This document shows positions 1-64,000 of a stretch of DNA of 64,000 bases, in pieces. A program made the position numbers and the translations under genes. Source of the stretch: Flavobacteriales bacterium. Its GTDB lineage: Bacteria; Bacteroidota; Bacteroidia; Flavobacteriales_F; PHOS-HE28. The stretch spans positions 2,895,497-2,959,496 of the forward strand of contig CP129489.1 in the NCBI GenBank assembly GCA_030584065.1. The letters run 5' to 3'. The notes under the pieces were generated by a model. It was given only the letters and a program-made list of their open reading frames with translations. It was not told the DNA's origin and searched no databases. Each line of letters opens with the position of its first letter. The stretch's first letter is position 1.

Positions 1-302
1 TCGCTGACCAGCGATTTCGGCATGATCACCCGCCCCCCGGCGAGGTCCACGCGCCCCAGGATGCCATCGAGGTCATTCCCCGCGTTCAGGTAGACCAGTG
101 TGCCGGTGTCGCTGGGCACGCAGCCCGGCCCGTAGATGAGCGCACCGCCGATGCCCTTGTCGACCGGGAAGTAGGCCATGGCGAACTCCCCGTTCACGGC
201 CACCTCCATCTCCATGCTGTAGATGGTGCCATAGAAGCGCGCGGCGCGGTGGATGTCGTACACGGGTATCTCGAACCAGCTGATGAAATCCTTCAGCTTC
301 AT
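1..302 (-). CDS. VOC (glyoxalase/bleomycin-resistance) family protein, 3' end cut by window edge
   Basis: Reading from an ATG at 302, about 100 residues are visible before the window ends. The protein opens MKLKDFISWFEIPV and continues YDIHRAARFYGTIYSMEMEV, then FAMAYFPVDKGIGGALIYG and a GTLVYLN strand. This is the beta-alpha-beta-beta-beta pattern of a VOC module: a binding strand, a helix beginning RAARFY, then strands. Family members bind a metal ion and act as dioxygenases, lyases or resistance proteins; many short stand-alone ones have no assigned substrate. No specific function can be given. The start is the first ATG in frame after the preceding stop. It lies 29 bases from the carbon-nitrogen hydrolase stop on the same strand, so co-transcription is plausible. 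Confidence 0.8.
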   Translation of the reverse strand, partial: MKLKDFISWFEIPVYDIHRAARFYGTIYSMEMEVAVNGEFAMAYFPVDKGIGGALIYGPGCVPSDTGTLVYLNAGNDLDGILGRVDLAGGRVIMPKSLVS

Positions 303-331
303 ATGATGGCGTCCGGCTAGGCTTCCCATGG

Positions 332-1285
332 CTATTCGGTTGGTTCGCTGGGTGGTCGCAACGATGTGACTACATGCTTGGGCGGCTCGTGCGGCATGCG
401 CGTCTCATCCTTCACCTCCAGCTCTGTGAGCTCCTGCACACGTGCCGGCTTGATCAACGGCCCCAGGCCCTCCAGTGCGGGGTGCTTGGCTCCTGGTGCA
501 TAGATGCCGAAATCGACCGGCCTGTCGCGGAAGCTCTTCAGCGGCTGGCCCAGCCGGAGGACGCCCAGCTCACGGCTGCGGCGCACCTTCTCCAGATTGA
601 TCTCGATGGGGATGAACTCCTCATTGGTATCGGCCTGATAGATGATGCGCCCCTCGGGCCCGCACACGATGCTGCGGCCGCTCCCGCCGGCGTCGAGGCC
701 ATTGATGTCGAAGAAGTAGCACTGGTTGGTGGCTGCGCTGGCGCGCGCGATGCTCAATTCGATCTCGCGGTCGATGGTGCCCGTGAGGGTGGGGTGCAGG
801 ATCACCTCGGCCCCCATGACGGCCAGGGTACGGGTGGTCTCAGGGAACCACATGTCGTAGCAGATGCTCACGCCGAAGCGGCCCACGTCGGGGATATCGA
901 AGACGCAGAACTCGCTGCCCCCGGTTACGCCCACCTCGTAGGGGTAGAAGGGGAACATCTTCCGGTACCGCGTCACAACGCTGCCCTCGGGGTCGATCAC
1001 GCTGGCGGTGTTGTACACCTTGCCTTCCTTCTTCTCGAAGACGCTGCCCGGAAGGAGCCAGATGCCGTGCTTGGCAGCCAGCGCGCACATCTCCTGCTCG
1101 AATTCGCCGGGCACCGGCTGGGCGTGCTGGATGTGCGGGCCGTACGCGCACAGTTCGCTGAACAGCACCATGTCCACCCATGGATAGATGGCCATGAGCA
1201 GCTCCAGCTTGGTCTTCATCGCCTCCACATTGGGGTAGGCGGCGCTGGTGCGCATCTGGATGCCGGCGATCGAGAAGGGCTTCAT
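332..1285 (-). CDS. Carbon-nitrogen hydrolase (nitrilase superfamily amidohydrolase)
   Basis: A 317-residue member of the nitrilase superfamily, which hydrolyses amides or nitriles with a Glu-Lys-Cys triad. All three are visible: Glu44 in LFSELCAYG, Lys109 in TRYRKMFPFYP and Cys142 in VSICYDMWFPE. The first ATG of the open frame is at 1342, but the protein proper begins at the internal Met (MKPFSIAGIQM, 1285); upstream coding would run into the palindromic repeat. The last 50 or so residues are Pro/Glu-rich and probably disordered. The next gene upstream on the same strand is a GabT-like aminotransferase, so a role in breakdown of an amide or omega-amino compound is possible. The exact substrate cannot be told from sequence. 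Confidence 0.88.
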   Translation of the reverse strand: MKPFSIAGIQMRTSAAYPNVEAMKTKLELLMAIYPWVDMVLFSELCAYGPHIQHAQPVPGEFEQEMCALAAKHGIWLLPGSVFEKKEGKVYNTASVIDPEGSVVTRYRKMFPFYPYEVGVTGGSEFCVFDIPDVGRFGVSICYDMWFPETTRTLAVMGAEVILHPTLTGTIDREIELSIARASAATNQCYFFDINGLDAGGSGRSIVCGPEGRIIYQADTNEEFIPIEINLEKVRRSRELGVLRLGQPLKSFRDRPVDFGIYAPGAKHPALEGLGPLIKPARVQELTELEVKDETRMPHEPPKHVVTSLRPPSEPTE

Positions 1286-1297
1286 GGGGAATGCTTC

Positions 1298-1413
1298 ACC
1301 ATAGAGGCACCGAGCGCACAGAGGAAATGCGCGGTCGCGCATCGCTCTGGCTCATCAACCTCATCGTAGCGTTCATCAGGTGGGTTTCTCCGTGTCCTCC
1401 GTGCCTCTATGTT
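1298..1413. repeat. Interspersed palindromic repeat (imperfect 30-bp inverted repeat)
   Basis: Left arm 1298-1327 and right arm 1385-1413 are imperfect reverse complements, about 24 of 29 aligned bases. Both contain the core CATAGAGGCAC. An inner perfect 7-bp stem, ATGCGCG-gt-CGCGCAT, lies at 1327-1342. The element fills the gap between two minus-strand genes. Sequences of the type CAYAGAGGCACGGAGGACACGGAGA recur between genes in many unrelated bacterial genomes; their conceptual translation gives HRGTE-like peptides. I recognise the motif from memory and cannot count copies here. Confidence 0.7.
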
Positions 1414-1416
1414 GAA

Positions 1417-2727
1417 CTAGCCACAGATCCTCTCCAGTTCCTCCTCCATGATGTCCAGCCCCTTGTTCAGAAGCTCATCGCTGATCACCAGGGGGCTCAG
1501 CACGCGGATCACGTTCTTGTCGGTTCCGGCGGTGATCACCACCAGGTCACGCTTGGCACAGGCGTTCATCAGCTTCGTGCAGGTGTCGGCATCGGGGCGC
1601 ATGGGGTCGCGCTTCACGTTGAACTCCATGGCCATCATGGCGCCCAGGCCGCGCACGTCGCCGATGCAGTCGTGCTTGGCCTTCATCCTCTCGAAGCGCT
1701 GTCGGATCACTTCGCCCACATGGCGCCCCTTGGCGTTGATGTCGATCTCCTCCATGTACTTCAGGGTGGCCAGGGCCGCAGCGCAACTCACCGGGTTGCC
1801 GATGTAGGTGCCGCCGATGCTGCTGGGGCCGGCCTTGTCCATGATCTCGGCCCTGCCCATCACGCAGCCGATGGGCATGCCGCTGCCGAGGCTCTTGGCC
1901 CAGGTGCTGAGGTCGGGAATCACCCCGAAGTGCTCGAAGGCCGACCAGGCGCCCGTGCGGCCGAAGCCCGCCTGCACCTCGTCGAAGATCAGCAGGATGC
2001 CGTGCTTGTCGCACCACTTGCGCAAGCCCTCCACATAGGCCTTCGGCGCCACGTTGAAGCCGCCCTCGCCCTGCACCAGCTCGATGATCACGCAGGCCAG
2101 TTGCTTCGGATCCACGGTATTGTGCGACAGCTCCTCCAAGCGGTGCAGCTCGGCCTGCACGAATTCCGCTTCGCTGCGCCCAGCGCCGTACCGGAAGAGG
2201 TTCGGGTACTGCGTGCGGTACACTTCCGGGGCGAAGGGTCCGCAATCAGGCTTGTAGCCCACCTTGCTGGTGAGCGTCATGGCCATCATGGTGCGGCCAT
2301 GGAAGGCGTCGGTGAAGCAGAGCACACCCTGACGCCTGGTTGCCTGGCGTGCGATCTTAATGGCGTTCTCCACCGCCTCGGCACCGGTGTTCACGAGCAT
2401 GGTCTTGGTGGGGCCACCGTGCGGCAAGAGGGCGTTGAGCTTCTCGCACAGGGCGATGTAGGGCTCGTAGCTGGCCACATTGAAGCTCACATGCAGGAAC
2501 CTCTCGGCCTGCTCCTGAATGGCCTTCACCACGGGCGGGGGGCAGTGCCCGGCATTCACCACGCCGATCCCTCCGGCGAAGTCGATGAGCTCGCGGCCAT
2601 CGAGGTCGGTGATGGTGGCGCCGCTGGCCTTGGCAGCGGTGGCGAAGTTGAACATACCCACGCCGTTGGGCACGGCGGCCTTGCGGCGGGCGATGAGTTC
2701 CTGGCTCTTGGTGACTTGCTCCGTCAT
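1417..2727 (-). CDS. gabT: 4-aminobutyrate--2-oxoglutarate aminotransferase-like class-III aminotransferase
   Basis: A 436-residue PLP-dependent class-III aminotransferase. It would move the amino group of 4-aminobutyrate (or a related omega-amino acid) to 2-oxoglutarate in the cytoplasm, yielding succinate semialdehyde. Visible signatures are the opening RRKAAVPNGVGMFN, AGGIGVVNAGH, MLVNTGAEAVENAIKIAR for phosphate binding, LLIFDEVQAGFGRTG with the ring-nitrogen Asp249, and the PLP lysine Lys278 in STWAKSLGSGMPIG. The Met at 2727 was preferred because the protein then begins like GabT; an in-frame Met 16 codons upstream (2775) is possible. A succinate-semialdehyde-type aldehyde dehydrogenase occurs elsewhere in the window (38.7 kb). 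Ornithine- or acetylornithine-type substrates are less likely but not excluded. Confidence 0.85.
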   Translation of the reverse strand: MTEQVTKSQELIARRKAAVPNGVGMFNFATAAKASGATITDLDGRELIDFAGGIGVVNAGHCPPPVVKAIQEQAERFLHVSFNVASYEPYIALCEKLNALLPHGGPTKTMLVNTGAEAVENAIKIARQATRRQGVLCFTDAFHGRTMMAMTLTSKVGYKPDCGPFAPEVYRTQYPNLFRYGAGRSEAEFVQAELHRLEELSHNTVDPKQLACVIIELVQGEGGFNVAPKAYVEGLRKWCDKHGILLIFDEVQAGFGRTGAWSAFEHFGVIPDLSTWAKSLGSGMPIGCVMGRAEIMDKAGPSSIGGTYIGNPVSCAAALATLKYMEEIDINAKGRHVGEVIRQRFERMKAKHDCIGDVRGLGAMMAMEFNVKRDPMRPDADTCTKLMNACAKRDLVVITAGTDKNVIRVLSPLVISDELLNKGLDIMEEELERICG

Positions 2728-2832
2728 CTTGGGTGCGAAGTTGAGCAATGCATCAGCCGCAGCGGAGTACGGCATGCAGAGAATGCCAACAACGGCCGGC
2801 TTGCCGTGGGAGGGGGCGGAATACTCTGAGGC

Positions 2833-5463
2833 TCAGTCCAACGGATGGGCCAGGGTCACGGTCTTCCGGTAGGTCTCCACGTTGCCATCAAGGTCGAAGG
2901 CCTCCAGCACCACCACGTAAGGGCCCATCCTGGCCTTGCTGCCGCCCTCCATGAGCCCGTCCCAGCTGAGTGCCCCTTCCGTGCCGAGCAGCTGGCTGTC
3001 CATCAGCCGTCGCGTTTCGCGGCCAGCGATGTCATAGACGATGATGGTTCCCACGAAACCCGGCCGATCGAAGCGATAGGCGATGGTGAGGAGGTCCTGG
3101 AAGCCGTCCTGATCGGGGCTGAAGATGCCCGGCTCGATCGTCAGCTCGCCGCTGGCCTCGGGCGCCTCGCTGTACTGGGAGTTGCGGAAGCCCGGAGTGG
3201 CGCCCCCGGACACATCTGATGCGGTGTGCCAGTTGGTGGGGTCGTCCGTTCCGCGGTCGGGGTCGACCCGCTCCAGGCTGTAGCCCTCCGGCTTGTTCAC
3301 CAGGCCGAAGTGCAGGTCGTCATCGTACCGGAAAAGGTCGATCACCGCATTGGCCGCATCGAGCAGCACCACGGTCCCGCTGCCGTTGTTGTAGCTCGGC
3401 AGGCTCATCTGGAGGAAGCGGTCCGTGCGGCCCTGCGGATACCGGGCGGCGATATCCGCCGTGCTGGTGGCGAGCAGGATGTACTCGTTGGGCATCAGCA
3501 GCAGCGCATCGGGGGTGATCGTGCGCAGGTTCGCGATGGCCCCGTTGGTCTCGTTGGCAAGCTGCATCCCTTGAAGGCTCAGGGTCTTGGCCGAGCGGTT
3601 GTAGATCTCCACGAAATCGCTGCCGGTGGCGAAGGGGTCGTAGAGCACCTCGTTGATCACGATGTCACCGGCCACCACCGGTTCAGGCCGCGAAAAGGCG
3701 GCTGCATTGCCCGCGCCGATGGCATTCCCGGGGCAATCCGTGGCGCCTGAGACCGTGACCGTGTAGAGCACGCCAACGACGATGGGAGCGGACAGGGTGA
3801 GGCGCACCCGGTCAACCGTGCCCGGCACGATGGCCGCTGTGGTCACCGCAATGCCGGGACTGATGGCATAGGATGCCGCCACGAGGCTGGCAGCATCCAT
3901 GGCTTCGCTGAAGATGAGCTCCACGGTCACACTGTCAACCACGAGCACGGCCACAATCGATGGGGGCATGGCATCCGGCGTGGGGTCGAGGACGGAGTTC
4001 GCCTCACCCGGCGTTCCGCCCACCGGGGCATTGCTCCCAGTCCAGTTGCTTGCGCCGCTGCAAGGCGTGAAGGGATTGACCTGCTCCAAGGTCCAGCCGC
4101 CCTCCTGCTTCACGGCATCCTGGTACCAGCCCAGGGAATACTCCACCGCATCGATAAGGACATCCCCCGGTGCGGCGAGGGCGAGGTTGTCTGCATCGTT
4201 GTTCAAGGAAGGCAGGCTGGCCACCCCGATGCGGTTGGCCACGGTGGCGAAGAGGGCGCTGTTCGCGTTGCTGGTGATGAGCACGTGGCCACCCGGACCC
4301 AGCGCGTAGGACGGCAGCGTGGCGGAGCTGCTTCCGTCGCTGAGCTTCCAGCCGGCAAGGTCGAAGGTCTTGTCTGCCGTGGCATTGAACAGCTCCACGA
4401 ATTCCGCCTCGGGCAGCCCCACCGCGGGCGTGGGATCGGCCATGATCTCGTTGATGACCACATCGCGGTACAGCGGTGCGTCGGGCACCACCCAGGTGAA
4501 GGGGAACGGCCCGGTGGCTGCGATGGGATTGCCCGCAAGGTCCTCCACGCCGGTCACGGTGAGCGCGTGCTGCACGTTGGCCGCCAACGGATCCGTGAGC
4601 GTCAGATGCACCAGCGCCGCATTGGCCCCGTCCAGCTGCGCAGCGGCAATCGCGATGGGCGGCGCGATTGCATAGTGGGCTGCATCACCCGCGGTGACCG
4701 GGTCAAGCGGCTCATTGAAGAGCACGTCCACCGCCGAGGCTGAAACGGCTTGCACGGTCACCACCTCCGGCGCGGCGAGGTCCACCGGGATGCCGCCCAC
4801 GGCGAAGTCGTCGAAGAAGTGGTTGTTCACCGGACCGGCTGCGGAGCTCTGCACTACCAGCACGCCGAAGGCGATGCTCGAGGCCACCGCCCCATCGTTC
4901 ACCGGCCCCACGGAGGCGAAGCTGCCTGTGTTGCCGTCGTCGTAGGCGAGGATCCAGTCGTTGGCGGCCGTTCGCTCCACGCGGATGCGCAACGGGTTGC
5001 TGCTGCTGCTGTTCACGATGCCATCAGGGCTCGCGAGCACCGATGCATTCGCGCCACCCACGCGCTTGAAGAGCTCCACACGGTCGGCGGTGCCGCCGAT
5101 CCGCACGAACCATCCGTTCTGCGCGGCGGTGAGCACGGCCTCATCGCTGATGATGTACACGTCCGCATAGTTGGCGCCGCTGGTGGCGAACCGCAGGTCC
5201 ATGAACCACTCCCACCGGGCATCTGCGGCCAACGTGCTGGGCGTGCTGAGGGCATACGTGGCGGCCCCCGTGCTGTTGCTGCGCAGCATGCGGTCGCCGC
5301 TCACGTCGGCTACCGTGAAGAGCGCGGCATCGCCGGCCCAGGCCGGGGCGGCGGTGAAATCGCCGTCCTCGAAATCGTCGTTCACCTGGGCGGGGAGCGC
5401 CGCAGGCACCAGCGCTGGAAGCAAGGCCACCAGCAGGCGGAAGCGGAAAGGGATCACAGGCAT
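2833..5463 (-). CDS. Secreted lamin-tail/Ig-like surface protein with gliding-type C-terminus
   Basis: An 876-residue exported protein. Residues 1-26 form a signal peptide (MPVIPFRFRLLVALLPAL to the ALPAQ cleavage site). A jelly-roll-like region follows, then two SbsA/Ig-like modules (starting APEVVTVQAVS and PPSIVAVLVVD) alternating with two lamin-tail domains (DVVINEIMADPTP and DIVINEVLYDPFA). The C-terminus (IFSPDQDGFQDLLTIAY, later YDIAGRETRRL) is a FlgD/CHU-type beta-sandwich common on Bacteroidota surface proteins and often linked to T9SS export. The longer frame reaching 6600 is antisense to asd, so the start at 5463, followed at once by the signal peptide, is the credible one. The role is probably adhesive or structural. 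Confidence 0.82.
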   Translation of the reverse strand: MPVIPFRFRLLVALLPALVPAALPAQVNDDFEDGDFTAAPAWAGDAALFTVADVSGDRMLRSNSTGAATYALSTPSTLAADARWEWFMDLRFATSGANYADVYIISDEAVLTAAQNGWFVRIGGTADRVELFKRVGGANASVLASPDGIVNSSSSNPLRIRVERTAANDWILAYDDGNTGSFASVGPVNDGAVASSIAFGVLVVQSSAAGPVNNHFFDDFAVGGIPVDLAAPEVVTVQAVSASAVDVLFNEPLDPVTAGDAAHYAIAPPIAIAAAQLDGANAALVHLTLTDPLAANVQHALTVTGVEDLAGNPIAATGPFPFTWVVPDAPLYRDVVINEIMADPTPAVGLPEAEFVELFNATADKTFDLAGWKLSDGSSSATLPSYALGPGGHVLITSNANSALFATVANRIGVASLPSLNNDADNLALAAPGDVLIDAVEYSLGWYQDAVKQEGGWTLEQVNPFTPCSGASNWTGSNAPVGGTPGEANSVLDPTPDAMPPSIVAVLVVDSVTVELIFSEAMDAASLVAASYAISPGIAVTTAAIVPGTVDRVRLTLSAPIVVGVLYTVTVSGATDCPGNAIGAGNAAAFSRPEPVVAGDIVINEVLYDPFATGSDFVEIYNRSAKTLSLQGMQLANETNGAIANLRTITPDALLLMPNEYILLATSTADIAARYPQGRTDRFLQMSLPSYNNGSGTVVLLDAANAVIDLFRYDDDLHFGLVNKPEGYSLERVDPDRGTDDPTNWHTASDVSGGATPGFRNSQYSEAPEASGELTIEPGIFSPDQDGFQDLLTIAYRFDRPGFVGTIIVYDIAGRETRRLMDSQLLGTEGALSWDGLMEGGSKARMGPYVVVLEAFDLDGNVETYRKTVTLAHPLD

Positions 5464-5565
5464 GGCAGCGGCGGAAAAGGTAGTGCTTCCGCCCGCCGCG
5501 CCGGTATGTGCGGCGACGGCACGCCGCACGTACTTTCGACCGCTCTGAAACGTTCGGGGACCAAC

Positions 5566-6567
5566 ATGAAAGTCGCGGTCGTAGGCGCCACCGGCCTCGT
5601 GGGTGGCATCATGCTCAAGGTGCTCGAGGAGCGCCGCTTCCCCTTGGATGAACTGCTGGCCGTGGCCAGTGAGCGCAGCGTGGGCAAAGCGGTCCGGTTC
5701 AGGGGCAAGGAGGTGCCCGTGGTGGGTATGGAAGCCGCCATCGCGGCGCGACCCGATGTGGCGCTGTTCTCCGCCGGTGGGGCCACTTCGCTCGAATGGG
5801 CCCCGCGCTTCGCCAAGGCCGGCTGCACCGTGATCGACAACAGCAGCGCCTGGCGGATGATGCCGGACAAGAAGCTGATCGTGCCCGAGATCAACGGCCA
5901 CCTGCTGCGGCCAGAGGACCGCATCATCGCGAACCCCAACTGCAGCACCATCCAGCTGGTGATGGCACTCGCTCCTCTGCACCGGGCCTATACTGCGAGG
6001 CGCGTGGTGGTCTCCACCTACCAGAGCGTGACCGGCACCGGGATAGTGGCCGTACGGCAGCTGGAGAATGAACGCGCCGGCGTCCAGGGCGAGATGGCCT
6101 ATCCCTTCCGGATCGACCGCAACGTGATACCCCGGTGCGATGCGTTCCTGGCCAACGGCTACACGAAGGAGGAGATGAAAGTGGTGAACGAGACGCACAA
6201 GATCCTCGACCCGGCCATCCGGGTAACCTGCACGGCCGTGCGCGTTCCTGTGACCGGAGGCCACAGCGAATCGGTGAACGTGGAGTTCGCACGCGAATTC
6301 GAGCTGGACGATGCGAGGCGGCTCCTCCGGGAGGCTCCCGGTGTGCTTCTGCTGGACGATCCGGCAAGGGACGAGTACCCCATGCCCCTGCTGGCCGATG
6401 GCCGCGACGAGGTGCTGGTGGGGCGCATACGCCGCGATGAGAGCCAGCCCTGCACGCTGAACCTCTGGATCGTCGCCGATAATCTGCGGAAAGGCGCCGC
6501 TACCAATGCCGTGCAGATCGCCGAGCTGGTGGTGGGGGCCGGGGCGCCGATGGTTGTCGGGGCCTGA
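5566..6567 (+). CDS. asd: Aspartate-semialdehyde dehydrogenase
   Basis: A 333-residue enzyme that reduces 4-aspartyl phosphate to aspartate semialdehyde with NADPH, the branch point to lysine/diaminopimelate, threonine and methionine. The N-terminal Rossmann motif is VVGATGLVGG (residues 5-14). The acyl-enzyme cysteine is Cys126 in ANPNCSTIQ. The substrate-binding stretch VRVPVTGGHSESVNVEF contains the conserved His. Length and motifs match the family. ATG 5566 directly precedes the Rossmann fold. The gene is divergent from the lamin-tail gene (102-base gap, containing TACTTTCG, one base off the Bacteroidota -7 box) and lies 31 bases upstream of the beta-barrel-like gene. Confidence 0.97.
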   Translation: MKVAVVGATGLVGGIMLKVLEERRFPLDELLAVASERSVGKAVRFRGKEVPVVGMEAAIAARPDVALFSAGGATSLEWAPRFAKAGCTVIDNSSAWRMMPDKKLIVPEINGHLLRPEDRIIANPNCSTIQLVMALAPLHRAYTARRVVVSTYQSVTGTGIVAVRQLENERAGVQGEMAYPFRIDRNVIPRCDAFLANGYTKEEMKVVNETHKILDPAIRVTCTAVRVPVTGGHSESVNVEFAREFELDDARRLLREAPGVLLLDDPARDEYPMPLLADGRDEVLVGRIRRDESQPCTLNLWIVADNLRKGAATNAVQIAELVVGAGAPMVVGA

Positions 6568-6598
6568 TACCGCAGGCACGACCGAAACCCTTGAATCC

Positions 6599-7513
6599 AT
6601 GGAAAAGCATTTTCTGCTCGCTTTGGCCGGACTTCTGGCCCTGCCAGCGCTCCATGCGCAGGATGAAGGCGCCGCTGCACGGCCGCTGATCGCGGAGGCC
6701 TACGCGGCCGGCCTCGGCTTCACCTTGCGCGAAAGCAGCCTTCCCGCGGCCGATTGGCGCAGCATGCTGCCGGCCTCCTCGCTGCTCCGGGAGGAGCTGC
6801 CGGTGCGTGCCTTCGACTATCCCTGGTACGGCCCCGAGGATGACCGCTTCGATGATGCACCGGGCATGTCCCGGAGCAGCGGTGGCGTCTACCTCGGCAT
6901 CGGGCTCGACCTGGACCGTGCGGCATCGTCCGAAGCCCGCTTCACGAAGCTCCTGCGGATCGCGGTCGCTTTCGGCGGCGGGCAGCAGTTCAGCTCCAGC
7001 TGGGGCCGCTCCACCACAGCGGTGTACGACACCCTGGTTTCCCTCTCCACCGGCGACCGCTATGAGCTCGACTCCACTTGGGCAGAGTCCTACATCGCCA
7101 CCGTGACACGCTCGCGCATGGCCGTCGACGCCTCCTTCATCCTGAGCCGCAACGCGCGATCGCGCTTCAGCTGGTTCGTTGGCGGCGGGCTCCAGCTCGG
7201 CTTCGCCCACGATGCGCGGGCCACGGTTTGGCATGGCGTCACAACCCGACTGGAGCGCCACGATGGCAGCGATGAAACGGAGCGCACCACGATCGCGGAG
7301 GAGTCATTCCGCCTTGATCCCGCACTTTCGCTCACCGCCTATGGCGTCGTCGGCATCGACTTCAGGCTCGGACGGACGAGCCCGTTCTGGAGCGGCCTCC
7401 ACCTTTTCTCGGAGGTGCGGCCGATGCTGCATGCCGGCGCCTACCCTGGGCTGCCAGCGCGATGGAGCCAAGGCACCCAGCAGCTGTTCGGCTTGCGCGT
7501 CGATATCCGGTGA
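6599..7513 (+). CDS. Exported protein, probable outer-membrane beta-barrel, function unknown
   Basis: A 304-residue protein. The signal peptide is MEKHFLLALAGLLALPALHAQ. The rest has alternating hydrophobic and polar strands rich in Gly and aromatic residues (GGVYLGIGLDL, LRIAVAFGGGQQF, FSWFVGGGLQLGF, LTAYGVVGIDFRLG) and ends in a strand FGLRVDIR with a charged terminus. This pattern resembles small outer-membrane beta-barrels of Bacteroidota. I do not recognise a named family. The Met at 6599 was chosen because a signal peptide follows; upstream in-frame codons overlap asd. It probably shares a transcript with asd. It converges on the membrane-protein gene that ends at 7526. Confidence 0.7.
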   Translation: MEKHFLLALAGLLALPALHAQDEGAAARPLIAEAYAAGLGFTLRESSLPAADWRSMLPASSLLREELPVRAFDYPWYGPEDDRFDDAPGMSRSSGGVYLGIGLDLDRAASSEARFTKLLRIAVAFGGGQQFSSSWGRSTTAVYDTLVSLSTGDRYELDSTWAESYIATVTRSRMAVDASFILSRNARSRFSWFVGGGLQLGFAHDARATVWHGVTTRLERHDGSDETERTTIAEESFRLDPALSLTAYGVVGIDFRLGRTSPFWSGLHLFSEVRPMLHAGAYPGLPARWSQGTQQLFGLRVDIR

Positions 7514-7525
7514 ACCGCGTCGGCG

Positions 7526-9139
7526 CTACCGCACCGCCTCCACGCGGAACAGCCGGTAGCTCGTGTTCGCGTACACCAAACGAGCCCGGCCCGGCGGGGT
7601 GAAGGCCCCGCTGTCCGTCATCGCCACCACCATCAGCGGCCCGGTGAGCAGGGAGTCCGACAGCTCACCCTTGTGGAAGTAGGCAAGCTGCCGCGGCTCG
7701 TAGATGCTCCGTTCCCGGGTCTCGAAGAAGTGCGCCGCGTAGGTGCGATAGGGCGTGTATACCTGCGCAAGGTGGGCCAGGTCCAGGTCCTGGCTCACGA
7801 GCAGCTCCTCGCTGCGGTGCAGCTGGCGCAAAGCACCCAGCGCTTCACGGCCATCGGGCGTGAGCCAAACGGATTGCGCCGTTGCCCTCAGCTGGCGGCC
7901 GATCTGCGTGCCGAAGAAGAGCGCATTGTCCAATAGCAGCGCCACGGTGGCCACACCGATGAGCGCAGCCGCCGCCATCCTTCCGCGTGACCGGCACCAA
8001 GGCAGCGCCTCGGTGAGCAGCCATGGCGCACCCATGAGGAACAGCGCCGACCAGACATAGCCGCGGGCGAAGTGCACCGGTTGGTGGGGCTCCACGGCGA
8101 ACTCGTGGTTCTCGAGCATGAAGTTGACCACCGCCATCACGGCCAGGAGGCGATGAGCGGGTTGGCCGAGGAAGGCAAGCGTGCGTGAGGGGGTGCGCAG
8201 GTTCGCCATCGTCATGAGCGCGACAAGCGCATAGGCTGGAATGAAGGCTTGCGCGGAAAGCGTCCATGCCAGCTGGATGGAACCCACCAGCTCCGGATTG
8301 GCATGGGCGGGCACCCAGACGAAGAAATACCAGGCGCAGGAGGCGGCGGTGACGGCAAGCCAAGCGATGAATCCAACCGGGACGGAGCGGTTGCGCACAT
8401 AGAAGCGCTCCAGCGTGGACCAGGTGATGGATATCGCCAGCAAGCCGACTCCGGCGAAGGGGTGCGACCAGGCGAGCAAGGCCGCAACCGCGCCGGCCAT
8501 CCAGAAGCGACCGCGTACCATGAGCAGCAGTGCCGCGAAGAGCATGAAATGGTAGTAGGCCTCGTTGGGGTAGATGAGATTGCGGCCCAGATTGAGGAAC
8601 CACCAGCCGAAGGCGGGGTCGATCTCGAAGAGGTACTCCGCGAGGCCGAGGCCGCGCGCGCCCTTCATCCAGCCGTACGCCGCACCTGCCAGGCAGAGCA
8701 ATCCCCCACCCCACACGAAGAGCAGCTGCCCCCAGCGGCGCACGCCGCCCTGCACGCTGACGACCGTATCGAAGAGCGCCATGAATACCCGGATGGCCAG
8801 GACACCGAAGACCGCCCCGAACAGCACGAAGAGCAGGCCGGGGTCGATCCCCGTGATGCGCCAAACGATGGAGAGGGCCCACAGGTGCACCTGCACCAGG
8901 GTGGGCTCGGCATACGGCACCCGCTCACGGGGCAGTGCGTAGAGCAGGCCGCTGCTCGAGCCGTCAATATACTCCCGCGCGCTGGCCATGTACGACGGCT
9001 GGTCGTACTGGATGAAGCCGGTGCCGATGCGGTCCGACTCCCACCATCCGGCTGCGAAATGCGCGCCATAGACCAATGCTATCGGGGCATAAAGCAGCAG
9101 GGCGAAGGCCCATTCGCGCCACGCGAACCGTGCGGTCAT
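7526..9139 (-). CDS. Polytopic membrane protein, GT-C glycosyltransferase-like, unknown function
   Basis: A 537-residue protein with about ten to twelve hydrophobic segments, beginning WAFALLLYAPIALVYG. The first extracytoplasmic loop has QYDQPSYMASAREY, with acidic residues placed as in GT-C glycosyltransferases, and a soluble C-terminal part follows the last helix. No clear named family. The start at 9139 (MTARFAWREW) was preferred to an in-frame Met at 9226, because the region in between is Arg-rich, overlaps the lspA end, and contains a TACATTGG promoter-like element 5 bases before 9139. It lies downstream of lspA on the same strand. Confidence 0.75.
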   Translation of the reverse strand: MTARFAWREWAFALLLYAPIALVYGAHFAAGWWESDRIGTGFIQYDQPSYMASAREYIDGSSSGLLYALPRERVPYAEPTLVQVHLWALSIVWRITGIDPGLLFVLFGAVFGVLAIRVFMALFDTVVSVQGGVRRWGQLLFVWGGGLLCLAGAAYGWMKGARGLGLAEYLFEIDPAFGWWFLNLGRNLIYPNEAYYHFMLFAALLLMVRGRFWMAGAVAALLAWSHPFAGVGLLAISITWSTLERFYVRNRSVPVGFIAWLAVTAASCAWYFFVWVPAHANPELVGSIQLAWTLSAQAFIPAYALVALMTMANLRTPSRTLAFLGQPAHRLLAVMAVVNFMLENHEFAVEPHQPVHFARGYVWSALFLMGAPWLLTEALPWCRSRGRMAAAALIGVATVALLLDNALFFGTQIGRQLRATAQSVWLTPDGREALGALRQLHRSEELLVSQDLDLAHLAQVYTPYRTYAAHFFETRERSIYEPRQLAYFHKGELSDSLLTGPLMVVAMTDSGAFTPPGRARLVYANTSYRLFRVEAVR

Positions 9140-9191
9140 GCTGGCCAATGTATGCGCCCCGGGCCTACCCTGTGCGTGGCCTTCGCCGCGC

Positions 9192-9866
9192 CTACGCCTG
9201 GCCCTTCGTTCCGGGGCCGGTGACATCGGCCCCTGACGGGCCCGGCGGCTCGACCGCAGCCTGAGCGGTGTGCTCCACCGGAGCGAAGCGCTGCGCCACT
9301 ACGAAGAGCGCGATGCCCACGGTGATCGCCGCATCGGCGATGTTGAACACCGGCTGGAAGAACTCGATGTACTCGCCTCCCCATCCCGGCACCCATTCCG
9401 GAAGGCGTCCTCGCCAAATGGGGAAATGGAACATGTCCACCACGGCGCCATGGAAGAGCGCGGCGTAACCGCCCTCCGCCGGCATGAACACCGCTTTCTG
9501 GAACGGTGTGCTGGCGCTGAAGATCAGGCCGTAGACGGTGCTGTCGATGATGTTCCCAAGCGCTCCGGCAAGCACCAACGCAACGCTCATCACCTGAAGG
9601 CCGTGCACCCGTTGATGGATCATCCGGCGCAAGGCGTAGCCGATGCCGATGACCGCCACGATCCGCAGCAGGGACAGGGTCAATTTCCCCGCTTCCCCGC
9701 CGAATTCCATCCCGAACGCCATACCCCTGTTCTCGATGAAGTGGAGGAAGCCCCAGTCACCGAAGAGCGGAACGGACTCGTCATAGTAGAACGACAGCTT
9801 GACCCAGACCTTCAGTGCCTGATCGGCCAGCAGCACGAACAGGATGATGAGGAGGGCGCGCTTCAT
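9192..9866 (-). CDS. lspA: Lipoprotein signal peptidase (signal peptidase II)
   Basis: A 224-residue inner-membrane aspartic protease that cleaves the signal peptide of diacylglyceryl-modified prolipoproteins. Four hydrophobic segments are visible. Family motifs are ADQALKVWVK near residue 15, NRGMAFG, GALGNIIDS (102-110), and the catalytic pair Asp144 in AVVDMFHF and Asp178 in FNIADAAI. The stretch between GNIIDS and VVD is longer than in proteobacterial LspA, as is usual in Bacteroidota. The C-terminal 25 residues are a Pro/Gly tail. It sits 65 bases downstream of the TraR/DksA-like gene, in the common order ileS - traR - lspA. Several lipoproteins in this window are expected substrates. 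Confidence 0.95.
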   Translation of the reverse strand: MKRALLIILFVLLADQALKVWVKLSFYYDESVPLFGDWGFLHFIENRGMAFGMEFGGEAGKLTLSLLRIVAVIGIGYALRRMIHQRVHGLQVMSVALVLAGALGNIIDSTVYGLIFSASTPFQKAVFMPAEGGYAALFHGAVVDMFHFPIWRGRLPEWVPGWGGEYIEFFQPVFNIADAAITVGIALFVVAQRFAPVEHTAQAAVEPPGPSGADVTGPGTKGQA

Positions 9867-9931
9867 CGGTTCTCGAAGGCGGCTTGGCGTTGCGGTGCCG
9901 CTGGGCGTGCCCGCATTGCGCCGAGCAGGGC

Positions 9932-10876
9932 CTAGCTGCCCATCTGCTGCTTGGCCTCGATGCTCAGCGTAGCATGCGGAACAAGGCGCAGGCGCTCCTT
10001 GCTGATCAGACGGCCGGTGACGCGGCAGATACCGTAGGTCTTATTGCGGATGCGCAGCAGTGCGTCCTCCAGGTGCTTGATGAACTTCTCCTGGCGGGCG
10101 GCCAGCTGGGCGGTCTCCTCGCGGCTAAGCGTCTCGCTGCCGTCTTCGATCATCTTGAAGGAGGGGCTGGTGTCGTCCGTGCCGTTGTTGTCCGTATTGG
10201 CCAGGGTCTGCTTCAGCAGGTCGTAGTCCTTGCGGGCTTCCTCGAGCTTCTTGAGGATCAGCTCCTTGAATTCCGCAAGCTCCTCATCGCTGTAACGTAC
10301 CTTGTCGGCGCTCTCCAGGGTGGACACCTGTTTCTTCACCACAGGAGCGGCCATCGGCCGCACAGGCGCGGAAACCTGGGTCACCAACGGCTTGTCTGCC
10401 GCCTTGGCAGCAGACTCCTTCGCTTCCTTCTTCACGTCCTTCTTCACGGGTTTGGGTTTGGCCACTGGGGCCGGTTTTGCCGCAGGCTTCGCAGCGATGG
10501 GCGAGGTTTTGGGTGCCGGAGCCGGTTTTGGTGCAGGGGTCGGTTTGGAGACGGCCTTCACCACAGGTTTCGGTACCGGCTTTGCGACCGGCTTCTTCGT
10601 AGCGACAGCAGAAGCCTTTTTGGCAACCGGCTTCACCGGAGCCTTCGGAACGGGCTTCTTCGCCACCGGCTTGGCAGCAGGTTTCTTCACCGCCGGCTTC
10701 TTGGCGACCACTTTCTTCGGCGCTGGCTTCTTCACGACCGGCTTGGCCGCTTTCGCTCGCTTCGACTTGGCCTTGGGCTTCGCGGCCGGCTTGCTCACCT
10801 TCGCAGGCTTGGCAGCTTTCTTGACGGCAGCCTTTTTCACGGGCTTGGCCGGCTTCTTCGCGGGTTTCTTGGCCAT
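9932..10876 (-). CDS. TraR/DksA-family protein with long Lys/Ala/Pro histone-H1-like N-terminal tail
   Basis: A 314-residue two-part protein. Residues 1 to about 195 are a low-complexity tail of Lys-Lys-Pro-Ala repeats resembling histone H1 or bacterial Hc1-like proteins, strongly basic. The C-terminal 115 residues form a DksA/TraR coiled-coil and zinc-finger-like module (YSDEELAEFKELILKKLEEA, then YGICRVTGRLISKERLRLVP). Only one Cys of the C4 zinc site remains, as in other Bacteroidota members. DksA-type proteins bind in the RNA polymerase secondary channel; the tail suggests an added nucleic-acid-binding role. Bacteroidota homologues that I recall are near 130 residues, so the extension is unusual. 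Start 10876 lies 28 bases downstream of an exact TATATTTG box. Confidence 0.88.
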   Translation of the reverse strand: MAKKPAKKPAKPVKKAAVKKAAKPAKVSKPAAKPKAKSKRAKAAKPVVKKPAPKKVVAKKPAVKKPAAKPVAKKPVPKAPVKPVAKKASAVATKKPVAKPVPKPVVKAVSKPTPAPKPAPAPKTSPIAAKPAAKPAPVAKPKPVKKDVKKEAKESAAKAADKPLVTQVSAPVRPMAAPVVKKQVSTLESADKVRYSDEELAEFKELILKKLEEARKDYDLLKQTLANTDNNGTDDTSPSFKMIEDGSETLSREETAQLAARQEKFIKHLEDALLRIRNKTYGICRVTGRLISKERLRLVPHATLSIEAKQQMGS

Positions 10877-10903
10877 GACGATAGGGGTCGGGTTAAAGAT
10901 CCG

Positions 10904-10911
10904 CAAATATA
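10904..10911 (-). promoter_or_regulatory. -7 box TATATTTG of the TraR/DksA-like gene
   Basis: Read on the minus strand the bases are TATATTTG, an exact match to the Bacteroidota -7 consensus TAnnTTTG, 27 bases before the ATG at 10876. No convincing -33 TTG is present at the usual spacing. It gives this gene its own promoter in addition to read-through from ileS. Confidence 0.6.
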
Positions 10912-10923
10912 GACGGTCCCCCT

Positions 10924-14307
<3,384 letters not shown>

Positions 14308-14328
14308 CAGGGCTTTTCTACGGGGCCG

Positions 14329-14336
14329 CAAAGATA
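14329..14336 (-). promoter_or_regulatory. -7 box TATCTTTG of ileS
   Basis: The minus strand reads TATCTTTG, matching TAnnTTTG exactly, 21 bases before the ileS ATG at 14307. It supports that start over the in-frame Met at 14352, which lies upstream of the box. No -33 TTG is evident. Confidence 0.6.
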
Positions 14337-14363
14337 GCCGTACGCCCCTCACACGCCCGTCCG

Positions 14364-14834
14364 CTAGACCCCGAACTGGCGCAGGTGGTAGGCCATGTGC
14401 GTGTGCATTAGGCGGCCCCAGTCCGTTGCGCTCATCCGGCCGAACAGGGGATGGCGCCCGGCCCAGCGCTGGTCCCGGATGGCGGCTTCCGTGACGTCCC
14501 GCAGCATGCGCCGCTCCTCGTCCAGCCCGCTGGTGGCGATGCCCGAGCGCACCACGTCAATCACCTTGAAGGTCCGCGGTGGGTCCTTCGCCAACGCGGA
14601 CTTGGGCGGCAGCGCTCCGGCCAGCGTCATCCACCGGAAGAGGGTGCGCGTGCGCCAGGTGCTGCGGTCAGGGGCGTCGAGCTCGCCGGTGTACATGCGG
14701 ATGGCCTCGCGCAGGTGGCGCACCATCTGCGCCGCGCTCATCACGCCCCACTGCGGCCGGTCCTCGGCGCGCAGTCGGTCGAGGCGGGCGAACAAGGCGC
14801 TGCGCTCCCGGTCGTCGAAGATGCTGCCGGCCAT
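14364..14834 (-). CDS. DinB/DUF1569-like small protein with conserved histidines
   Basis: A 156-residue soluble protein. It has a four-helix pattern with His residues where DinB/YfiT-fold proteins bind a metal: MVRHLREAIRMY near residue 38 and LMHTHMAYHLRQFGV at the C-terminus. The region between (RTLFRWMTLAGALPPKSALAKDP) matches what I recall of DUF1569 proteins. Their biochemical role is unknown; the wider fold includes thiol-dependent transferases. It lies 26 bases after the NYN-domain gene and 56 bases before ileS on the same strand. The start is the only Met near the beginning; TAGCTTGG lies just upstream. Confidence 0.75.
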   Translation of the reverse strand: MAGSIFDDRERSALFARLDRLRAEDRPQWGVMSAAQMVRHLREAIRMYTGELDAPDRSTWRTRTLFRWMTLAGALPPKSALAKDPPRTFKVIDVVRSGIATSGLDEERRMLRDVTEAAIRDQRWAGRHPLFGRMSATDWGRLMHTHMAYHLRQFGV

Positions 14835-14860
14835 GGTGTCACCAAGCTACGGCACACCCT

Positions 14861-15637
14861 TCACCCCCGGAACCGCACCATCACCGCATTGCCCTTCTCC
14901 TCGCGCCGGATGTCGAGTTGGTCCTTCAAGGCGTTCACCAGCGAGGATAAGGAGGCATGGCCGTAGCTTCGCGGGTCGAAGCCGGGGTCGAGGCGGCGCA
15001 GGGCCTGGCCGATGAGGCTGAGCGAGGCGACTTCCTCCTCGCCCTTGGCGATGTTGAAGGCCTTCCGCAGCTTGCGCATGAGCTCTGCGTTCTGCGAGAG
15101 TTCCACCGGCTGGGCCTTCGCCGAGGAAGTGCTGCGCTTTGAACCGGACCGGGCACCGGCACCCGAGGATATGGCTACTGCACCCAACGGTTCCTGCACA
15201 TCCAGGTTCTCCACATAGATAAAGCGCTCGCAGGCCTTCACGAAGGCATCCGGGGTCTTCTTCTCGCCCACGCCCATCACGAAGAGGCCGCTCTCTCGCA
15301 GCCGGGTCGCCAGCCGCGTGTAGTCACTATCACTGCTCACGATGCAGAAGGCATCCACCAGCTCGCCGTGCAGGATGTCCATGGCGTCGATGATCAGCGC
15401 GCTGTCCGTGCTGTTCTTGCCCTTCGTGTAGGCGAACTGCTGTACGGGCTGGATGGCGTTGCTGTTCAGCAGCTCCTTCCACCCGCTCATCCCCTGCGTG
15501 GTCCAGTCGCCGTAGATGCGCCGGATGGTGATGGTGCCCTGCTTGCTTACTTCCTCCAGGATCGCGGCCAGCCGCTTGGGTGCCGCGTTGTCACCATCGA
15601 TCAGCAAGGCGATCGTGGTGTCGTTGATTTTCTTCAT
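14861..15637 (-). CDS. NYN (PIN-like) domain protein with C-terminal OST-HTH/LOTUS-like module
   Basis: A 258-residue protein. The N-terminal NYN domain carries the acidic residues of this PIN-like RNase fold: ALLIDGDNAAPKRL at residues 10-23, DSALIIDAMD, and FCIVSSDSDYTRLATRL. An Ala/Ser/Arg-rich linker at about 165-190 joins a helical C-terminal module (LMRKLRKAFNIAKGEEE, IGQALRRLDPGFDPRSYGHASL, ending LDIRREEKGNAVMVRF) that fits an OST-HTH/LOTUS fold. Such proteins (LabA/DUF88 type) are thought to bind and cut RNA. Minus-strand TACCTTCA lies just upstream of the start. The target is unknown. Confidence 0.85.
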   Translation of the reverse strand: MKKINDTTIALLIDGDNAAPKRLAAILEEVSKQGTITIRRIYGDWTTQGMSGWKELLNSNAIQPVQQFAYTKGKNSTDSALIIDAMDILHGELVDAFCIVSSDSDYTRLATRLRESGLFVMGVGEKKTPDAFVKACERFIYVENLDVQEPLGAVAISSGAGARSGSKRSTSSAKAQPVELSQNAELMRKLRKAFNIAKGEEEVASLSLIGQALRRLDPGFDPRSYGHASLSSLVNALKDQLDIRREEKGNAVMVRFRG

Positions 15638-15667
15638 GCCCGGTGAAGGTAGGTGCTGGGCGCAGGC

Positions 15668-16936
15668 CTACATCGTTCCCTTCAGCATCCGGTTCCAGTA
15701 CAGCCAGGGCAGCACGTGCTTCTTCAGCACCCACATGCTCCACAAGGGCTTGCTGGTATCGAAGAGCTTGCTGAGCAAGGGGTCGCTGTCGCGCACGTTG
15801 TCGTACTTGAACTCGGCCAGCAGCATCTTGCCATAGCCGGTCACCAGCGGACAGCTGCTGTAACCCTCGTACTTGGCGGGTGAGAGCAGACCGTCCTTGA
15901 TGCGCTGCAGGATGTTGGCCACCACCACGGGGGCCTGCTTGCGGATGGCCGCGCCGGTCTTGGCCGTGGGCAGCGCGGCGGCATCGCCCAGCCCGAAGAT
16001 GTTGGCGTAGCGCTTGTGCTGCAGGGTGTTGATGTCCACCTCCAGCCAGCCCTTGTTGGGTCCGTCGGCATAGGCCAAGGGCGAGTCGCGCACGAAGTCG
16101 GGCGCGCTCTGCGGCGGTGCCAGGTGCAGCATGTCGTACTTCATCACAATCGTGCTCTCCCCCTCGATCTTCTCCGGCAGGCCCTGTTCCTCGGTGATCA
16201 CGCAGTGGTTGTCGCCGGGCTTGCTCCACTTGAAGTGGATCTCCTGCTTCACCGGGTCGATGCGCACGGGGTTGTAGAAAGCCTTGAAGATGATCTCCTT
16301 CTTGCGGATCACGTCCTCCAGCGCCGCGCGGAAGGGCTGCACGCCGAAGATCACCGAGCCGGGCGTGGCGAAGACGAGCTTGGTCTTGTCGCGCACGCCA
16401 CTGCGCCGGAAGAACTCATCCGCCAGGTATACCGCCTTCTGCGGGGCCCCGCCGCATTTGATGGGCGTGCTGGGCTGCGTGAACACGGCCACTCCCCCTT
16501 TGAAGGCGGTCATCACCCGCTTCGTCTTCTCCGGATCCAGGTAGTTGCTGCACACCTTGTCGGTGGCCAGCGCCTCGCGGAGGCCGGGCAGGTCATCGAT
16601 GTTCATCTGAATGCCCGGCGCCACCACCAGGTGGCCGTACGTGTAGGCATTGCCCTCCTTCGTGCGCACGGTATTCGCCTCCGGCTCGAATACGGCCGCA
16701 TGCTCCTTGATGTGGACCACACCGGGCGGTATGACACCGGCCTCATCGCGGCGCGTGACCTTCATGTCGAAGGCGCCGGCCGCCACAAGCGTCCACGCCG
16801 GCTGGTACCAATGGTCCTTGGCAGGGTCCATCACAGCAATGCTGAGCTTCTTCTCCTTGCGGCGCAGTTGGGCAGCGGTCATGATGCCGCCTGTGCCGCC
16901 GCCGATGATGAGCACGTCGTGATGCACGGTTGCCAT
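15668..16936 (-). CDS. sqr: Sulfide:quinone oxidoreductase
   Basis: A 422-residue FAD enzyme that oxidises sulfide and passes electrons to the quinone pool at the membrane. The FAD-binding fingerprint is VLIIGGGTGGIMTAAQL (residues 8-24). Two cysteines sit in the family's redox positions: Cys161 in PIKCGGAPQKA and Cys362 in YSSCPLVTGYGK, an arrangement like the mitochondrial-type enzymes. Further motifs are YGHLVVAPGIQ and the second FAD segment NIFGLGDAAALPTAKTGAA. Hydrophobic C-terminal residues (WVLKKHVLPWLYW) probably attach it to the membrane. It lies on the minus strand, 30 bases upstream of the NYN gene. The enzyme probably serves sulfide detoxification or energy gain; no other sulfur genes are nearby. 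Confidence 0.9.
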   Translation of the reverse strand: MATVHHDVLIIGGGTGGIMTAAQLRRKEKKLSIAVMDPAKDHWYQPAWTLVAAGAFDMKVTRRDEAGVIPPGVVHIKEHAAVFEPEANTVRTKEGNAYTYGHLVVAPGIQMNIDDLPGLREALATDKVCSNYLDPEKTKRVMTAFKGGVAVFTQPSTPIKCGGAPQKAVYLADEFFRRSGVRDKTKLVFATPGSVIFGVQPFRAALEDVIRKKEIIFKAFYNPVRIDPVKQEIHFKWSKPGDNHCVITEEQGLPEKIEGESTIVMKYDMLHLAPPQSAPDFVRDSPLAYADGPNKGWLEVDINTLQHKRYANIFGLGDAAALPTAKTGAAIRKQAPVVVANILQRIKDGLLSPAKYEGYSSCPLVTGYGKMLLAEFKYDNVRDSDPLLSKLFDTSKPLWSMWVLKKHVLPWLYWNRMLKGTM

Positions 16937-16996
16937 GGTCAGTAGGAATTGGAACCCGAAGATGAGCCCGGCACGGCGCGCGGCGCGTGACGTTCA

Positions 16997-18658
16997 TCAC
17001 CCTTGGCCACCGGCCTCTGCCCACGCGTGCAGCAGCCGCGTGCAACGGCGAAGCGCCTCCTGATAGCCATGCTCGGTACCCGCGGACCTCAAGGCCAACG
17101 CCCGCGCGATGCACCGCCGATCGGCAACAGGCCAGCGCTCCAGGTCATCGATCAGGGCCAGCGGCAGCGCCCAGTCCTCAAGCGCCGCGCGCTTGGCTGC
17201 CGCATCCGGAACTCCGAGCATGCGTCGGGCCCTCGCACGGGCATCCCTCAAGGCGCGGGGCCGGTCGCCTGCGGCCCCGGCCAATGCCCCGGCCGCGTGC
17301 ACCAGAGCGGCGGTATCCACCATCGGCTGACCCTCATCGTCCCGGATGCGCAGGACCAGCCCATCGGCCACCAGCTCCTTGAGCAGTGGCAGCGGAACCT
17401 CATAGCCGGGCTGGCTGCCCAAGCGCTTCGCCTCACGGGCCGCGATGCGCGCGAGCCGCTCGTTCCATGGCCTGAATCCGAGCCGGTAGTAGAACCAGTA
17501 GGCGCCACTCCTCAGGCCGTCCGGATTGCCATGGCCCAGCTGGTAATTCTCCGCCTCGAAGAGCGGCACGCTGAAGCGCTGATGGTACAGCCGCAGCAGC
17601 TGCGCGAAGAACCATGCGCTCTCCCCTCCGCGGAGCGCCGGGAACACGTTGATGCCCACCTTGGTGCGGCCGGGGAAGACCCAGGCGCCACCATAGGCCA
17701 TCGGCACACCATTCTTGAAGGCCATGAAGCCCACGTAGCTCTCCAGCGAGAGGCGATGCGCAGGATCCATGTGGAAGAGCGCGATGGTGAGACCCCGCCC
17801 CATGGCATGCAGCTCAGCGCGTTGCGCATACGTCACCGGATCGGTCTCGCGCTGCATGAGCGCGAGCACCTGCCGGGCGGTGGCGATCAATCGCCGATGG
17901 GCGCCGGCCGTCAGCGGCAATGGCGGCTCCACCGGCCGTGCCAGCAGGGCCGGCACATCCACCGACCGCTGCAACGGACCCGGATGGAAGCTTGGCGCTT
18001 CCGCCACGAACCGCAAGGTGGACAGCGAGGGGGCCTTCGGGCTCCCAACGATGCGCACGTAACAGGACAGGGCATTGAACAGGGCCTCGCGCTGTCCTTG
18101 GCCCATGTCGCCGCCGGCCAGCGCCTGCACCAGGCCCTTTAGCTGGGCCTGTCCGCCAGCGCCGAAGAGCGCGGCCAGCAGTTCGGCCGCATCACCGCCG
18201 CACTGATCCAGGGCTTCCTGCTCAGGCGGGGTGAGCAGCGGCCGCACGAGCAGGGATAGCTGCTCCGCCGACGCATCCAGGTCATGCAGGAGCACCGGTG
18301 CCGGCCAATGCTTCAACAGCCAGCGGACCATCGTGTAGGAATAGGATCCAACCACATCACCGCCTGCGAGCCCGCTGTCCTGCAGGGCTTCGCGCAGGCG
18401 GGCATCATCGGTAATCCGCTCGTGCAGGCGCTGCCGGAAGCGCCGCATGCCGGTCACGGCGATGCGATGCTGCTCGGCGCTCGTGGGATATGCCTCAAGG
18501 AACAGCAGCAGATCATGCAGCTCCTTGATGGCTGCCGTGCTTCCCAGGGGCCGCTCCAGCGCGCCGCGCACCGCTTGATCGGCACCATCCGCGCGTGAAA
18601 CGGCCGCGCGCCGCAGGCGAAGCACCTCATCGCGCGTGAGCGTCCTCGTGCGGGCCAT
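16997..18658 (-). CDS. Unrecognised 553-residue protein with an acyltransferase-like central segment
   Basis: I do not recognise this family. The protein is soluble, helix-rich, and shows no signal peptide or membrane segment. The N-terminal third contains LHDLLLFLEAYPTSAEQHRIA. The central part (about 310-410) reads YVGFMAFKNGVPMAYGG, then KVGINVFPALRGGES, FEAENYQLGHGNPDG and SGAYWFYYRLGFRP. The order of strand, loop, helix and terminal YRLGF resembles the GNAT N-acyltransferase fold, but this is inference only. The last 130 residues are Arg/Ala-rich helices. It starts 3 bases after the stop of the GT87-like gene, so the two are very likely co-transcribed and may act together. Confidence 0.75.
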   Translation of the reverse strand: MARTRTLTRDEVLRLRRAAVSRADGADQAVRGALERPLGSTAAIKELHDLLLFLEAYPTSAEQHRIAVTGMRRFRQRLHERITDDARLREALQDSGLAGGDVVGSYSYTMVRWLLKHWPAPVLLHDLDASAEQLSLLVRPLLTPPEQEALDQCGGDAAELLAALFGAGGQAQLKGLVQALAGGDMGQGQREALFNALSCYVRIVGSPKAPSLSTLRFVAEAPSFHPGPLQRSVDVPALLARPVEPPLPLTAGAHRRLIATARQVLALMQRETDPVTYAQRAELHAMGRGLTIALFHMDPAHRLSLESYVGFMAFKNGVPMAYGGAWVFPGRTKVGINVFPALRGGESAWFFAQLLRLYHQRFSVPLFEAENYQLGHGNPDGLRSGAYWFYYRLGFRPWNERLARIAAREAKRLGSQPGYEVPLPLLKELVADGLVLRIRDDEGQPMVDTAALVHAAGALAGAAGDRPRALRDARARARRMLGVPDAAAKRAALEDWALPLALIDDLERWPVADRRCIARALALRSAGTEHGYQEALRRCTRLLHAWAEAGGQG

Positions 18659-18661
18659 GGC

Positions 18662-19930
18662 TCAACTTGCGGCCTTTGGTGCCACCTGACGGCCCGATGC
18701 CACCAGCACCCAGGCGCAGACCACGAGCAGAAGGCCCTCCGCCAGCAGGATGTCCACCGGCAGGATGGACCAGGCGCCGACGACCAGCCCTGCCGCCACG
18801 AGGAGCATTGCATCCAGCATGAAAGGCCTGCGCTGGCCGCCGAGCACCACCAGGAGCGCCGGCGCCACCCAATGCACCAGCTGGTAGTCGAAACGCGGTG
18901 TCGGCAGCAGCATCATGAGCACGGTCCACGCGATGAAGCCTAGGAGGAGCAGGTGCTCAGCCGAGGCCCGTGCCGCATTCCGGCGCAGCAGCAGCAGCCC
19001 CGTCAGGAGCACCGTGCCGTACGCCACCCATGGCAGCCAGCCGGACAGCGATAGCCCGACCACAGCGAGCAGCACAGCAGCGATGGAGCCGTTCTCGAAC
19101 TCCATGGCATGATGCTCCCGCAGGTTGGCGAGGCCCTCAATCAGCGAAGGATAGGCGAAGGCCCCGGGGTCGGTGCTGGGGGGCGCGCCGAGGCCTGGCA
19201 TGGTGCTCCAGATGCGCATGGCCTCCAGATACTCCGACCAGGCGAGCAGGCCATTCGGGATGATCGCGAAGACGGCGGCGCTGGCGCCAACCATCGCCAC
19301 TGCGCCGATAAGCATGCGCGCATTCACACGAAGCACCAGCGGCAGCAGCAGGAACGCGTAGGTGGGCTTGAAGAGCACGAGGGCCGCGGCCAGCGCGCCG
19401 GTGAGCAGATGCCGTGCCTTCGCCAAGCTCCAGAACAGCCCGGCGATCAGGGCGGCGAAGATCACGTACACCTGGCCCCGCTCCACGTGCAGGCGCCATG
19501 AAGTGGATGCCAGCAGCGCCACCAGCACGATGCCGGCCACCAAGGCGCCGGGCCATCCGGTTCCGGCGAAGGCGCTGCGGGCCAGGACGACGGTCAGAAG
19601 CAGCAGCGCGTACTGCAGCACCAGCCAAGGCAGGCGCGCCGCCCCGAACGGGAGAGCGCCCAGCGGGGCCATCACGAGCGATTGAAACGGCGTGCCGGTA
19701 TAGCGCGTCATCGTCGCCCCGGGCGGCACCATGGGATCGGCGAATCGCTCGGGTTCACCCGGTCGCCATGGGCTGAAGTACATGGAACGGCCGGCGATCA
19801 GGCTACGGGCGCCGACGACCTTGTCGCGCAGGTCAACGCCGCCGTATTTGCGCGTCAATGAGAAGTCGATGGCCAGGCTGAAGAGCAGGGCCGCGCCCAG
19901 GATGAGGTTCAGCAAAAGGTGTCGGCTCAT
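18662..19930 (-). CDS. GT87-like (DUF2029) polytopic membrane glycosyltransferase
   Basis: A 422-residue integral membrane protein with roughly ten hydrophobic segments, starting LLLNLILGAALLFSLAIDF. After the first helix comes VGARSLIAGRSMYF and a loop with RYTGTPFQSLVMAPLGALPF, the pattern of GT87/DUF2029 polyprenyl-phosphate-mannose-dependent enzymes, which add sugars outside the cytoplasmic membrane. The start at 19930 (MSRHLLLN) was taken because the membrane protein begins there; the 32 codons upstream look non-coding. It is coupled (3-base gap) to the 553-residue gene downstream. The exact sugar and acceptor are unknown. Confidence 0.8.
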   Translation of the reverse strand: MSRHLLLNLILGAALLFSLAIDFSLTRKYGGVDLRDKVVGARSLIAGRSMYFSPWRPGEPERFADPMVPPGATMTRYTGTPFQSLVMAPLGALPFGAARLPWLVLQYALLLLTVVLARSAFAGTGWPGALVAGIVLVALLASTSWRLHVERGQVYVIFAALIAGLFWSLAKARHLLTGALAAALVLFKPTYAFLLLPLVLRVNARMLIGAVAMVGASAAVFAIIPNGLLAWSEYLEAMRIWSTMPGLGAPPSTDPGAFAYPSLIEGLANLREHHAMEFENGSIAAVLLAVVGLSLSGWLPWVAYGTVLLTGLLLLRRNAARASAEHLLLLGFIAWTVLMMLLPTPRFDYQLVHWVAPALLVVLGGQRRPFMLDAMLLVAAGLVVGAWSILPVDILLAEGLLLVVCAWVLVASGRQVAPKAAS

Positions 19931-20118
19931 GCGGGGGGCGCAATTGCGCTGAGTCAAAGATGCGCGCAAGGGCTCATGCACGGCAACTCCCACTGCAATC
20001 CTACGGACCGGGTTGAACCCTGGCACCAGGCTGCGCGAAACGAGCGCACCAGTTTCACGATTGCCAGCATCTTGACTCCGGACGCCTGAGCCGAGCGGAG
20101 CAGAAGGCCGCGCAAAAC
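19931..20118. other. Intergenic stretch without a gene
   Basis: No credible reading frame or RNA gene was seen. It holds the 5' flank of the GT87-like gene, including a minus-strand CATCTTTG (one base off the -7 box) near 19955-19962 and a GCGCAATTGCGC palindrome just beside the start codon. Confidence 0.5.
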
Positions 20119-20148
20119 GGAAGGCCCCGGCAGTCGCCGGGGCCTTCC
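20119..20148 (-). terminator. Rho-independent terminator of the pirin-nitroreductase-YceI operon
   Basis: A perfect 13-bp stem (GGAAGGCCCCGGC with GCCGGGGCCTTCC) closes a 4-base loop. On the minus strand it is followed by GTTTTGCG, a short T run. It lies 24 bases beyond the YceI stop, so it ends the minus-strand operon. Confidence 0.85.
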
Positions 20149-20172
20149 CTGCTCATCAGCGTCCGCTGCGGC

Positions 20173-20718
20173 TCAGCCCTGCTTGGCCAGCTGCACCTCG
20201 CACTGGATGCGCACCTCGTCGCTCACCAGCACGCCGCCCGCTTCCAGGGCCGCGTTCCAGGTGAGGCCCCACTCCTTGCGATCGATCCGGCCGCTGAGCT
20301 GCAGACCGGCCTTGGTGTTGCCCCAGGGATCCTTGGCCATGCCGCTCCACTCCACGTCGAGCGTAACGGGCTTGGTCACATCCTTGATGGTGAGCTCGCC
20401 GGTCACCTTCCAGCTGCTGCCGCTGCCTTCGATGCGGGTGCTCTTGAAGGTGAGCTTCGGGAATTGCTCGCTATCGAAGAAGTCGGCGCTGCGCAGGTGG
20501 CCATCCCGCTTCTCGTCGTTGGTGAAGATGCTGGCGGTATTGGCCCAGAAGCTCACCTTGGCGTTGGCCAGGTCGTCGCCCTCCAGCTCGGCATCGGCAC
20601 CGAATTCCTTGAAGCTCCCGGTGACGGTGCTGATCATGAGGTGCTTCACCTTGAAAAGCACTTCGCTGTGCGAGGCATCGATGCCCCATTTGGTGGTGGT
20701 CGCGGTGGCGGTTTCCAT
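20173..20718 (-). CDS. YceI-family lipid-binding protein
   Basis: A 181-residue YceI-like lipocalin-fold protein that binds isoprenoid-type lipids. Motifs seen are WGIDASHSEVLFKVKHLMI at residues 11-29, TGSFKEFGADAEL, DGHLRSADFFDSEQFPKLTF and TGELTIKDVTKPVTLDV, the classic YceI sequence. There is no signal peptide, so unlike E. coli YceI it is probably cytoplasmic, as in many Bacteroidota. It is the last gene of a four-gene minus-strand set (pirin, exported pirin, nitroreductase, yceI) and is followed by a strong terminator. The set suggests a redox or stress response. Confidence 0.93.
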   Translation of the reverse strand: METATATTTKWGIDASHSEVLFKVKHLMISTVTGSFKEFGADAELEGDDLANAKVSFWANTASIFTNDEKRDGHLRSADFFDSEQFPKLTFKSTRIEGSGSSWKVTGELTIKDVTKPVTLDVEWSGMAKDPWGNTKAGLQLSGRIDRKEWGLTWNAALEAGGVLVSDEVRIQCEVQLAKQG

Positions 20719-20774
20719 GTTCTGTTGGTTGTTTCGGTTCGTGATGCCGGGCGCATGCGGCCCGATGGTTCGGT

Positions 20775-21362
20775 TCAGATGCGCTGGGCGATCTCGCTGA
20801 GCGGCTTGCGCGAGCGCGGCGTGCGCTCCCGCGTGAGGAATGGCTCGGGCAGGCTGTCCGCATCTCCCAGGCGACCCAGCACCAGCAGGCAGATGAGGCC
20901 CTCCTCCGCGGTGTTGATGCCCAGCGCCTCGTTCGCGGCCGCGTGGTTGAAGCCGCCCAGCAGATGGCCGTAGATGCCCATGGCGGTGGCCTGCGCCAGG
21001 AGGTTGCCCACGGCCATGCCGGTGTCAAAGGCCCAAGTGGCGTTGGGCGCCTGGTTCCGCGCGTGGAGCTTCATGCCACTGATGGCGATCACTGCCGCGG
21101 CATTCGGGGCCCAAGGCTGGTTGCCCGTGGAGAGCGTGGCGCGCAAGGCATCGAAAGCTACCGAACCGCGATGCGCGTAACGGAAGCGCCAGGGCTGCTC
21201 ATTCATGCTGCTCGGCGCCCAATGGGCGGCCTCGACCAGGGTGAGCAGCTCATCGTCCGTGAGCGGCTCACTGGTGAAGGCGCGCGGGCTGAAACGCCGA
21301 CGGATCAGCGGAAGCACATCGTGCTCGGTGCGCGCTTCCTTGAGTTCGAGGGTGGGGTTCAT
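20775..21362 (-). CDS. Nitroreductase-family FMN oxidoreductase
   Basis: A 195-residue NADPH/FMN nitroreductase-like enzyme. The N-terminal FMN phosphate-binding region is IRRRFSPRAFTSEPL, followed by LLTLVEAAHWAPSSMNEQPWRF, the usual family signature. The middle has DTGMAVGNLLAQATAMGI and the end LICLLVLGRLGD. Typical members reduce nitroaromatics, quinones or unsaturated carbonyl compounds. It is encoded between the exported pirin (50 bases upstream) and YceI (56 bases downstream) on the same strand. The physiological substrate cannot be told. Confidence 0.92.
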   Translation of the reverse strand: MNPTLELKEARTEHDVLPLIRRRFSPRAFTSEPLTDDELLTLVEAAHWAPSSMNEQPWRFRYAHRGSVAFDALRATLSTGNQPWAPNAAAVIAISGMKLHARNQAPNATWAFDTGMAVGNLLAQATAMGIYGHLLGGFNHAAANEALGINTAEEGLICLLVLGRLGDADSLPEPFLTRERTPRSRKPLSEIAQRI

Positions 21363-21412
21363 AGGGTATAATCAGGTTCATTGCAACGGTATTGGCGAGG
21401 CATGCCTCGCCG

Positions 21413-22288
21413 CTACAGTTGCATCGGGACATCCTGGAGCAGGATCTCCGCTCCGTTCGGGCCCGCCTCCACGCTCAGCGCATCGGTGTCCCAAACGCCC
21501 AGCGCGTCGCGCTTGCCGAGGGGCTGCCCGTTGATGGTGGTGCTGCCCTCGATCACGAATGCGTACACCCCGTTGCCGGTGCGCTTCACGGCGTAGCTGG
21601 TCTTCTTGTTCGCGTCGAACTTCCCGATGTGGAACCAGGCGTCCTGGTGGATCCACACGCCGGCGTCATCGGGGCTCGGCGAGAGCACCTGCTGCCATTT
21701 GTTCACGCGGTCCTTCGGGTCCAGCGTCAGCTGCTGGTAGCGGGGCGTCACCTGCCGCTTCTTGGGGAAGAGCCAGATCTGCAGGGTGTTCGCGTCGCGG
21801 TCGTTGTACGGGTTGAACTCGCTGTGCAGGATGCCCGTGCCGGCGCTCATCACCTGCACATCGCCCGCGTGGATGATGCTGGTGTTGCCCATGCTGTCCT
21901 TGTGCTGCAGCGCGCCCTTCAGGGGGATCGTGATGATCTCCATGTTGTCGTGCGGGTGCGTGCCGAAGCCCTTCCCGGCGGCGATGATGTCGTCATTCAT
22001 CACGCGCAGCACGCCGAAGTGCATGCGGGTGGGGTCGTACCAGTTGGCGAAGCTGAAGCTGAAGTTGGCCTTCAGCCAGCCGTGGTCGGCGGTGCCGCGC
22101 TCGCTGGCGCGGTGCAATACCATGTTGCCCATGCGTTCAGGGGGTGTTGGCGGGAGGTGGTCGAAGCCCACCGGCTCCAGCGGTTTGATCTCGTCGATGT
22201 CGTTCTGCATCAGCTGGGCGGCAGCCGTGCCGCTCACGAGCATGCCTGTGCCCAGAAGGCTCTTGCGGAGGAAATCCTTGCGGTCCAT
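21413..22288 (-). CDS. Pirin-family protein with N-terminal export signal
   Basis: A 291-residue bicupin. After the first 52 residues it has the pirin core: HGWLKANFSFSFANWYDPTR, MHFGVLRVMNDD, GFGTHPHDNMEIITIPLKG with metal-binding His residues, QVMSAGTGILHSEFN, and a C-terminal cupin. Pirins bind iron or another metal; some are quercetin dioxygenases, others regulators. The N-terminus MDRKDFLRKSLLGTGMLVSGTAAAQ looks like a Tat- or Sec-type signal, so this copy is probably periplasmic, while its neighbour (22304-23026) lacks the signal. The two are closely similar and 15 bases apart, so a tandem duplication is likely. Confidence 0.9.
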   Translation of the reverse strand: MDRKDFLRKSLLGTGMLVSGTAAAQLMQNDIDEIKPLEPVGFDHLPPTPPERMGNMVLHRASERGTADHGWLKANFSFSFANWYDPTRMHFGVLRVMNDDIIAAGKGFGTHPHDNMEIITIPLKGALQHKDSMGNTSIIHAGDVQVMSAGTGILHSEFNPYNDRDANTLQIWLFPKKRQVTPRYQQLTLDPKDRVNKWQQVLSPSPDDAGVWIHQDAWFHIGKFDANKKTSYAVKRTGNGVYAFVIEGSTTINGQPLGKRDALGVWDTDALSVEAGPNGAEILLQDVPMQL

Positions 22289-22303
22289 GGCGATGGGTTG
22301 GGT

Positions 22304-23026
22304 TCAGTTCAGTTGCATCGGCACTTCCATCAACAACAGCTCGACTCCGTTGTTCCCGGCCTTCACATCGAAACCGGCCGCATCCCAGAGGCCGAAGCCG
22401 TCGCGGCGCTCCAGTTCCTGGCCATTCACCGTGGCGCTGCCCTCGATCACGAAGGCATAGACGCCGTTGCCGGGCCGCTTCAACGCATAGGACGCGCCTT
22501 GTCCCGCGTCGAACCGCCCCAGGTGGAACCAGGCATCCTGGTGGATCCATACGCCGGCATCGTCCGCGTTGGGCGAGACGATCTGCTGGAAGCGGTTGCG
22601 GCGCGCCTCCGGGTCGAGGGTGATCTGGTCGTAGCGCGGCGCCACGTTGCGCTTGTTGGGGAAGACCCAGATCTGCAAAAAGCGCGTGAGCCGGTCGCGG
22701 TTCAGGTTCTTCTCGCTGTGCGTGATGCCGCTGCCGGCGCTCATCACCTGGATGTCGCCGTGGCGGATCACCTGCGTGTTGCCCATGCTGTCCTTGTGCT
22801 CCAGATCGCCCTCCAACGGGATGGAGATGATCTCCATGTTGTCGTGCGGGTGCGTGCCGAAGCCCATGCCCGGCGCTACGGTATCATCATTCAGCACGCG
22901 CAGGGCTCCGAAGTGCATGCGCTCCGGATCGTAGTAGTGGCCGAAGCTGAAGGTGTGGTAGGTGTCCAGCCAGCCGTGGTTCGCATGCCCGCGGGTGGTG
23001 GCTTTGTGCAGGACGGTGTTGGTCAT
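22304..23026 (-). CDS. Pirin-family protein, cytoplasmic
   Basis: A 240-residue bicupin with the full pirin motif set: HGWLDTYHTFSFGHYYDPER, GFGTHPHDNMEIISIPLEG, HGDIQVMSAGSGITHSEKN, and the C-terminal DDAGVWIHQDAWFHLGRFD. The metal ligands (two His and one Glu in the HPHDNME stretch, one His in ITHSE) are intact. The start is at 23026 (MTNTVLHKATT); the long upstream extension of the frame is not supported and runs through the promoter. It is the first gene of the four-gene operon and has an exact -7 box at 23067-23074, overlapped by a 24-bp palindrome. Its close paralogue downstream carries an export signal. Confidence 0.93.
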   Translation of the reverse strand: MTNTVLHKATTRGHANHGWLDTYHTFSFGHYYDPERMHFGALRVLNDDTVAPGMGFGTHPHDNMEIISIPLEGDLEHKDSMGNTQVIRHGDIQVMSAGSGITHSEKNLNRDRLTRFLQIWVFPNKRNVAPRYDQITLDPEARRNRFQQIVSPNADDAGVWIHQDAWFHLGRFDAGQGASYALKRPGNGVYAFVIEGSATVNGQELERRDGFGLWDAAGFDVKAGNNGVELLLMEVPMQLN

Positions 23027-23066
23027 GGCGGCTTCGCCTAGGTGAATGGGATCAACCTTGATGGCG

Positions 23067-23074
23067 CAAATATA
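23067..23074 (-). promoter_or_regulatory. -7 box TATATTTG of the pirin operon
   Basis: The minus strand reads TATATTTG, an exact TAnnTTTG match, 40 bases before the pirin ATG at 23026. The box overlaps the palindrome 23068-23091. No -33 TTG is seen at the standard spacing. Confidence 0.6.
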
Positions 23075-23091
23075 TTCCATGGAAAATATTT
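23068..23091. promoter_or_regulatory. Near-perfect 24-bp palindrome, candidate operator
   Basis: The bases AAATATATTCCATGGAAAATATTT form a 24-bp palindrome broken only by one mirrored A/T position; the inner TTCCATGGAA is perfect. It covers the -7 box of the pirin operon and lies in the divergent gap before the CoA-transferase gene, where a dimeric repressor could block transcription. It is strikingly AT-rich against its surroundings. No regulator gene is adjacent. Confidence 0.55.
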
Positions 23092-23204
23092 CGGCGCGAC
23101 TCCCTCGCCAAAAAGCCTGAATGGCCGGTTCGGTACCCGGGCACGCCTCGGGATTGTTGCTGGTGGCCCTATGGCCTTGCCGCCCTGGGCCCGACCTTCG
23201 TGGC

Positions 23205-24497
23205 ATGTCCCTCCCCTGGATGTCCGCCTCTGAGGCCGTGCGCTTGGTGAACAACGGCGACCGCGTCTTCATCCACGGCAGCGCCGCCACCCCCGTGCGC
23301 CTGGTGCATGCCCTGTTGGACCGCCATGCCGAGCTGCACGATGTGGAGCTCACCGCCATCAGCACCTTCGGCGACCTCGGCTTCGACCGCCCCGAGGTAC
23401 AGGGACCCTTCTACCTGAACGCGCTCTTCGTCAGCGCCAACATGCGCAGCACGGTGGATGGGCCTTACGGCGATTACGTGCCCGTCTTCCTGAGCGAGAT
23501 TCCCCGCCTCTTCGAGAAGGGCATCCTGCCGCTCGACGTGGCATTGGTGCATGTGTCGCCGCCCGATCGCCACGGCTTCTGCTCCCTGGGCGTGAGCGTG
23601 GACGTGGCGCGCAGCGCCATGCGCAACGCCCGCACCGTGATCGCGCAGGTGAACCCGAACATGCCCCGCACCCTCGGCGACGGCCATGTGCACATCAGCC
23701 GCTTCGCCGCGTTGGTGGAGGTGAACGACTCGCTGCCCGAGGTGGACTATGCCGCGCAGATCGGCCCCAAAGAGCGCCGCGTGGCGGAGCTCGTGAGCGC
23801 CTTGGTGGAGGATGGCAGCACCTTGCAGCTGGGCATCGGCGCCATCCCCGACGCCATCCTGGGCGCATTGGGCGGCCACAAGGACCTGGGCATCCACACC
23901 GAGATGTGCTCCAACGGCATCATCGACCTGGTGCGCAGCGGCGTGGTCACCAACAAGTTCAAGAAGAAGCACCGCGGCAAGGTGGCCACCGCCTTCGCCT
24001 TCGGCATGCGCCGCCTCTACGACCTGGTGGACGACAACCCCTTCTTCACCTTCCTCGACGCGCAGTACGTGAACGATACCAAGGTGATCCGCGAGAACCC
24101 CAAGGTGGTGGCCGTCAATAGCGCCATCGAGGTGGACCTCACCGGCCAGGTGTGCGCGGACAGCATCGGCACCTACCAGTTCAGCGGCGTGGGCGGGCAG
24201 ATGGACTTCATGCGCGGGGCGGCGTTGAGCGAGGGCGGCAAGCCCATCATCGCCCTGTGCAGCACCACCGGCAAGGGCGCCAGCAAGATCGTGCCCTTCC
24301 TGAAGCAGGGCGCCGGCGTGGTCACCACCCGGGCCCACGTGCACTACGTGGTCACCGAGCACGGTGTGGCCTACCTCTACGGCAAGAACCTGCAGCAGCG
24401 CGCCAAAGCGCTGATCGGCATCGCGGCGCCGGAGCATCGGGAAGGTCTGGAGAAAGCGTATCGGGAGCGGTTCGAGCGGCACGGGATGCACCAGTGA
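23205..24497 (+). CDS. Acetyl-CoA hydrolase / 4-hydroxybutyrate CoA-transferase family protein
   Basis: A 430-residue class-I CoA-transferase-type enzyme. It shows IHGSAATPVRLVHAL at residues 23-37, VALVHVSPPDRHGFCSLG, LQLGIGAIPDAIL, the catalytic glutamate Glu233 in GIHTEMCSNGI, and FSGVGGQMDFMRGA. Members transfer CoA between acetyl-CoA and organic acids such as 4-hydroxybutyrate or succinate, or hydrolyse acetyl-CoA; the choice cannot be made from sequence. ATG 23205 was chosen over upstream Mets since the first 28 codons of the longer frame look non-coding and GACCTTCG lies 4 bases before it. It is divergent from the pirin operon and lies upstream of dxs. Confidence 0.88.
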   Translation: MSLPWMSASEAVRLVNNGDRVFIHGSAATPVRLVHALLDRHAELHDVELTAISTFGDLGFDRPEVQGPFYLNALFVSANMRSTVDGPYGDYVPVFLSEIPRLFEKGILPLDVALVHVSPPDRHGFCSLGVSVDVARSAMRNARTVIAQVNPNMPRTLGDGHVHISRFAALVEVNDSLPEVDYAAQIGPKERRVAELVSALVEDGSTLQLGIGAIPDAILGALGGHKDLGIHTEMCSNGIIDLVRSGVVTNKFKKKHRGKVATAFAFGMRRLYDLVDDNPFFTFLDAQYVNDTKVIRENPKVVAVNSAIEVDLTGQVCADSIGTYQFSGVGGQMDFMRGAALSEGGKPIIALCSTTGKGASKIVPFLKQGAGVVTTRAHVHYVVTEHGVAYLYGKNLQQRAKALIGIAAPEHREGLEKAYRERFERHGMHQ

Positions 24498-24635
24498 CCG
24501 CTGCTGGCCTTGCTGTTGTGTCCCTTACACAAGGAGTCCAGGTCGTCCCTCGGGCGATGCTCACACGTGCGAAGGCCGTAATTCCAACTCTGGTCAGGCG
24601 TTCGAGCTCCAGCTCCCCCCGAACTTTCAGCCGGT

Positions 24636-24643
24636 TACCTTTG
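24636..24643 (+). promoter_or_regulatory. -7 box TACCTTTG of dxs
   Basis: Exact TAnnTTTG match, 30 bases before the dxs ATG at 24674. The 176-base gap between the CoA-transferase stop and dxs holds no gene. No -33 TTG was found at the normal distance. Confidence 0.55.
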
Positions 24644-24673
24644 TTCCATCTGCTGTCACCAGACCGCCCAGCC

Positions 24674-26614
24674 ATGTCCACCCCCTCGTACCCGCTTCTG
24701 GAGCGCATCCAGTTCCCAGCCGACCTGCGCGCCCTTCCCGAGGAGCAACTGCAGCAGGTGTGCACCGAGCTGCGCGACTTCATCATCGACGTGGTGAGCG
24801 TGAAGGGCGGCCACTTCGGCGCCAGCCTGGGCGTGGTGGAACTGACCGTGGCGCTGCACTACGTGTTCAATACGCCCTACGACCAGCTGGTGTGGGACGT
24901 GGGGCACCAGGCCTACGGGCACAAGATCCTCACCGGCCGGCGCGAGGTGTTCCACACCAATCGCATCTACAAGGGCCTCAGCGGCTTCCCCAAGCGCAGC
25001 GAAAGCGAGTACGACACGTTCGGCGTGGGGCACAGCAGCACCAGCATCGGCGGTGCGCTGGGCATGGCCGTGGCCAGCAAGCTGAAGGGTGAGAAGGACC
25101 GCCAGATGGTGGCCGTGATCGGCGATGGGGCCATGACCGCCGGACAGGCCTTCGAGGCGCTGAACCACGCGGGTGGTGCGGGCACCGACATGCTGGTGGT
25201 CCTGAACGACAACTGCATGAGCATCGACCCGAACGTCGGTGCGCTGAAGGAGTACCTCACGGACATCACCACCAGCCACACCTACAACAAGGTGAAGGAC
25301 GAGGTGTGGAACCTGCTCGGCAAGATGAGCAAGTTCGGTCCGAACGCGCAGAGCATCGTGCAGAAGGTGGAGAACGCCGTGAAGAGCGCGCTGCTGAAGC
25401 AGAGCAACCTGTTCGAGAGCCTCAACTTCCGCTACTTCGGTCCGGTGGACGGCCACGATGTGGACCACTTGGTGAAGGTGATGCGCGACCTGCGCGACAT
25501 CCCCGGCCCGAAGATCCTGCACACGATCACCAAGAAGGGCAAGGGCTACGCACCGGCAGAGGCGGGCAGTCCCACGGTGTGGCACGCGCCGGGCCTCTTC
25601 AACAAGGAGACCGGCGAGATCATCAAGGTGGTGCCCAAGAGCCCGCAGCCGCCCAAGTACCAGGACGTGTTCGGCCACAGCATCGTGGAACTGGCCGAGA
25701 AGAACCCGAAGATCGTGGGCGTCACGCCGGCCATGCCCACCGGCTGTTCATTGAACATCATGATGAAGGCCATGCCCGACCGCGCCTTCGACGTGGGCAT
25801 TGCCGAGCAGCACGCGGTGACCTTCAGCGCAGGCATGGCCACGCAGGGTATGGTGCCCTTCTGCAACATCTACAGCTCCTTCATGCAGCGCGCCTACGAC
25901 CAGGTGGTGCACGATGTGGCGCTGCAGAACCTGAACGTGGTGTTCTGCCTGGACCGCGGCGGCCTGGCCGGTGCCGACGGCCCGACGCACCACGGCAACT
26001 TCGATCTCGCCTACTTCCGCTGCATCCCCAACATGGTGGTGAGCGCCCCGATGAACGAGGAGGAGCTGCGCGACCTGATGTACACGGCCCAGCTGCCGGA
26101 CATGGGACCCTTCAGCATCCGTTACCCGCGCGGCGAGGGCGTGATGACCGAGTGGAAGACGCCCTTCAAGGCCATCAAGGTGGGCACCGGCCGCAAGCTG
26201 CGCTCCGGCACGGACATCGCGGTGCTCTCCATAGGCCACATCGGCAACCTGGCCGCCAAGGGCATCGACGCCCTGGAGGCCGAAGGCTACAGCGTGGCGC
26301 ATTACGACATGCGCTTCGTGAAGCCGATCGACGAGCTGCTGCTGCACGAGGTCTTCAGCAAGTTCAAGCACGTGATCACCGTGGAGGACCACGCCCTGCA
26401 CGGCGGCATGGGCAGCGCGGTGCTCGAGTTCATGGGCGACCATGGCTATGCCGCCCACGTGAAGCGCCTCGCCATCCCCGACAAGTTCATCGAGCACGGC
26501 ACGCAACCCGAGCTGTACCGGGAGTGTGGGATCGATGATGTGGCGGTGGTGGAGGCGGTGAAGGAGATGCTGGGGGAGAAGGGCGTGAAGAAGGGGGTGC
26601 GGGTGAGCGCGTAG
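24674..26614 (+). CDS. dxs: 1-deoxy-D-xylulose-5-phosphate synthase
   Basis: A 646-residue thiamine-diphosphate enzyme that condenses pyruvate and glyceraldehyde 3-phosphate, the first step of the MEP isoprenoid pathway. Signatures: VKGGHFGASLGVVELTVALHY, VWDVGHQAYGHKILTG, the ThDP/Mg motif AVIGDGAMTAGQAFEALNHA, LNDNCMSIDPNVG, KKGKGYAPAE, and the pyrimidine-domain VGIAEQHAVTFSAGMA with the catalytic Glu. The start MSTPSYPLLERIQF follows an exact -7 box. Oddly, a second diverged copy of its last 55 codons lies at 33905-34075, beyond the island, so the present 3' end may have come with that insertion. Confidence 0.97.
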   Translation: MSTPSYPLLERIQFPADLRALPEEQLQQVCTELRDFIIDVVSVKGGHFGASLGVVELTVALHYVFNTPYDQLVWDVGHQAYGHKILTGRREVFHTNRIYKGLSGFPKRSESEYDTFGVGHSSTSIGGALGMAVASKLKGEKDRQMVAVIGDGAMTAGQAFEALNHAGGAGTDMLVVLNDNCMSIDPNVGALKEYLTDITTSHTYNKVKDEVWNLLGKMSKFGPNAQSIVQKVENAVKSALLKQSNLFESLNFRYFGPVDGHDVDHLVKVMRDLRDIPGPKILHTITKKGKGYAPAEAGSPTVWHAPGLFNKETGEIIKVVPKSPQPPKYQDVFGHSIVELAEKNPKIVGVTPAMPTGCSLNIMMKAMPDRAFDVGIAEQHAVTFSAGMATQGMVPFCNIYSSFMQRAYDQVVHDVALQNLNVVFCLDRGGLAGADGPTHHGNFDLAYFRCIPNMVVSAPMNEEELRDLMYTAQLPDMGPFSIRYPRGEGVMTEWKTPFKAIKVGTGRKLRSGTDIAVLSIGHIGNLAAKGIDALEAEGYSVAHYDMRFVKPIDELLLHEVFSKFKHVITVEDHALHGGMGSAVLEFMGDHGYAAHVKRLAIPDKFIEHGTQPELYRECGIDDVAVVEAVKEMLGEKGVKKGVRVSA

Positions 26615-26634
26615 GGCGAAGCCAGTCGCGTTTA

Positions 26635-27588
26635 TCATTCCTTCTTCACTGTTAAAAGCTGACCTAATTTTTTGAAGTTCAGTCCGTCTTGGGCGGCCCG
26701 TACAGAGCCATACCCATCTGGACTAAGAGACCACTTGTACAGGGCTTCCCTGTACTCGTATTCCATCTTGGCCAGGCTCACCCCTCGCCTGAAGTTGAAT
26801 ACTGAAGCAGGAGGTGTTGATCCTGCTGTTCGATGGAACTTCTCGAAGCGGCGCCTTGCATAGCCGAAGGGGTCCTTGTCCTTGTTGATCAAAGCATGCT
26901 GCAGGAGAATAGCGATCTTCTCAAGGTCCCGATAGTTGCCCGACAGGGGCAGGCTGTCGAGCCAAATGTTGAAAGCTGAATCATCAGCTGGGATCGACTG
27001 CTTGAACAGCATGTTCTCCCAGACAGTGGTGAAGGCAGCAGAGGGCTTCACCCCTTGCTCTTGTAGCGAAGGGAGATAGATTGAGAGTTGATTGATCCGG
27101 TCGAAGAAATCCGGCAGGAGCAGTTGCTCAAGCTCTTCGATGCTCCGGTTCGACGCAAAGACCGGTTGGAAGCGCACGAACTCTTCTCGAGTATCGGGTC
27201 CGACCTTACGGAACCGATACCACCCTGGCGAGCCTTTATGCTCTACTGTTTGTAGTGCGGTCATCAGCTTCTCTTGCACGCGCTTGTTGAGATTATGTAT
27301 CTCGTCAAAGAAGAGCATGCGTGTTCGCTGTGCAGCATGGAAGACCCCGGACTTTTCCGTGTCCGCTCCAGTGAACGCCCCTTTCATGTGACCAAATAGC
27401 TCGCTGAGCGCCATGGTGTCTCCTTCGACACTTGCGCAGTTGAAGTAGGTGGGAGGCGCTTCAAGGACCTTTCCACCGATTTCGTTGATCATCCTGGACT
27501 TCCCAATGCCTCGAGCACCGAGAACGAGGACTGAGAATCGGCCGGGGTTCTTGAAGAAGCTTTCGAGCTCCGTTTTGGCGCTGTCCAT
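26635..27588 (-). CDS. PspF-like minimal sigma-54 activator (bEBP), probable regulator of the divergent operon
   Basis: A 317-residue AAA+ protein of the bacterial enhancer-binding family. The AAA+ domain begins almost at once, with no receiver or sensor domain, as in PspF. Motifs: Walker A GARGIGKS (24-31, unusual for lacking the GTGKE form), the sigma-54 contact loop GAFTGA (70-75), Walker B LFFDE (92-96), the arginine-finger region FFDRINQLSIYLPSLQEQ (161-178) and sensor II LSGNYRDLEK (215-224). Residues 275-314 (REALYKWSL then YGSVRAAQDGLNFKKLGQL) are compatible with a degenerate Fis-type helix-turn-helix. It is visibly AT-richer than neighbouring core genes. It is divergent from the seven-gene operon and converges on dxs with a 20-base gap. 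What signal controls it is unknown. Confidence 0.85.
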   Translation of the reverse strand: MDSAKTELESFFKNPGRFSVLVLGARGIGKSRMINEIGGKVLEAPPTYFNCASVEGDTMALSELFGHMKGAFTGADTEKSGVFHAAQRTRMLFFDEIHNLNKRVQEKLMTALQTVEHKGSPGWYRFRKVGPDTREEFVRFQPVFASNRSIEELEQLLLPDFFDRINQLSIYLPSLQEQGVKPSAAFTTVWENMLFKQSIPADDSAFNIWLDSLPLSGNYRDLEKIAILLQHALINKDKDPFGYARRRFEKFHRTAGSTPPASVFNFRRGVSLAKMEYEYREALYKWSLSPDGYGSVRAAQDGLNFKKLGQLLTVKKE

Positions 27589-27593
27589 CGGTT

Positions 27594-27625
27594 ATGATAA
27601 TATCGCTATGCGATGATAATATCAT
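27594..27625. promoter_or_regulatory. Two tandem GATAATATC palindromes, candidate activator sites
   Basis: GATAATATC occurs at 27596-27604 and 27615-27623, 19 bp start to start; the second extends to the palindrome ATGATAATATCAT (27613-27625). They lie just upstream of the sigma-54 activator gene and about 100-135 bp upstream of the expected start of the divergent operon transcript, the usual place for enhancer sites. Autoregulation is also possible. Confidence 0.5.
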
Positions 27626-27704
27626 TCCATTGATTTTCCTGTAGACTGTATAATCGACTGGAATACAAGCTGATAGTCGCGTCGGATTGCTGGCCATGAA
27701 GCTA

Positions 27705-27719
27705 TGGCACGGAGTTGCA
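27705..27719 (+). promoter_or_regulatory. Sigma-54-like promoter, one base short of consensus spacing
   Basis: TGGCAC at 27705-27710 and TTGCA at 27715-27719 match the -24 and -12 elements. Between the invariant GG and GC there are 9 bases rather than 10, which normally weakens or abolishes sigma-54 promoters. It lies 30 bases before the first operon ATG and faces it. The call is tentative. Confidence 0.35.
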
Positions 27720-27749
27720 CGAAAGGGGTTACCACAAGTTACCGAGTCC

Positions 27750-28043
27750 ATGCAACCCCGCATCATCGTCCCCAGCCTGCACGCCGTGCAACGAGCCTAC
27801 GAGCGTGGCATCACCACACCCATGATCCAGGACACACTCCGGTGGGGAAGAAAGCTACATCGCCAAGGCATGCGGTTCCATGTCATGCTTAGACGATGCA
27901 TCCCGCCTGGCCTTGATGAGCGCTATGCGAAGCGCTTGGTGAACGTGACCGTGGTGATCGCCATGGATGAGACCATCGTAACCGTGTACCGCAACCCCAA
28001 GGCTCTCTATCGCATCAAGCGCAAAAGCAAGAGACTCCTATGA
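27750..28043 (+). CDS. DUF4258-like small protein
   Basis: A 97-residue protein starting MQPRIIVPSLHAVQRAYERGI. The order of a His followed by a basic helix (HAVQRAYERGITTPMIQDTL), then strands (RFHVMLRRC, LVNVTVVIAMDETIVTVYRN) fits the DUF4258 fold, related to RelE/BrnT-type small RNases; the activity of DUF4258 proteins is unknown. An in-frame Met lies 21 codons upstream, but 27750 places the domain at the N-terminus. Its stop overlaps the glycosyltransferase start (ATGA at 28040), so it is the first gene of the operon. No partner antitoxin is evident. Confidence 0.7.
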   Translation: MQPRIIVPSLHAVQRAYERGITTPMIQDTLRWGRKLHRQGMRFHVMLRRCIPPGLDERYAKRLVNVTVVIAMDETIVTVYRNPKALYRIKRKSKRLL

Positions 28044-29320
28044 AGATCCTCAAGATCATCCACGGCTATCCGCCCCTGTACAGCGCAGGATCGGAGGTAT
28101 ACAGCCAGAGCATCTGTGACGAGCTGGCCAAGCGGCACAAGGTGCTCGTCTTCACCCGGGAAGAGAACCCCTTCGCGCCGGACTTCTCTGTACGGCAGGC
28201 ATCGAACGGGACGGGGCCCGAACGCATCCTGGTGAACATACCACGCGGCAAGGACGGCTATCGGCACGCCGAGTTGGATAATCGCTTCACTGAGGTATTG
28301 CACCGGTTCCGACCGGATGTCGCGCACATCGGCCACCTGAACCATTTGTCCACCGGCATCGTGGATGTACTCAGGGGGGCAGGCATCCCCATCGTATTCA
28401 CCCTGCACGACTTCTGGCTGATGTGCCCGCGCGGGCAGTTCCTGCACCGCAATTTCGGAGGTGGTGTGGTGCATGCCCTGTGCGAAGGCCAGGAAGACCG
28501 CAAGTGTGCCACAGCATGCTACACCTCGCTGATGTCCGGCGCAGAGGGAGCGAATGAGCAGGATGTTGCCTATTGGACATCGTGGATAGCCCGGCGCATG
28601 AGCGAGACCAGGGAGATCCGCGATCACGTGGACCTGTTCATCGCTCCTTCCAAGTATCTCCGGAACCGCTTCATCAGCGACTTTGGCCTTCCGGCAGGCA
28701 AGGTCGTGCAACTCGACTATGGCTTCCCGCTGCACTACCTGACGCCATCGAAGGATCGCGTTCCATCAGCGCGGTATCGCTTCGGGTACATCGGTACGCA
28801 CATCCCCGCCAAAGGGGTGAACCTGCTGATTGAAGCGTTCGATGGGCTGGGTGAAGTGGCCGAGTTGCACATCTGGGGCGCCAAGGACGAGCAGAGCACC
28901 CGCGCCTTGAGGAGCATGTCCGAAGCACGGTCTGGCATCCACTTCCATGGGCCCTATGTCAACCACAATCTGGCCAACGAGGTCTTCTCGCAGGTGGATT
29001 GCATCGTGGTGCCATCGATCTGGATGGAGAATTCGCCGCTGGTGATCCACGAGGCCCAAGCCTGCCATATCCCGGTAATCACGGCGAATGCCGGTGGAAT
29101 GGCCGAGTATGTGGCGCACCAGGTGAACGGCCTCCTTTTCGAGCATCGATCGGCAGAAAGCCTGCGCGATCGGATACACTGGGCCATCGACCACCCGGAC
29201 AGGATGGAGCACTTTGGCCGACGCGGCTACCTCCATGCGGCCGATGGCGCAATACCAGGCATCGTGGAGCATTGCAAGTCCCTAGAAGACATCTACGCCC
29301 AATTGATCAAGACCCCATGA
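28040..29320 (+). CDS. Family 4 glycosyltransferase (GT-B fold)
   Basis: A 426-residue enzyme predicted to transfer a sugar from a nucleotide-sugar donor. The N-terminal Rossmann half starts MKILKIIHGYPPLYSAGSEVY, the glycine-containing acceptor loop typical of GT4, with PDVAHIGHLNHLSTG following. The C-terminal donor half has FGYIGTHIPAKGVNLLIEAF, LHIWGAKD, VVPSIWMENSPLVIHEAQAC (the E-x7-E-like region) and ANAGGMAEYV. A cysteine-rich insertion (CEGQEDRKCATAC, near residues 150-162) resembles those in some GT4 enzymes acting at surface glycans. It overlaps its upstream neighbour by 4 bases and its downstream neighbour by 4 bases. The sugar and acceptor are unknown. Confidence 0.88.
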   Translation: MKILKIIHGYPPLYSAGSEVYSQSICDELAKRHKVLVFTREENPFAPDFSVRQASNGTGPERILVNIPRGKDGYRHAELDNRFTEVLHRFRPDVAHIGHLNHLSTGIVDVLRGAGIPIVFTLHDFWLMCPRGQFLHRNFGGGVVHALCEGQEDRKCATACYTSLMSGAEGANEQDVAYWTSWIARRMSETREIRDHVDLFIAPSKYLRNRFISDFGLPAGKVVQLDYGFPLHYLTPSKDRVPSARYRFGYIGTHIPAKGVNLLIEAFDGLGEVAELHIWGAKDEQSTRALRSMSEARSGIHFHGPYVNHNLANEVFSQVDCIVVPSIWMENSPLVIHEAQACHIPVITANAGGMAEYVAHQVNGLLFEHRSAESLRDRIHWAIDHPDRMEHFGRRGYLHAADGAIPGIVEHCKSLEDIYAQLIKTP

Positions 29321-30339
29321 GCACATTCTGGCGCATCACCCTGGACACCAATCCAGAGGACTGCAATCTGAGCTGTACCATGTGCGAGGAGCACAGCGAG
29401 CACAGCGACTTCATGAAGCGCCTGTATGAGCGCACCGGCATCAAGCGGCGCCGCATGCCGTTCGACATGGTCCGCAAGGTGATGGAGGAAGCCGCTGCGA
29501 TGGGCGTGCGCGAGATCATTCCTTCAACCATGGGAGAGCCGCTGCTGTACCGCCAATTCGATGAGCTGCTCGAACTCGCGGCCCAGTTGGGCATGAAGGT
29601 GAACCTGACGACCAACGGCACATTCCCCAAGCGAACCGTCGAGGACTGGGCGGCGCGCATCGTCCCGGTCACATCGGATGTGAAGATCTCTTGGAACGGG
29701 GCGACCAAGTCCACGGCCGAGTCGGTGATGAAGGGCCTCAAGTTCGAACAGGCCGTCTCGAACGCGGAGCGCTTCATCAGGGTGCGCGATGCGCATCATG
29801 CAGTGAGTGGGCATTACTGCCGCGTGACCTTCCAACTCACGTTCATGCAGAACAACATGCACGAGCTACCGGAAATCATCCGGCTCGCTGCCAAGCTTGG
29901 GGTGGACCGCGTGAAGGGTCACCATCTGTGGGCCCATTTCGAGGAGATCGAGCAGCTGAGCTTCAAGAACTCACCCGAGGCCATTGAACGCTGGAACCAC
30001 ATCGTGGACCAGGCCGTGGTCACTGCCGCAGCATATCCGAGGCCTGATGGAACACCGGTCCAGCTGGAGAACATCACTCTCTTGGCGCCACAGAGCGGCC
30101 ATGAGGTTCCCCATGATCACATGTGCCCCTTTCTTGGCAAGGAGCTCTGGGTGTCCGCCACGGGTGATATCTCCCCCTGCTGCGCGCCCGATGATCTCCG
30201 TCGGTCGTTGGGAGACTTCGGGAACGTGAACGAGCGGAGTCTTTCCGAAGTGGTGGCCGATGGGGCATACCAAGGGCTGATGCGCGACTACCGCGACCGG
30301 CCGCTTTGTCGCACCTGCAACATGAGGAAGCCATGCTGA
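29317..30339 (+). CDS. Radical SAM protein with SPASM-type C-terminus
   Basis: A 340-residue radical SAM enzyme. The [4Fe-4S] motif CX3CX2C is at Cys16, Cys20 and Cys23 (EDCNLSCTMC), unusually close to the N-terminus, with the family's PSTMGEPLLY and KVNLTTNGTFP strands following. The C-terminal region holds more cysteines: HMCPFLGKELWVSATGDISPCC and PLCRTCNMRKPC, the layout of SPASM/twitch auxiliary cluster domains. Such enzymes commonly modify peptides or carbohydrates by radical chemistry. Starts at an ATGA overlap with the glycosyltransferase; the kinase-like gene starts 7 bases before its end. No short precursor peptide gene was found beside it. Confidence 0.88.
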   Translation: MSTFWRITLDTNPEDCNLSCTMCEEHSEHSDFMKRLYERTGIKRRRMPFDMVRKVMEEAAAMGVREIIPSTMGEPLLYRQFDELLELAAQLGMKVNLTTNGTFPKRTVEDWAARIVPVTSDVKISWNGATKSTAESVMKGLKFEQAVSNAERFIRVRDAHHAVSGHYCRVTFQLTFMQNNMHELPEIIRLAAKLGVDRVKGHHLWAHFEEIEQLSFKNSPEAIERWNHIVDQAVVTAAAYPRPDGTPVQLENITLLAPQSGHEVPHDHMCPFLGKELWVSATGDISPCCAPDDLRRSLGDFGNVNERSLSEVVADGAYQGLMRDYRDRPLCRTCNMRKPC

Positions 30340-30857
30340 AGGTGCTGCTATTCGGTAATCTCGGTTCCGGCAAAAGCCACCTGGCCGAACGATCGCTTCA
30401 TCGGTTCCCGGCATTTGAGCTGGTGTCCATCGATGTCTACCGCAGGAAGTACGGCGATGGCACCCAAGAGGCCGAGCGCTTGGCCAAGGAGCAATTCCTC
30501 CATGGTGTCGTGCAAGGCAGGCAGCAACTGATCGAAGCCACCGGACTTGGCGAAACGGGCCTGCTCCTCGCGGAGCGATTGGAAACGTTCGGCGAACCCC
30601 TGCTTGTCGTGCTGTTGACCACACCCTTGAGCGTATGTCTTGCAAGGCTATCGGAACGCAAGTGGGAGGTTCCTTACCCGGCACCACCCGAACAGGCCTT
30701 CGACCTGGCGCGAAGGACCGATGAATTGATCCGCGCCGGGGAAGTGGAGGCGATCTGGTCCTTACTACCCGGATCCATCATCATCAAGGGCGATTGCTCC
30801 GATAACAGATCCATGAACGAACTGTTGGAACGAATGGCAATTCAACTCACCACATGA
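30333..30857 (+). CDS. P-loop kinase-like protein
   Basis: A 174-residue protein with a Walker A motif at the N-terminus (FGNLGSGKSHLAERS) and ELVSIDVYRRKYGDG, a pattern of small-molecule kinases (gluconate/shikimate/zeta-toxin-like fold). The LID-like Arg region ARLSERKWEVPYPAPPEQ and the C-terminal strand SIIIKGDC support this. The phosphate acceptor is unknown. The start MLKVLLFG (30333) was chosen over an in-frame Met at 30306, because it directly precedes the Rossmann-type strand; it overlaps the radical SAM stop by 7 bases. Its end overlaps the next gene by 4 bases (ATGA). Confidence 0.75.
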   Translation: MLKVLLFGNLGSGKSHLAERSLHRFPAFELVSIDVYRRKYGDGTQEAERLAKEQFLHGVVQGRQQLIEATGLGETGLLLAERLETFGEPLLVVLLTTPLSVCLARLSERKWEVPYPAPPEQAFDLARRTDELIRAGEVEAIWSLLPGSIIIKGDCSDNRSMNELLERMAIQLTT

Positions 30858-32266
30858 AGCAGCATCAGATCATCAAAGCAGTGCAACATACTATCGCCGA
30901 CATGGAAGGCCTGGATGCCGCAGTGCTCTATGGATCCTTTGCCCGAGGCGATGCAACCCCGAACTCGGACATCGATCTGGGCCTGCTCGTGAACGACCGT
31001 TTCCGGCAGGAGGATCTCATCACAACCCTGAAGGACGTGCGGCCCTCACCGGACCATGTCATGCCGGTAGCCATGCGAGGCAAGGTGGTCGCCTGGTTCC
31101 ACGGCATGCACGTCAAACTGGAAATGGCCATCCATCGGGACCTAGCCACCTTCGGGCGGGACCTGGCGGGGTCGGCGATCCCTGAAGAGCGGCTGCCGGG
31201 CGCCATTTTGTTGGACCGTACGGGGAACGTGCTGGATGGTGCCCGAGCGGTGCAGCAGGTGGGATACCGTCCGCATACCATCGATGAGTTGGTGCAGATG
31301 TTCATCTATGAGTTCGACAACCTGTCCACGTTCCATCGCAGGAGCGACGGATACCGCGCACTCTATTTCCACCAGATCGCACTGCATTGCCTGGTACAGC
31401 TCATGAACATGCGGGCCAACGGCGATTGCTTCCAGTTCCTGCCCAGAAACTTGTTGGTGAACATCACGGACAGGGATCGGAGGAGGCGCATCTACGAGCT
31501 CAATGGCTCCATGTACCTCCCCGATATGGACAGGAAGAAGCGGGCGCTACTGGACATGTTCCACAACACCCTCAGCGAATTGGCCTATCCCTTCGCGGAA
31601 GAGGTACGCGAAGTCCTGGAACTGATGTACGAAAGGGATCGGTACTGGAACCTGCGGGCCGTAGGTACCCATTCCCCCTTGGTCCGATGGCCGAACCTGT
31701 TGCGAAGCAGCTTGCCTGCGCTCATGGAACCGGAAAAGTTGAAGGAGCTGCTCGACAGGAACACCATTCACACCATCATCGATCTGCGCGCACCCCAGGA
31801 ACTGGAAGAGCACGCATACTCCGATGAAGCGCTGAGCAAGGTCCACTATGTGCATGCCCCATTCGACCCGTGGGCGCAACCCGATTGGTTCAAGGAACCC
31901 GCCTATCAGCAGGGTGGCAACCAGGAGATTGCCTATCGCTTCTTCGCGCTGGGGTGCCGGGAGAGCATCAAGGCGGTCGTCGACGCGCTGCGCAGAGTGC
32001 CTGAAGGACAGGGAGCGTTGATCCATTGCCATGCCGGCAAGGACAGGACCGGCATTGTGTGCACATTGCTCCATCTCTTGTCCGGGGCAGACAGGGAAGT
32101 AGTGTTGGTCGATTACCTCGCCAGCGAGTCCGACACGTACGCCCATAACCTGGAGATCGTGCTCCAGATCATTGAGCGCGAAGGAGGCATTCGGGGATAC
32201 TTGATCAACTGCGGCGTTGCCGACCACGAGATCGCGGACCTTCAACAACGATTGATCCATGGCTGA
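30854..32266 (+). CDS. Nucleotidyltransferase - tyrosine-phosphatase fusion
   Basis: A 470-residue two-domain protein. The N-terminal half is a polymerase-beta-like (MNT/aminoglycoside-type) nucleotidyltransferase: LYGSFARGDATPNSDIDLGLL with GS at 27-28 and Asp39 and Asp41 as metal ligands, followed by a helical region with FLPRNLLVNI. The C-terminal part (from about residue 280) is an atypical protein-tyrosine-phosphatase fold: LLRSSLPALM, TIIDLRAPQELEEH, and the P-loop HCHAGKDRTG with Cys392 and Arg398. It resembles the Y_phosphatase3 group, which also removes phosphate from phosphoinositides. Adding and removing phosphate-linked groups in one protein fits a small-molecule pathway. It overlaps neighbours on both sides. 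Substrates are unknown. Confidence 0.85.
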   Translation: MKQHQIIKAVQHTIADMEGLDAAVLYGSFARGDATPNSDIDLGLLVNDRFRQEDLITTLKDVRPSPDHVMPVAMRGKVVAWFHGMHVKLEMAIHRDLATFGRDLAGSAIPEERLPGAILLDRTGNVLDGARAVQQVGYRPHTIDELVQMFIYEFDNLSTFHRRSDGYRALYFHQIALHCLVQLMNMRANGDCFQFLPRNLLVNITDRDRRRRIYELNGSMYLPDMDRKKRALLDMFHNTLSELAYPFAEEVREVLELMYERDRYWNLRAVGTHSPLVRWPNLLRSSLPALMEPEKLKELLDRNTIHTIIDLRAPQELEEHAYSDEALSKVHYVHAPFDPWAQPDWFKEPAYQQGGNQEIAYRFFALGCRESIKAVVDALRRVPEGQGALIHCHAGKDRTGIVCTLLHLLSGADREVVLVDYLASESDTYAHNLEIVLQIIEREGGIRGYLINCGVADHEIADLQQRLIHG

Positions 32267-33212
32267 ACGACTTGAGCACCTCTTCACCGGATACTGGAAG
32301 TACCTCGCTGTCAGGGCGGCGTGCAAACTGGACCTCTTCGATCACATCGCTTCGGGCATGCGGAATGTGGCGGACCTCACTTCGGTCATCAACGCAGATG
32401 CACGTGCTTTGGATAACCTCATCGGGGCACTTGTGCATGAAGGCTACTTGCGCCGATCGGATATCGGGCTCGGTCTATCACCAGAGGCTGAGCGGCTATG
32501 TGCTGACCATCCTGAAAGTGCGAAGCATGCCTGCCTGCTGTGGGGCGCCGAGCACATGGATGCCTGGCAGCAGCTTGACGTCAGCATCCGCTCGGGACAG
32601 GCCGTTTTTCCCATACTCTATGGTGCTCCTTTCTTCTGCTACTTGGACGGTCTTCCGGATCGCGCCGTCGAGTACCATAAAGCCATGTTCGCATATGCCT
32701 CACAGGACTATAAGGGAATAGCTGATGTCCTGGACCTGTCCCAATACCGATCGGTCATGGACGTGGGAGGCGGCAATGGGGCGCTGATCGGCTCCTTGCG
32801 AGCAGCATATCCGGAAGTCACCTTCCGCATCTTCGATATCCAAGACCACCGTACCGAAGGCACCCGCGATGTGGCGTTCCTCCAAGGCGACTTCTTCAAG
32901 GGTGTTCCGGAAGGCTCCGATGCCTTGCTCCTGAGCAGGGTCATCCATGATTGGAATGATGCCGAAGCCATGGCGATCCTTGGGAATTGCCACGCAGCAC
33001 TCCCCCCACATGGAGCCCTCCATCTCATCGAGAACGATCTGTCCCTCTTGGGGGATGGAGGACATCTGCTATCGATGAACATGCTTGCCGTTTGCGGAAG
33101 CCGGGAGCGTTCCGTGAAGGAATACGAGCAGCTCCTGGAGCGTTCAGGATTCCTGGTCCTGGACCATGTACATCACGGAAAGCAGGCCATCATCAAAGCG
33201 CAACGATCATGA
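32259..33212 (+). CDS. SAM-dependent O-methyltransferase (COMT-like)
   Basis: A 317-residue class-I methyltransferase with a plant-COMT-like layout. Residues 1 to about 95 form a winged-helix dimerisation domain (LAVRAACKLDLFDHIA, NLIGALVHEGYLRR). The catalytic domain carries the SAM-binding motif VMDVGGGNGALIGSL (166-180), FRIFDI, and LLSRVIHDWNDAEAM with the His-Asp pair common in COMT enzymes; HLIENDLSLLGDGGHL is the post-IV motif. These enzymes methylate hydroxyl groups of small molecules such as polyketides and phenols. It starts 8 bases inside the previous gene and ends in an ATGA overlap with the WG-repeat gene. Confidence 0.88.
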   Translation: MAERLEHLFTGYWKYLAVRAACKLDLFDHIASGMRNVADLTSVINADARALDNLIGALVHEGYLRRSDIGLGLSPEAERLCADHPESAKHACLLWGAEHMDAWQQLDVSIRSGQAVFPILYGAPFFCYLDGLPDRAVEYHKAMFAYASQDYKGIADVLDLSQYRSVMDVGGGNGALIGSLRAAYPEVTFRIFDIQDHRTEGTRDVAFLQGDFFKGVPEGSDALLLSRVIHDWNDAEAMAILGNCHAALPPHGALHLIENDLSLLGDGGHLLSMNMLAVCGSRERSVKEYEQLLERSGFLVLDHVHHGKQAIIKAQRS

Positions 33213-33904
33213 ACTGGCGTGATATTAAGCCATCATTGGACGGATCACACTTCCTGCTCGAGGGGAAGCCCCTATGGAGGGATCGCTTCACAGCCGTGAT
33301 GTCGTTCCATGCACCGGGCGTGGCCCCGGTTCAGGATGCATCCGGATGGTACCACATCGATGCTAATGGGCATCCATTGTACACCGCCCGCTTCCAGAAA
33401 GCCTTTGGGTTTTATTTCGCAAGGGCCGCTGTAATGGATCCAGAGGGTTGGTTCCACATCGACCTGAGCGGCAAGGCTTGCTATCCTGAGCGATACCCGT
33501 GGTGCGGCAACTATCAGGAGGGCGTCTGTTCGGTACGCTCCAAGGAAGGCTATTTCCACATCGACTCCAAAGGGCGACCGATTTATGCGGCACGGTTCGA
33601 TTACGCTGGTGATGCCAGGGATGGGATTATTTGCGCAGTAGAGAATAGTGAGGCTTTCCACATCCGGTTCGATGGCAGCCGCCTTTATGCGCACACCTAC
33701 CGCTTTGTGAACGTATACCACAAGGGCTTTGCGTTGGCTTTGGACGAGAAGGGCTGGTTCCATATCGACCGGTCTGGTCGCCCCTTAGCCGCGCACCGGT
33801 TCCCCTACCTGGAACCCTTTTACAATGGGGTCGCTTTTGCGATCGACCAGGAGGGCAATCCCGTTGCCGTATCCGAAGCGGGGTTGGTCACTCGTCTGAG
33901 TTGA
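33209..33904 (+). CDS. WG-repeat protein
   Basis: A 231-residue protein made of about five WG-type beta repeats of roughly 40-45 residues: GWYHIDANGHPLYTARF, GWFHIDLSGKACYPERY, GYFHIDSKGRPIYAARF, AFHIRFDGSRLYAHTYRF and GWFHIDRSGRPLAAHRF. WG-repeat proteins are beta-solenoid or propeller-like, often with unknown roles. No signal peptide, so probably cytoplasmic. It is the last gene of the operon, overlapping the methyltransferase by ATGA. Its stop lies one base before an out-of-place dxs 3' end; the coding frame continues into dxs-like sequence beyond the stop, so the terminus may mark the recombination joint. It could be the modified substrate or a scaffold; this is unresolved. Confidence 0.85.
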   Translation: MNWRDIKPSLDGSHFLLEGKPLWRDRFTAVMSFHAPGVAPVQDASGWYHIDANGHPLYTARFQKAFGFYFARAAVMDPEGWFHIDLSGKACYPERYPWCGNYQEGVCSVRSKEGYFHIDSKGRPIYAARFDYAGDARDGIICAVENSEAFHIRFDGSRLYAHTYRFVNVYHKGFALALDEKGWFHIDRSGRPLAAHRFPYLEPFYNGVAFAIDQEGNPVAVSEAGLVTRLS

Positions 33905-34075
33905 TACTTCACGGCCCACGTGAAGCGCCTCGCCATTCCCGACCGCTTCCTCGAGCACGGCACGCAACCGGAGCTGTACCGAGAATGCGGCATCGATGAT
34001 ATCGCGGTGGTGGAGGCGGTGAAGGAGATGTTGGGTGAGAAGCGAGCCGTGAATGGCATCAAGGCTTCGGCTTGA
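33905..34075 (+). pseudogene. Displaced second copy of the dxs 3' end
   Basis: Codons following the WG-repeat stop encode AHVKRLAIPDRFLEHGTQPE and LYRECGIDDIAVVEAVKEML, matching the dxs C-terminus. From 33914 the DNA agrees with 26453-26581 at about 115 of 129 positions by hand count. Of eleven changed codons, most are silent, so both copies were shaped by protein-level selection. The fragment has no start and stops at 34073-34075. Its end overlaps the convergent membrane-protein gene by 17 bases. It marks the right edge of the island. Confidence 0.9.
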
Positions 34076-35432
34076 GGGCCTCGCTGGCATCGTAACGCAC
34101 ATCCGTCTCCCGCACCACCAGCGTATCGCCGTCGTAGGTGACCACCGCTTGGCTCAGGTCTTCGCGCACCAAGGCCACATCCGCAGCACCCCGGCCGCTG
34201 AGCTGGAGCGCCTCCGGGAACCCATGGCGGAAGATGTAAGCGCCCCGGTGATCACCCGGCAGATTAAGGACGAGCAGTCTCCCTCCCCGCGGTGGCTCAG
34301 GTGTGTCTGCGATGATGCGCTCTATGGTATCGGAAGCGGTGCGCCAATGCCCCAGGCCCTGTCGCAAGAGCAGTGACCATGATGCCACCAGCATCACGAG
34401 GGCCATCCGCCATACCGCCTTCGACCGCATACCCTCCATCGCCAGCGCGACCAGCACACACAGGAATGCCGAGGGCATAAATAGGAAACGGTCGCTCTCG
34501 CTCGTGCGCGTGCTCACACCACCCACCATGGCGATGATGGAGGCGATCCCGTAGAGCGATGCCACCAGCGCAGCAGCGCGCAGGCGCTCCGGATGGAACC
34601 GGTTCGAGCGCCAGAACCAGAGCCCGACGAGCGTAAGCGCAAGGCCGAGCAGCGCGAAGCGCACGGTCTGCACCGCGGGGTCGTCATGCGGCGGCAGGAA
34701 GGAGCGCCCGATGACCTTGAAGGCCGCGCTGAGGTAATCGCCCACCGGCTTGACGAAGAAGGCCGCACCATAGTCATTCGCCAGGCCGCCAAGCACCATC
34801 CAGCGCAACGCGAGGTTCAGCACGACCACCGCGATTGATGCGAGCAACATCGCGCGCCAGGCCTTCGCGTCCGTGGGCCGAAGGATGAGCCACCACGCGC
34901 CGAGCAGCAGGGGCGCCAGCAGCGCGCTCTCATAGCACAGTGAGCCGAGCAGCACCAACAATGCAACCGCGATGGTGCGCTTGGTGGTTGGCGCGTTGCC
35001 GGTTGCCACGACCAAGGCCCCCAGCGTGAATGCCGACGCCATGGAAATGCCGCGCCCGATGATCCAGGCCTGCGGCTCGAGGTGGAAGGGGTACAGCACG
35101 AAGAACAGACCTGCACCAAGTGCTGCATCGCTGGTGAGCAGCCGCCTGGCCAGTGAGTAGACCAGCCAGCCATTGAGACCCAGGAGGGCCAGGTTCACCA
35201 CGCGGAAGGCCCACGGATCCGGGCCGGACAGCAGCAGGTTCGCCCTAAGTGATAGGTCGGCCAGCGGCCGGAAGAAGCTGCTGCCCTCGCCGGATCGGAT
35301 GCGCCAGAGCACCTGGAAATCGTCGCTGAAGAAGGTGCAGGAGAGGATGGATGCATGTACTCCGATGCTGACGGCCACCAGCAAGAGCAGCACGGCCCAT
35401 GACGGAATCGAACGCTCGCCGCGCGCATCCAT
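34059..35432 (-). CDS. GT-C-like polytopic membrane protein
   Basis: A 457-residue protein with about nine to eleven hydrophobic segments. The first loop has TFFSDDFQVLW, where acidic residues after helix one mark many GT-C glycosyltransferases that use lipid-linked sugars at the outer face of the membrane. A short soluble C-terminal domain (LLVLNLPGDHRGAYIF onward) follows. The start at 35432 is followed directly by the first helix; TACCTTGG lies 7 bases before it on the minus strand. It overlaps the displaced dxs end by 17 bases and is divergent from the 35467 gene. Specific function unknown; surface glycan or protein glycosylation is plausible. Confidence 0.75.
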   Translation of the reverse strand: MDARGERSIPSWAVLLLLVAVSIGVHASILSCTFFSDDFQVLWRIRSGEGSSFFRPLADLSLRANLLLSGPDPWAFRVVNLALLGLNGWLVYSLARRLLTSDAALGAGLFFVLYPFHLEPQAWIIGRGISMASAFTLGALVVATGNAPTTKRTIAVALLVLLGSLCYESALLAPLLLGAWWLILRPTDAKAWRAMLLASIAVVVLNLALRWMVLGGLANDYGAAFFVKPVGDYLSAAFKVIGRSFLPPHDDPAVQTVRFALLGLALTLVGLWFWRSNRFHPERLRAAALVASLYGIASIIAMVGGVSTRTSESDRFLFMPSAFLCVLVALAMEGMRSKAVWRMALVMLVASWSLLLRQGLGHWRTASDTIERIIADTPEPPRGGRLLVLNLPGDHRGAYIFRHGFPEALQLSGRGAADVALVREDLSQAVVTYDGDTLVVRETDVRYDASEALKPKP

Positions 35433-35439
35433 GATGCGA

Positions 35440-35462
35440 CCAAGGTAGCCGCGCTATGTTCG
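35440..35462. promoter_or_regulatory. Back-to-back promoter elements between two divergent membrane-protein genes
   Basis: Minus-strand TACCTTGG (35440-35447) precedes the ATG at 35432 by 7 bases, and plus-strand TATGTTCG (35455-35462) precedes the ATG at 35467 by 4 bases. Each is close to TAnnTTTG. The very short distances predict leaderless or nearly leaderless transcripts. Confidence 0.5.
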
Positions 35463-35466
35463 TGCG

Positions 35467-36909
35467 ATGCCACGCCGCCATCTGCTCATCCTGCTACTCG
35501 CCTTCGCGGTGAGCGTGGTCGTACGCTGGCCCTTGCTCAACCGCCCGCTCAGCGGCCACCACGAGCTCTGCACCGCACTGGTGCTCATCGCGCTGCACAG
35601 CTGGCACCACGATGGCTTCCTCCCCCACCACGGCGCGCCGGCCATCACCTTCACCGGCCCCGCCGACCTGATCCCGCCCGGTTACACCGATGCTCCCGCA
35701 CTGCACGATGGCGTGCTCTACTACCTCTCGCATCCGCCGCTCGCCTTCGACCTGCCGCATGCGCTGTTCGCCATCACGGGCACCGAGCCCAATGCTCTGG
35801 GCTTGCAGCTCTTCAATCTGTTCTTCCACCTGCTCACGGCCATCGGCCTGTACCTCGTCGTGCGCGAGTTGCAGCGCGATGGACCGGCGCCGCTCTTCGC
35901 CGCGCTGCTCTACGTCTTCATGCCCGCGCCGCTCTGGTTCCACGGCAATGCCTACATGAGCGACATGTTCGTCCAGAACGCATGGGTCTGGCACGTGCTC
36001 GTCGCCTTGCGTGCCTTGACGAGAACCGATGGCGTCCCTTGGCGCATGGCGGTGTTGTGCGCGTTGACGCTTTTCCTCACCACGCTCATCAGCTGGCCGG
36101 GTGTGTGGGCGGGCGTTGCATTGGGCATGATCGCTATTGTGCAATGGCACCAGCAGCGCGATGCCACGCGATTGCGATTGTTGGCTTCGGCGTTTGCCGG
36201 TGTCGGCCTCGCGCTGGCATTCACCGCTTGGCGCTGGCTGCAGGTGGTGGATGTCGATGCCCTGCTCGCCTACTTCAGCGGTCGCTACGCCGAGCGTGGA
36301 ACCGGCAGCGAGCATGGAGGCATGCTCCGCACGTTGTTGCTCAACTACCGCATCAGCTGGCTGCCGCTCCTGCTGCCCCTCGTGTCGCTGCTGCGGAAGC
36401 GCCATTCGGTCATCTCCCAGCGCAACGCACTGTGGCTCTTCGTGGTGCTCACGGCGCTGCCCGTGATCCTGGAGATGGCCTTCCTGCTTGAGTACACGGG
36501 CCACGACTTCGCCGCGCTCAAGGCCGGTCTGCTGCTCTGCGGGCTGGGCGGGCTGGGGCTGTCGGCCATGCGCGCTGGTTGGTCATGGGCTGCGCTGGCG
36601 GTGACGTGCGTTGCAGGCGTGCTCTACTTCTACCGCACCAATCCGCCCTCATCGAGGACGGACGAGCGATTCACCTGGCAGATGGAGCAAGGCCTCGCCA
36701 TCGCACGCGAAGCCAGGCCGGACGAGATGGTCTTCACCCTCGGCTTCACCCCGGAGCCGCAGGTGCGGTGGTACGCGAAGCGCACGCTCTTCCGGGTGGA
36801 TGATACACGGCACGCCCGGGAGCTCCTTCGGGCATCGGGCAACCCCAAGGGCATTCTCTTCCGCCAAGCCGCAGCAGGTCTCTCGCACGAGCGCATCAGG
36901 GCGGATTGA
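35467..36909 (+). CDS. GT-C-like polytopic membrane protein
   Basis: A 480-residue integral membrane protein. The N-terminal helix (LLILLLAFAVSVVVRW) is followed by a long loop with HHELCTALVLIALHSW and GVLYYLSHPPLAF, a layout seen in GT-C/dolichyl-mannosyltransferase-like proteins. About ten more helices follow and a soluble C-terminal domain of some 80 residues (LAIAREARPDEMVFTLGF). No named family was recognised. Its stop codon directly abuts that of the next gene on the other strand (36909/36910). Probable role in surface glycan assembly, by fold only. Confidence 0.75.
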   Translation: MPRRHLLILLLAFAVSVVVRWPLLNRPLSGHHELCTALVLIALHSWHHDGFLPHHGAPAITFTGPADLIPPGYTDAPALHDGVLYYLSHPPLAFDLPHALFAITGTEPNALGLQLFNLFFHLLTAIGLYLVVRELQRDGPAPLFAALLYVFMPAPLWFHGNAYMSDMFVQNAWVWHVLVALRALTRTDGVPWRMAVLCALTLFLTTLISWPGVWAGVALGMIAIVQWHQQRDATRLRLLASAFAGVGLALAFTAWRWLQVVDVDALLAYFSGRYAERGTGSEHGGMLRTLLLNYRISWLPLLLPLVSLLRKRHSVISQRNALWLFVVLTALPVILEMAFLLEYTGHDFAALKAGLLLCGLGGLGLSAMRAGWSWAALAVTCVAGVLYFYRTNPPSSRTDERFTWQMEQGLAIAREARPDEMVFTLGFTPEPQVRWYAKRTLFRVDDTRHARELLRASGNPKGILFRQAAAGLSHERIRAD

Positions 36910-38679
36910 TCACTTGGGGCCGAAGAGCTCCACCTGCAGGTCGTCCACGATATGCGTACCTCCGGCCTGGTTCCAGATGTACACCTTCAGGTTGTCCTCG
37001 GCGGACCGCACCTCGGGCGTGATGTAGTCGAAGCGCTGGGTGCACCATTCGCCGGGGGCCGCAGCGCTGAGGTCCCACTTCACCGCACGGTACTTGTAGG
37101 TCTCACCCTTGTGGTGGAAGGTGGCCACGAGGATGGGCGGAGCCGTGGTGCTGTCCGTGACCCATAGGCGGGCGCTGATGCGCAGCCACGCGTGATCCGC
37201 ACCGGTGAGGCGCCGGAACGGCACATCGGGCCCAGGCGTGAACGGGTCGGCCGGAGAAAGGGCACAGACGCCCTCTGGGCGGTCGTCGAAGGTGTTGCGG
37301 TAGAGCAGCGAGCGGTGATAACCCGATTCATCCTTCAGCGCCTCCTCCTCGGTGAGCGGACGGTCGACCAGGAGCAGTGCATCCGCCCCGGCCGGCACCG
37401 CGGTACGGCCGAAAACCGCAGCGTAGTAGCCGGCCGTCATCCGCTCCTTGCTGAGGATGCCGTGGCTCCACTGCCAGGTCTGGAACAGGTTCAGCACGAC
37501 GAGGACCGCGCTTGCCGCGAGCATGGTGCGCCGGCCGGGGCCGGTCAGCGCGAAGCCGAGCGGCACCGCGAGCAATGCATAGGCCGGCATCATGCTCCGT
37601 GCGCTGAAGCTGCCGCCAGCATACCACCAGTTCGTCCAGCTGCTCACCACGTAGAGGTCGACGGCCAGGTAGGCGCACAGCGGCCAGAACAGGTGACGGG
37701 CGCGCTGCCGCACGGCCCCGAGCCCAGCCACCATGACCAGCGCCAGCGGCGTGTACACGAACCAGCCCTTGCGGAAGCTGAACAGGAAATCCCAGGTATG
37801 CGGTGAGCCGAAATCGAAGCCTTCGCCGGGATTGATGTAGGAGTAGAACAGCCACTCGCCCGTCACCTGCCTCCAGTATGCCAGCTGTGGCGAAGCCATG
37901 ACCACGAAGGCCGTCACCGCCAGCACCGCCTGGGGCCAGCGATCGGCCACCATGCGCCACTTCGCGCGCCATCCCGACGGCTCCGCCCAGAGCAACGGAA
38001 TCAGCAGGCACACCCCCTCGCTCGGGCGCACCAGGGTGATCCAGCCCGCCAGGGCCCCAACCGCTACCGCCGCCGGCAGGCCCGCATGGTGGTGCCAGCG
38101 CTGCGTGGCAAGCGCCAAGGCGGCATAAAGGGTGAAGAGGAGCGGATGCGTCAGCAGCGTGCCGTCCAAAGCAGCCAGGTGGAGGAAGTTGGTTCCCAGT
38201 ACGACCAGGACTATGAGCACGGCCGTCGTCCGCTCATCGAACCAGTTCAGCAGCAGCCGTCGGAACAGGAAGAGCCCGAGCATCACCCACAGCAGCATGC
38301 CGTAGGTGACCGCAACGCGGTAGGGCGCCGAGAAGCCATCCGCAGGAAAGCCCAACGGACCTGCCAGCGCATGCGCAATAGCGAAGAAGGGAGCATAGGC
38401 GAGCGCCATGCCCGAGCTGTACTTGATGACGCGCCCGCCTTCCGGGCCATCAACCAGCTGATAGAGCGTGGCCGAGGGCTCATGCTCCGCCACCAACGCT
38501 TCCAGCCAAGCGGGGTTGCGCAGCCCGGGATCATGGTGGATGAATGTGGCCGGGAGATAGAGGTAGTACCCGAAGACGTCCCACGTGAAGGCATGGCGCA
38601 CGGGCTGAGTCGTACGCAGGCCGAGCAGCAGCGCGCACAGGGCCCAAACGGCGACCAACGACCAGCGGCGCTGCGGCAT
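36910..38679 (-). CDS. GT-C-like polytopic membrane protein with C-terminal soluble domain
   Basis: A 589-residue protein with about eleven hydrophobic segments starting WSLVAVWALCALLLGL. The first loop contains HAFTWDVFGYYLYLPATFIH, the position of the GT-C catalytic acidic residue, and further on WITLVRPSEGVCLLIPLL. The C-terminal 150 residues (from about 440) are soluble and beta-rich, ending KVYIWNQAGGTHIVDDLQVE, like a carbohydrate-binding sandwich. The 38679 start is followed at once by the first helix and preceded by minus-strand TACCTTGG at 4 bases; the frame upstream is antisense to the aldehyde dehydrogenase. Converges on the 35467 gene with no gap. Confidence 0.75.
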   Translation of the reverse strand: MPQRRWSLVAVWALCALLLGLRTTQPVRHAFTWDVFGYYLYLPATFIHHDPGLRNPAWLEALVAEHEPSATLYQLVDGPEGGRVIKYSSGMALAYAPFFAIAHALAGPLGFPADGFSAPYRVAVTYGMLLWVMLGLFLFRRLLLNWFDERTTAVLIVLVVLGTNFLHLAALDGTLLTHPLLFTLYAALALATQRWHHHAGLPAAVAVGALAGWITLVRPSEGVCLLIPLLWAEPSGWRAKWRMVADRWPQAVLAVTAFVVMASPQLAYWRQVTGEWLFYSYINPGEGFDFGSPHTWDFLFSFRKGWFVYTPLALVMVAGLGAVRQRARHLFWPLCAYLAVDLYVVSSWTNWWYAGGSFSARSMMPAYALLAVPLGFALTGPGRRTMLAASAVLVVLNLFQTWQWSHGILSKERMTAGYYAAVFGRTAVPAGADALLLVDRPLTEEEALKDESGYHRSLLYRNTFDDRPEGVCALSPADPFTPGPDVPFRRLTGADHAWLRISARLWVTDSTTAPPILVATFHHKGETYKYRAVKWDLSAAAPGEWCTQRFDYITPEVRSAEDNLKVYIWNQAGGTHIVDDLQVELFGPK

Positions 38680-38683
38680 GGGG

Positions 38684-38720
38684 CCAAGGTAGCCGGGCCA
38701 TCCGTGCGGCGATACCTTCG
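38684..38720. promoter_or_regulatory. Paired promoter elements between divergent genes
   Basis: Minus-strand TACCTTGG (38684-38691) lies 4 bases before the ATG at 38679, and plus-strand TACCTTCG (38713-38720) lies 4 bases before the ATG at 38725. Each differs from TAnnTTTG at one position. The equal short spacing again points to leaderless transcripts. Confidence 0.5.
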
Positions 38721-38724
38721 CCGC

Positions 38725-40188
38725 ATGTCCCCCACCCCAGCGGAGGCCGCCTCCGCACGCACCCTGTACCGGCCGGCCAACTTCCTGCATGGCCATTGGT
38801 CCTCCGAAGGCGATGGCAGCACCCAGGCGGTGCTGGACAAGTACCAAGGCACCGAGATAGCCCGCATCCCGCACGCCAGCGAAGCCCAGATGGAAGCGGC
38901 CATCACCGCCGCCCAGCGAGCGTTCCCGGCGTTCCGCAAGCTGAGTGCGGGTGAGCGCAGCGAGCGGCTGGAGCGATTGGCGGGCCTGCTCAAGGAGCAC
39001 GAGGAGGAACTGGCGCAGCTCATCATGCGCGAGGCGGGCAAGCCGATCGGCTATGCACGCACCGAGATCGCGCGGTGCATCGTCACCGTGCGCACGGCCG
39101 CGGCCGAGGCGCTGCGCTTCGGCGGCGAGGTGGTGCCCATCGACTATGGCGCAGGCGCGGGCAGGACGGCATTCACCAAGCGTCACCCGATCGGCATCAT
39201 CGCCGCCATCACACCGTTCAACTTCCCGCTCAACCTGGTACTGCACAAGGTGGCGCCGGCGCTGGCCATCGGCTGCCCGGTCATCCTGAAGCCCGCGCCG
39301 CAGGCCCCGCTCAGCGCCCTGGCGCTCTCCCGCTTCATCGCGCAGCTGGGCTATCCCGACGGGGCATTCAGCTGCATGCTCTGCGGGATCCCGGTGGCGG
39401 AGAAGCTCGTGAAGGACCCGCGCATCGCCATGCTCAGCTTCACCGGAAGCGACAAGGTGGGCTGGCACCTGAAAGCCATCTGCGGGAAGAAGAAGGTGGC
39501 CCTCGAGCTCGGCGGCAACGCGGCCGTGATCGTGGACGAGGGCGCCGACCTGCCCGCTGTGGCCAAGGCCGTGGCCGCTGGCTCCTTCCTCTACGCCGGC
39601 CAGATCTGCATCAGCACCCAGCGCATCTTCGCCGTGGAGCGCGTGTTCGAGCGCTTCCGCGACCTGCTGGTCCAGGAGGTGGGCCGCATTCCCTGCGGCG
39701 ACCCGGCCGATCCCGGCACCATCGTGGGGCCCATCATCGATAGGGGCCACCTGCTCCGCATCGCTGCATGGGTCGAAGAGGCCCGGCAGGGCGGGGCCCA
39801 GGTGCTTGCCGGCGGGCACGCGGTGGATGAGGCGCGCAACGTGTATGCAGCCACCCTGCTCACCGGCACGGACAACTCGATGAAGGTGAGCTGCGCCGAG
39901 GCCTTCGGCCCGGTCGCCACCGTGGAACGCGTGCGGGATTTCAAGGCCGCGATCGACGCAGTGAACGACAGCAGCTTCGGGCTTCAGGCGGGCGTCTTCA
40001 CCGATAGCCTCGCGCATATGCGCATGGCCCACGAGGAGCTCGAGGTGGGAGGCGTCATCATCAACGGAATCCCCGGTTTCCGGGTGGATAGCATGCCCTA
40101 CGGCGGCATCAAGGACAGCGGCTTGGGGCGCGAGGGCATCCGGTACGCCATCGAGGAGATGAGCGAGCCACGGCTGCTGGTGTACTGA
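38725..40188 (+). CDS. NAD(P)-dependent aldehyde dehydrogenase (succinate-semialdehyde/lactaldehyde type)
   Basis: A 487-residue aldehyde dehydrogenase oxidising an aldehyde to its acid. The cofactor and active site are intact: ITPFNFPLNLVLHKVAPALA, SFTGSDKVGWHLK, general base Glu261 in ALELGGNAAVIV, nucleophile Cys295 in AGQICISTQRIF, and AFGPVATVERV, with the C-terminal MPYGGIKDSGLGREG. The sequence fits succinate-semialdehyde, glyceraldehyde or lactaldehyde dehydrogenases; the substrate cannot be fixed. Together with the GabT-like gene at 1.4 kb it could complete GABA breakdown, but the genes are 36 kb apart. The start is chosen from the promoter element 4 bases upstream. Confidence 0.9.
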   Translation: MSPTPAEAASARTLYRPANFLHGHWSSEGDGSTQAVLDKYQGTEIARIPHASEAQMEAAITAAQRAFPAFRKLSAGERSERLERLAGLLKEHEEELAQLIMREAGKPIGYARTEIARCIVTVRTAAAEALRFGGEVVPIDYGAGAGRTAFTKRHPIGIIAAITPFNFPLNLVLHKVAPALAIGCPVILKPAPQAPLSALALSRFIAQLGYPDGAFSCMLCGIPVAEKLVKDPRIAMLSFTGSDKVGWHLKAICGKKKVALELGGNAAVIVDEGADLPAVAKAVAAGSFLYAGQICISTQRIFAVERVFERFRDLLVQEVGRIPCGDPADPGTIVGPIIDRGHLLRIAAWVEEARQGGAQVLAGGHAVDEARNVYAATLLTGTDNSMKVSCAEAFGPVATVERVRDFKAAIDAVNDSSFGLQAGVFTDSLAHMRMAHEELEVGGVIINGIPGFRVDSMPYGGIKDSGLGREGIRYAIEEMSEPRLLVY

Positions 40189-40293
40189 CCGCTTGCTTTT
40201 CACCCTTCCCGCAGCTAGCTTGCATCGCCCTGCAGGGCCGCGGTGCGAAGGGAGGTGAGTGAGCAGCGGCCGGCACAATCATCCCGCACAGCC

Positions 40294-43200
40294 ATGCGCT
40301 TCCTCACCGCCAACCGCAAGTCCATCATTGCGCTCGCCGCGCTTTCGCTCTTCGCCGGCCTCTCGGCCTTCGAGCCGGGGCCTTCCGATGATACCGGCTC
40401 CGCCAAGGCGATCGGAGGCGGTGTCCCCGTTTCGGCGTTCACCAACTTCGAGTCGGCGCATGTGAGCCCCATCGCCCTCACGCCCGATGGCACCCGGCTG
40501 CTGGCTGTGAACACGGCCAACAACAGCCTGGAGGTGTTCGATGTCACCGCCGCCGGCATCACCCATTCCGCCAGCATCCCCGTGGGCCTCGACCCCGTGA
40601 CCGTGCGCGCCCGCACCAACAACGAAGCCTGGGTGGTGTGCACCATCAGCGATGAGGTGAGCATCGTGGACCTCACCCTGAAGGCCACCGTGCGCAGCCT
40701 GCTCACGGAGAACGAGCCGGCCGATGTGGTCTTCGCGAGCGGGAAGGCCTTCGTGAGCTGCGCCGAGCAGGAGATGGTGCAGGTCTTCGACCTGGCCAAC
40801 CTGAACTCCGCGCCCACCCAGGTGCTGCTGAAGGGCGAGCAGCCGCGCGCCCTGGCCGTGAGCCCCGACGGCGGCACGGTATACTGCGCCTTCTTCGAGA
40901 GCGGGAACCAGACCACTGTCCTCAATGGCAACTCCTTCCATGCCGGGGGCTTCTGCTCTCCGCAAGGCGGATGCACCACCGTGCCGAATGAAGTGACCAA
41001 TCCGGCAGGGCCCTATGGCGGAGCCGTTCCGGTACCGAACGCCGGCACGGGATTCAACCCGCCCATGAACCCGAACAATCCGCCCATGCAGGCCAATCAC
41101 AGCCTGGTGGTGCGCAAGAATGCCGCTGGCCAATGGATGGATGACAATGGCGGCAACTGGACGAACCTCGTCTCCGGCAACGCTCCGGGGAAAGCGCGCA
41201 TCGCCGGCTGGGACATGCCCGACAGGGACGTAGCCATGATCAACGCCAACAGCCCCAGCACCGCCACCGTCACCTACAAGCAGACGCTCGGCAACATCCT
41301 CATGGCCATGAGCGTGCGGCCCGGAACGGGCGAGGTATTCGTCGTGGGCACCGATGCCACCAATGAGAAGCGCTTCGAGCCCAACCTGCGCGGCAAATTC
41401 CTCACGGTGAACGTGTCGCGATTCCTCGGAGCGGGCGCGGTGACGCGCACCGACCTCAACCCCCACATCAATTACAGCACCCACAGCTCGCCGCCTGCGC
41501 TGCGCAAGCAATCCATCGGCGACCCGCGCGGCATCGCTTGGAAGGCCGATGGGAGCACGGCCTATGTCACCGGCATGGGGAGCAACAATGTGATCATGAT
41601 CAACGCCACGGGCGCGCGCGTGAGCCCCGATCCGATCACCGTGGGAGAAGGGCCCACGGGCGTCGTGCTGCATGAGGGCAGCGGCCGCGCCTTCGTGCTC
41701 AACAAGTTCGGCGCCAGCATCAGCACCATCGACCTTGCGACGAACAAGGAGGTGGCCCGCACTTCCTATTTCGATCCCACCCCGCAGGCGATCAAGGTCG
41801 GACGGAAGCATCTCTATGATACGCACCTGGGCAGCGGCCACGGTCACATCAGCTGCGGCAGCTGCCATGTGGATAGCCGTTGGGACCGCCTGGCCTGGGA
41901 CCTCGGCAATCCCGCCGGCGGAATGGTCACCGTGAACGACCCCGCAGGCAATAAGACCTACCATCCGATGAAGGGGCTGAAGACGACCCAGTTCCTCATC
42001 GACATCATCAACCGGGGCACGGGCAAGCTTCATTGGCGTGGCGACAAGGGCAGCTTCCACGACTTCGCCGGTGCCTTCGAGGACCTTCAGGGCCTGGATG
42101 CTCCGCTAGACGTGGTGGGCATGCAGGAGTTCAGCGATTTCCTCGCGGCCACCTGGTACGTCCCCAACCCCTACCGCACCATCAGGCCGGACACCAACAC
42201 CGCCGGGGTGGCCGCTACCGTGGAGCGGATGAACAATCCCAACCGCGTGCGCTTCACGGGCACCACGTTCCAGACCATTCCCACTGCCGGGGTGAGCCTC
42301 TTCGTCGCCGTGAACATCAACTGCTCGCATTGCCACCAAACTGGGAGCGGACGCGGACACCTGCCCGGCAACGGCTCGAACACCAGCGCCGGCGTGGTGA
42401 ACATGGCCCTGAACACCAATATGGTGCCCGACCTGCGCAGCACCTACCGGAAGAACGGCTTCTTCTATAACACCACCGAATGCACCAGCGGCTTCGGAAT
42501 GATGAGCGACGGGGTGATGGAGACCCGGTTCAATCAGAACGGCACCGGGCATTACCTCGGCGACTATGAGCCGGAGCTGCTCAGCTGGAGCGGCGGCATC
42601 ACACAGGCGAACAGCCCGCAGAGCTACGGCTTCGACCGCGTGCATGCCATCCAGGATGCCATGCCGGCCGTGGGAATGCGCATGACCATCAATGGCAGCG
42701 TGGGCAGCGCCGGCCGTGTGGGGACGCTCTTGAACTGGACGAACAAGTACCCGAACGACTACGCGCTCGTTGTGAAGGGCCGCTGGCAGGGGGAGCTGCG
42801 GGGCTTCTACTACCTCGGGAGCAACAACTACCAGCCCGACCTCAACGGAGCGCCACCCGTGACGCACGCTCAGCTGGTTGCCCATGCGCAGGCCGGCAAC
42901 CCGCTCACTTGGACCATCGTCCACCCCAGCACCAAGATCCGCCATGGCGTTGACCGTGACCTGGACGGCATCTTCGACTACTCCGATGGCGATGCAGAAC
43001 TGGCGCTGAGCATGGTGCTGGAAGGGGCATGGAACGGAACGGCGATGCGGAGCGACCTGCTGACAGCCGGCATCCTGCCCACTTCCGACCCATACGGCCA
43101 AGGCGCCACCATGAAGCCGGAGCTCCTCGAGCGTACCGGTGCCGGGGCCCCCGTGGATTGGGTGATGGTGCAGCTGCGCGATGGCGCCAACCATGGGACG

Positions 43201-43698
43201 GTGGTGGACGAAATGGCCGCCGTGCTGCTCGCTGATGGCCGCGTGGTGACGCCAGACGGAGATGAGCCGCTCTGGTTCCCCGATGCCCCGCGCGCGTCCT
43301 ACAAGGTGGCCGTCTGGCACCGCAATCACCTCGCCACCATGACCAGCAGCGCCCAGGCCTTCGGCGCCGGCGTGGTGCGCGTGGACCTGGCCGACCCGGC
43401 CACGCCCACGTACGGCACCGATGCACGCAAGCTCCTAGGCACCATCGCCGCGCTATGGGCGGGCGACGTGGACGGCAACGGCATCCTGCGGTACACCAAC
43501 CAGGAGAACGACCGCGACCCCATCCTGGTGCGTGTGGGGGGCAGCCTGCCCACGGCCACCACCACCGGATACCATCCGGAGGATGTGAACCTGGACGGCG
43601 TGGTGAAGTACACCGGGCAGGACAACGACCGTGACCCCATCCTGCAGAACATCGGCGGCAGCATTCCAACGAATACGCGCACCGAGCAGCTGCCCTGA
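40294..43698 (+). CDS. Secreted beta-propeller / di-heme cytochrome c protein with dockerin-like C-terminus
   Basis: A 1134-residue exported protein. A short signal (MRFLTANRKSIIALAALSLF) precedes YVTN/YncE-type beta-propeller blades (PDGTRLLAVNTANNSLEVFD, PDGGTVYCAFFESG, TAYVTGMGSNNVIMIN). Two heme c sites follow: CGSCH at residues 521-525 and CSHCH at 677-681. Near the C-terminus, two duplicated EF-hand/dockerin-like loops appear, DVDGNGILRYTNQENDRD and DVNLDGVVKYTGQDNDRD, ending in GGSIPTNTRTEQLP, a tail I have seen on Bacteroidota surface proteins. The Met at 40294 was preferred to the earlier in-frame Met at 40243. It may be an electron-transfer protein or oxidase at the cell surface; the substrate is unknown. 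Confidence 0.82.
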   Translation: MRFLTANRKSIIALAALSLFAGLSAFEPGPSDDTGSAKAIGGGVPVSAFTNFESAHVSPIALTPDGTRLLAVNTANNSLEVFDVTAAGITHSASIPVGLDPVTVRARTNNEAWVVCTISDEVSIVDLTLKATVRSLLTENEPADVVFASGKAFVSCAEQEMVQVFDLANLNSAPTQVLLKGEQPRALAVSPDGGTVYCAFFESGNQTTVLNGNSFHAGGFCSPQGGCTTVPNEVTNPAGPYGGAVPVPNAGTGFNPPMNPNNPPMQANHSLVVRKNAAGQWMDDNGGNWTNLVSGNAPGKARIAGWDMPDRDVAMINANSPSTATVTYKQTLGNILMAMSVRPGTGEVFVVGTDATNEKRFEPNLRGKFLTVNVSRFLGAGAVTRTDLNPHINYSTHSSPPALRKQSIGDPRGIAWKADGSTAYVTGMGSNNVIMINATGARVSPDPITVGEGPTGVVLHEGSGRAFVLNKFGASISTIDLATNKEVARTSYFDPTPQAIKVGRKHLYDTHLGSGHGHISCGSCHVDSRWDRLAWDLGNPAGGMVTVNDPAGNKTYHPMKGLKTTQFLIDIINRGTGKLHWRGDKGSFHDFAGAFEDLQGLDAPLDVVGMQEFSDFLAATWYVPNPYRTIRPDTNTAGVAATVERMNNPNRVRFTGTTFQTIPTAGVSLFVAVNINCSHCHQTGSGRGHLPGNGSNTSAGVVNMALNTNMVPDLRSTYRKNGFFYNTTECTSGFGMMSDGVMETRFNQNGTGHYLGDYEPELLSWSGGITQANSPQSYGFDRVHAIQDAMPAVGMRMTINGSVGSAGRVGTLLNWTNKYPNDYALVVKGRWQGELRGFYYLGSNNYQPDLNGAPPVTHAQLVAHAQAGNPLTWTIVHPSTKIRHGVDRDLDGIFDYSDGDAELALSMVLEGAWNGTAMRSDLLTAGILPTSDPYGQGATMKPELLERTGAGAPVDWVMVQLRDGANHGTVVDEMAAVLLADGRVVTPDGDEPLWFPDAPRASYKVAVWHRNHLATMTSSAQAFGAGVVRVDLADPATPTYGTDARKLLGTIAALWAGDVDGNGILRYTNQENDRDPILVRVGGSLPTATTTGYHPEDVNLDGVVKYTGQDNDRDPILQNIGGSIPTNTRTEQLP

Positions 43699-43752
43699 GT
43701 GTTATGGGGACGGTCCGCCCCGTCGGGCGGCCTACTTTACGTGCCGATCCAC

Positions 43753-45813
43753 ATGCGCATCGCCTTCATCGGCTTGGGGCTGCTTGCTGCCGTCGCCCAG
43801 GCCCCTGCCCAAGAGAGCGGTTTCTCCTGCCTCGCCAATCACCCCGTCGAACTGGCGCGCCACCTGGCCGAACGGCCGAACGCCGCACAGCACGCGCTGC
43901 AAGCCAAGGCGGCCATGGAAGCAGGCGCAGGGGCCTTCACCCGGGGCGGCGGGCAGGCCTACGTGATTCCCGTGGTCTTCCACGTCATCCATGACTTCGG
44001 ACCGGAGAACATCAGCGATCAGCAGGTTCTTGATGCCGTACGGATCCTCAACGAGGACTTCAATCGGCTCAACCCGGACTGGAGCACCGTCCGTCCCGAA
44101 TTCCTGGACATCGTAGCCGATGTGGGCATCGAATTCCGCTTGGCCAGGCGAGACCCCGAGGGCAACTGCACCAACGGCATCACGCGCACGGCGAGCATCC
44201 GCACCTACGACGGGGACTACGACATGACCCAGCTGATCCAATGGCCGCGCGACCGCTACATGAACGTGTGGGTGGCGGCCAGTGCGAGCGGCGCGGCGGG
44301 CTACACCTACTATCCCATGTGGCTGGACGGATGGCCCGAGGCCGACGGAATCGTGATCAAGCACGACTATGTAGGCAGCGTGGGAACAGGCCCCCCCGGC
44401 CGGTCGCGGGCGCTCACCCATGAGGTGGGGCACTGGCTGAACCTCAAGCACACCTGGGGCGACAGCAACGAGCCAGGGCTGCCCGAGAATTGCGACTTCG
44501 ACGACGATGTGGACGACACCCCGCTCACCCGCGGATGGACCTCCTGCCTGCTGAACGGGAACTCCTGCGGCAGCGGCCCAGACAATGTGCAGAACTACAT
44601 GGAGTACGCCTACTGCAGCCGCATGTTCACCATGGGCCAGGGCGACCGCATGCTGGCAGCGCTCAACTCGGACGTCGCCGAACGCTCCGCCCTGTGGCAG
44701 CCCGAGAACCTGGATCTGACGGGGGTTTCCGGCCCCGGCCAGGTTTGCCAGGTCCGCTTCACGGCCGACCGTCGCACCATCTGCGCCGGCGAGACCATCC
44801 AGTTCCAGGACCAGAGCTTCTGGGGCATCACCACCCGGTACTGGTCCTTTCCGGGAGGGCAGCCCGCAAACAGCGATGCGGAAACCCCGTCGGTAACCTA
44901 TACCGAGCCGGGGCTCTATCCGGTGAGCCTCGAAGCAAGCGACGGCACCAATGGAATCACCGGCACGGAGCCGGTTTTCATCCGCGTCCTGCCATCGCCA
45001 GGTCAGCCCGTGCCATGGTTGGAAGGATTCGAATCCACTTCAGCGCTGCCTGACGAACGCTGGGCCATCACCGACCGGCAAGGCGATGGCGGGTTCGTGC
45101 TCAGCCAGGCCGCAGCCTTCACCGGCTCACGCAGCGCACGCTTGCCGAACGCCATCACCATGTCCGGCAACGTGGATGAACTGCTCTCCGAGACCTTCGA
45201 CCTCAGCGGCAGCGCTGGAGCCATCGTCACCTTCCGGTACGCCTTTGCCAAGCGATTCCCTACCAACGATGACGCGCTCTTCGTGTGGGTGAGCGCCGAT
45301 TGCGGCGCCACCTGGGTGCTGCGCAAGGTGATGCGCGCGAGCAATGCGCTGCTCACCGCCGGTGTGATAAACGGCCCCTTCACCCCCTCCGGACCCGACC
45401 AATGGCGGCTCGCCGAAATCACCAACATCGGCCCCACGCTGTGCACATCGAGCTTCCGCCTCCGATTCGAGTTCGTGAGCGATGGCGGAAATGACCTCTT
45501 CATCGACGACATCAACATCGTGGCGGGCCAAGTGGGCATGCGCGACCAGGCGACTGAGGCACAAGGCCTCGCTGCTGCCTGGGATGCTTCCTCCGGGGAT
45601 GCTTGGGCCTCCTTCGCCCCTGTCCAGCCAGGGCCCGTCCGGATCGAGGTGCAGGATGCCGCCGGCCGTCGCATCGCAGGGCTACAAGCGGTCGCTCAAT
45701 CGGGGGGGCTGCAGCGCATGGCCTTGGGCCTGCGTCAGGCAGCCCCCGGGACCTACATCGTGCGGCTCGTCACTGAAACCGGAACACAAGCGGTTAGGTT
45801 CATCGTCCCCTGA
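43753..45813 (+). CDS. Secreted M43-type (pappalysin-like) metalloprotease, copy 1
   Basis: A 686-residue exported zinc protease. The signal peptide is MRIAFIGLGLLAAVAQAPAQ. The propeptide-like region is followed by the catalytic domain with YVIPVVFHVIHDFGPENISD, the zinc motif HEVGHWLNLKH (223-233), and the Met-turn QNYMEYAYCSRMF. A PKD domain (FQDQSFWGITTRYWSFPGG), a jelly-roll-like region (WLEGFESTSALPD and FVSDGGNDLFIDDI) and a T9SS-type C-terminal domain (VEVQDAAGRR-like, ending TGTQAVRFIVP) complete it. The start at 43753 is set by the signal peptide. First of three tandem paralogues; the substrates are unknown, probably extracellular protein. Confidence 0.92.
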   Translation: MRIAFIGLGLLAAVAQAPAQESGFSCLANHPVELARHLAERPNAAQHALQAKAAMEAGAGAFTRGGGQAYVIPVVFHVIHDFGPENISDQQVLDAVRILNEDFNRLNPDWSTVRPEFLDIVADVGIEFRLARRDPEGNCTNGITRTASIRTYDGDYDMTQLIQWPRDRYMNVWVAASASGAAGYTYYPMWLDGWPEADGIVIKHDYVGSVGTGPPGRSRALTHEVGHWLNLKHTWGDSNEPGLPENCDFDDDVDDTPLTRGWTSCLLNGNSCGSGPDNVQNYMEYAYCSRMFTMGQGDRMLAALNSDVAERSALWQPENLDLTGVSGPGQVCQVRFTADRRTICAGETIQFQDQSFWGITTRYWSFPGGQPANSDAETPSVTYTEPGLYPVSLEASDGTNGITGTEPVFIRVLPSPGQPVPWLEGFESTSALPDERWAITDRQGDGGFVLSQAAAFTGSRSARLPNAITMSGNVDELLSETFDLSGSAGAIVTFRYAFAKRFPTNDDALFVWVSADCGATWVLRKVMRASNALLTAGVINGPFTPSGPDQWRLAEITNIGPTLCTSSFRLRFEFVSDGGNDLFIDDINIVAGQVGMRDQATEAQGLAAAWDASSGDAWASFAPVQPGPVRIEVQDAAGRRIAGLQAVAQSGGLQRMALGLRQAAPGTYIVRLVTETGTQAVRFIVP

Positions 45814-45942
45814 TAGCTCATCGTGCCGACCAGCCCCTTTAACCGGGCCGATGCCGGGTCCGTCGCCGCTCGATTGGATTCTGGGATTCCCAAGCCTCTT
45901 TAGGATCCCGATTCCACCGTCCCCTGTGGCATCCCTATGACG

Positions 45943-45971
45943 TTTGCCAGGGTCTCCATCGGGTATTTTTG
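45943..45971 (+). promoter_or_regulatory. Bacteroidota-type promoter (-33 TTTG, -7 TATTTTTG) of the second protease
   Basis: TTTG (45943-45946), a 17-bp spacer and TATTTTTG (45964-45971) fit the Bacteroidota promoter consensus in both elements and spacing. Start codon 45992 lies 20 bases downstream. The best promoter match in the window. Confidence 0.75.
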
Positions 45972-45991
45972 ACAACCTGCAAGAGAACCCC

Positions 45992-48067
45992 ATGCGTCTT
46001 TCCCATACCCTGACCCTGATTACCCTGCTCGTTTTTGCCGTGAACGGGTCGGCCCAGATTCAACCCTGCGGCGCCAACGACCTGACGAAGGTCCTGGCCA
46101 ACCACCCCGACCCTGCCGGTGAATTGGCGCTGATCGCTGCCGCCGATGCGGAATTGGAGCAGTTCACGTCCGCTTGGGCTGCGGCACAGACCGGAGCCGA
46201 GCGAGTGGTGCATACCATCCCGGTGGTTTTCCACATCATCCACAACAACGGGCCGGAGAACATCAGCGACGAGCAGGTGATCGATGCCGTCCGGATCCTC
46301 AACGAGGACTTCAACCGCCTGAATCCGGACTGGGACAACGTGCGGCCCGAGTTCCTCCCCATCGTGGCCGATGTGGGCATCTCCTTCAAACTGGCCACGC
46401 GCGACCCGAGCGGCAACTGCACCAATGGCATCACCCGCACCGTCTCGCCATTGACCAACGACGGCACCCAGGCCATGAAGAACCTGATCCAATGGCCGCG
46501 CAGCAAGTACCTCAACATCTGGGTGGCTGCCAGCGCGGATGGAGCGGCGGGCTACACCTACCGGCCCGGATCCGTGAACAACCAGCCTACGTGGGACGGC
46601 ATCGTCATCCTGCACACATACACCGGCTCCATAGGTACCGGCACTCCGAGCCGTTCGCGGGCCCTCACGCACGAGGTCGGGCACTGGATCAACCTGGCGC
46701 ACACTTGGGGAAACAGCAACAATCCCGGGCTCCCGGAGAACTGCAACGGCGATGACGGCGTGAGCGACACGCCCAATACGATCGGTTGGACCAACTGCAC
46801 GCTTTCGGGCACCAGCTGCGGCTCGCTCGACAATGTGGAGAACTACATGGAGTACTCCTACTGCTGCAAGATGTTCACGGAGGGGCAGAAAACCCGGATG
46901 CTTGCCGCGCTCAACAGCGGAACCGCGCAGCGCAACCAGCTCATCACCGCAGCCAACCTGGCAGCCACCGGGGTCGATGACGAGCCCGTGCTCTGCCAGG
47001 CCTCCTTCCAGAGCAGTGCTGGGCTCATCTGCGCCGGCAGCGCGGTCACCTTCACCGACCTCAGCTTCCATGGCGTCACAGGGCGGCAGTGGAGCTTCCC
47101 TGGAGGCACGCCCTCCAGCATGGAGGATGAGGCCGCCCCCTCCGTGGTCTACAACGAGCCAGGCGTCTATCCCGTCCAGCTTACGGTCACCGATGGCACC
47201 AACACCCTCAGTTCCACGGTGCAGGGCATGGTGACCGTGCTGGCCAACCCCGGATCGACGCCCCCGGTCTCGGAGGGCTTCGAGGACCTCACCGCGTTGA
47301 ACGGCCCCGATTGGTTCGCCGTGAACCCCAATGCCGACAACACCTTCACGGTCTCCACCACGGCCGCCTACTCCGGCTCGAAGAGCGTCCGCATATCAAA
47401 CAGCTCAGCCATGGCCGGCAACGTGGATGAGCTGCTCTCCCGGACCTTCGATATGAGCGCAGCCGAAGACATCAGCATCACCTTCCGATGGGCCTATGCC
47501 CGTCGCACCAGCACCAGCGACGATGTACTGAGCCTCTACATCAGCAACAACTGCGGAGAGACATGGAGCCTGCGCCGCATCTCGCGCGGCAGCACCACGC
47601 TTCCCACCGCCCCCGCCACCACGGGCGGCTTCGTCCCTAACGGTCCGGGCCAGTGGGGATTTGCGGAGGTCACCAACATCAGCGCAACCAGCCATATCCC
47701 CGACTTCCGATTCAAGTTCGTCTTCGAGAGCGACGGAGGAAACCATCTATACCTCGATGACATCAACATCAATGGCCTGCCTGTGGGCTTGGAGGAGAGC
47801 CTCCTTGGCGCCGGAGCCGCATTGCAGGTGCTCCCCAATCCCGCCCAAGGCATGGCGCGAGTCCACCTGAACCTTCCGACTCCCGGCCACACCCGCCTGA
47901 GCATCATCGATGCCACCGGCCGCACGATGCAACTGGAGGAGCTCGGCCTTCGCCCCGCGGGCGAGGCCATCGTGCCGCTCGACCTTGGCGCCATGGCCCC
48001 GGGAGCCTATGCAGCGGAGCTCTCCGTCGACGGGCGCCGGTCCTTCGCCCGCTTCATCGTGGAGTGA
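45992..48067 (+). CDS. Secreted M43-type metalloprotease, copy 2
   Basis: A 691-residue paralogue of the previous gene with the same domain order. Signal peptide MRLSHTLTLITLLVFAVNGSAQ; catalytic motif HEVGHWINLAH and Met-turn ENYMEYSYCCKMF; PKD domain (FTDLSFHGVTGRQWSFPGG); jelly-roll-like region (SEGFEDLTALN, FESDGGNHLYLDDI); T9SS-type C-terminal domain (LQVLPNPAQGMARVHL to SFARFIVE). All expected zinc ligands are visible. It has its own strong promoter and lies 178 bases after copy 1. The start 45992 was chosen by the signal peptide. It is closer to copy 3 than to copy 1 in the catalytic region (NWISD and SRSRALTHEVGHWINL shared). Confidence 0.93.
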   Translation: MRLSHTLTLITLLVFAVNGSAQIQPCGANDLTKVLANHPDPAGELALIAAADAELEQFTSAWAAAQTGAERVVHTIPVVFHIIHNNGPENISDEQVIDAVRILNEDFNRLNPDWDNVRPEFLPIVADVGISFKLATRDPSGNCTNGITRTVSPLTNDGTQAMKNLIQWPRSKYLNIWVAASADGAAGYTYRPGSVNNQPTWDGIVILHTYTGSIGTGTPSRSRALTHEVGHWINLAHTWGNSNNPGLPENCNGDDGVSDTPNTIGWTNCTLSGTSCGSLDNVENYMEYSYCCKMFTEGQKTRMLAALNSGTAQRNQLITAANLAATGVDDEPVLCQASFQSSAGLICAGSAVTFTDLSFHGVTGRQWSFPGGTPSSMEDEAAPSVVYNEPGVYPVQLTVTDGTNTLSSTVQGMVTVLANPGSTPPVSEGFEDLTALNGPDWFAVNPNADNTFTVSTTAAYSGSKSVRISNSSAMAGNVDELLSRTFDMSAAEDISITFRWAYARRTSTSDDVLSLYISNNCGETWSLRRISRGSTTLPTAPATTGGFVPNGPGQWGFAEVTNISATSHIPDFRFKFVFESDGGNHLYLDDININGLPVGLEESLLGAGAALQVLPNPAQGMARVHLNLPTPGHTRLSIIDATGRTMQLEELGLRPAGEAIVPLDLGAMAPGAYAAELSVDGRRSFARFIVE

Positions 48068-48116
48068 CGCGCCGATACCCGCCGCCCAGAACCAGCAATC
48101 CGACCCGTTCAGCATC

Positions 48117-50171
48117 ATGCGCTATCTGTTCCCTGCCCTGGCCATCGCCACACTGCCGCTCGCCGCTTCGGCGCAAAGCCCCGCATTCACATGCGGCACC
48201 AACGACGACGCGGTGCTCGAGCGCCTGCATGGCAACGACCCCGCCCTCCTCGGCGCTATCGCAGCGGCCAATGCCGAATTGGAGGCATGGACGGCAGGCT
48301 TTAGCGAAGGCGCGCGCAGCACCTACGTCATCCCGGTGGTCTTCCACATCATCCACAACCATGGTCCGGAGAACATCTCCGACGAACAGGTGCTTGATGC
48401 GATGCGCATCCTGAACGAGGACTTCAACCGCCAGAACCCCGACTGGGACAATGTGCGCGCGGAGTTCCTTCCGCTCGTGGCCAACGTGGACATCGAGTTC
48501 CGCCTGGCGCGCAAGGACCCCAATGGGAATTGCACGCGGGGCATCACCCGCACGGTGAGCGCGCTCACGAACGACGGCACACAGGACATGAAGGACCTCA
48601 TCCAGTGGCCGCGGAACAAGTACCTGAACGTGTGGGTGGCCGCCAGTGCCGCCGGTGCGGCAGGGTATACGCTCACGCCCGGAAGCGTGGCCTTCTTCGC
48701 AGCGGCCGACGGTATCGTGATGCAGCACACCTACGTGGGCAGCATCGGCACCGGCAGCCCCTCAAGGAGCCGCGCGCTCACGCATGAGGTGGGGCATTGG
48801 ATCAATCTCGAGCACACTTGGGGGGGCTCCAACACCCCTGCGGTCTCCACCAACTGCAGCACGGATGATGGCGTGAGCGACACGCCGAACACCATCGGCT
48901 GGACGAGCTGCAACCTCAGCGGGACGACCTGCGGCTCATTGGATAACGTGGAGAACTTCATGGAGTACTCCTACTGTTCCAAGATGTTCACACTGGGCCA
49001 GAAGACCCGCATGGTGGCCGCCCTCACCTCCTCGACCGCCCAGCGCAACCAGCTCATTACAGCCAACAACCTCACGGCCACGGGCGTCAGCCAGCCGGAG
49101 GCGCTCTGCGCGGCGGAATTCACCGCCAGCAACAGGGTGGTCTGCCAAGGGGAGTCCGTCACCTTCACCGATGTGAGCTACAACGCAGTCTCCTCGCGCA
49201 GCTGGAGCTTCGCCGGCGGGTCTCCCGCGACCGCCACCTCGGCGACCGCCACCGTGACTTATGATGCGCCGGGCACCTATGCGGTGAGTCTCACCGCCAG
49301 CGATGGCAGCACTTCCCTCACCAACAACCAATCCGGCTACATCACCGTGCTGCCCGTGCCCGGCACCGCGGCCCCGTTCGAGGAGGGCTTCGAGGCCATT
49401 AGCGCATTCAACGCCCCGGATTGGTTCGTGGAGAACCCTCAGAATGACAATACCTGGACGGTGACCACCGCCGCGGCCTTCACGGGCGCGAAGAGCACGC
49501 GGATCGTGAATACGGCCGCGATGGATGGCCGCGTGGATGAGCTGGTATCCCGCACCTACGACATGAGCGGCGCCACCCAGGTCGTCCTTTCTTTCCGGTA
49601 CGCCTATGCCAAACGCACCTCCAACAGCGATGATGCGCTGCGCGTTTACACCAGCACGAACTGCGGGGACACTTGGAGCCTGCGCAAGGTGATGCGGGGC
49701 AGCACCACGCTGACCACCGGAGGAGTGGTGACCAGTAGCTTCATCCCGAACGGCCCAGGCCAATGGAGCTACACCGAGGTCACCAACATCAGCAGCGTGA
49801 ACCATGTGCCCAACTTCCGGTTCAAGTTCGAATTCGAGAGCGACGGAGGGAACAACCTCTATCTCGATGACATCAATCTGAACGGCTTGCCGGTAGGCTT
49901 GGATGAGCTCCAGGCACCCGCCACGGGATTGGCGGTGCTGCCCAACCCGGCCAGCGGCCATGCCCAGGCCCTCGTACATGGCAGCGGGGCCTCCATGCTG
50001 CTGGAGATCATCGACCTCACGGGCCGTGTGGTGCATCAGCGCGCTGTCGGCGTGCTGGCTGAAGGCGAGCACCGCATAGACCTACCCATCGCCGCCCTGA
50101 GCACCGGCACCTACCTGCTGAGAATCTCCACGGAAGTCCGCCGGAATGCCATCCGATTCACGGTGCAATGA
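48117..50171 (+). CDS. Secreted M43-type metalloprotease, copy 3
   Basis: A 684-residue third paralogue. Signal peptide MRYLFPALAIATLPLAASAQ; zinc motif HEVGHWINLEH; Met-turn ENFMEYSYCSKMF; PKD domain (FTDVSYNAVSSRSWSFAGG); jelly-roll-like region (EEGFEAISAFNAPDWF, FESDGGNNLYLDDI); T9SS-type C-terminal domain (AVLPNPASGHAQALVHG ending RRNAIRFTVQ). All key zinc ligands are present, so it should be active. It begins 50 bases after copy 2 and is probably on the same transcript; its stop overlaps the start of the small lipoprotein by ATGA. Confidence 0.93.
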   Translation: MRYLFPALAIATLPLAASAQSPAFTCGTNDDAVLERLHGNDPALLGAIAAANAELEAWTAGFSEGARSTYVIPVVFHIIHNHGPENISDEQVLDAMRILNEDFNRQNPDWDNVRAEFLPLVANVDIEFRLARKDPNGNCTRGITRTVSALTNDGTQDMKDLIQWPRNKYLNVWVAASAAGAAGYTLTPGSVAFFAAADGIVMQHTYVGSIGTGSPSRSRALTHEVGHWINLEHTWGGSNTPAVSTNCSTDDGVSDTPNTIGWTSCNLSGTTCGSLDNVENFMEYSYCSKMFTLGQKTRMVAALTSSTAQRNQLITANNLTATGVSQPEALCAAEFTASNRVVCQGESVTFTDVSYNAVSSRSWSFAGGSPATATSATATVTYDAPGTYAVSLTASDGSTSLTNNQSGYITVLPVPGTAAPFEEGFEAISAFNAPDWFVENPQNDNTWTVTTAAAFTGAKSTRIVNTAAMDGRVDELVSRTYDMSGATQVVLSFRYAYAKRTSNSDDALRVYTSTNCGDTWSLRKVMRGSTTLTTGGVVTSSFIPNGPGQWSYTEVTNISSVNHVPNFRFKFEFESDGGNNLYLDDINLNGLPVGLDELQAPATGLAVLPNPASGHAQALVHGSGASMLLEIIDLTGRVVHQRAVGVLAEGEHRIDLPIAALSTGTYLLRISTEVRRNAIRFTVQ

Positions 50172-50620
50172 GGGCTCCTCGGCCGATGTTCCTGGCCCTG
50201 GTCCTCGCTGCCATTGGCTGCGGCAGGGTGGCAGATGGCACCAAGGAGGCGCTGAACAAGGGCGGTGAGCTGGCCGGGAGCGCCGCCACCGAGGTCATTG
50301 AAGGCGTGACCAGCGGCGTGGAGAAGAGCTGGGGCATCGAGGTGCAGCTCTCCGATGCGCTACGCGCGCATGGACTGGCCGTGGGCAAGGTTCTGGTAGA
50401 GCCCGACAGCGCTGGCCAGGATAACCGCCTCGTCGTCTATCTCAGCACCTCGGCGGCGCTCCAGGATACCCTGCAGGCGATAGCGGTCGGTCAGGACGGC
50501 CTGGAATCCGGCCGGGCTGTTACGGTCGTGTCCTTGCCGGCCAACGGCGCCGACTACTTCGTATTCCGGTTCCAGAGTCGCACGCGGCTGGAGCGGAAAA
50601 GCCGGGTAACGCTGAACTGA
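50168..50620 (+). CDS. Small lipoprotein, function unknown, coupled to protease copy 3
   Basis: A 150-residue protein with a lipobox (ALVLAAIGC) near residues 10-18, so it should be anchored by lipid after LspA cleavage. The N-terminal part is a small helical stretch (TKEALNKGGELAGSAATEVIE), the rest beta-rich with DNRLVVYLSTSAALQDTLQ. I do not recognise a family. Its start overlaps the stop of protease copy 3 (ATGA at 50168), suggesting coupled translation; whether it has a functional tie to the protease, such as an inhibitor or anchor, is unknown. Its stop is 4 bases before the 29-bp hairpin. Confidence 0.78.
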   Translation: MRAPRPMFLALVLAAIGCGRVADGTKEALNKGGELAGSAATEVIEGVTSGVEKSWGIEVQLSDALRAHGLAVGKVLVEPDSAGQDNRLVVYLSTSAALQDTLQAIAVGQDGLESGRAVTVVSLPANGADYFVFRFQSRTRLERKSRVTLN

Positions 50621-50624
50621 CCGC

Positions 50625-50686
50625 GCCCGATGCGGAAACGCAGAGGCCCCGGATGAATCCGGGGCCTCTGCGTTTCCGCATCGGGC
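50625..50686. terminator. Bidirectional terminator with a perfect 29-bp stem
   Basis: 50625-50653 and 50658-50686 are exact reverse complements, closing a TGAA loop. It lies between convergent genes, 4 bases after the plus-strand lipoprotein stop and 3 bases beyond the minus-strand stop at 50690. No strong T run follows on either side, so the call rests on stem and position. The stem is much longer than the 13-bp stem at 20119. Confidence 0.75.
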
Positions 50687-50689
50687 TTG

Positions 50690-51127
50690 CTACTCCTTGA
50701 AGCCCACCATGATGGCCACGCAGCCCATGTGCACCATGTCGGTCTTGGGCTTGCTTGGCACCCAGACCACTACGCGCAACTGCGTGGTAGCCGCCGCCTT
50801 GAAGTCGAAGTGGGTCTTCGGGTCGTCGGCCATGCTCTCGAAGACGATCTTGTTGTTCTGGTCAACCAGCTTCCAATTGACCTCGCCGAGGATCTGGTGC
50901 ACGCACACCATCACCCGGTACTCCTGGCCGCTGTAGAAAGTGAGGTTCACCTCGGCCTCCTCGCCAGGCGACAGCTGGGCGCCATTGAAGGTCTCATTGA
51001 ACTTGTAAGGGTGCAGACCCGGCACGCACTTGTTCTTGGCGAACGACTTGCACTGGGCCTGTGCGGAGTGGGCAGCCAGCATCATGCCTGCAGCCAGCAA
51101 CGCGGTGGCGAGGGTGGTTCGGAGCAT
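50690..51127 (-). CDS. Exported protein, function unknown
   Basis: A 145-residue protein with a signal peptide ending at HSAQAQC, then a beta-rich domain (PGEEAEVNLTFYSGQEYRVMVC, LGEVNWKLVDQNNKIVFES). Its four cysteines could form disulfides. I do not recognise a family. It is encoded 8 bases downstream of the lipoprotein gene starting at 52032 on the same strand, behind polA, probably in one transcript. Its stop lies 3 bases from the 29-bp hairpin. Confidence 0.75.
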   Translation of the reverse strand: MLRTTLATALLAAGMMLAAHSAQAQCKSFAKNKCVPGLHPYKFNETFNGAQLSPGEEAEVNLTFYSGQEYRVMVCVHQILGEVNWKLVDQNNKIVFESMADDPKTHFDFKAAATTQLRVVVWVPSKPKTDMVHMGCVAIMVGFKE

Positions 51128-51135
51128 GGCGGCGA

Positions 51136-52032
51136 TCAGTTGATGTAGGTATTGCGGATGGCGGCGGCCTTCTCGGTGATGGCTGCGAGCTGGGCGTCTG
51201 TGAGGGTGGCGGCCCCGCCTTCAGCGCCGATGACCACGACGCCGTTCTCCTGCGTTGCAGTGACGCCGCCGCCGCCGCCGCCGACATCGGCATAGAGCGC
51301 GCTCAGCGCCTTCAGGTCCTCGCGGACGCCGTTCAGCGCCTGGTCATCGGTACCGTAGGTCTCCATCAGCGAGAGGAGGTCGCCCAGGGAGAGCTTCTGC
51401 TCGGCGATGCGCTGGCGCAGCTCTGGCGTGGTGTTGGCCTTGGCCACTTGCGTGGCCACGTAGAGCCCTTCCACCCAGCCGCCCGCGATCATCAGGGCGC
51501 TGATGTTGTCGCGGTCATTCACCTTCAGGTACCGGTCCATGTCCCAATAGGTCTCGCTGATGATATCGAGCAGCTTGTCGCGGTCATTCTGGTGCTTCTC
51601 CATCAGCTCCAGCGTGCTGTCGCTGAATGCGCTGGTGACGCCCAGCTTGTCGGCCAGCCGCCGGGCACAGCTCGTGTAGAACATGCTCTCCTGGGTATGG
51701 TTGAAGACGCTGGCGTAGCTAAGGTCAGCGCCATAGACCCCCAGATTGAGTGCTTGCTTGCTGGCGGCCGTGTACTTGTCCACGTTCTTCACATCGTTCA
51801 GGATGGCACCCTGGTAGTTCGCACCCGCCTTCTTCAGCAGGGCCGCCGTCTCCATGGGCGAGGGGATGTTGTAGAAGATCTTGCGGGTGCGGCCCATGCG
51901 CTCGCTCTGGGCGAGGCTGTCGGCGGCGTCTGTCGTCAGGGTGTCTTGCGGCTGCTGATTCCCACCGCAGCCCGCGAGCAGGGCGAGCAGGGCCATCGGG
52001 AGCACGAGGCGCGATATTCGCTTGGTGGTCAT
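51136..52032 (-). CDS. Lipoprotein, function unknown
   Basis: A 298-residue lipoprotein; the lipobox is LLALLAGC near residues 14-21. The mature part is helical, with AALLKKAGANYQGAILND, and includes a GGGGGG linker near residue 253 that separates a C-terminal tail (TLTDAQLAAITEKAAAIRN). I do not recognise a named family. The start at 52032 was selected by the signal sequence; the first Met of the frame (52146) falls within polA sequence. It lies 55 bases downstream of polA and 8 bases upstream of the 145-residue gene. Confidence 0.75.
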   Translation of the reverse strand: MTTKRISRLVLPMALLALLAGCGGNQQPQDTLTTDAADSLAQSERMGRTRKIFYNIPSPMETAALLKKAGANYQGAILNDVKNVDKYTAASKQALNLGVYGADLSYASVFNHTQESMFYTSCARRLADKLGVTSAFSDSTLELMEKHQNDRDKLLDIISETYWDMDRYLKVNDRDNISALMIAGGWVEGLYVATQVAKANTTPELRQRIAEQKLSLGDLLSLMETYGTDDQALNGVREDLKALSALYADVGGGGGGVTATQENGVVVIGAEGGAATLTDAQLAAITEKAAAIRNTYIN

Positions 52033-52087
52033 GGGACAATGGTGGCGGATGTGGCCGCTCCAAATGTCCCCTTGTTCCCCCTGGGCC

Positions 52088-54961
52088 TCAGTGCGCCTCA
52101 AGCCAGTTTTTCCCCACGCCCATGTCAACAACCAACGGCACATCAAGGGAAAGCGCGCCTTCCATCCGCTCCTTCACCAGCGCCTTCAACTCCTCCGCCT
52201 CCTCCTTGAATGCATCGAACACCAGTTCGTCGTGCACCTGCAGCAGCAGCCTGCTCTTCAGCCCCTGCGCCTTGATGTCGCGGTGGATGTTCACCATGGC
52301 CACCTTGATGATGTCCGCTGCCGAACCCTGCATGGGCGCGTTGATGGCGATGCGCTCGGCCTGGGCCCGCACGGTGTTGTTGGCGCTGGTGATGTCCGGC
52401 AGGTAGCGGCGCCGGCCCATCAGGGTCTTGATGTAGCCGTGTGTGCGGCAGAAGCCGATCATCTCATCCATGTAGTTGCGCACGCCGGGGAACTGCGCGA
52501 AGTAGTCGTCGATGATCTGCTTGGCCTCGGCGCGGGGGATGCCCAGGTTCTGGCTGAGACCGAAGGCCCCCTGCCCGTAGGCGATGCCGAAGTTCACGGC
52601 CTTGGCGCGGCTGCGCTGCTCGCGCGTCACCTCGGCGATGTCCACGTTGAACACCTTGGCCGCCGTGGCCGCGTGGATGTCCAGCCCGTGCCGGAAGGCC
52701 TCCTGCATGTTGCGATCGCCGCTCATGTGGGCGATGATGCGCAGCTCGATCTGGCTGTAGTCCGCACTGAGCAGCTGGTATTCCTCACTGCGCGGCACGA
52801 AGGCCTTGCGGATCTCGCGGCCCTTCTCCGTGCGGATGGGAATGTTCTGCAGGTTGGGGTCGTTGCTGGCCAGGCGCCCGGTGGCGGCCACGGTCTGCAG
52901 GTAGCTGGTGTGCACGCGGTGCGTGACGGGGTCGGCCGCTTCGGGCAGGGTGTCCACATAGGTGCCCTTCAGCTTGCGCAGGCTGCGGTAGTCCAGGATC
53001 AGCGGGATGGCGGGGTGCGCGTTGCTCAGCTCCTGCAGGATGTCCTCGCTGGTCTGGTACTGGCCGGTCTTGGCGGTCTTCTTCACCTTGTCGCCGCCGA
53101 GCTTGAGGGTCTCGAAGAGCACATCGCCGAGCTGCTTGGGGCTGTCGATGTTGAAGCTCACCCCGCAGGCCTGGTGGATGGCGTCCTGCAGGCGCACCAG
53201 CTCCGTGCCGAGATCCTCGCTGAACTGCCTCAGGGCCGGGATGTCGATGCGGATGCCCTCTGTCTCCATGTCGGCAAGCACATGCACCAACGGCATCTCC
53301 ACGTCATTGAAGAGGGCGGTGACCTCATCCTGCTTCAGCAGCGGCTCCAGCTTTCCGGCGAGCTGCCAGGTGACGTCCGCGTCCTCGGCGGCGTATTCCT
53401 TCACCAGCTCCACCTCCACGTCGCGCATGCTCTTCTGCACCTTCCCGCGGCCTTTCTCACCGATGAGCGTGGTGATGCTCACCGGCCGGTAGCCCAGGTA
53501 GGTCTCGCTCAGGTAGTCCATGCCGTGCTTCTGCACATCGGGCTTCAGCAGGAAATGCGCCACCATGGTATCGAAAAGCGGGCCCTTCACCTCCACGCCG
53601 TACCGGGCCAGTACGCGGATGTCGTACTTGGCGTTCTGCGCCACCTTGCCGATCGTTTCATTCTCCAGGACGGGCTTGAAGATGTCCACGATGCGCTGGG
53701 CCTCGGCCTTGTCCTCGGGCACGGGCACGTAGTGGCCTTCGTGGGGCTTCCAGCTGAAGGCGAGACCCACCAGTTCGGCCACGCGCTCGTCGGTGCTGGT
53801 GGTCTCCGTATCGAAGCAGAAGCGCGACTGCTTCTTGAGCTGGGCCGCGAGCATGTAAAGGTCCTCGTTGGTGCGCGCCAGGAAGTAGCGGTGCGGCACG
53901 GTGTCGATGGTGGCCAGCTCGGTCAGCTCCACGTTGCCCTCGGCGTCCACCTGGCCGCCGAATAGGTCCACCTGGCCGGGGTGGGTTGCAGCTGCCTTCC
54001 CCCGCTTAGCGGCCTTGGGCTCCTCGGCCGCACCATTCACATCGCCCCCCAGCACGCGGTTGGCGAGGGTCTTGAACTCCAGCTCGCTGAATACCTCCAG
54101 CACCTTTTCCTTGTCGGGCGGATCGAGGTTCAGGGCATCGTGGTCCAGTTCCACCGGTGCGTTGATGTTGATGGTGGCGAGCTGCTTGCTCAGGCGGCCC
54201 TGATCGGCGAATGCGATCACGTTCTCCTGCTGCTTGCCCTTGAGCTTGTCGGTATTCTCCAGCACGCCCTCCAGGCTTCCGAACTGCTGCACGAGCTTGA
54301 TCGCGGTCTTCTCGCCGATTCCGGGGATGCCGGGGATGTTGTCCACGGCATCACCCATGAGGCCGAGGATGTCCTTCACCTGCTCGGTGCGCTCCAGGCC
54401 CCAGCGCTCGCAGATCTCCTTGGGCCCGAGCTTCTCGGGCGGTTCGCCGCCGCGCCCGGGCTTGTACATGATGATCTTGTCGGTCACCAACTGCCCGAAG
54501 TCCTTGTCCGGGGTCACCATGTAGGTGGTGTAGCCCTCGGCCTCGGCCTTCTTCGCCAGTGTGCCGATCACGTCGTCGGCCTCGTAGCCGTCGCTCTCCA
54601 GCACGGGGATGCGCAGCGCCTCGATGATCCGGCGTATGTAAGGCACGTTGCTGCGGATGTCATCGGGCATCTCCTCGCGGTTGGCCTTGTAGTCCAGCAG
54701 CGTCTCGTGACGCTCGGTGGGCGCGGCGGTGTCGAAGACCACCGCGATGTGGGTGGGCTTCTCGCGCCTGATCAGATCGAGCAGCGTAGTGGTGAAGCCG
54801 AAGGCCGCGCTCGTGTTGAAGCCCTTGCTGTTCAGCCGCGGGGTGCGTATGAAGCTGAAGTAGGCGCGGTAGATGAGCGCATAGGCGTCGAGCAGAAAAA
54901 GGCGCTTGTCGGCGTCGGAGGCCGTTTCGACGGGCCTTTCCGGGGTTCGGTGGGCGGTCAT
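52088..54961 (-). CDS. polA: DNA polymerase I
   Basis: A 957-residue repair and Okazaki-fragment polymerase. Domains in order: 5'-3' exonuclease (FLLDAYALIYRAYFSF, ESDGYEADDVIGTLA, GDAVDNIPGIPGIGEKTA); 3'-5' exonuclease with its acidic residues intact (RFCFDTETTSTDERVAELVG, AQNAKYDIRVLA, YAAEDADVTWQL); and the polymerase palm (SADYSQIELRIIAHMSGD, RSRAKAVNFGIAYGQGAFG, VHDELVFDA). The proofreading site appears functional, which is not always so. The start MTAHRTPERP (54961) lies after minus-strand TACCTTGC, and fits the family length better than the Met at 55099. It is divergent from the di-heme gene and followed by two exported-protein genes. Confidence 0.97.
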   Translation of the reverse strand: MTAHRTPERPVETASDADKRLFLLDAYALIYRAYFSFIRTPRLNSKGFNTSAAFGFTTTLLDLIRREKPTHIAVVFDTAAPTERHETLLDYKANREEMPDDIRSNVPYIRRIIEALRIPVLESDGYEADDVIGTLAKKAEAEGYTTYMVTPDKDFGQLVTDKIIMYKPGRGGEPPEKLGPKEICERWGLERTEQVKDILGLMGDAVDNIPGIPGIGEKTAIKLVQQFGSLEGVLENTDKLKGKQQENVIAFADQGRLSKQLATININAPVELDHDALNLDPPDKEKVLEVFSELEFKTLANRVLGGDVNGAAEEPKAAKRGKAAATHPGQVDLFGGQVDAEGNVELTELATIDTVPHRYFLARTNEDLYMLAAQLKKQSRFCFDTETTSTDERVAELVGLAFSWKPHEGHYVPVPEDKAEAQRIVDIFKPVLENETIGKVAQNAKYDIRVLARYGVEVKGPLFDTMVAHFLLKPDVQKHGMDYLSETYLGYRPVSITTLIGEKGRGKVQKSMRDVEVELVKEYAAEDADVTWQLAGKLEPLLKQDEVTALFNDVEMPLVHVLADMETEGIRIDIPALRQFSEDLGTELVRLQDAIHQACGVSFNIDSPKQLGDVLFETLKLGGDKVKKTAKTGQYQTSEDILQELSNAHPAIPLILDYRSLRKLKGTYVDTLPEAADPVTHRVHTSYLQTVAATGRLASNDPNLQNIPIRTEKGREIRKAFVPRSEEYQLLSADYSQIELRIIAHMSGDRNMQEAFRHGLDIHAATAAKVFNVDIAEVTREQRSRAKAVNFGIAYGQGAFGLSQNLGIPRAEAKQIIDDYFAQFPGVRNYMDEMIGFCRTHGYIKTLMGRRRYLPDITSANNTVRAQAERIAINAPMQGSAADIIKVAMVNIHRDIKAQGLKSRLLLQVHDELVFDAFKEEAEELKALVKERMEGALSLDVPLVVDMGVGKNWLEAH

Positions 54962-55061
54962 GGGAGTGCGAGGCCGCAAGGTAGCCCAGTCGGGATCCTC
55001 ATCGAGCACGTGCAATGGCCGAGGCCGAGGGTGCATCCACCCCCTAACTTTCCCACCAGCA

Positions 55062-56162
55062 ATGCAGCGCCGCGCGCTACTTACCCTGCTCGCCATCATG
55101 GCGGTGGTGATTGCCTGCCGGCATGAACGGGAGGAGGTCGTTGCGCCCGCCTTCCCATCGGTCCCGGGCGAAGGCGTCTCCGTTGACCTTGACCTGGTTC
55201 CCTATCCTTCGCTGTCGCAATACCGCTTCTTCACGGGCGCATTGGCCGACCACGAGCCCAATGCCGGCGTCCTCCCCTACGACGTCATCACCCCGCTCTT
55301 CTCGGACTACGCCCATAAGTTCCGCTTCGTGTGGATGCCGCCCGGGAGCAGCGCCTTGTTCAACGGAGAGGATGTGCCGCTCGACTTCCCTGACGGTACC
55401 GTCCTGATCAAGACCTTCTACTTCGACCGCGTGCTGCCCGCCGATGAGCGCCGCATCCTGGAGACCCGCCTGCTCATCAAGCGGGGCGGCCAGTGGCTCT
55501 TCGCCGACTATATCTGGAACGCCGAGCAGACGGAGGCCACCCTTGACCTGAACGGCAGGTTCGTTCCGCTGTCCTGGCGCGATGAGGCCGGAATCCAGCA
55601 CGACCTTACCTACCGGATCCCAGCGGCTGCGGAGTGCTTCACCTGCCACAAGCTCAACGACATGGCAATGCCCATCGGTCCCAAATTGCGCAACATGGCG
55701 CGTACCATGGACTATCCCGAAGGCCCCCGGGACCAGATCGGGAAGTGGGTGGAAGCCGGATTCCTCCAACCGGGATTCCCGCCCCCGGTGCCCGTGGCAC
55801 GGTGGAACGACCCTTCTGCATCGCTCAACGAACGGGTGCGCGCCTATGTGGACATGAACTGCGCCCACTGCCATGCGGAGGGGAAGCACTGCGACTACCG
55901 GCCTATGCGCTTCGCATGGGAGGAGACCGTAGACCCCATCAACCTCGGCGTGTGCGTGGAGCCCGAGGACCCGCTGCCCGAGAACCCTGAGCTGGCCTAC
56001 ATCGTGGCACCCTCCAACACCTACCGCAGCATGCTGCTGCACCGCCTTTCCAGCACCGAAGAGGCCGTCAGGATGCCCTTGATGGGCCGCACCGTGGTGC
56101 ACGAGGAAGCCGTGCAGCTCTTCACGGAATGGATTAACTCGCTCCCGGAACCCTGCAACTGA
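55062..56162 (+). CDS. SO2930-like di-heme cytochrome c lipoprotein
   Basis: A 366-residue lipoprotein (lipobox AVVIAC near residue 14-19) anchored at the membrane. The N-terminal domain has VLPYDVITPLFSDYAHKFRFVW and PPGSSALFNGEDVPLDFPDGTVLIKTFY, the pattern of the SO2930/TIGR03806 group. Two heme c attachment sites are present, CFTCH at 192-196 and CAHCH at 267-271. It probably carries electrons in the periplasm; the partner is unknown. The start at 55062 is preceded by TAACTTTC. It is divergent from polA and lies 19 bases upstream of the FG-GAP gene, with which it may form an operon. Confidence 0.88.
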   Translation: MQRRALLTLLAIMAVVIACRHEREEVVAPAFPSVPGEGVSVDLDLVPYPSLSQYRFFTGALADHEPNAGVLPYDVITPLFSDYAHKFRFVWMPPGSSALFNGEDVPLDFPDGTVLIKTFYFDRVLPADERRILETRLLIKRGGQWLFADYIWNAEQTEATLDLNGRFVPLSWRDEAGIQHDLTYRIPAAAECFTCHKLNDMAMPIGPKLRNMARTMDYPEGPRDQIGKWVEAGFLQPGFPPPVPVARWNDPSASLNERVRAYVDMNCAHCHAEGKHCDYRPMRFAWEETVDPINLGVCVEPEDPLPENPELAYIVAPSNTYRSMLLHRLSSTEEAVRMPLMGRTVVHEEAVQLFTEWINSLPEPCN

Positions 56163-56181
56163 ACCAGCAAACACCGACCGA

Positions 56182-58191
56182 ATGATGAACCGTTACGCCT
56201 TGGCCCTTGCGGCCGCAATGCCGTGGGCCTTCGCCCAGGCCCAGAACACCTGCTCCACGGCGCTGCCGGTGGTGGCTGGTGTGGTCTATACCGTGGATAC
56301 CGTGGATGGGACCACGGTGCCCTTGCCCGTGTGCAGCTCCGGTGGCACCGGCGCCACCGCGGGTGAGTGGTACGTCTACACCGCCACGGAATACGTCACT
56401 GTGATCATCAGCAGCGACCTGCCCCAGAACGGCAACACCGACACCCGCGTGCAGGTGTACACCGGCGACTGCAACAATCTCACCTGCCTGGTGGGCGATG
56501 ACGACAGCGGCACGGGCCTCCTAACCGTGGCCATGTTCAACGCCTTCGCGGGCCAGAGCTACCTCATCGCCTGGGACAACCGGTACTCCAGCCTTGGCTT
56601 CGACTTCACCCTCACGGAGCAGCCCTGGGACCCCACGGCCATCAGCTTCACCAACCTATCCGTGCCGACCAACGGCTGCTCTGGATGCGGGCAGGCCGCC
56701 GTGGACATGAACAACGACGGCTACGATGACGTGGTCACCGTGACCGCCTCCAACATCCGGGTCAACTACCAGCAGCCGGATGGCACCTTCAGCATGGTGG
56801 ATTACCCCACCACCAACGCCGACTACACCCCGAGCTGGAGCATCGCCGCCGGCGACATCGACGCCAATGGCTACCTCGACCTGCTCTATGGCGGCGGCCA
56901 GGGCGTCACGTTCATGTACGCCAGCGACGATGGCACGGCCTTCTCCGAGGTGAGCGGTTCACAGTACGTCTTCTCCCAACGCTCCAACTTCGTGGACATC
57001 AACAACGATGGCCATCTCGATGCCTTCGTCTGCCACGATGTGCAGCCGAATGTCTTCTACCTCAATGACGGTACGGGCGCGCTGGACTTCAACCAGGGCG
57101 GCTTGGGCAACACGCCCGACGGCGGCAACTACGGCTCCATTTGGATCGACTACAACAACGATCGCCGGATCGACCTCTTCATCGCCAAGTGCCGCGGCGG
57201 GGCGGCCGTGCCCGCCTCGGTGGACCAGATGCACCGCAACAACGGTGACGGGACCTTCACGGAGGTCGGCGGAGCGCTGGGGCTGGGCGGCTTTCAGCAG
57301 AGCTGGAGCAGCGCTTGGGCCGATTTCGACATGGATGGCGACATGGACGTGCTCATCGGCGCCAGCTCCTTCGCCCAAGGCGGCCACATGCTCATGCGCA
57401 ACGATGGCGATGTCTTCACCGATGTCACCGAGGGCTCGGGCTTCGATGTGTTCGCTGGAACGAGCGTCGAGTGGGTGGCCCACGACTTCAACAACGATGG
57501 CTGGGTTGATGTGCTCGGCGCCTCCAGCACCATCCACTTCAACAATGGCGATATGACCTTCACGCCGATCGCTGTGCCTGCCAGCAGCGGCTCCGTTGCA
57601 GACCTGAACAGCGATGGCTTCCTCGACGTGCTCAATGGCGGCACCATCCGCCTGAACACCGGCAACGACAATAACTGGGTCCGCATCAATCTGCAGGGCA
57701 CCTTGAGCAACATCAACGGTATCGGCGCGCGCGTGGAGCTCACCAGCCCCATGGGCACCCAGATGCGCGATGTGAAGAGCGGCGATGGGTTCCGCCACAT
57801 GAGCTTCATCGGCGCCCATTTCGGCTTGGGCACGGACGACGTGGTGGAGCAGGTGACCGTGTACTGGCCGAGCGGGCAGGTGGACGTGGTGAAAGGCGTG
57901 GCGGTCAACACCGCTACCACGATCACAGAGAGCCTAACCACCGGCCTTCAGGACGTATCCGGCCTTGAACTCCGGATCTCCCCCAACCCAGCCGTGGATC
58001 GCATCACCATCGCGGGCGCCGAGGGCGAGACAATCCTTCGCACCCGCCTGATCGATGCATCCGGCAAAGCCATCGCCATGCCCGCCCTACGGCACGGACA
58101 GCTGGATGTGTCTGGTCTGGCCAAGGGCAGCTACCTCCTTGAGCTGGAGACCGGCAAGGGCCTTATGCGGGAGCGCTTCAGCAAGCTCTGA
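56182..58191 (+). CDS. Secreted FG-GAP/VCBS repeat protein with ASPIC/UnbV domain and T9SS tail
   Basis: A 669-residue exported protein. After the signal peptide (MMNRYALALAAAMPWAFAQA), an immunoglobulin-like region is followed by integrin-alpha-like FG-GAP/VCBS repeats with calcium-binding DxNxDG motifs (VDMNNDGYDDVV, GDIDANGYLDLLYG, VDINNDGHLDAFV, DFDMDGDMDVLIG, DFNNDGWVDVLG). An ASPIC/UnbV segment (NNWVRINLQGTLSNINGIGAR through VTVYWPSGQV) precedes a T9SS C-terminal domain (LRISPNPAVDRITIAGA, ending GKGLMRERFSKL). A second Met (MNRY) is a possible start. Probably a surface adhesin or carbohydrate-binding protein. A terminator-like hairpin follows at 58212. Confidence 0.9.
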   Translation: MMNRYALALAAAMPWAFAQAQNTCSTALPVVAGVVYTVDTVDGTTVPLPVCSSGGTGATAGEWYVYTATEYVTVIISSDLPQNGNTDTRVQVYTGDCNNLTCLVGDDDSGTGLLTVAMFNAFAGQSYLIAWDNRYSSLGFDFTLTEQPWDPTAISFTNLSVPTNGCSGCGQAAVDMNNDGYDDVVTVTASNIRVNYQQPDGTFSMVDYPTTNADYTPSWSIAAGDIDANGYLDLLYGGGQGVTFMYASDDGTAFSEVSGSQYVFSQRSNFVDINNDGHLDAFVCHDVQPNVFYLNDGTGALDFNQGGLGNTPDGGNYGSIWIDYNNDRRIDLFIAKCRGGAAVPASVDQMHRNNGDGTFTEVGGALGLGGFQQSWSSAWADFDMDGDMDVLIGASSFAQGGHMLMRNDGDVFTDVTEGSGFDVFAGTSVEWVAHDFNNDGWVDVLGASSTIHFNNGDMTFTPIAVPASSGSVADLNSDGFLDVLNGGTIRLNTGNDNNWVRINLQGTLSNINGIGARVELTSPMGTQMRDVKSGDGFRHMSFIGAHFGLGTDDVVEQVTVYWPSGQVDVVKGVAVNTATTITESLTTGLQDVSGLELRISPNPAVDRITIAGAEGETILRTRLIDASGKAIAMPALRHGQLDVSGLAKGSYLLELETGKGLMRERFSKL

Positions 58192-58211
58192 GCGCGATTC
58201 GCTGCGTTTCC

Positions 58212-58246
58212 AGCGCCCCCGGTCGGATGGCACGGCCGGGGGCGCT
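58212..58246 (+). terminator. Rho-independent terminator after the FG-GAP gene
   Basis: An 11-bp stem, AGCGCCCCCGG with CCGGGGGCGCT, closes a 13-base loop and is followed by CCTTTCC. It lies 20 bases after the stop. The tract is a weak T run. Confidence 0.7.
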
Positions 58247-58308
58247 CCTTTCCGGGCTGGACATAACCGGTTGGCGTTCACTACATTTACGGGTAATATA
58301 GGCTTGCC

Positions 58309-60045
58309 ATGCCCCGCAGCGCGGCTTCGAGCTCCCTCTTGCGCGCCAAGCGAATGCGCTTGGCATGCGCCATCGGCATGGCCATCGGGTGCATCGAAGC
58401 CGCTCACGCCGACCACTTCTCCGGCGCCACCATCACGTACGAATGCCTCACGGGCAATCAATACCGCATCTACCTCGACCTCTACCTGGACTGCGCCGGC
58501 TCTGTCATCACGCCGCATACGCTCAACTTCAGCAACAACTGCGGAATCTCCTTCTCCATCACCGGGTTGACGCCTGTGAGCGTCACGGAGGTGTCGCCGC
58601 TGTGCCCGACGCAGGTCGCAAACAGCACTTGCAACGGTGGGGCGTTGCCGAGCTTCAAGAAATACCGCTTCCAGACCACGCTCTTCCTGTCGCCGTGCAA
58701 CAAATGGACGATTGATTGGTACACCTGCTGCAGGAACACCACGCAGAACATCAACCTCACACCCGGCATGTACGTGGTTGCCACCCTGAACAACAGCGGC
58801 GGGCTCTGCGACCGATCGCCCACCTTCATCGACGTGGGCGTGCCCTATGTCTGCGTGAACCAGCCCGTGGCCTACAACCTCGGCGTGGTCGACCCCGACG
58901 GCAACACGATGAGCTTCGCGCTGGTGAGCGCCCGCTTCGCCACGCCTGCGCCCATGGACGTCACCTATCAGTCGGGGATGTCTGGACCGGTGCCGATTCC
59001 GGGGATTACCATCAATGCATTCACGGGCCAGCTCAGCTTCACGCCAACGGCCCAGGGGTACTACGTCGTGGTGGTCGAAGTCAAATCCTTCACGCCGGGT
59101 GGCGTGCTCATCGGCACCGTGATGCGCGACCTGATGTTCAGTGTCGTGGTGTGCGATGGCACCCCGCCCGCAACGAGCGGCATATCATCCGCCACCAACA
59201 ATTTCTCCTTCTGGCCGAGCCAGTTCATCGCCTGCCCCGGGAGCCTTTGTTTCTCCCTGGTCTTCTCAGACCCGCAGGCCGGACAGGCCTTGACCGTGAC
59301 CTCCAATGCCACTTCCGTGCTGCCGGGCGCCACTTTCTCCGTAACCGGCACCAACCCCGCCACGGCAACCGTCTGCTGGACCGTGACCGGGACCTCCTTC
59401 CCCATCAACATCTGGTTCCAGGTCACCGACAATGCGTGCCCCATCGCCAACACCATGTCATTCGCGATCAGCGCCGTGGACTGCTCCTTCCTCCCGGTGG
59501 AGCTCCTGTCGCTCGCGGCCGGGTGGGAGGGCAGCGAGGCACGCGTGAACTGGGAGACCGCCACGGAACAGGACAGTTGGCGGTTCACGGTGGAGCGCTC
59601 CGCCGATGGTTCGTCCTTCGTACCCTTGGGAACCGTGGATGCTGCGGGCAACTCCCAGTCAGTGAGGAGCTACAGCTGGCTGGATCGCTCCCCCCTGCCC
59701 GTCACGGGCTATTACCGGATCGTGGAAACGGCTCTTGACGGCAGTTCCTGGACCAGCCCGGTGGTGGCGCTGCCCCCCTTGGAGCGCCCGGTGCCTGAAG
59801 CGCTGCTCGTTGGACCCTCGGAGTGGCTCATTGCCGGGTCCGGAACACAAGGCTATTGGGTCCTGTACGATGCCGTGGGCAGGACCTTGGCCCAGGGGCT
59901 CCTCGACCCCGAGTCCGGAGCACGCATTGCTGCCGCCGGCTTCGGCCCGCACCTCCTGCGCGTGGAAACGGATGGGCGCTCTTTCGCCCTGGCACTGCCT
60001 GCCGCGCTCGGCCTCCACGAAGGCATCCGGATCCGCGGACGCTGA
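58309..60045 (+). CDS. Large secreted protein with Ig-like domains and a degenerate T9SS-type tail
   Basis: A 578-residue exported protein; signal peptide near residues 16-35 (MRLACAIGMAIGCIEAAHAD), so either Met1 (58309) or Met16 (58354) may be the true start. The mature part is beta-rich with many Cys pairs (YLDCAGSV, NNCGISF, WYTCCRNTTQN). The 390-480 region has LPVELLSLAAGWEGSEARVN and RFTVERSADGSSFVPL, a fibronectin-like module common just before T9SS tails. The last 80 residues (YDAVGRTLAQG, LLRVETDGRSF) look like a degenerate C-terminal sorting domain. I recognise no named family. It converges on the M28 peptidase gene. Confidence 0.8.
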   Translation: MPRSAASSSLLRAKRMRLACAIGMAIGCIEAAHADHFSGATITYECLTGNQYRIYLDLYLDCAGSVITPHTLNFSNNCGISFSITGLTPVSVTEVSPLCPTQVANSTCNGGALPSFKKYRFQTTLFLSPCNKWTIDWYTCCRNTTQNINLTPGMYVVATLNNSGGLCDRSPTFIDVGVPYVCVNQPVAYNLGVVDPDGNTMSFALVSARFATPAPMDVTYQSGMSGPVPIPGITINAFTGQLSFTPTAQGYYVVVVEVKSFTPGGVLIGTVMRDLMFSVVVCDGTPPATSGISSATNNFSFWPSQFIACPGSLCFSLVFSDPQAGQALTVTSNATSVLPGATFSVTGTNPATATVCWTVTGTSFPINIWFQVTDNACPIANTMSFAISAVDCSFLPVELLSLAAGWEGSEARVNWETATEQDSWRFTVERSADGSSFVPLGTVDAAGNSQSVRSYSWLDRSPLPVTGYYRIVETALDGSSWTSPVVALPPLERPVPEALLVGPSEWLIAGSGTQGYWVLYDAVGRTLAQGLLDPESGARIAAAGFGPHLLRVETDGRSFALALPAALGLHEGIRIRGR

Positions 60046-60087
60046 AGGCCCCTTCGTGAGCAACGCGCCGCCGAGCCGGAGAATCGG

Positions 60088-61106
60088 CTATCGCTCCTTC
60101 CAAACCACCTCGAGCACCACCTGCCCCACTGCTTTCAGCGTGGCGGGGTCAATCACGTCCATGTCGTCATCGTGCGTATGCCAGCTGGGGTGGAAGGCAT
60201 TGGTGGCCTCGTGGTACTCGATGATGTCGATGGTGGGGATGCGCAGCCGGCGGTTGATGGGCAGGTGGTCGTCCGTGCCTACGAAATGCTTGGTCTCCTG
60301 AACGAACCGGTCACCATACCCGATGGCCTCTGCGGTGCGCCACACCTTGGCCACCACGCCGGCTGCATACTGCATGCTGATGGCCTCACGGAAGAAGCGC
60401 GCATCCTTGGCCCCGCACATGTCGAGCAGGATGCCGAAGCGCGCCGTGTAGCCTGCCACATGGGGGTTCTTCGCGAAGTACTGCGAGCCCAGCGCCCATG
60501 TGTCGATGGTGTTCTCATCCAACTGAAAGGAGCCGCTGGGCTGCCCATAGTCCTCCACATCGGTGAAGAGCATGTCGATGCCCGGGCCGTGGCGCTTGCC
60601 GCCGAGGTGCCGCGCGAGCTCCAGCAGGATGCCCACCCCGCTGCCGCCGTCGTTGGCACCCAGGATGGGCTCATGCGGCCGTTCCTCGTCCTTGTCGGCG
60701 ATGGGCCGCGTATCGTAATGGGCGAGCAGCAGGATGCGCTCATTGGCCTCGGGATTGAACGTGGCGATGATGTTCCGCAACGGGAGCTCCTTGCCGTTGT
60801 ATGCCTTCACCGTCGCCCGCTGCTCCCTCACGATGGCGCCATGGCTTTTCAGCTTGGCCACGATCCAATCCGCGCAGGCTGCGTGCTGCGGCGTACCGGG
60901 CACGCGCGGGCCGAAGCTCACCTGATGGGCGACGAATGCGTAGGCGCTGTCAGGATCGAAGAGCGGGGTGGCAGGCAGGCTGGGCAGCGGCGCCTCCCCG
61001 CTACGCGCGTTGGTGGGCGTATCCGTGGAGCACCGTGTCAATGGCAGCGTCAGCAGCGCCATCAGGGCGATGCGCAGCACGCGGGCTGCGGCCCTTCCGC
61101 TGGGGT

Positions 61107-61110
<4 letters not shown>
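60088..61110 (-). CDS. M28-family zinc peptidase / glutaminyl-cyclase-like lipoprotein
   Basis: A 340-residue M28-family enzyme; these are aminopeptidases or glutaminyl cyclases with a di-zinc site. Visible residues: LLAHYDTRPIAD (His and Asp), ANDGGSGVGILLEL (bridging Asp), FTDVEDYG (Glu/Asp pair), LLDMCGAKDARF and GTDDHLPIN. DDHxPI is a glutaminyl-cyclase-like sign. A lipobox (LLTLPLTRC) implies membrane attachment by LspA. The start at 61110 forms an ATGA overlap with the cysS stop, which was used to choose it over the Met at 61122. Substrate uncertain. Confidence 0.87.
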
Positions 61111-62591
<1,481 letters not shown>

Positions 62592-62656
62592 GTCGCCTCC
62601 ATGCCCATACGGCATGGCCGCGCGAAGGTAGAGCCCCCGGCAGGAAGGCGAAGTGC

Positions 62657-63529
62657 CTACTTCCGGTCCTCGTCGGTGATCACCGCATCCCCGAGGTAGC
62701 GCCCCTCCTTGTAAAGGCGAATCCGCACGAGCAGGCCATTGGCGTCATACTCGTAGCGCTTGCCCTCCCATAGCCGCCCCCCCTTGAATTCGCCCTGCTG
62801 GGAGAGCCTGAGCTGCTTGTCGTACATCGTGTTGTAACCATTCTCCCGGAAGACCACCGCGTTGGTGCGCTCGGTGGGGGCGGGGGGCGGCGCGGGCTCG
62901 GCCTTCGGGTCCACCTTGACATCGTCCGCCTTGGGGACCGGCTTGATCCAGCGGCTGTTGGCCGCATCGATCACGCCGTCGTTGAACCGGGCGGTCTGCG
63001 TGAGCTGGCCGTTGGCATCGTACCGCTTCAGCGCACCGTCCTCTTTGCCCTCCTCCACCGTCACCAGCACGGCCAGCTGGCCATTCTCGTGGTAGTAGCG
63101 CTGCTCCCCGTCGCGCAAGCCATACGCATTGAAGACGAAATCCTGCGCGAGCTTGCCGTTCGGGTGCCAGCGCTGGAACTTGCCGGTGTTGCGGTCCAGG
63201 TCCCAGGTTCCCTGCTCCTCCACCGCGCCATTGGGATAGTAGGTCTTGTACTCGCCCTTGGGACGGCCCATCTGGTAGGCGATCTCACTCATCACCTTGC
63301 CATTGGGCCAGTACCTCTTCCACAACCCCACGCGCTTGCTGTTGCTGTAGCGTCCCTCCTCGATCAGCTGGCCATCGGCATACTCCGGCTTTTCGGCGCG
63401 TGGCGCCAGCACCCGCCAATACCCCTGCTTGCGTCCCAATTCATCCACCACGTTGAGCGTATCCTGGGCGATGGCGGTCACGCGGCCGCCGATGAGCATG
63501 AGCAGTGCGAAAGGGAGGGTCCGGAGCAT
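62657..63529 (-). CDS. MORN/YwqK-type repeat protein, exported
   Basis: A 290-residue exported protein. After the signal peptide (MLRTLPFALLMLIGGRVTAIAQ) come about five repeats of the YwqK/MORN-2 type with YxPNG cores: GLWKRYWPNGKV, GEYKTYYPNGAVEEQG, GKFQRWHPNGKLAQD, GEQRYYHENGQLAV and GALKRYDANGQLTQT. A Pro-rich linker (APPPAPTE) precedes a last half-repeat. Such proteins may be scaffolds or membrane-associated; a toxin-antitoxin role ascribed to some family members is not supported here. The start at 63529 was chosen by its signal peptide. It lies 65 bases upstream of cysS on the same strand. Confidence 0.8.
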   Translation of the reverse strand: MLRTLPFALLMLIGGRVTAIAQDTLNVVDELGRKQGYWRVLAPRAEKPEYADGQLIEEGRYSNSKRVGLWKRYWPNGKVMSEIAYQMGRPKGEYKTYYPNGAVEEQGTWDLDRNTGKFQRWHPNGKLAQDFVFNAYGLRDGEQRYYHENGQLAVLVTVEEGKEDGALKRYDANGQLTQTARFNDGVIDAANSRWIKPVPKADDVKVDPKAEPAPPPAPTERTNAVVFRENGYNTMYDKQLRLSQQGEFKGGRLWEGKRYEYDANGLLVRIRLYKEGRYLGDAVITDEDRK

Positions 63530-63654
63530 GTCTCGTACAGGGTTCGCGTCCGCGAAACGAGCAGGGGCGGTTGAAGGTTGCGCTTGACCCGGCCCGAGAG
63601 GGCGTTGGGGGGCGTTGCCGACTCCGCCTGGCGGGGTCCGCCCGGGGACCGGCC

Positions 63655-64000
63655 TCACACCACCAGCTGCCGCTTCAGGTTCACCATCATGTCGTCCACC
63701 ATCGCGCCGAGGTCGTACTGCGGCCTCCACCCCCAGTCGGCGCGGGCGGCGCTGTCGTCGATGCTGCGCGGCCAGCTGTCGGCAATGGCCTGGCGGTGGT
63801 CCGGGGCGTAGTCGATGGTGAAGCCGGGGATATGGCGGCGCACCTCAGCGGCGATCTGCTCCGGATCGAAGCTGAAGCCGGCCAGGTTGTAGCTGGTGCG
63901 CTGCTTCACCTGTTCGGCCGGAGCCTCCATCAGGTCGATGGTGGCGCGGATGGCGTCCGGCATGTACATCATGGGCAGGGTGCTCTTGGGCCCCAGGAAG
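63655..64000 (-). CDS. tdh: NAD-dependent L-threonine 3-dehydrogenase, 5' end cut by window edge
   Basis: The C-terminal 115 codons or so are visible. The sequence LPMMYMPDAIRATIDLMEAP, TSYNLAGFSFDPEQIAAEVR, IDYAPDHRQAIADSWPRSID and DWGWRPQYDL fits the short-chain (UDP-galactose epimerase-like) L-threonine dehydrogenases of Bacteroidota, which convert threonine to 2-amino-3-ketobutyrate. The catalytic and NAD-binding regions lie beyond the window, so a related epimerase is not excluded. It is followed on its strand, 125 bases on, by the MORN-type gene. Confidence 0.85.
   Translation of the reverse strand, partial: FLGPKSTLPMMYMPDAIRATIDLMEAPAEQVKQRTSYNLAGFSFDPEQIAAEVRRHIPGFTIDYAPDHRQAIADSWPRSIDDSAARADWGWRPQYDLGAMVDDMMVNLKRQLVV

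Follow-up and report, generated by a model that had tools for sequence, protein, structure and literature searches.

The window, i.e. the whole 64,000-nucleotide stretch of DNA analyzed here, contains a block of eight genes: seven overlapping genes on the plus strand and a divergent gene encoding an AAA+ protein (Table 1). We confirmed all eight genes where the original prediction had placed them, and the end overlaps of 4–8 bases with four ATGA joints were borne out on reading the sequence. The 4-base ATGA overlaps connect the DUF4258-like gene with the GT4-family glycosyltransferase gene (GT4), GT4 with the radical SAM gene (rSAM), the kinase gene with the gene for the nucleotidyltransferase (NTase)-phosphatase fusion, and the methyltransferase gene with the WG-repeat gene (WG). 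The rSAM and kinase genes overlap by 7 bases, and the NTase-phosphatase and methyltransferase genes by 8 bases.

Table 1 Features of the island and its borders (positions within the window; bits refer to profile matches).
Feature	Position	Strand	Remarks
dxs (1-deoxyxylulose-5-phosphate synthase), host gene	24668..26614	+	Start approximate; 98% protein identity to G009 of the same genus
dxs 3′ end, first copy (within intact gene)	26453..26589	+	Opens with the 23-bp block GCCCACGTGAAGCGCCTCGCCAT
AAA+ activator, RtcR/PspF1 type, GAFTGA intact	26635..27588	-	Pfam Sigma54_activat 84.3 bits (cut-off 20.2)
Intergenic region, divergent AAA+ gene to operon	27589..27749	.	
Near match to sigma-54 −24/−12 element, TGGCAC-N4-TTGC	27705..27718	+	Spacer one base short; 32 bp before first ATG
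97-residue protein, weak DUF4258 match	27750..28043	+	Pfam 21.6 bits, below cut-off 25
GT4-family glycosyltransferase	28040..29320	+	Pfam Glycos_transf_1 95 bits; PHROG_21308 403.8 bits
Radical SAM enzyme, 340 residues	29317..30339	+	Pfam Radical_SAM 56.7, SPASM 40.2 bits
P-loop kinase	30333..30857	+	Pfam AAA_33 31.1 bits (cut-off 27)
LinB-like nucleotidyltransferase (N-terminal)/PtpB-like phosphatase fusion	30854..32266	+	Polbeta 34.8, Y_phosphatase3 107.2 bits
COMT-type O-methyltransferase	32259..33212	+	Pfam Dimerisation + Methyltransf_2 (120.3 bits)
WG-repeat protein	33209..33904	+	Pfam WG_beta_rep 44.1 bits; five repeat motifs, 34-residue spacing
dxs 3′ end, second copy; far border of island	33914..34053	+	Directly downstream of WG-repeat gene

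The GC content of the eight-gene block is 57.6%, compared to 63.7–66.6% in 169 equal-length stretches elsewhere in the window. The block follows a host gene that, from its sequence, we take to be dxs. The dxs 3′ end is present twice, in copies that are 87.9% identical over 140 positions and share the 23-bp block exactly. Based on the second dxs 3′ end directly downstream, together with the low GC content, we delineated an island of approximately 7.3 kb, with the AAA+ gene as part of it. This island appears to have been inserted into the 3′ end of the host dxs. The one other genome of the same species that we found (G752) contains the same DNA including dxs, with 99.99% identity over 7,759 bp, a comparison that reaches as far as the end of the G752 contig. 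A near-identity search of plasmids yielded no match to the island. We also considered entry at dxs through an integrase encoded on the island and rejected it, because none of the eight island genes matched a recombinase family in Pfam.

The 15 sites that differ between the two dxs tails provide a weak test of which tail is native. In G009, 7 of these sites match the downstream copy and 5 the intact gene, G018 favors the tail of the intact gene (9 versus 5), and the downstream copy in G024 likewise favors the tail of the intact gene (11 versus 3). The intact dxs tail has only 74% identity to that of G009, and the dxs body 89–99%. The dxs 3′ ends appear to be a repeated insertion site within one genus.

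In a sample of the class, 14 of 395 genomes were positive for the rSAM, and GT4 and WG were present at the same locus in all 14. Together with other searches, we found GT4, rSAM and WG joined in 26 of 26 informative loci, in one of which GT4 is cut by the contig start and in another matched only from residue 170; the locus counts omit L047 and L151, which are cut by contig ends, and L210, which is the same locus as L046. At 14 of 23 loci, GT4 and rSAM are fused into a single reading frame, and the family PHROG_21308 covers both. In the loci found, these genes were neither restricted to separate contexts nor part of a known glycan or RiPP locus, and the recurrence of this core across genomes supports the view that the genes form a unit. 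This unit is smaller than the seven genes proposed originally, since the kinase, DUF4258-like, NTase and methyltransferase genes vary or are absent elsewhere. The P-loop kinase, for example, gave merely a 61-residue match in three genomes of the same genus, and the slot of the 97-residue first gene is taken by other proteins of about 100 residues in several relatives. A phosphatase gene is present at 12 of the 14 class-sample loci, with two unrelated folds in six cases each. The divergent AAA+ gene, at 10 of these 14 loci, belongs to the unit as predicted. Scanning genome contigs with an alignment of the NTase-phosphatase yielded at least 80 loci; more than one cassette gene was detected by tblastn in three listed ones (L046–L048).

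A phylum search with a single rSAM sequence at an E-value of 1e-90 identified 2 of 395 genomes, including its own. A family search around G260 gave 6 positives among 87 genomes, and an order-level search returned the same 45 genomes of the genus. Cassette relatedness disagrees with genome relatedness. Between the window and G009, Dxs is 98% and the rSAM 84% identical, and in G004, also of the same genus, the rSAM has 57% identity to that of the window and 95% to those in genomes of two other families. The cassette is sparsely distributed and has likely spread horizontally.

The AAA+ protein matched the PADLOC profile RtcR_PspF1 with 172.3 bits over profile positions 182–439 of 468, and the corresponding protein of G208 matched it with 233 bits over positions 84–454. 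The alignment showed that the window protein starts at the AAA+ domain and lacks the N-terminal CARF region. An extra N-terminal region is present in four AAA+ relatives; in G208 it is CARF-like according to PADLOC, and in G233, G171 and G149 it was assigned by similarity to G208. With the NCBIfam models for the PspF phage-shock activator, the window protein scored 60.1 and 45.9 bits against cut-offs of 443.55 and 529. It resembles the CARF-AAA-HTH activators of the RtcR/PspF type in its AAA+ domain, its GAFTGA motif and its divergent orientation to an operon, but it differs from them in the missing CARF region, in that the operon is not rtcBA, and in that no canonical −24/−12 site was found. 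RtcR-like proteins are described as frequently associated with restriction-modification (R-M) systems (Makarova et al. 2014, PMC4012209), and R-M-type genes are located near several relatives of the window AAA+ gene.

The predicted sigma-54 control was partly supported, with an RtcR/PspF1-type AAA+ protein and its GAFTGA motif in place. However, no canonical −24/−12 site was found ahead of the window operon (best scan score 14 of 20, p = 0.95 with mononucleotide shuffles), and 5 of 10 aligned AAA+ relatives have a changed GAFTGA loop or have lost it. Among 19 regions scanned, a canonical site was present in G350 only. The near match in Table 1 was spotted by eye ahead of the pattern search, which gave one match in the 64 kb with 0.5 expected; at L137, the palindrome TGGCAAATATTTGCCA is likewise short-spaced. 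The source genome contains an rpoN gene. We infer that the operon is under sigma-54 control.

A combination of genes with no described relative had been proposed for this operon. In contrast, GT4, rSAM, WG and the methyltransferase are homologous to UC3 and UC4 of the Undecim Cluster (WD0611–WD0621) of Wolbachia phage WO, a cluster that is carried by a phage and has been reported from Wolbachia, Rickettsia, Phycorickettsia and Cardinium (PMC9203015, section 16). UC3 is a GT4-rSAM fusion corresponding to the separate GT4 and rSAM genes of the window, and UC4 is a WG-methyltransferase fusion corresponding to two adjacent genes; in Pfam, UC4 matched WG_beta_rep above the cut-off, and Dimerisation and Methyltransf_2 below theirs. 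Compared with phage WO MN180251, the window proteins have 47% (GT4), 50% (rSAM) and 47% (WG) identity. GT4 and rSAM were also detected on three Arsenophonus plasmids, along with WG and the methyltransferase on the one that was read. Unlike the Undecim Cluster, the eight island genes include no PhyH (UC5), epimerase (UC2), threonine aldolase or transporter gene according to Pfam, and queries with UC2 and UC5 gave no match in window positions 20001–40000. Conversely, queries with the regulator, phosphatase and NTase gave no match beside the phage WO core. Because the remaining Undecim genes are missing, the window shares the core of this cluster but is not a member of it as defined. Outside the Undecim Cluster, we found no description of the gene combination in the openly licensed literature searched.

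These relatives bear on the possibility of a surface-glycan locus, in which GT4 and its partners would modify LPS, exopolysaccharide or another surface glycan and thereby alter phage receptors or host interaction. Membership in the GT4 family is consistent with such a function, as are the UC2-like epimerase that neighbors the core in phage WO, Arsenophonus and UBP6, and the assignment, by homology, of UC1–UC3 and UC10 to exopolysaccharide or LPS (PMC9203015, section 16). We nevertheless consider it unlikely, because none of the eight island genes matched flippase, polymerase, exporter or membrane-protein families in Pfam, and the phosphatase, LinB-like NTase and COMT-type methyltransferase seem better suited to tailoring a small molecule.

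The cluster cysteines of the rSAM are C16, C20 and C23, and the mere 15 residues ahead of the first one leave no space for an N-terminal RRE. Past the core, only C270, C288, C289, C331 and C334 were invariant in 70 of 70 sequences. The C-terminal cysteines are Twitch-like (C270-X12-G-X4-C288 … C331-X2-C334); they suffice for one Twitch-type auxiliary site, the arrangement reported for BtrN (PMC6231123). The SPASM motif of seven cysteines, which according to the same paper serves two auxiliary clusters, is incomplete. SkfB, a RiPP enzyme, is likewise Twitch-type. In structure comparisons, BlsE tied for the best match (Z 23.1), DesII reached 22.3 and BtrN 17.5, the latter ranking 29 in the Foldseek list and 37 in the VIA list. 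The window enzyme therefore has the same overall fold as these sugar- and aminocyclitol-modifying rSAM enzymes, but sequence identity to them is only 16–19%, and the peptide-modifying SuiB and SkfB score equally.

Should the rSAM act on a peptide, as in RiPP synthesis or protein modification, its substrate would be the first gene product of about 100 residues or the WG protein. The enzyme belongs to the SPASM/Twitch family with SuiB and SkfB among its nearest structures, and a small gene opens the operon both here and in several relatives. The cysteine pattern and the missing space for an RRE argue against this, and so do the small first genes themselves, which are of three sequence types, lack hhalign support for homology to each other or to that of the window, and were not found at several loci. 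Moreover, the WG-methyltransferase fusion in phage WO suits an accessory domain more than a substrate. We regard a peptide or protein substrate as quite improbable.

For the NTase half of the fusion protein, the lincosamide adenylyltransferase LinB was the best structural match (E 1.8e-9, TM 0.72 on target), and PtpB was structurally nearest to the phosphatase half, whose tyrosine-phosphatase fold was matched by Pfam at residues 264–427. In contrast to LinB, the window NTase is fused to a PtpB-like phosphatase, and it reached 13–15 bits with the NCBIfam Lnu families against cut-offs of 450–525. The resemblance to LinB, together with an rSAM that has no RRE space and cysteines for one Twitch-type site, points to a small molecule as the product.

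Kinase, phosphatase and nucleotidyltransferase are also the classical activities in the healing of RNA ends. Controlled by the RtcR-like regulator, they might repair or modify RNA that nucleases of a phage or of the host have cut, and the presence of an RtcR-type regulator fits this idea, as RtcR is described to govern RNA repair (PMC9650030). Matches to ligase, cyclase or RNA-binding families are, however, absent from the island in Pfam, the folds of the NTase and phosphatase are nearest to LinB and PtpB, and the kinase lies outside the conserved core. Furthermore, we know of no place for a GT4 glycosyltransferase or a COMT-type methyltransferase in RNA end repair. A role in RNA repair is therefore very improbable.

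Approximately half of the loci have phage, recombinase or defense-gene neighbors. Some cassettes adjoin lysis genes or integrases, and some are located inside phage DNA or have genes of DarTG, AbiL, Lamassu, SIR2 or R-M systems close by. In G208, the operon itself contains a prokaryotic viperin (pVip, 299.6 bits) and a kinase of the VakA/pVip-kinase type between the CARF-AAA gene and GT4, an arrangement that resembles prokaryotic viperins with their nucleotide kinase. The rSAM of the window, unlike that viperin, scored 34.2 bits against the NCBIfam viperin cut-off of 180. PADLOC matched at least 9 of the 101 proteins compared in the flanks (eight from the 25 listed of 31 matching families plus DarT with an E-value of 2.6e-48), compared to 1 or 2 of 128 control proteins (two PDC-S01 families with one member each, in one or two proteins; Fisher p = 0.006 or 0.012). 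This comparison omits L139, L153, L046–L048, L208–L211, the viral, plasmid and window loci, and open reading frames of <170 or >900 residues, and is based on the 13 existing of 14 planned control stretches. The enrichment was seen by protein only and was not significant when counted per locus, with 14 loci available.

Ordinary accessory metabolism merely riding on mobile elements, with no role in conflict, is consistent with this locus-level result and with the 11 of 22 genome-collection loci that had no defense or mobile gene, judged by family search, in the flanks read. It is, however, an explanation to which we assign a low probability, since the neighboring lysis genes and integrases, phage WO, the viperin of G208 and the RtcR/PspF1-type regulator would all be coincidence.

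The explanation that we favor, at about even confidence, is that the sequence between the dxs 3′-end copies is a probably mobile cassette, related to UC3–UC4 and likely regulated by its RtcR/PspF1-type protein, which is predicted to produce a glycosylated, rSAM-modified small molecule for defense against phages or rival microbes. Transcription would be switched on in response to stress or infection, which the CARF-like region would sense in those proteins that have one. GT4 would then transfer a sugar to an acceptor, probably a phosphorylated one, the rSAM would alter the sugar or the aglycone, e.g., by oxidation, and the phosphatase would remove a phosphate. The methyltransferase, the LinB-like NTase and the kinase could carry out tailoring or masking steps, and the WG protein may serve as a helper that, given the WG-methyltransferase fusion in phage WO, probably acts together with the methyltransferase.

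A bolder and rather doubtful extension would be an inducible chemical immune system, in which a CARF/AAA+ sensor turns on a GT4-rSAM pathway for a small glycoside that blocks phage infection as aminoglycosides do, in some cases with a viperin encoded alongside in one operon. In this view, the Undecim Cluster of Wolbachia phage WO would descend from the same pathway and would have been brought into endosymbionts of insects.

The Undecim Cluster now has core-sharing relatives in genomes of Bacteroidota. Because these share the enzyme core, Undecim chemistry becomes testable outside of obligate endosymbionts, e.g., in E. coli. The cassette is a candidate for a type of defense whose weapon would be a small molecule under an RtcR-type switch.

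The seven plus-strand genes and the divergent AAA+ gene lie where the original prediction had placed them, and the six joints within the operon are all overlaps, four of 4 bases (ATGA), one of 7 and one of 8. Pfam supported the proposed gene assignments, with the exception of the DUF4258-like gene, whose match stayed under the cut-off. Among the NCBIfam matches listed for the eight island proteins, none reached a curated cut-off, and therefore no curated function is assigned there to any island enzyme. The observation is confirmed and is extended here.

We searched a class sample of 395 genomes from 196 genera with a profile of the radical SAM (rSAM) protein (E ≤ 1e-60) and obtained hits in 14 genomes of 10 genera, as well as in 6 of 45 genomes of the genus. 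Genes for the GT4 glycosyltransferase and the WG-repeat protein share the rSAM locus in all 14 class-sample genomes, in genome G208 with the WG gene on the opposite side of the AAA+ gene. With loci from other searches included, all 26 informative loci contain this complete core. GT4 and rSAM form a single open frame in 14 of the 23 loci examined for fusion, which makes it most likely that the two genes in the window work as a single functional unit. A phosphatase gene always follows the rSAM gene in the 12 class-sample genomes that have one. Six of these phosphatases have a tyrosine-phosphatase fold, five of them with a nucleotidyltransferase (NTase) domain, and the other six are homologous to a G571 protein of the histidine-phosphatase superfamily (Pfam). 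This exchange of unrelated folds suggests that the pathway includes a dephosphorylation step. Of the 14 genomes, 5 yielded the methyltransferase and 10 have a divergent AAA+ gene, which a contig end truncates in two of them. Carbamoyltransferase genes lie within the G208 and G149 operons, and another was recognised by eye in UBP6. The SZAS-3 genome (G797) carries two different cassettes (L211 and L210), one with a histidine phosphatase beside prophage-type genes, the other with an NTase-phosphatase beside a serine recombinase. Three short cassettes (L152 in G023, L153 in G009, L154 in G026) contain GT4, rSAM, WG and, of the kinase, just a 61-residue match, suggesting loss of the phosphatase and methyltransferase.

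In the phage collection the rSAM protein also matched two records of Wolbachia phage WO, and among plasmids three from Arsenophonus. The phage WO match bears the annotation ‘glycosyl transferase, group 1 / moaA/nifB/pqqE’ and agrees with UC3 (WD0613) in the Undecim Cluster, the eleven-gene set WD0611-WD0621, and passages of PMC9203015 describe UC3 as a GT4-rSAM fusion. The next gene, UC4 by position, carries a WG domain with 47% identity to the window WG protein; its other region matched Dimerisation at 20.9 bits and Methyltransf_2 at 15.2 bits, both under the Pfam cut-offs. The same passages report high expression of the cluster, its presence in Rickettsia via lateral transfer and homologues in Cardinium and Phycorickettsia, with functions given as annotation-based predictions (PMC9203015). 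The core occurs also on two IMG/VR contigs, and one phage family, PHROG_21308, covers GT4 and rSAM. The window and the Undecim Cluster have this core in common. The window genes represent one variant of a mobile cassette; we came across its core in descriptions of the Undecim Cluster only, and here that core is accompanied by an RtcR/PspF1-type regulator gene and a phosphatase module.

From the AAA+ gene through the WG gene, the GC content is 57.6%, compared with 63.7-66.6% in 169 equal-length window stretches outside this block. The island begins 20 bases past the stop codon of dxs (1-deoxyxylulose-5-phosphate synthase gene) and is followed on the right by a second copy of the dxs 3′ end, 87.9% identical over 140 positions, the first 23 bases being identical in both copies. 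Compared in 150-base steps with G009 of the same genus, the dxs body is 89-99% identical and the last step only 74%. We infer from this layout a resemblance to elements that enter the 3′ end of a gene and bring a replacement tail. No integrase is encoded in the window's island, and a native-tail test for dxs was weak and partly contradicts the replacement-tail reading. Using the dxs tail as query against 34 same-genus relatives, we detected multiple copies in G024 and G008. The inserts between duplicated tails differ (about 7.3, 17.6 and 0.9 kb in the window, G024 and G008); the dxs 3′ ends of this genus therefore seem to have taken up insertions repeatedly, as a recurrent insertion site. The one other genome found of the same species shares this DNA at 99.99% identity for 7,759 bases, as far as its contig end.

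Between the window and G009, rSAM is 84% identical though Dxs is 98% identical, and between G009 and G023 rSAM reaches 96%. In G004, of the same genus, Dxs is 88% and rSAM 57% identical to those of the window; the G004 rSAM is 95% identical to those of G260 and G171 and 93% to that of G571, all in other families. rSAM and dxs lie on different contigs in G009, G023, G026 and G004, and most of these four assemblies are fragmented.

In PADLOC, the AAA+ protein scores highest against RtcR_PspF1 (172 bits, profile 182-439 of 468). The 644-residue G208 protein aligns with this profile starting at position 84 (233 bits), covering part of the pre-AAA+ region, where the profile's name puts CARF, and similarity to it spans residues 11-642 in G233 and G171 and 13-641 in G149. 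The Pfam RtcR N-terminal model gave only 14.8 (G208) and 14.2 bits (G233). A CARF-AAA-HTH family that resembles RtcR but lies outside the rtc system was reported by Makarova et al. 2014 (PMC4012209), frequently in association with restriction-modification. Unlike the G208-type regulators, the window copy is without the presumed sensor region. The alignment shows an unchanged GAFTGA in the window, G233, G171, G149 and G350; the motif reads GAYTGA in G208, is altered in SZAS-3, G378 and G405, and is missing in G313 and one IMG/VR contig. The window's genome has rpoN. Only G350 yielded a near-perfect -24/-12 element (TGGCACGGTATTTGCC, 83 bases before GT4; 0 of 300 shuffles reach its score). In the window a near match precedes the first gene by 32 bases, its spacer being one base too short. 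On this evidence, sigma-54 control of the window operon is a plausible prediction. The intergenic region adjoining the AAA+ start contains two exact TGATAATATC repeats with their starts offset by 19 bases, possibly operators.

Coordinates of features and gene neighbours of cassette loci (L, locus; G, genome; C, contig)
Region or locus	Position (strand)	Feature
Window	26635-27588 (-)	AAA+ gene
Window	27595-27623	TGATAATATC repeats
Window	27750-33904 (+)	Seven-gene operon
Window	26453-26589; 33914-34053	dxs 3′ end copies, insert about 7.3 kb
G024	C1:2855668-2873548	Three dxs tails on one contig, outer two about 17.6 kb apart
G008	C49:179811-180875	Two dxs tails, about 0.9 kb apart
G009	C300:3476-4033	Additional stretch resembling dxs, 89% identical to residues 4-189, with one internal stop; estimated genome contamination 5%
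Window	21413-23365 (-)	Two adjacent genes, presumably pirin-like, DNA about 78% identical over some 550 bases
Window	43945-49907	Long direct repeats, 72-75% identity (e.g. 46216-46975 with 48329-49088), probably tandem paralogues
Window	50625-50686	62-base inverted repeat, 96.8% self-complementary
L144 (Arsenophonus plasmid CP132908)	8216-10557	GT4 and rSAM regions not in one frame; no gene annotated in plasmid table
L155 (G004 C3)	12107-12421	104-residue open frame adjoining cassette, by eye like a tyrosine recombinase end; left out of counts
L138 (G208 C30)	4647-6133	pVip viperin (300 bits) and kinase inside cassette, between CARF-AAA gene and GT4
L137		DarT and DarG, phage integrase
L046		Cytosine-type DNA methyltransferase, serine recombinase
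L168		AbiLi/AbiLii
L170		Lamassu LmuA/LmuB, type I methyltransferase, two serine recombinases
L171		SIR2, type I specificity and methyltransferase, tyrosine and serine recombinases
L140		DNA methyltransferases
L173		Transposase
L209		Serine recombinase, DNA methylase
L211		Amidase_2, D12 methylase; suggestive of a prophage
L126/L141		Endolysin and integrase around cassette

Looking at genes in flanks or operons identified by family search, we found defence or mobile neighbours in 11 of 22 genome-collection loci, the window being counted by its dxs duplication; four further loci from virus and plasmid collections, mobile by selection, were counted separately. As a control, the flanks of 14 loci were compared with 13 arbitrary stretches of cassette-carrying genomes (PADLOC, E ≤ 1e-40). 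Defence families were matched by at least 9 of 101 flank proteins versus 1 or 2 of 128 control proteins (Fisher p 0.006 or 0.012). Counted by locus, the same comparison gave Fisher p 0.16-0.65, because adjacent defence genes are not independent. We give even chances to our preferred reading, that the cassette is a horizontally shared small-molecule pathway for defence or microbial conflict.
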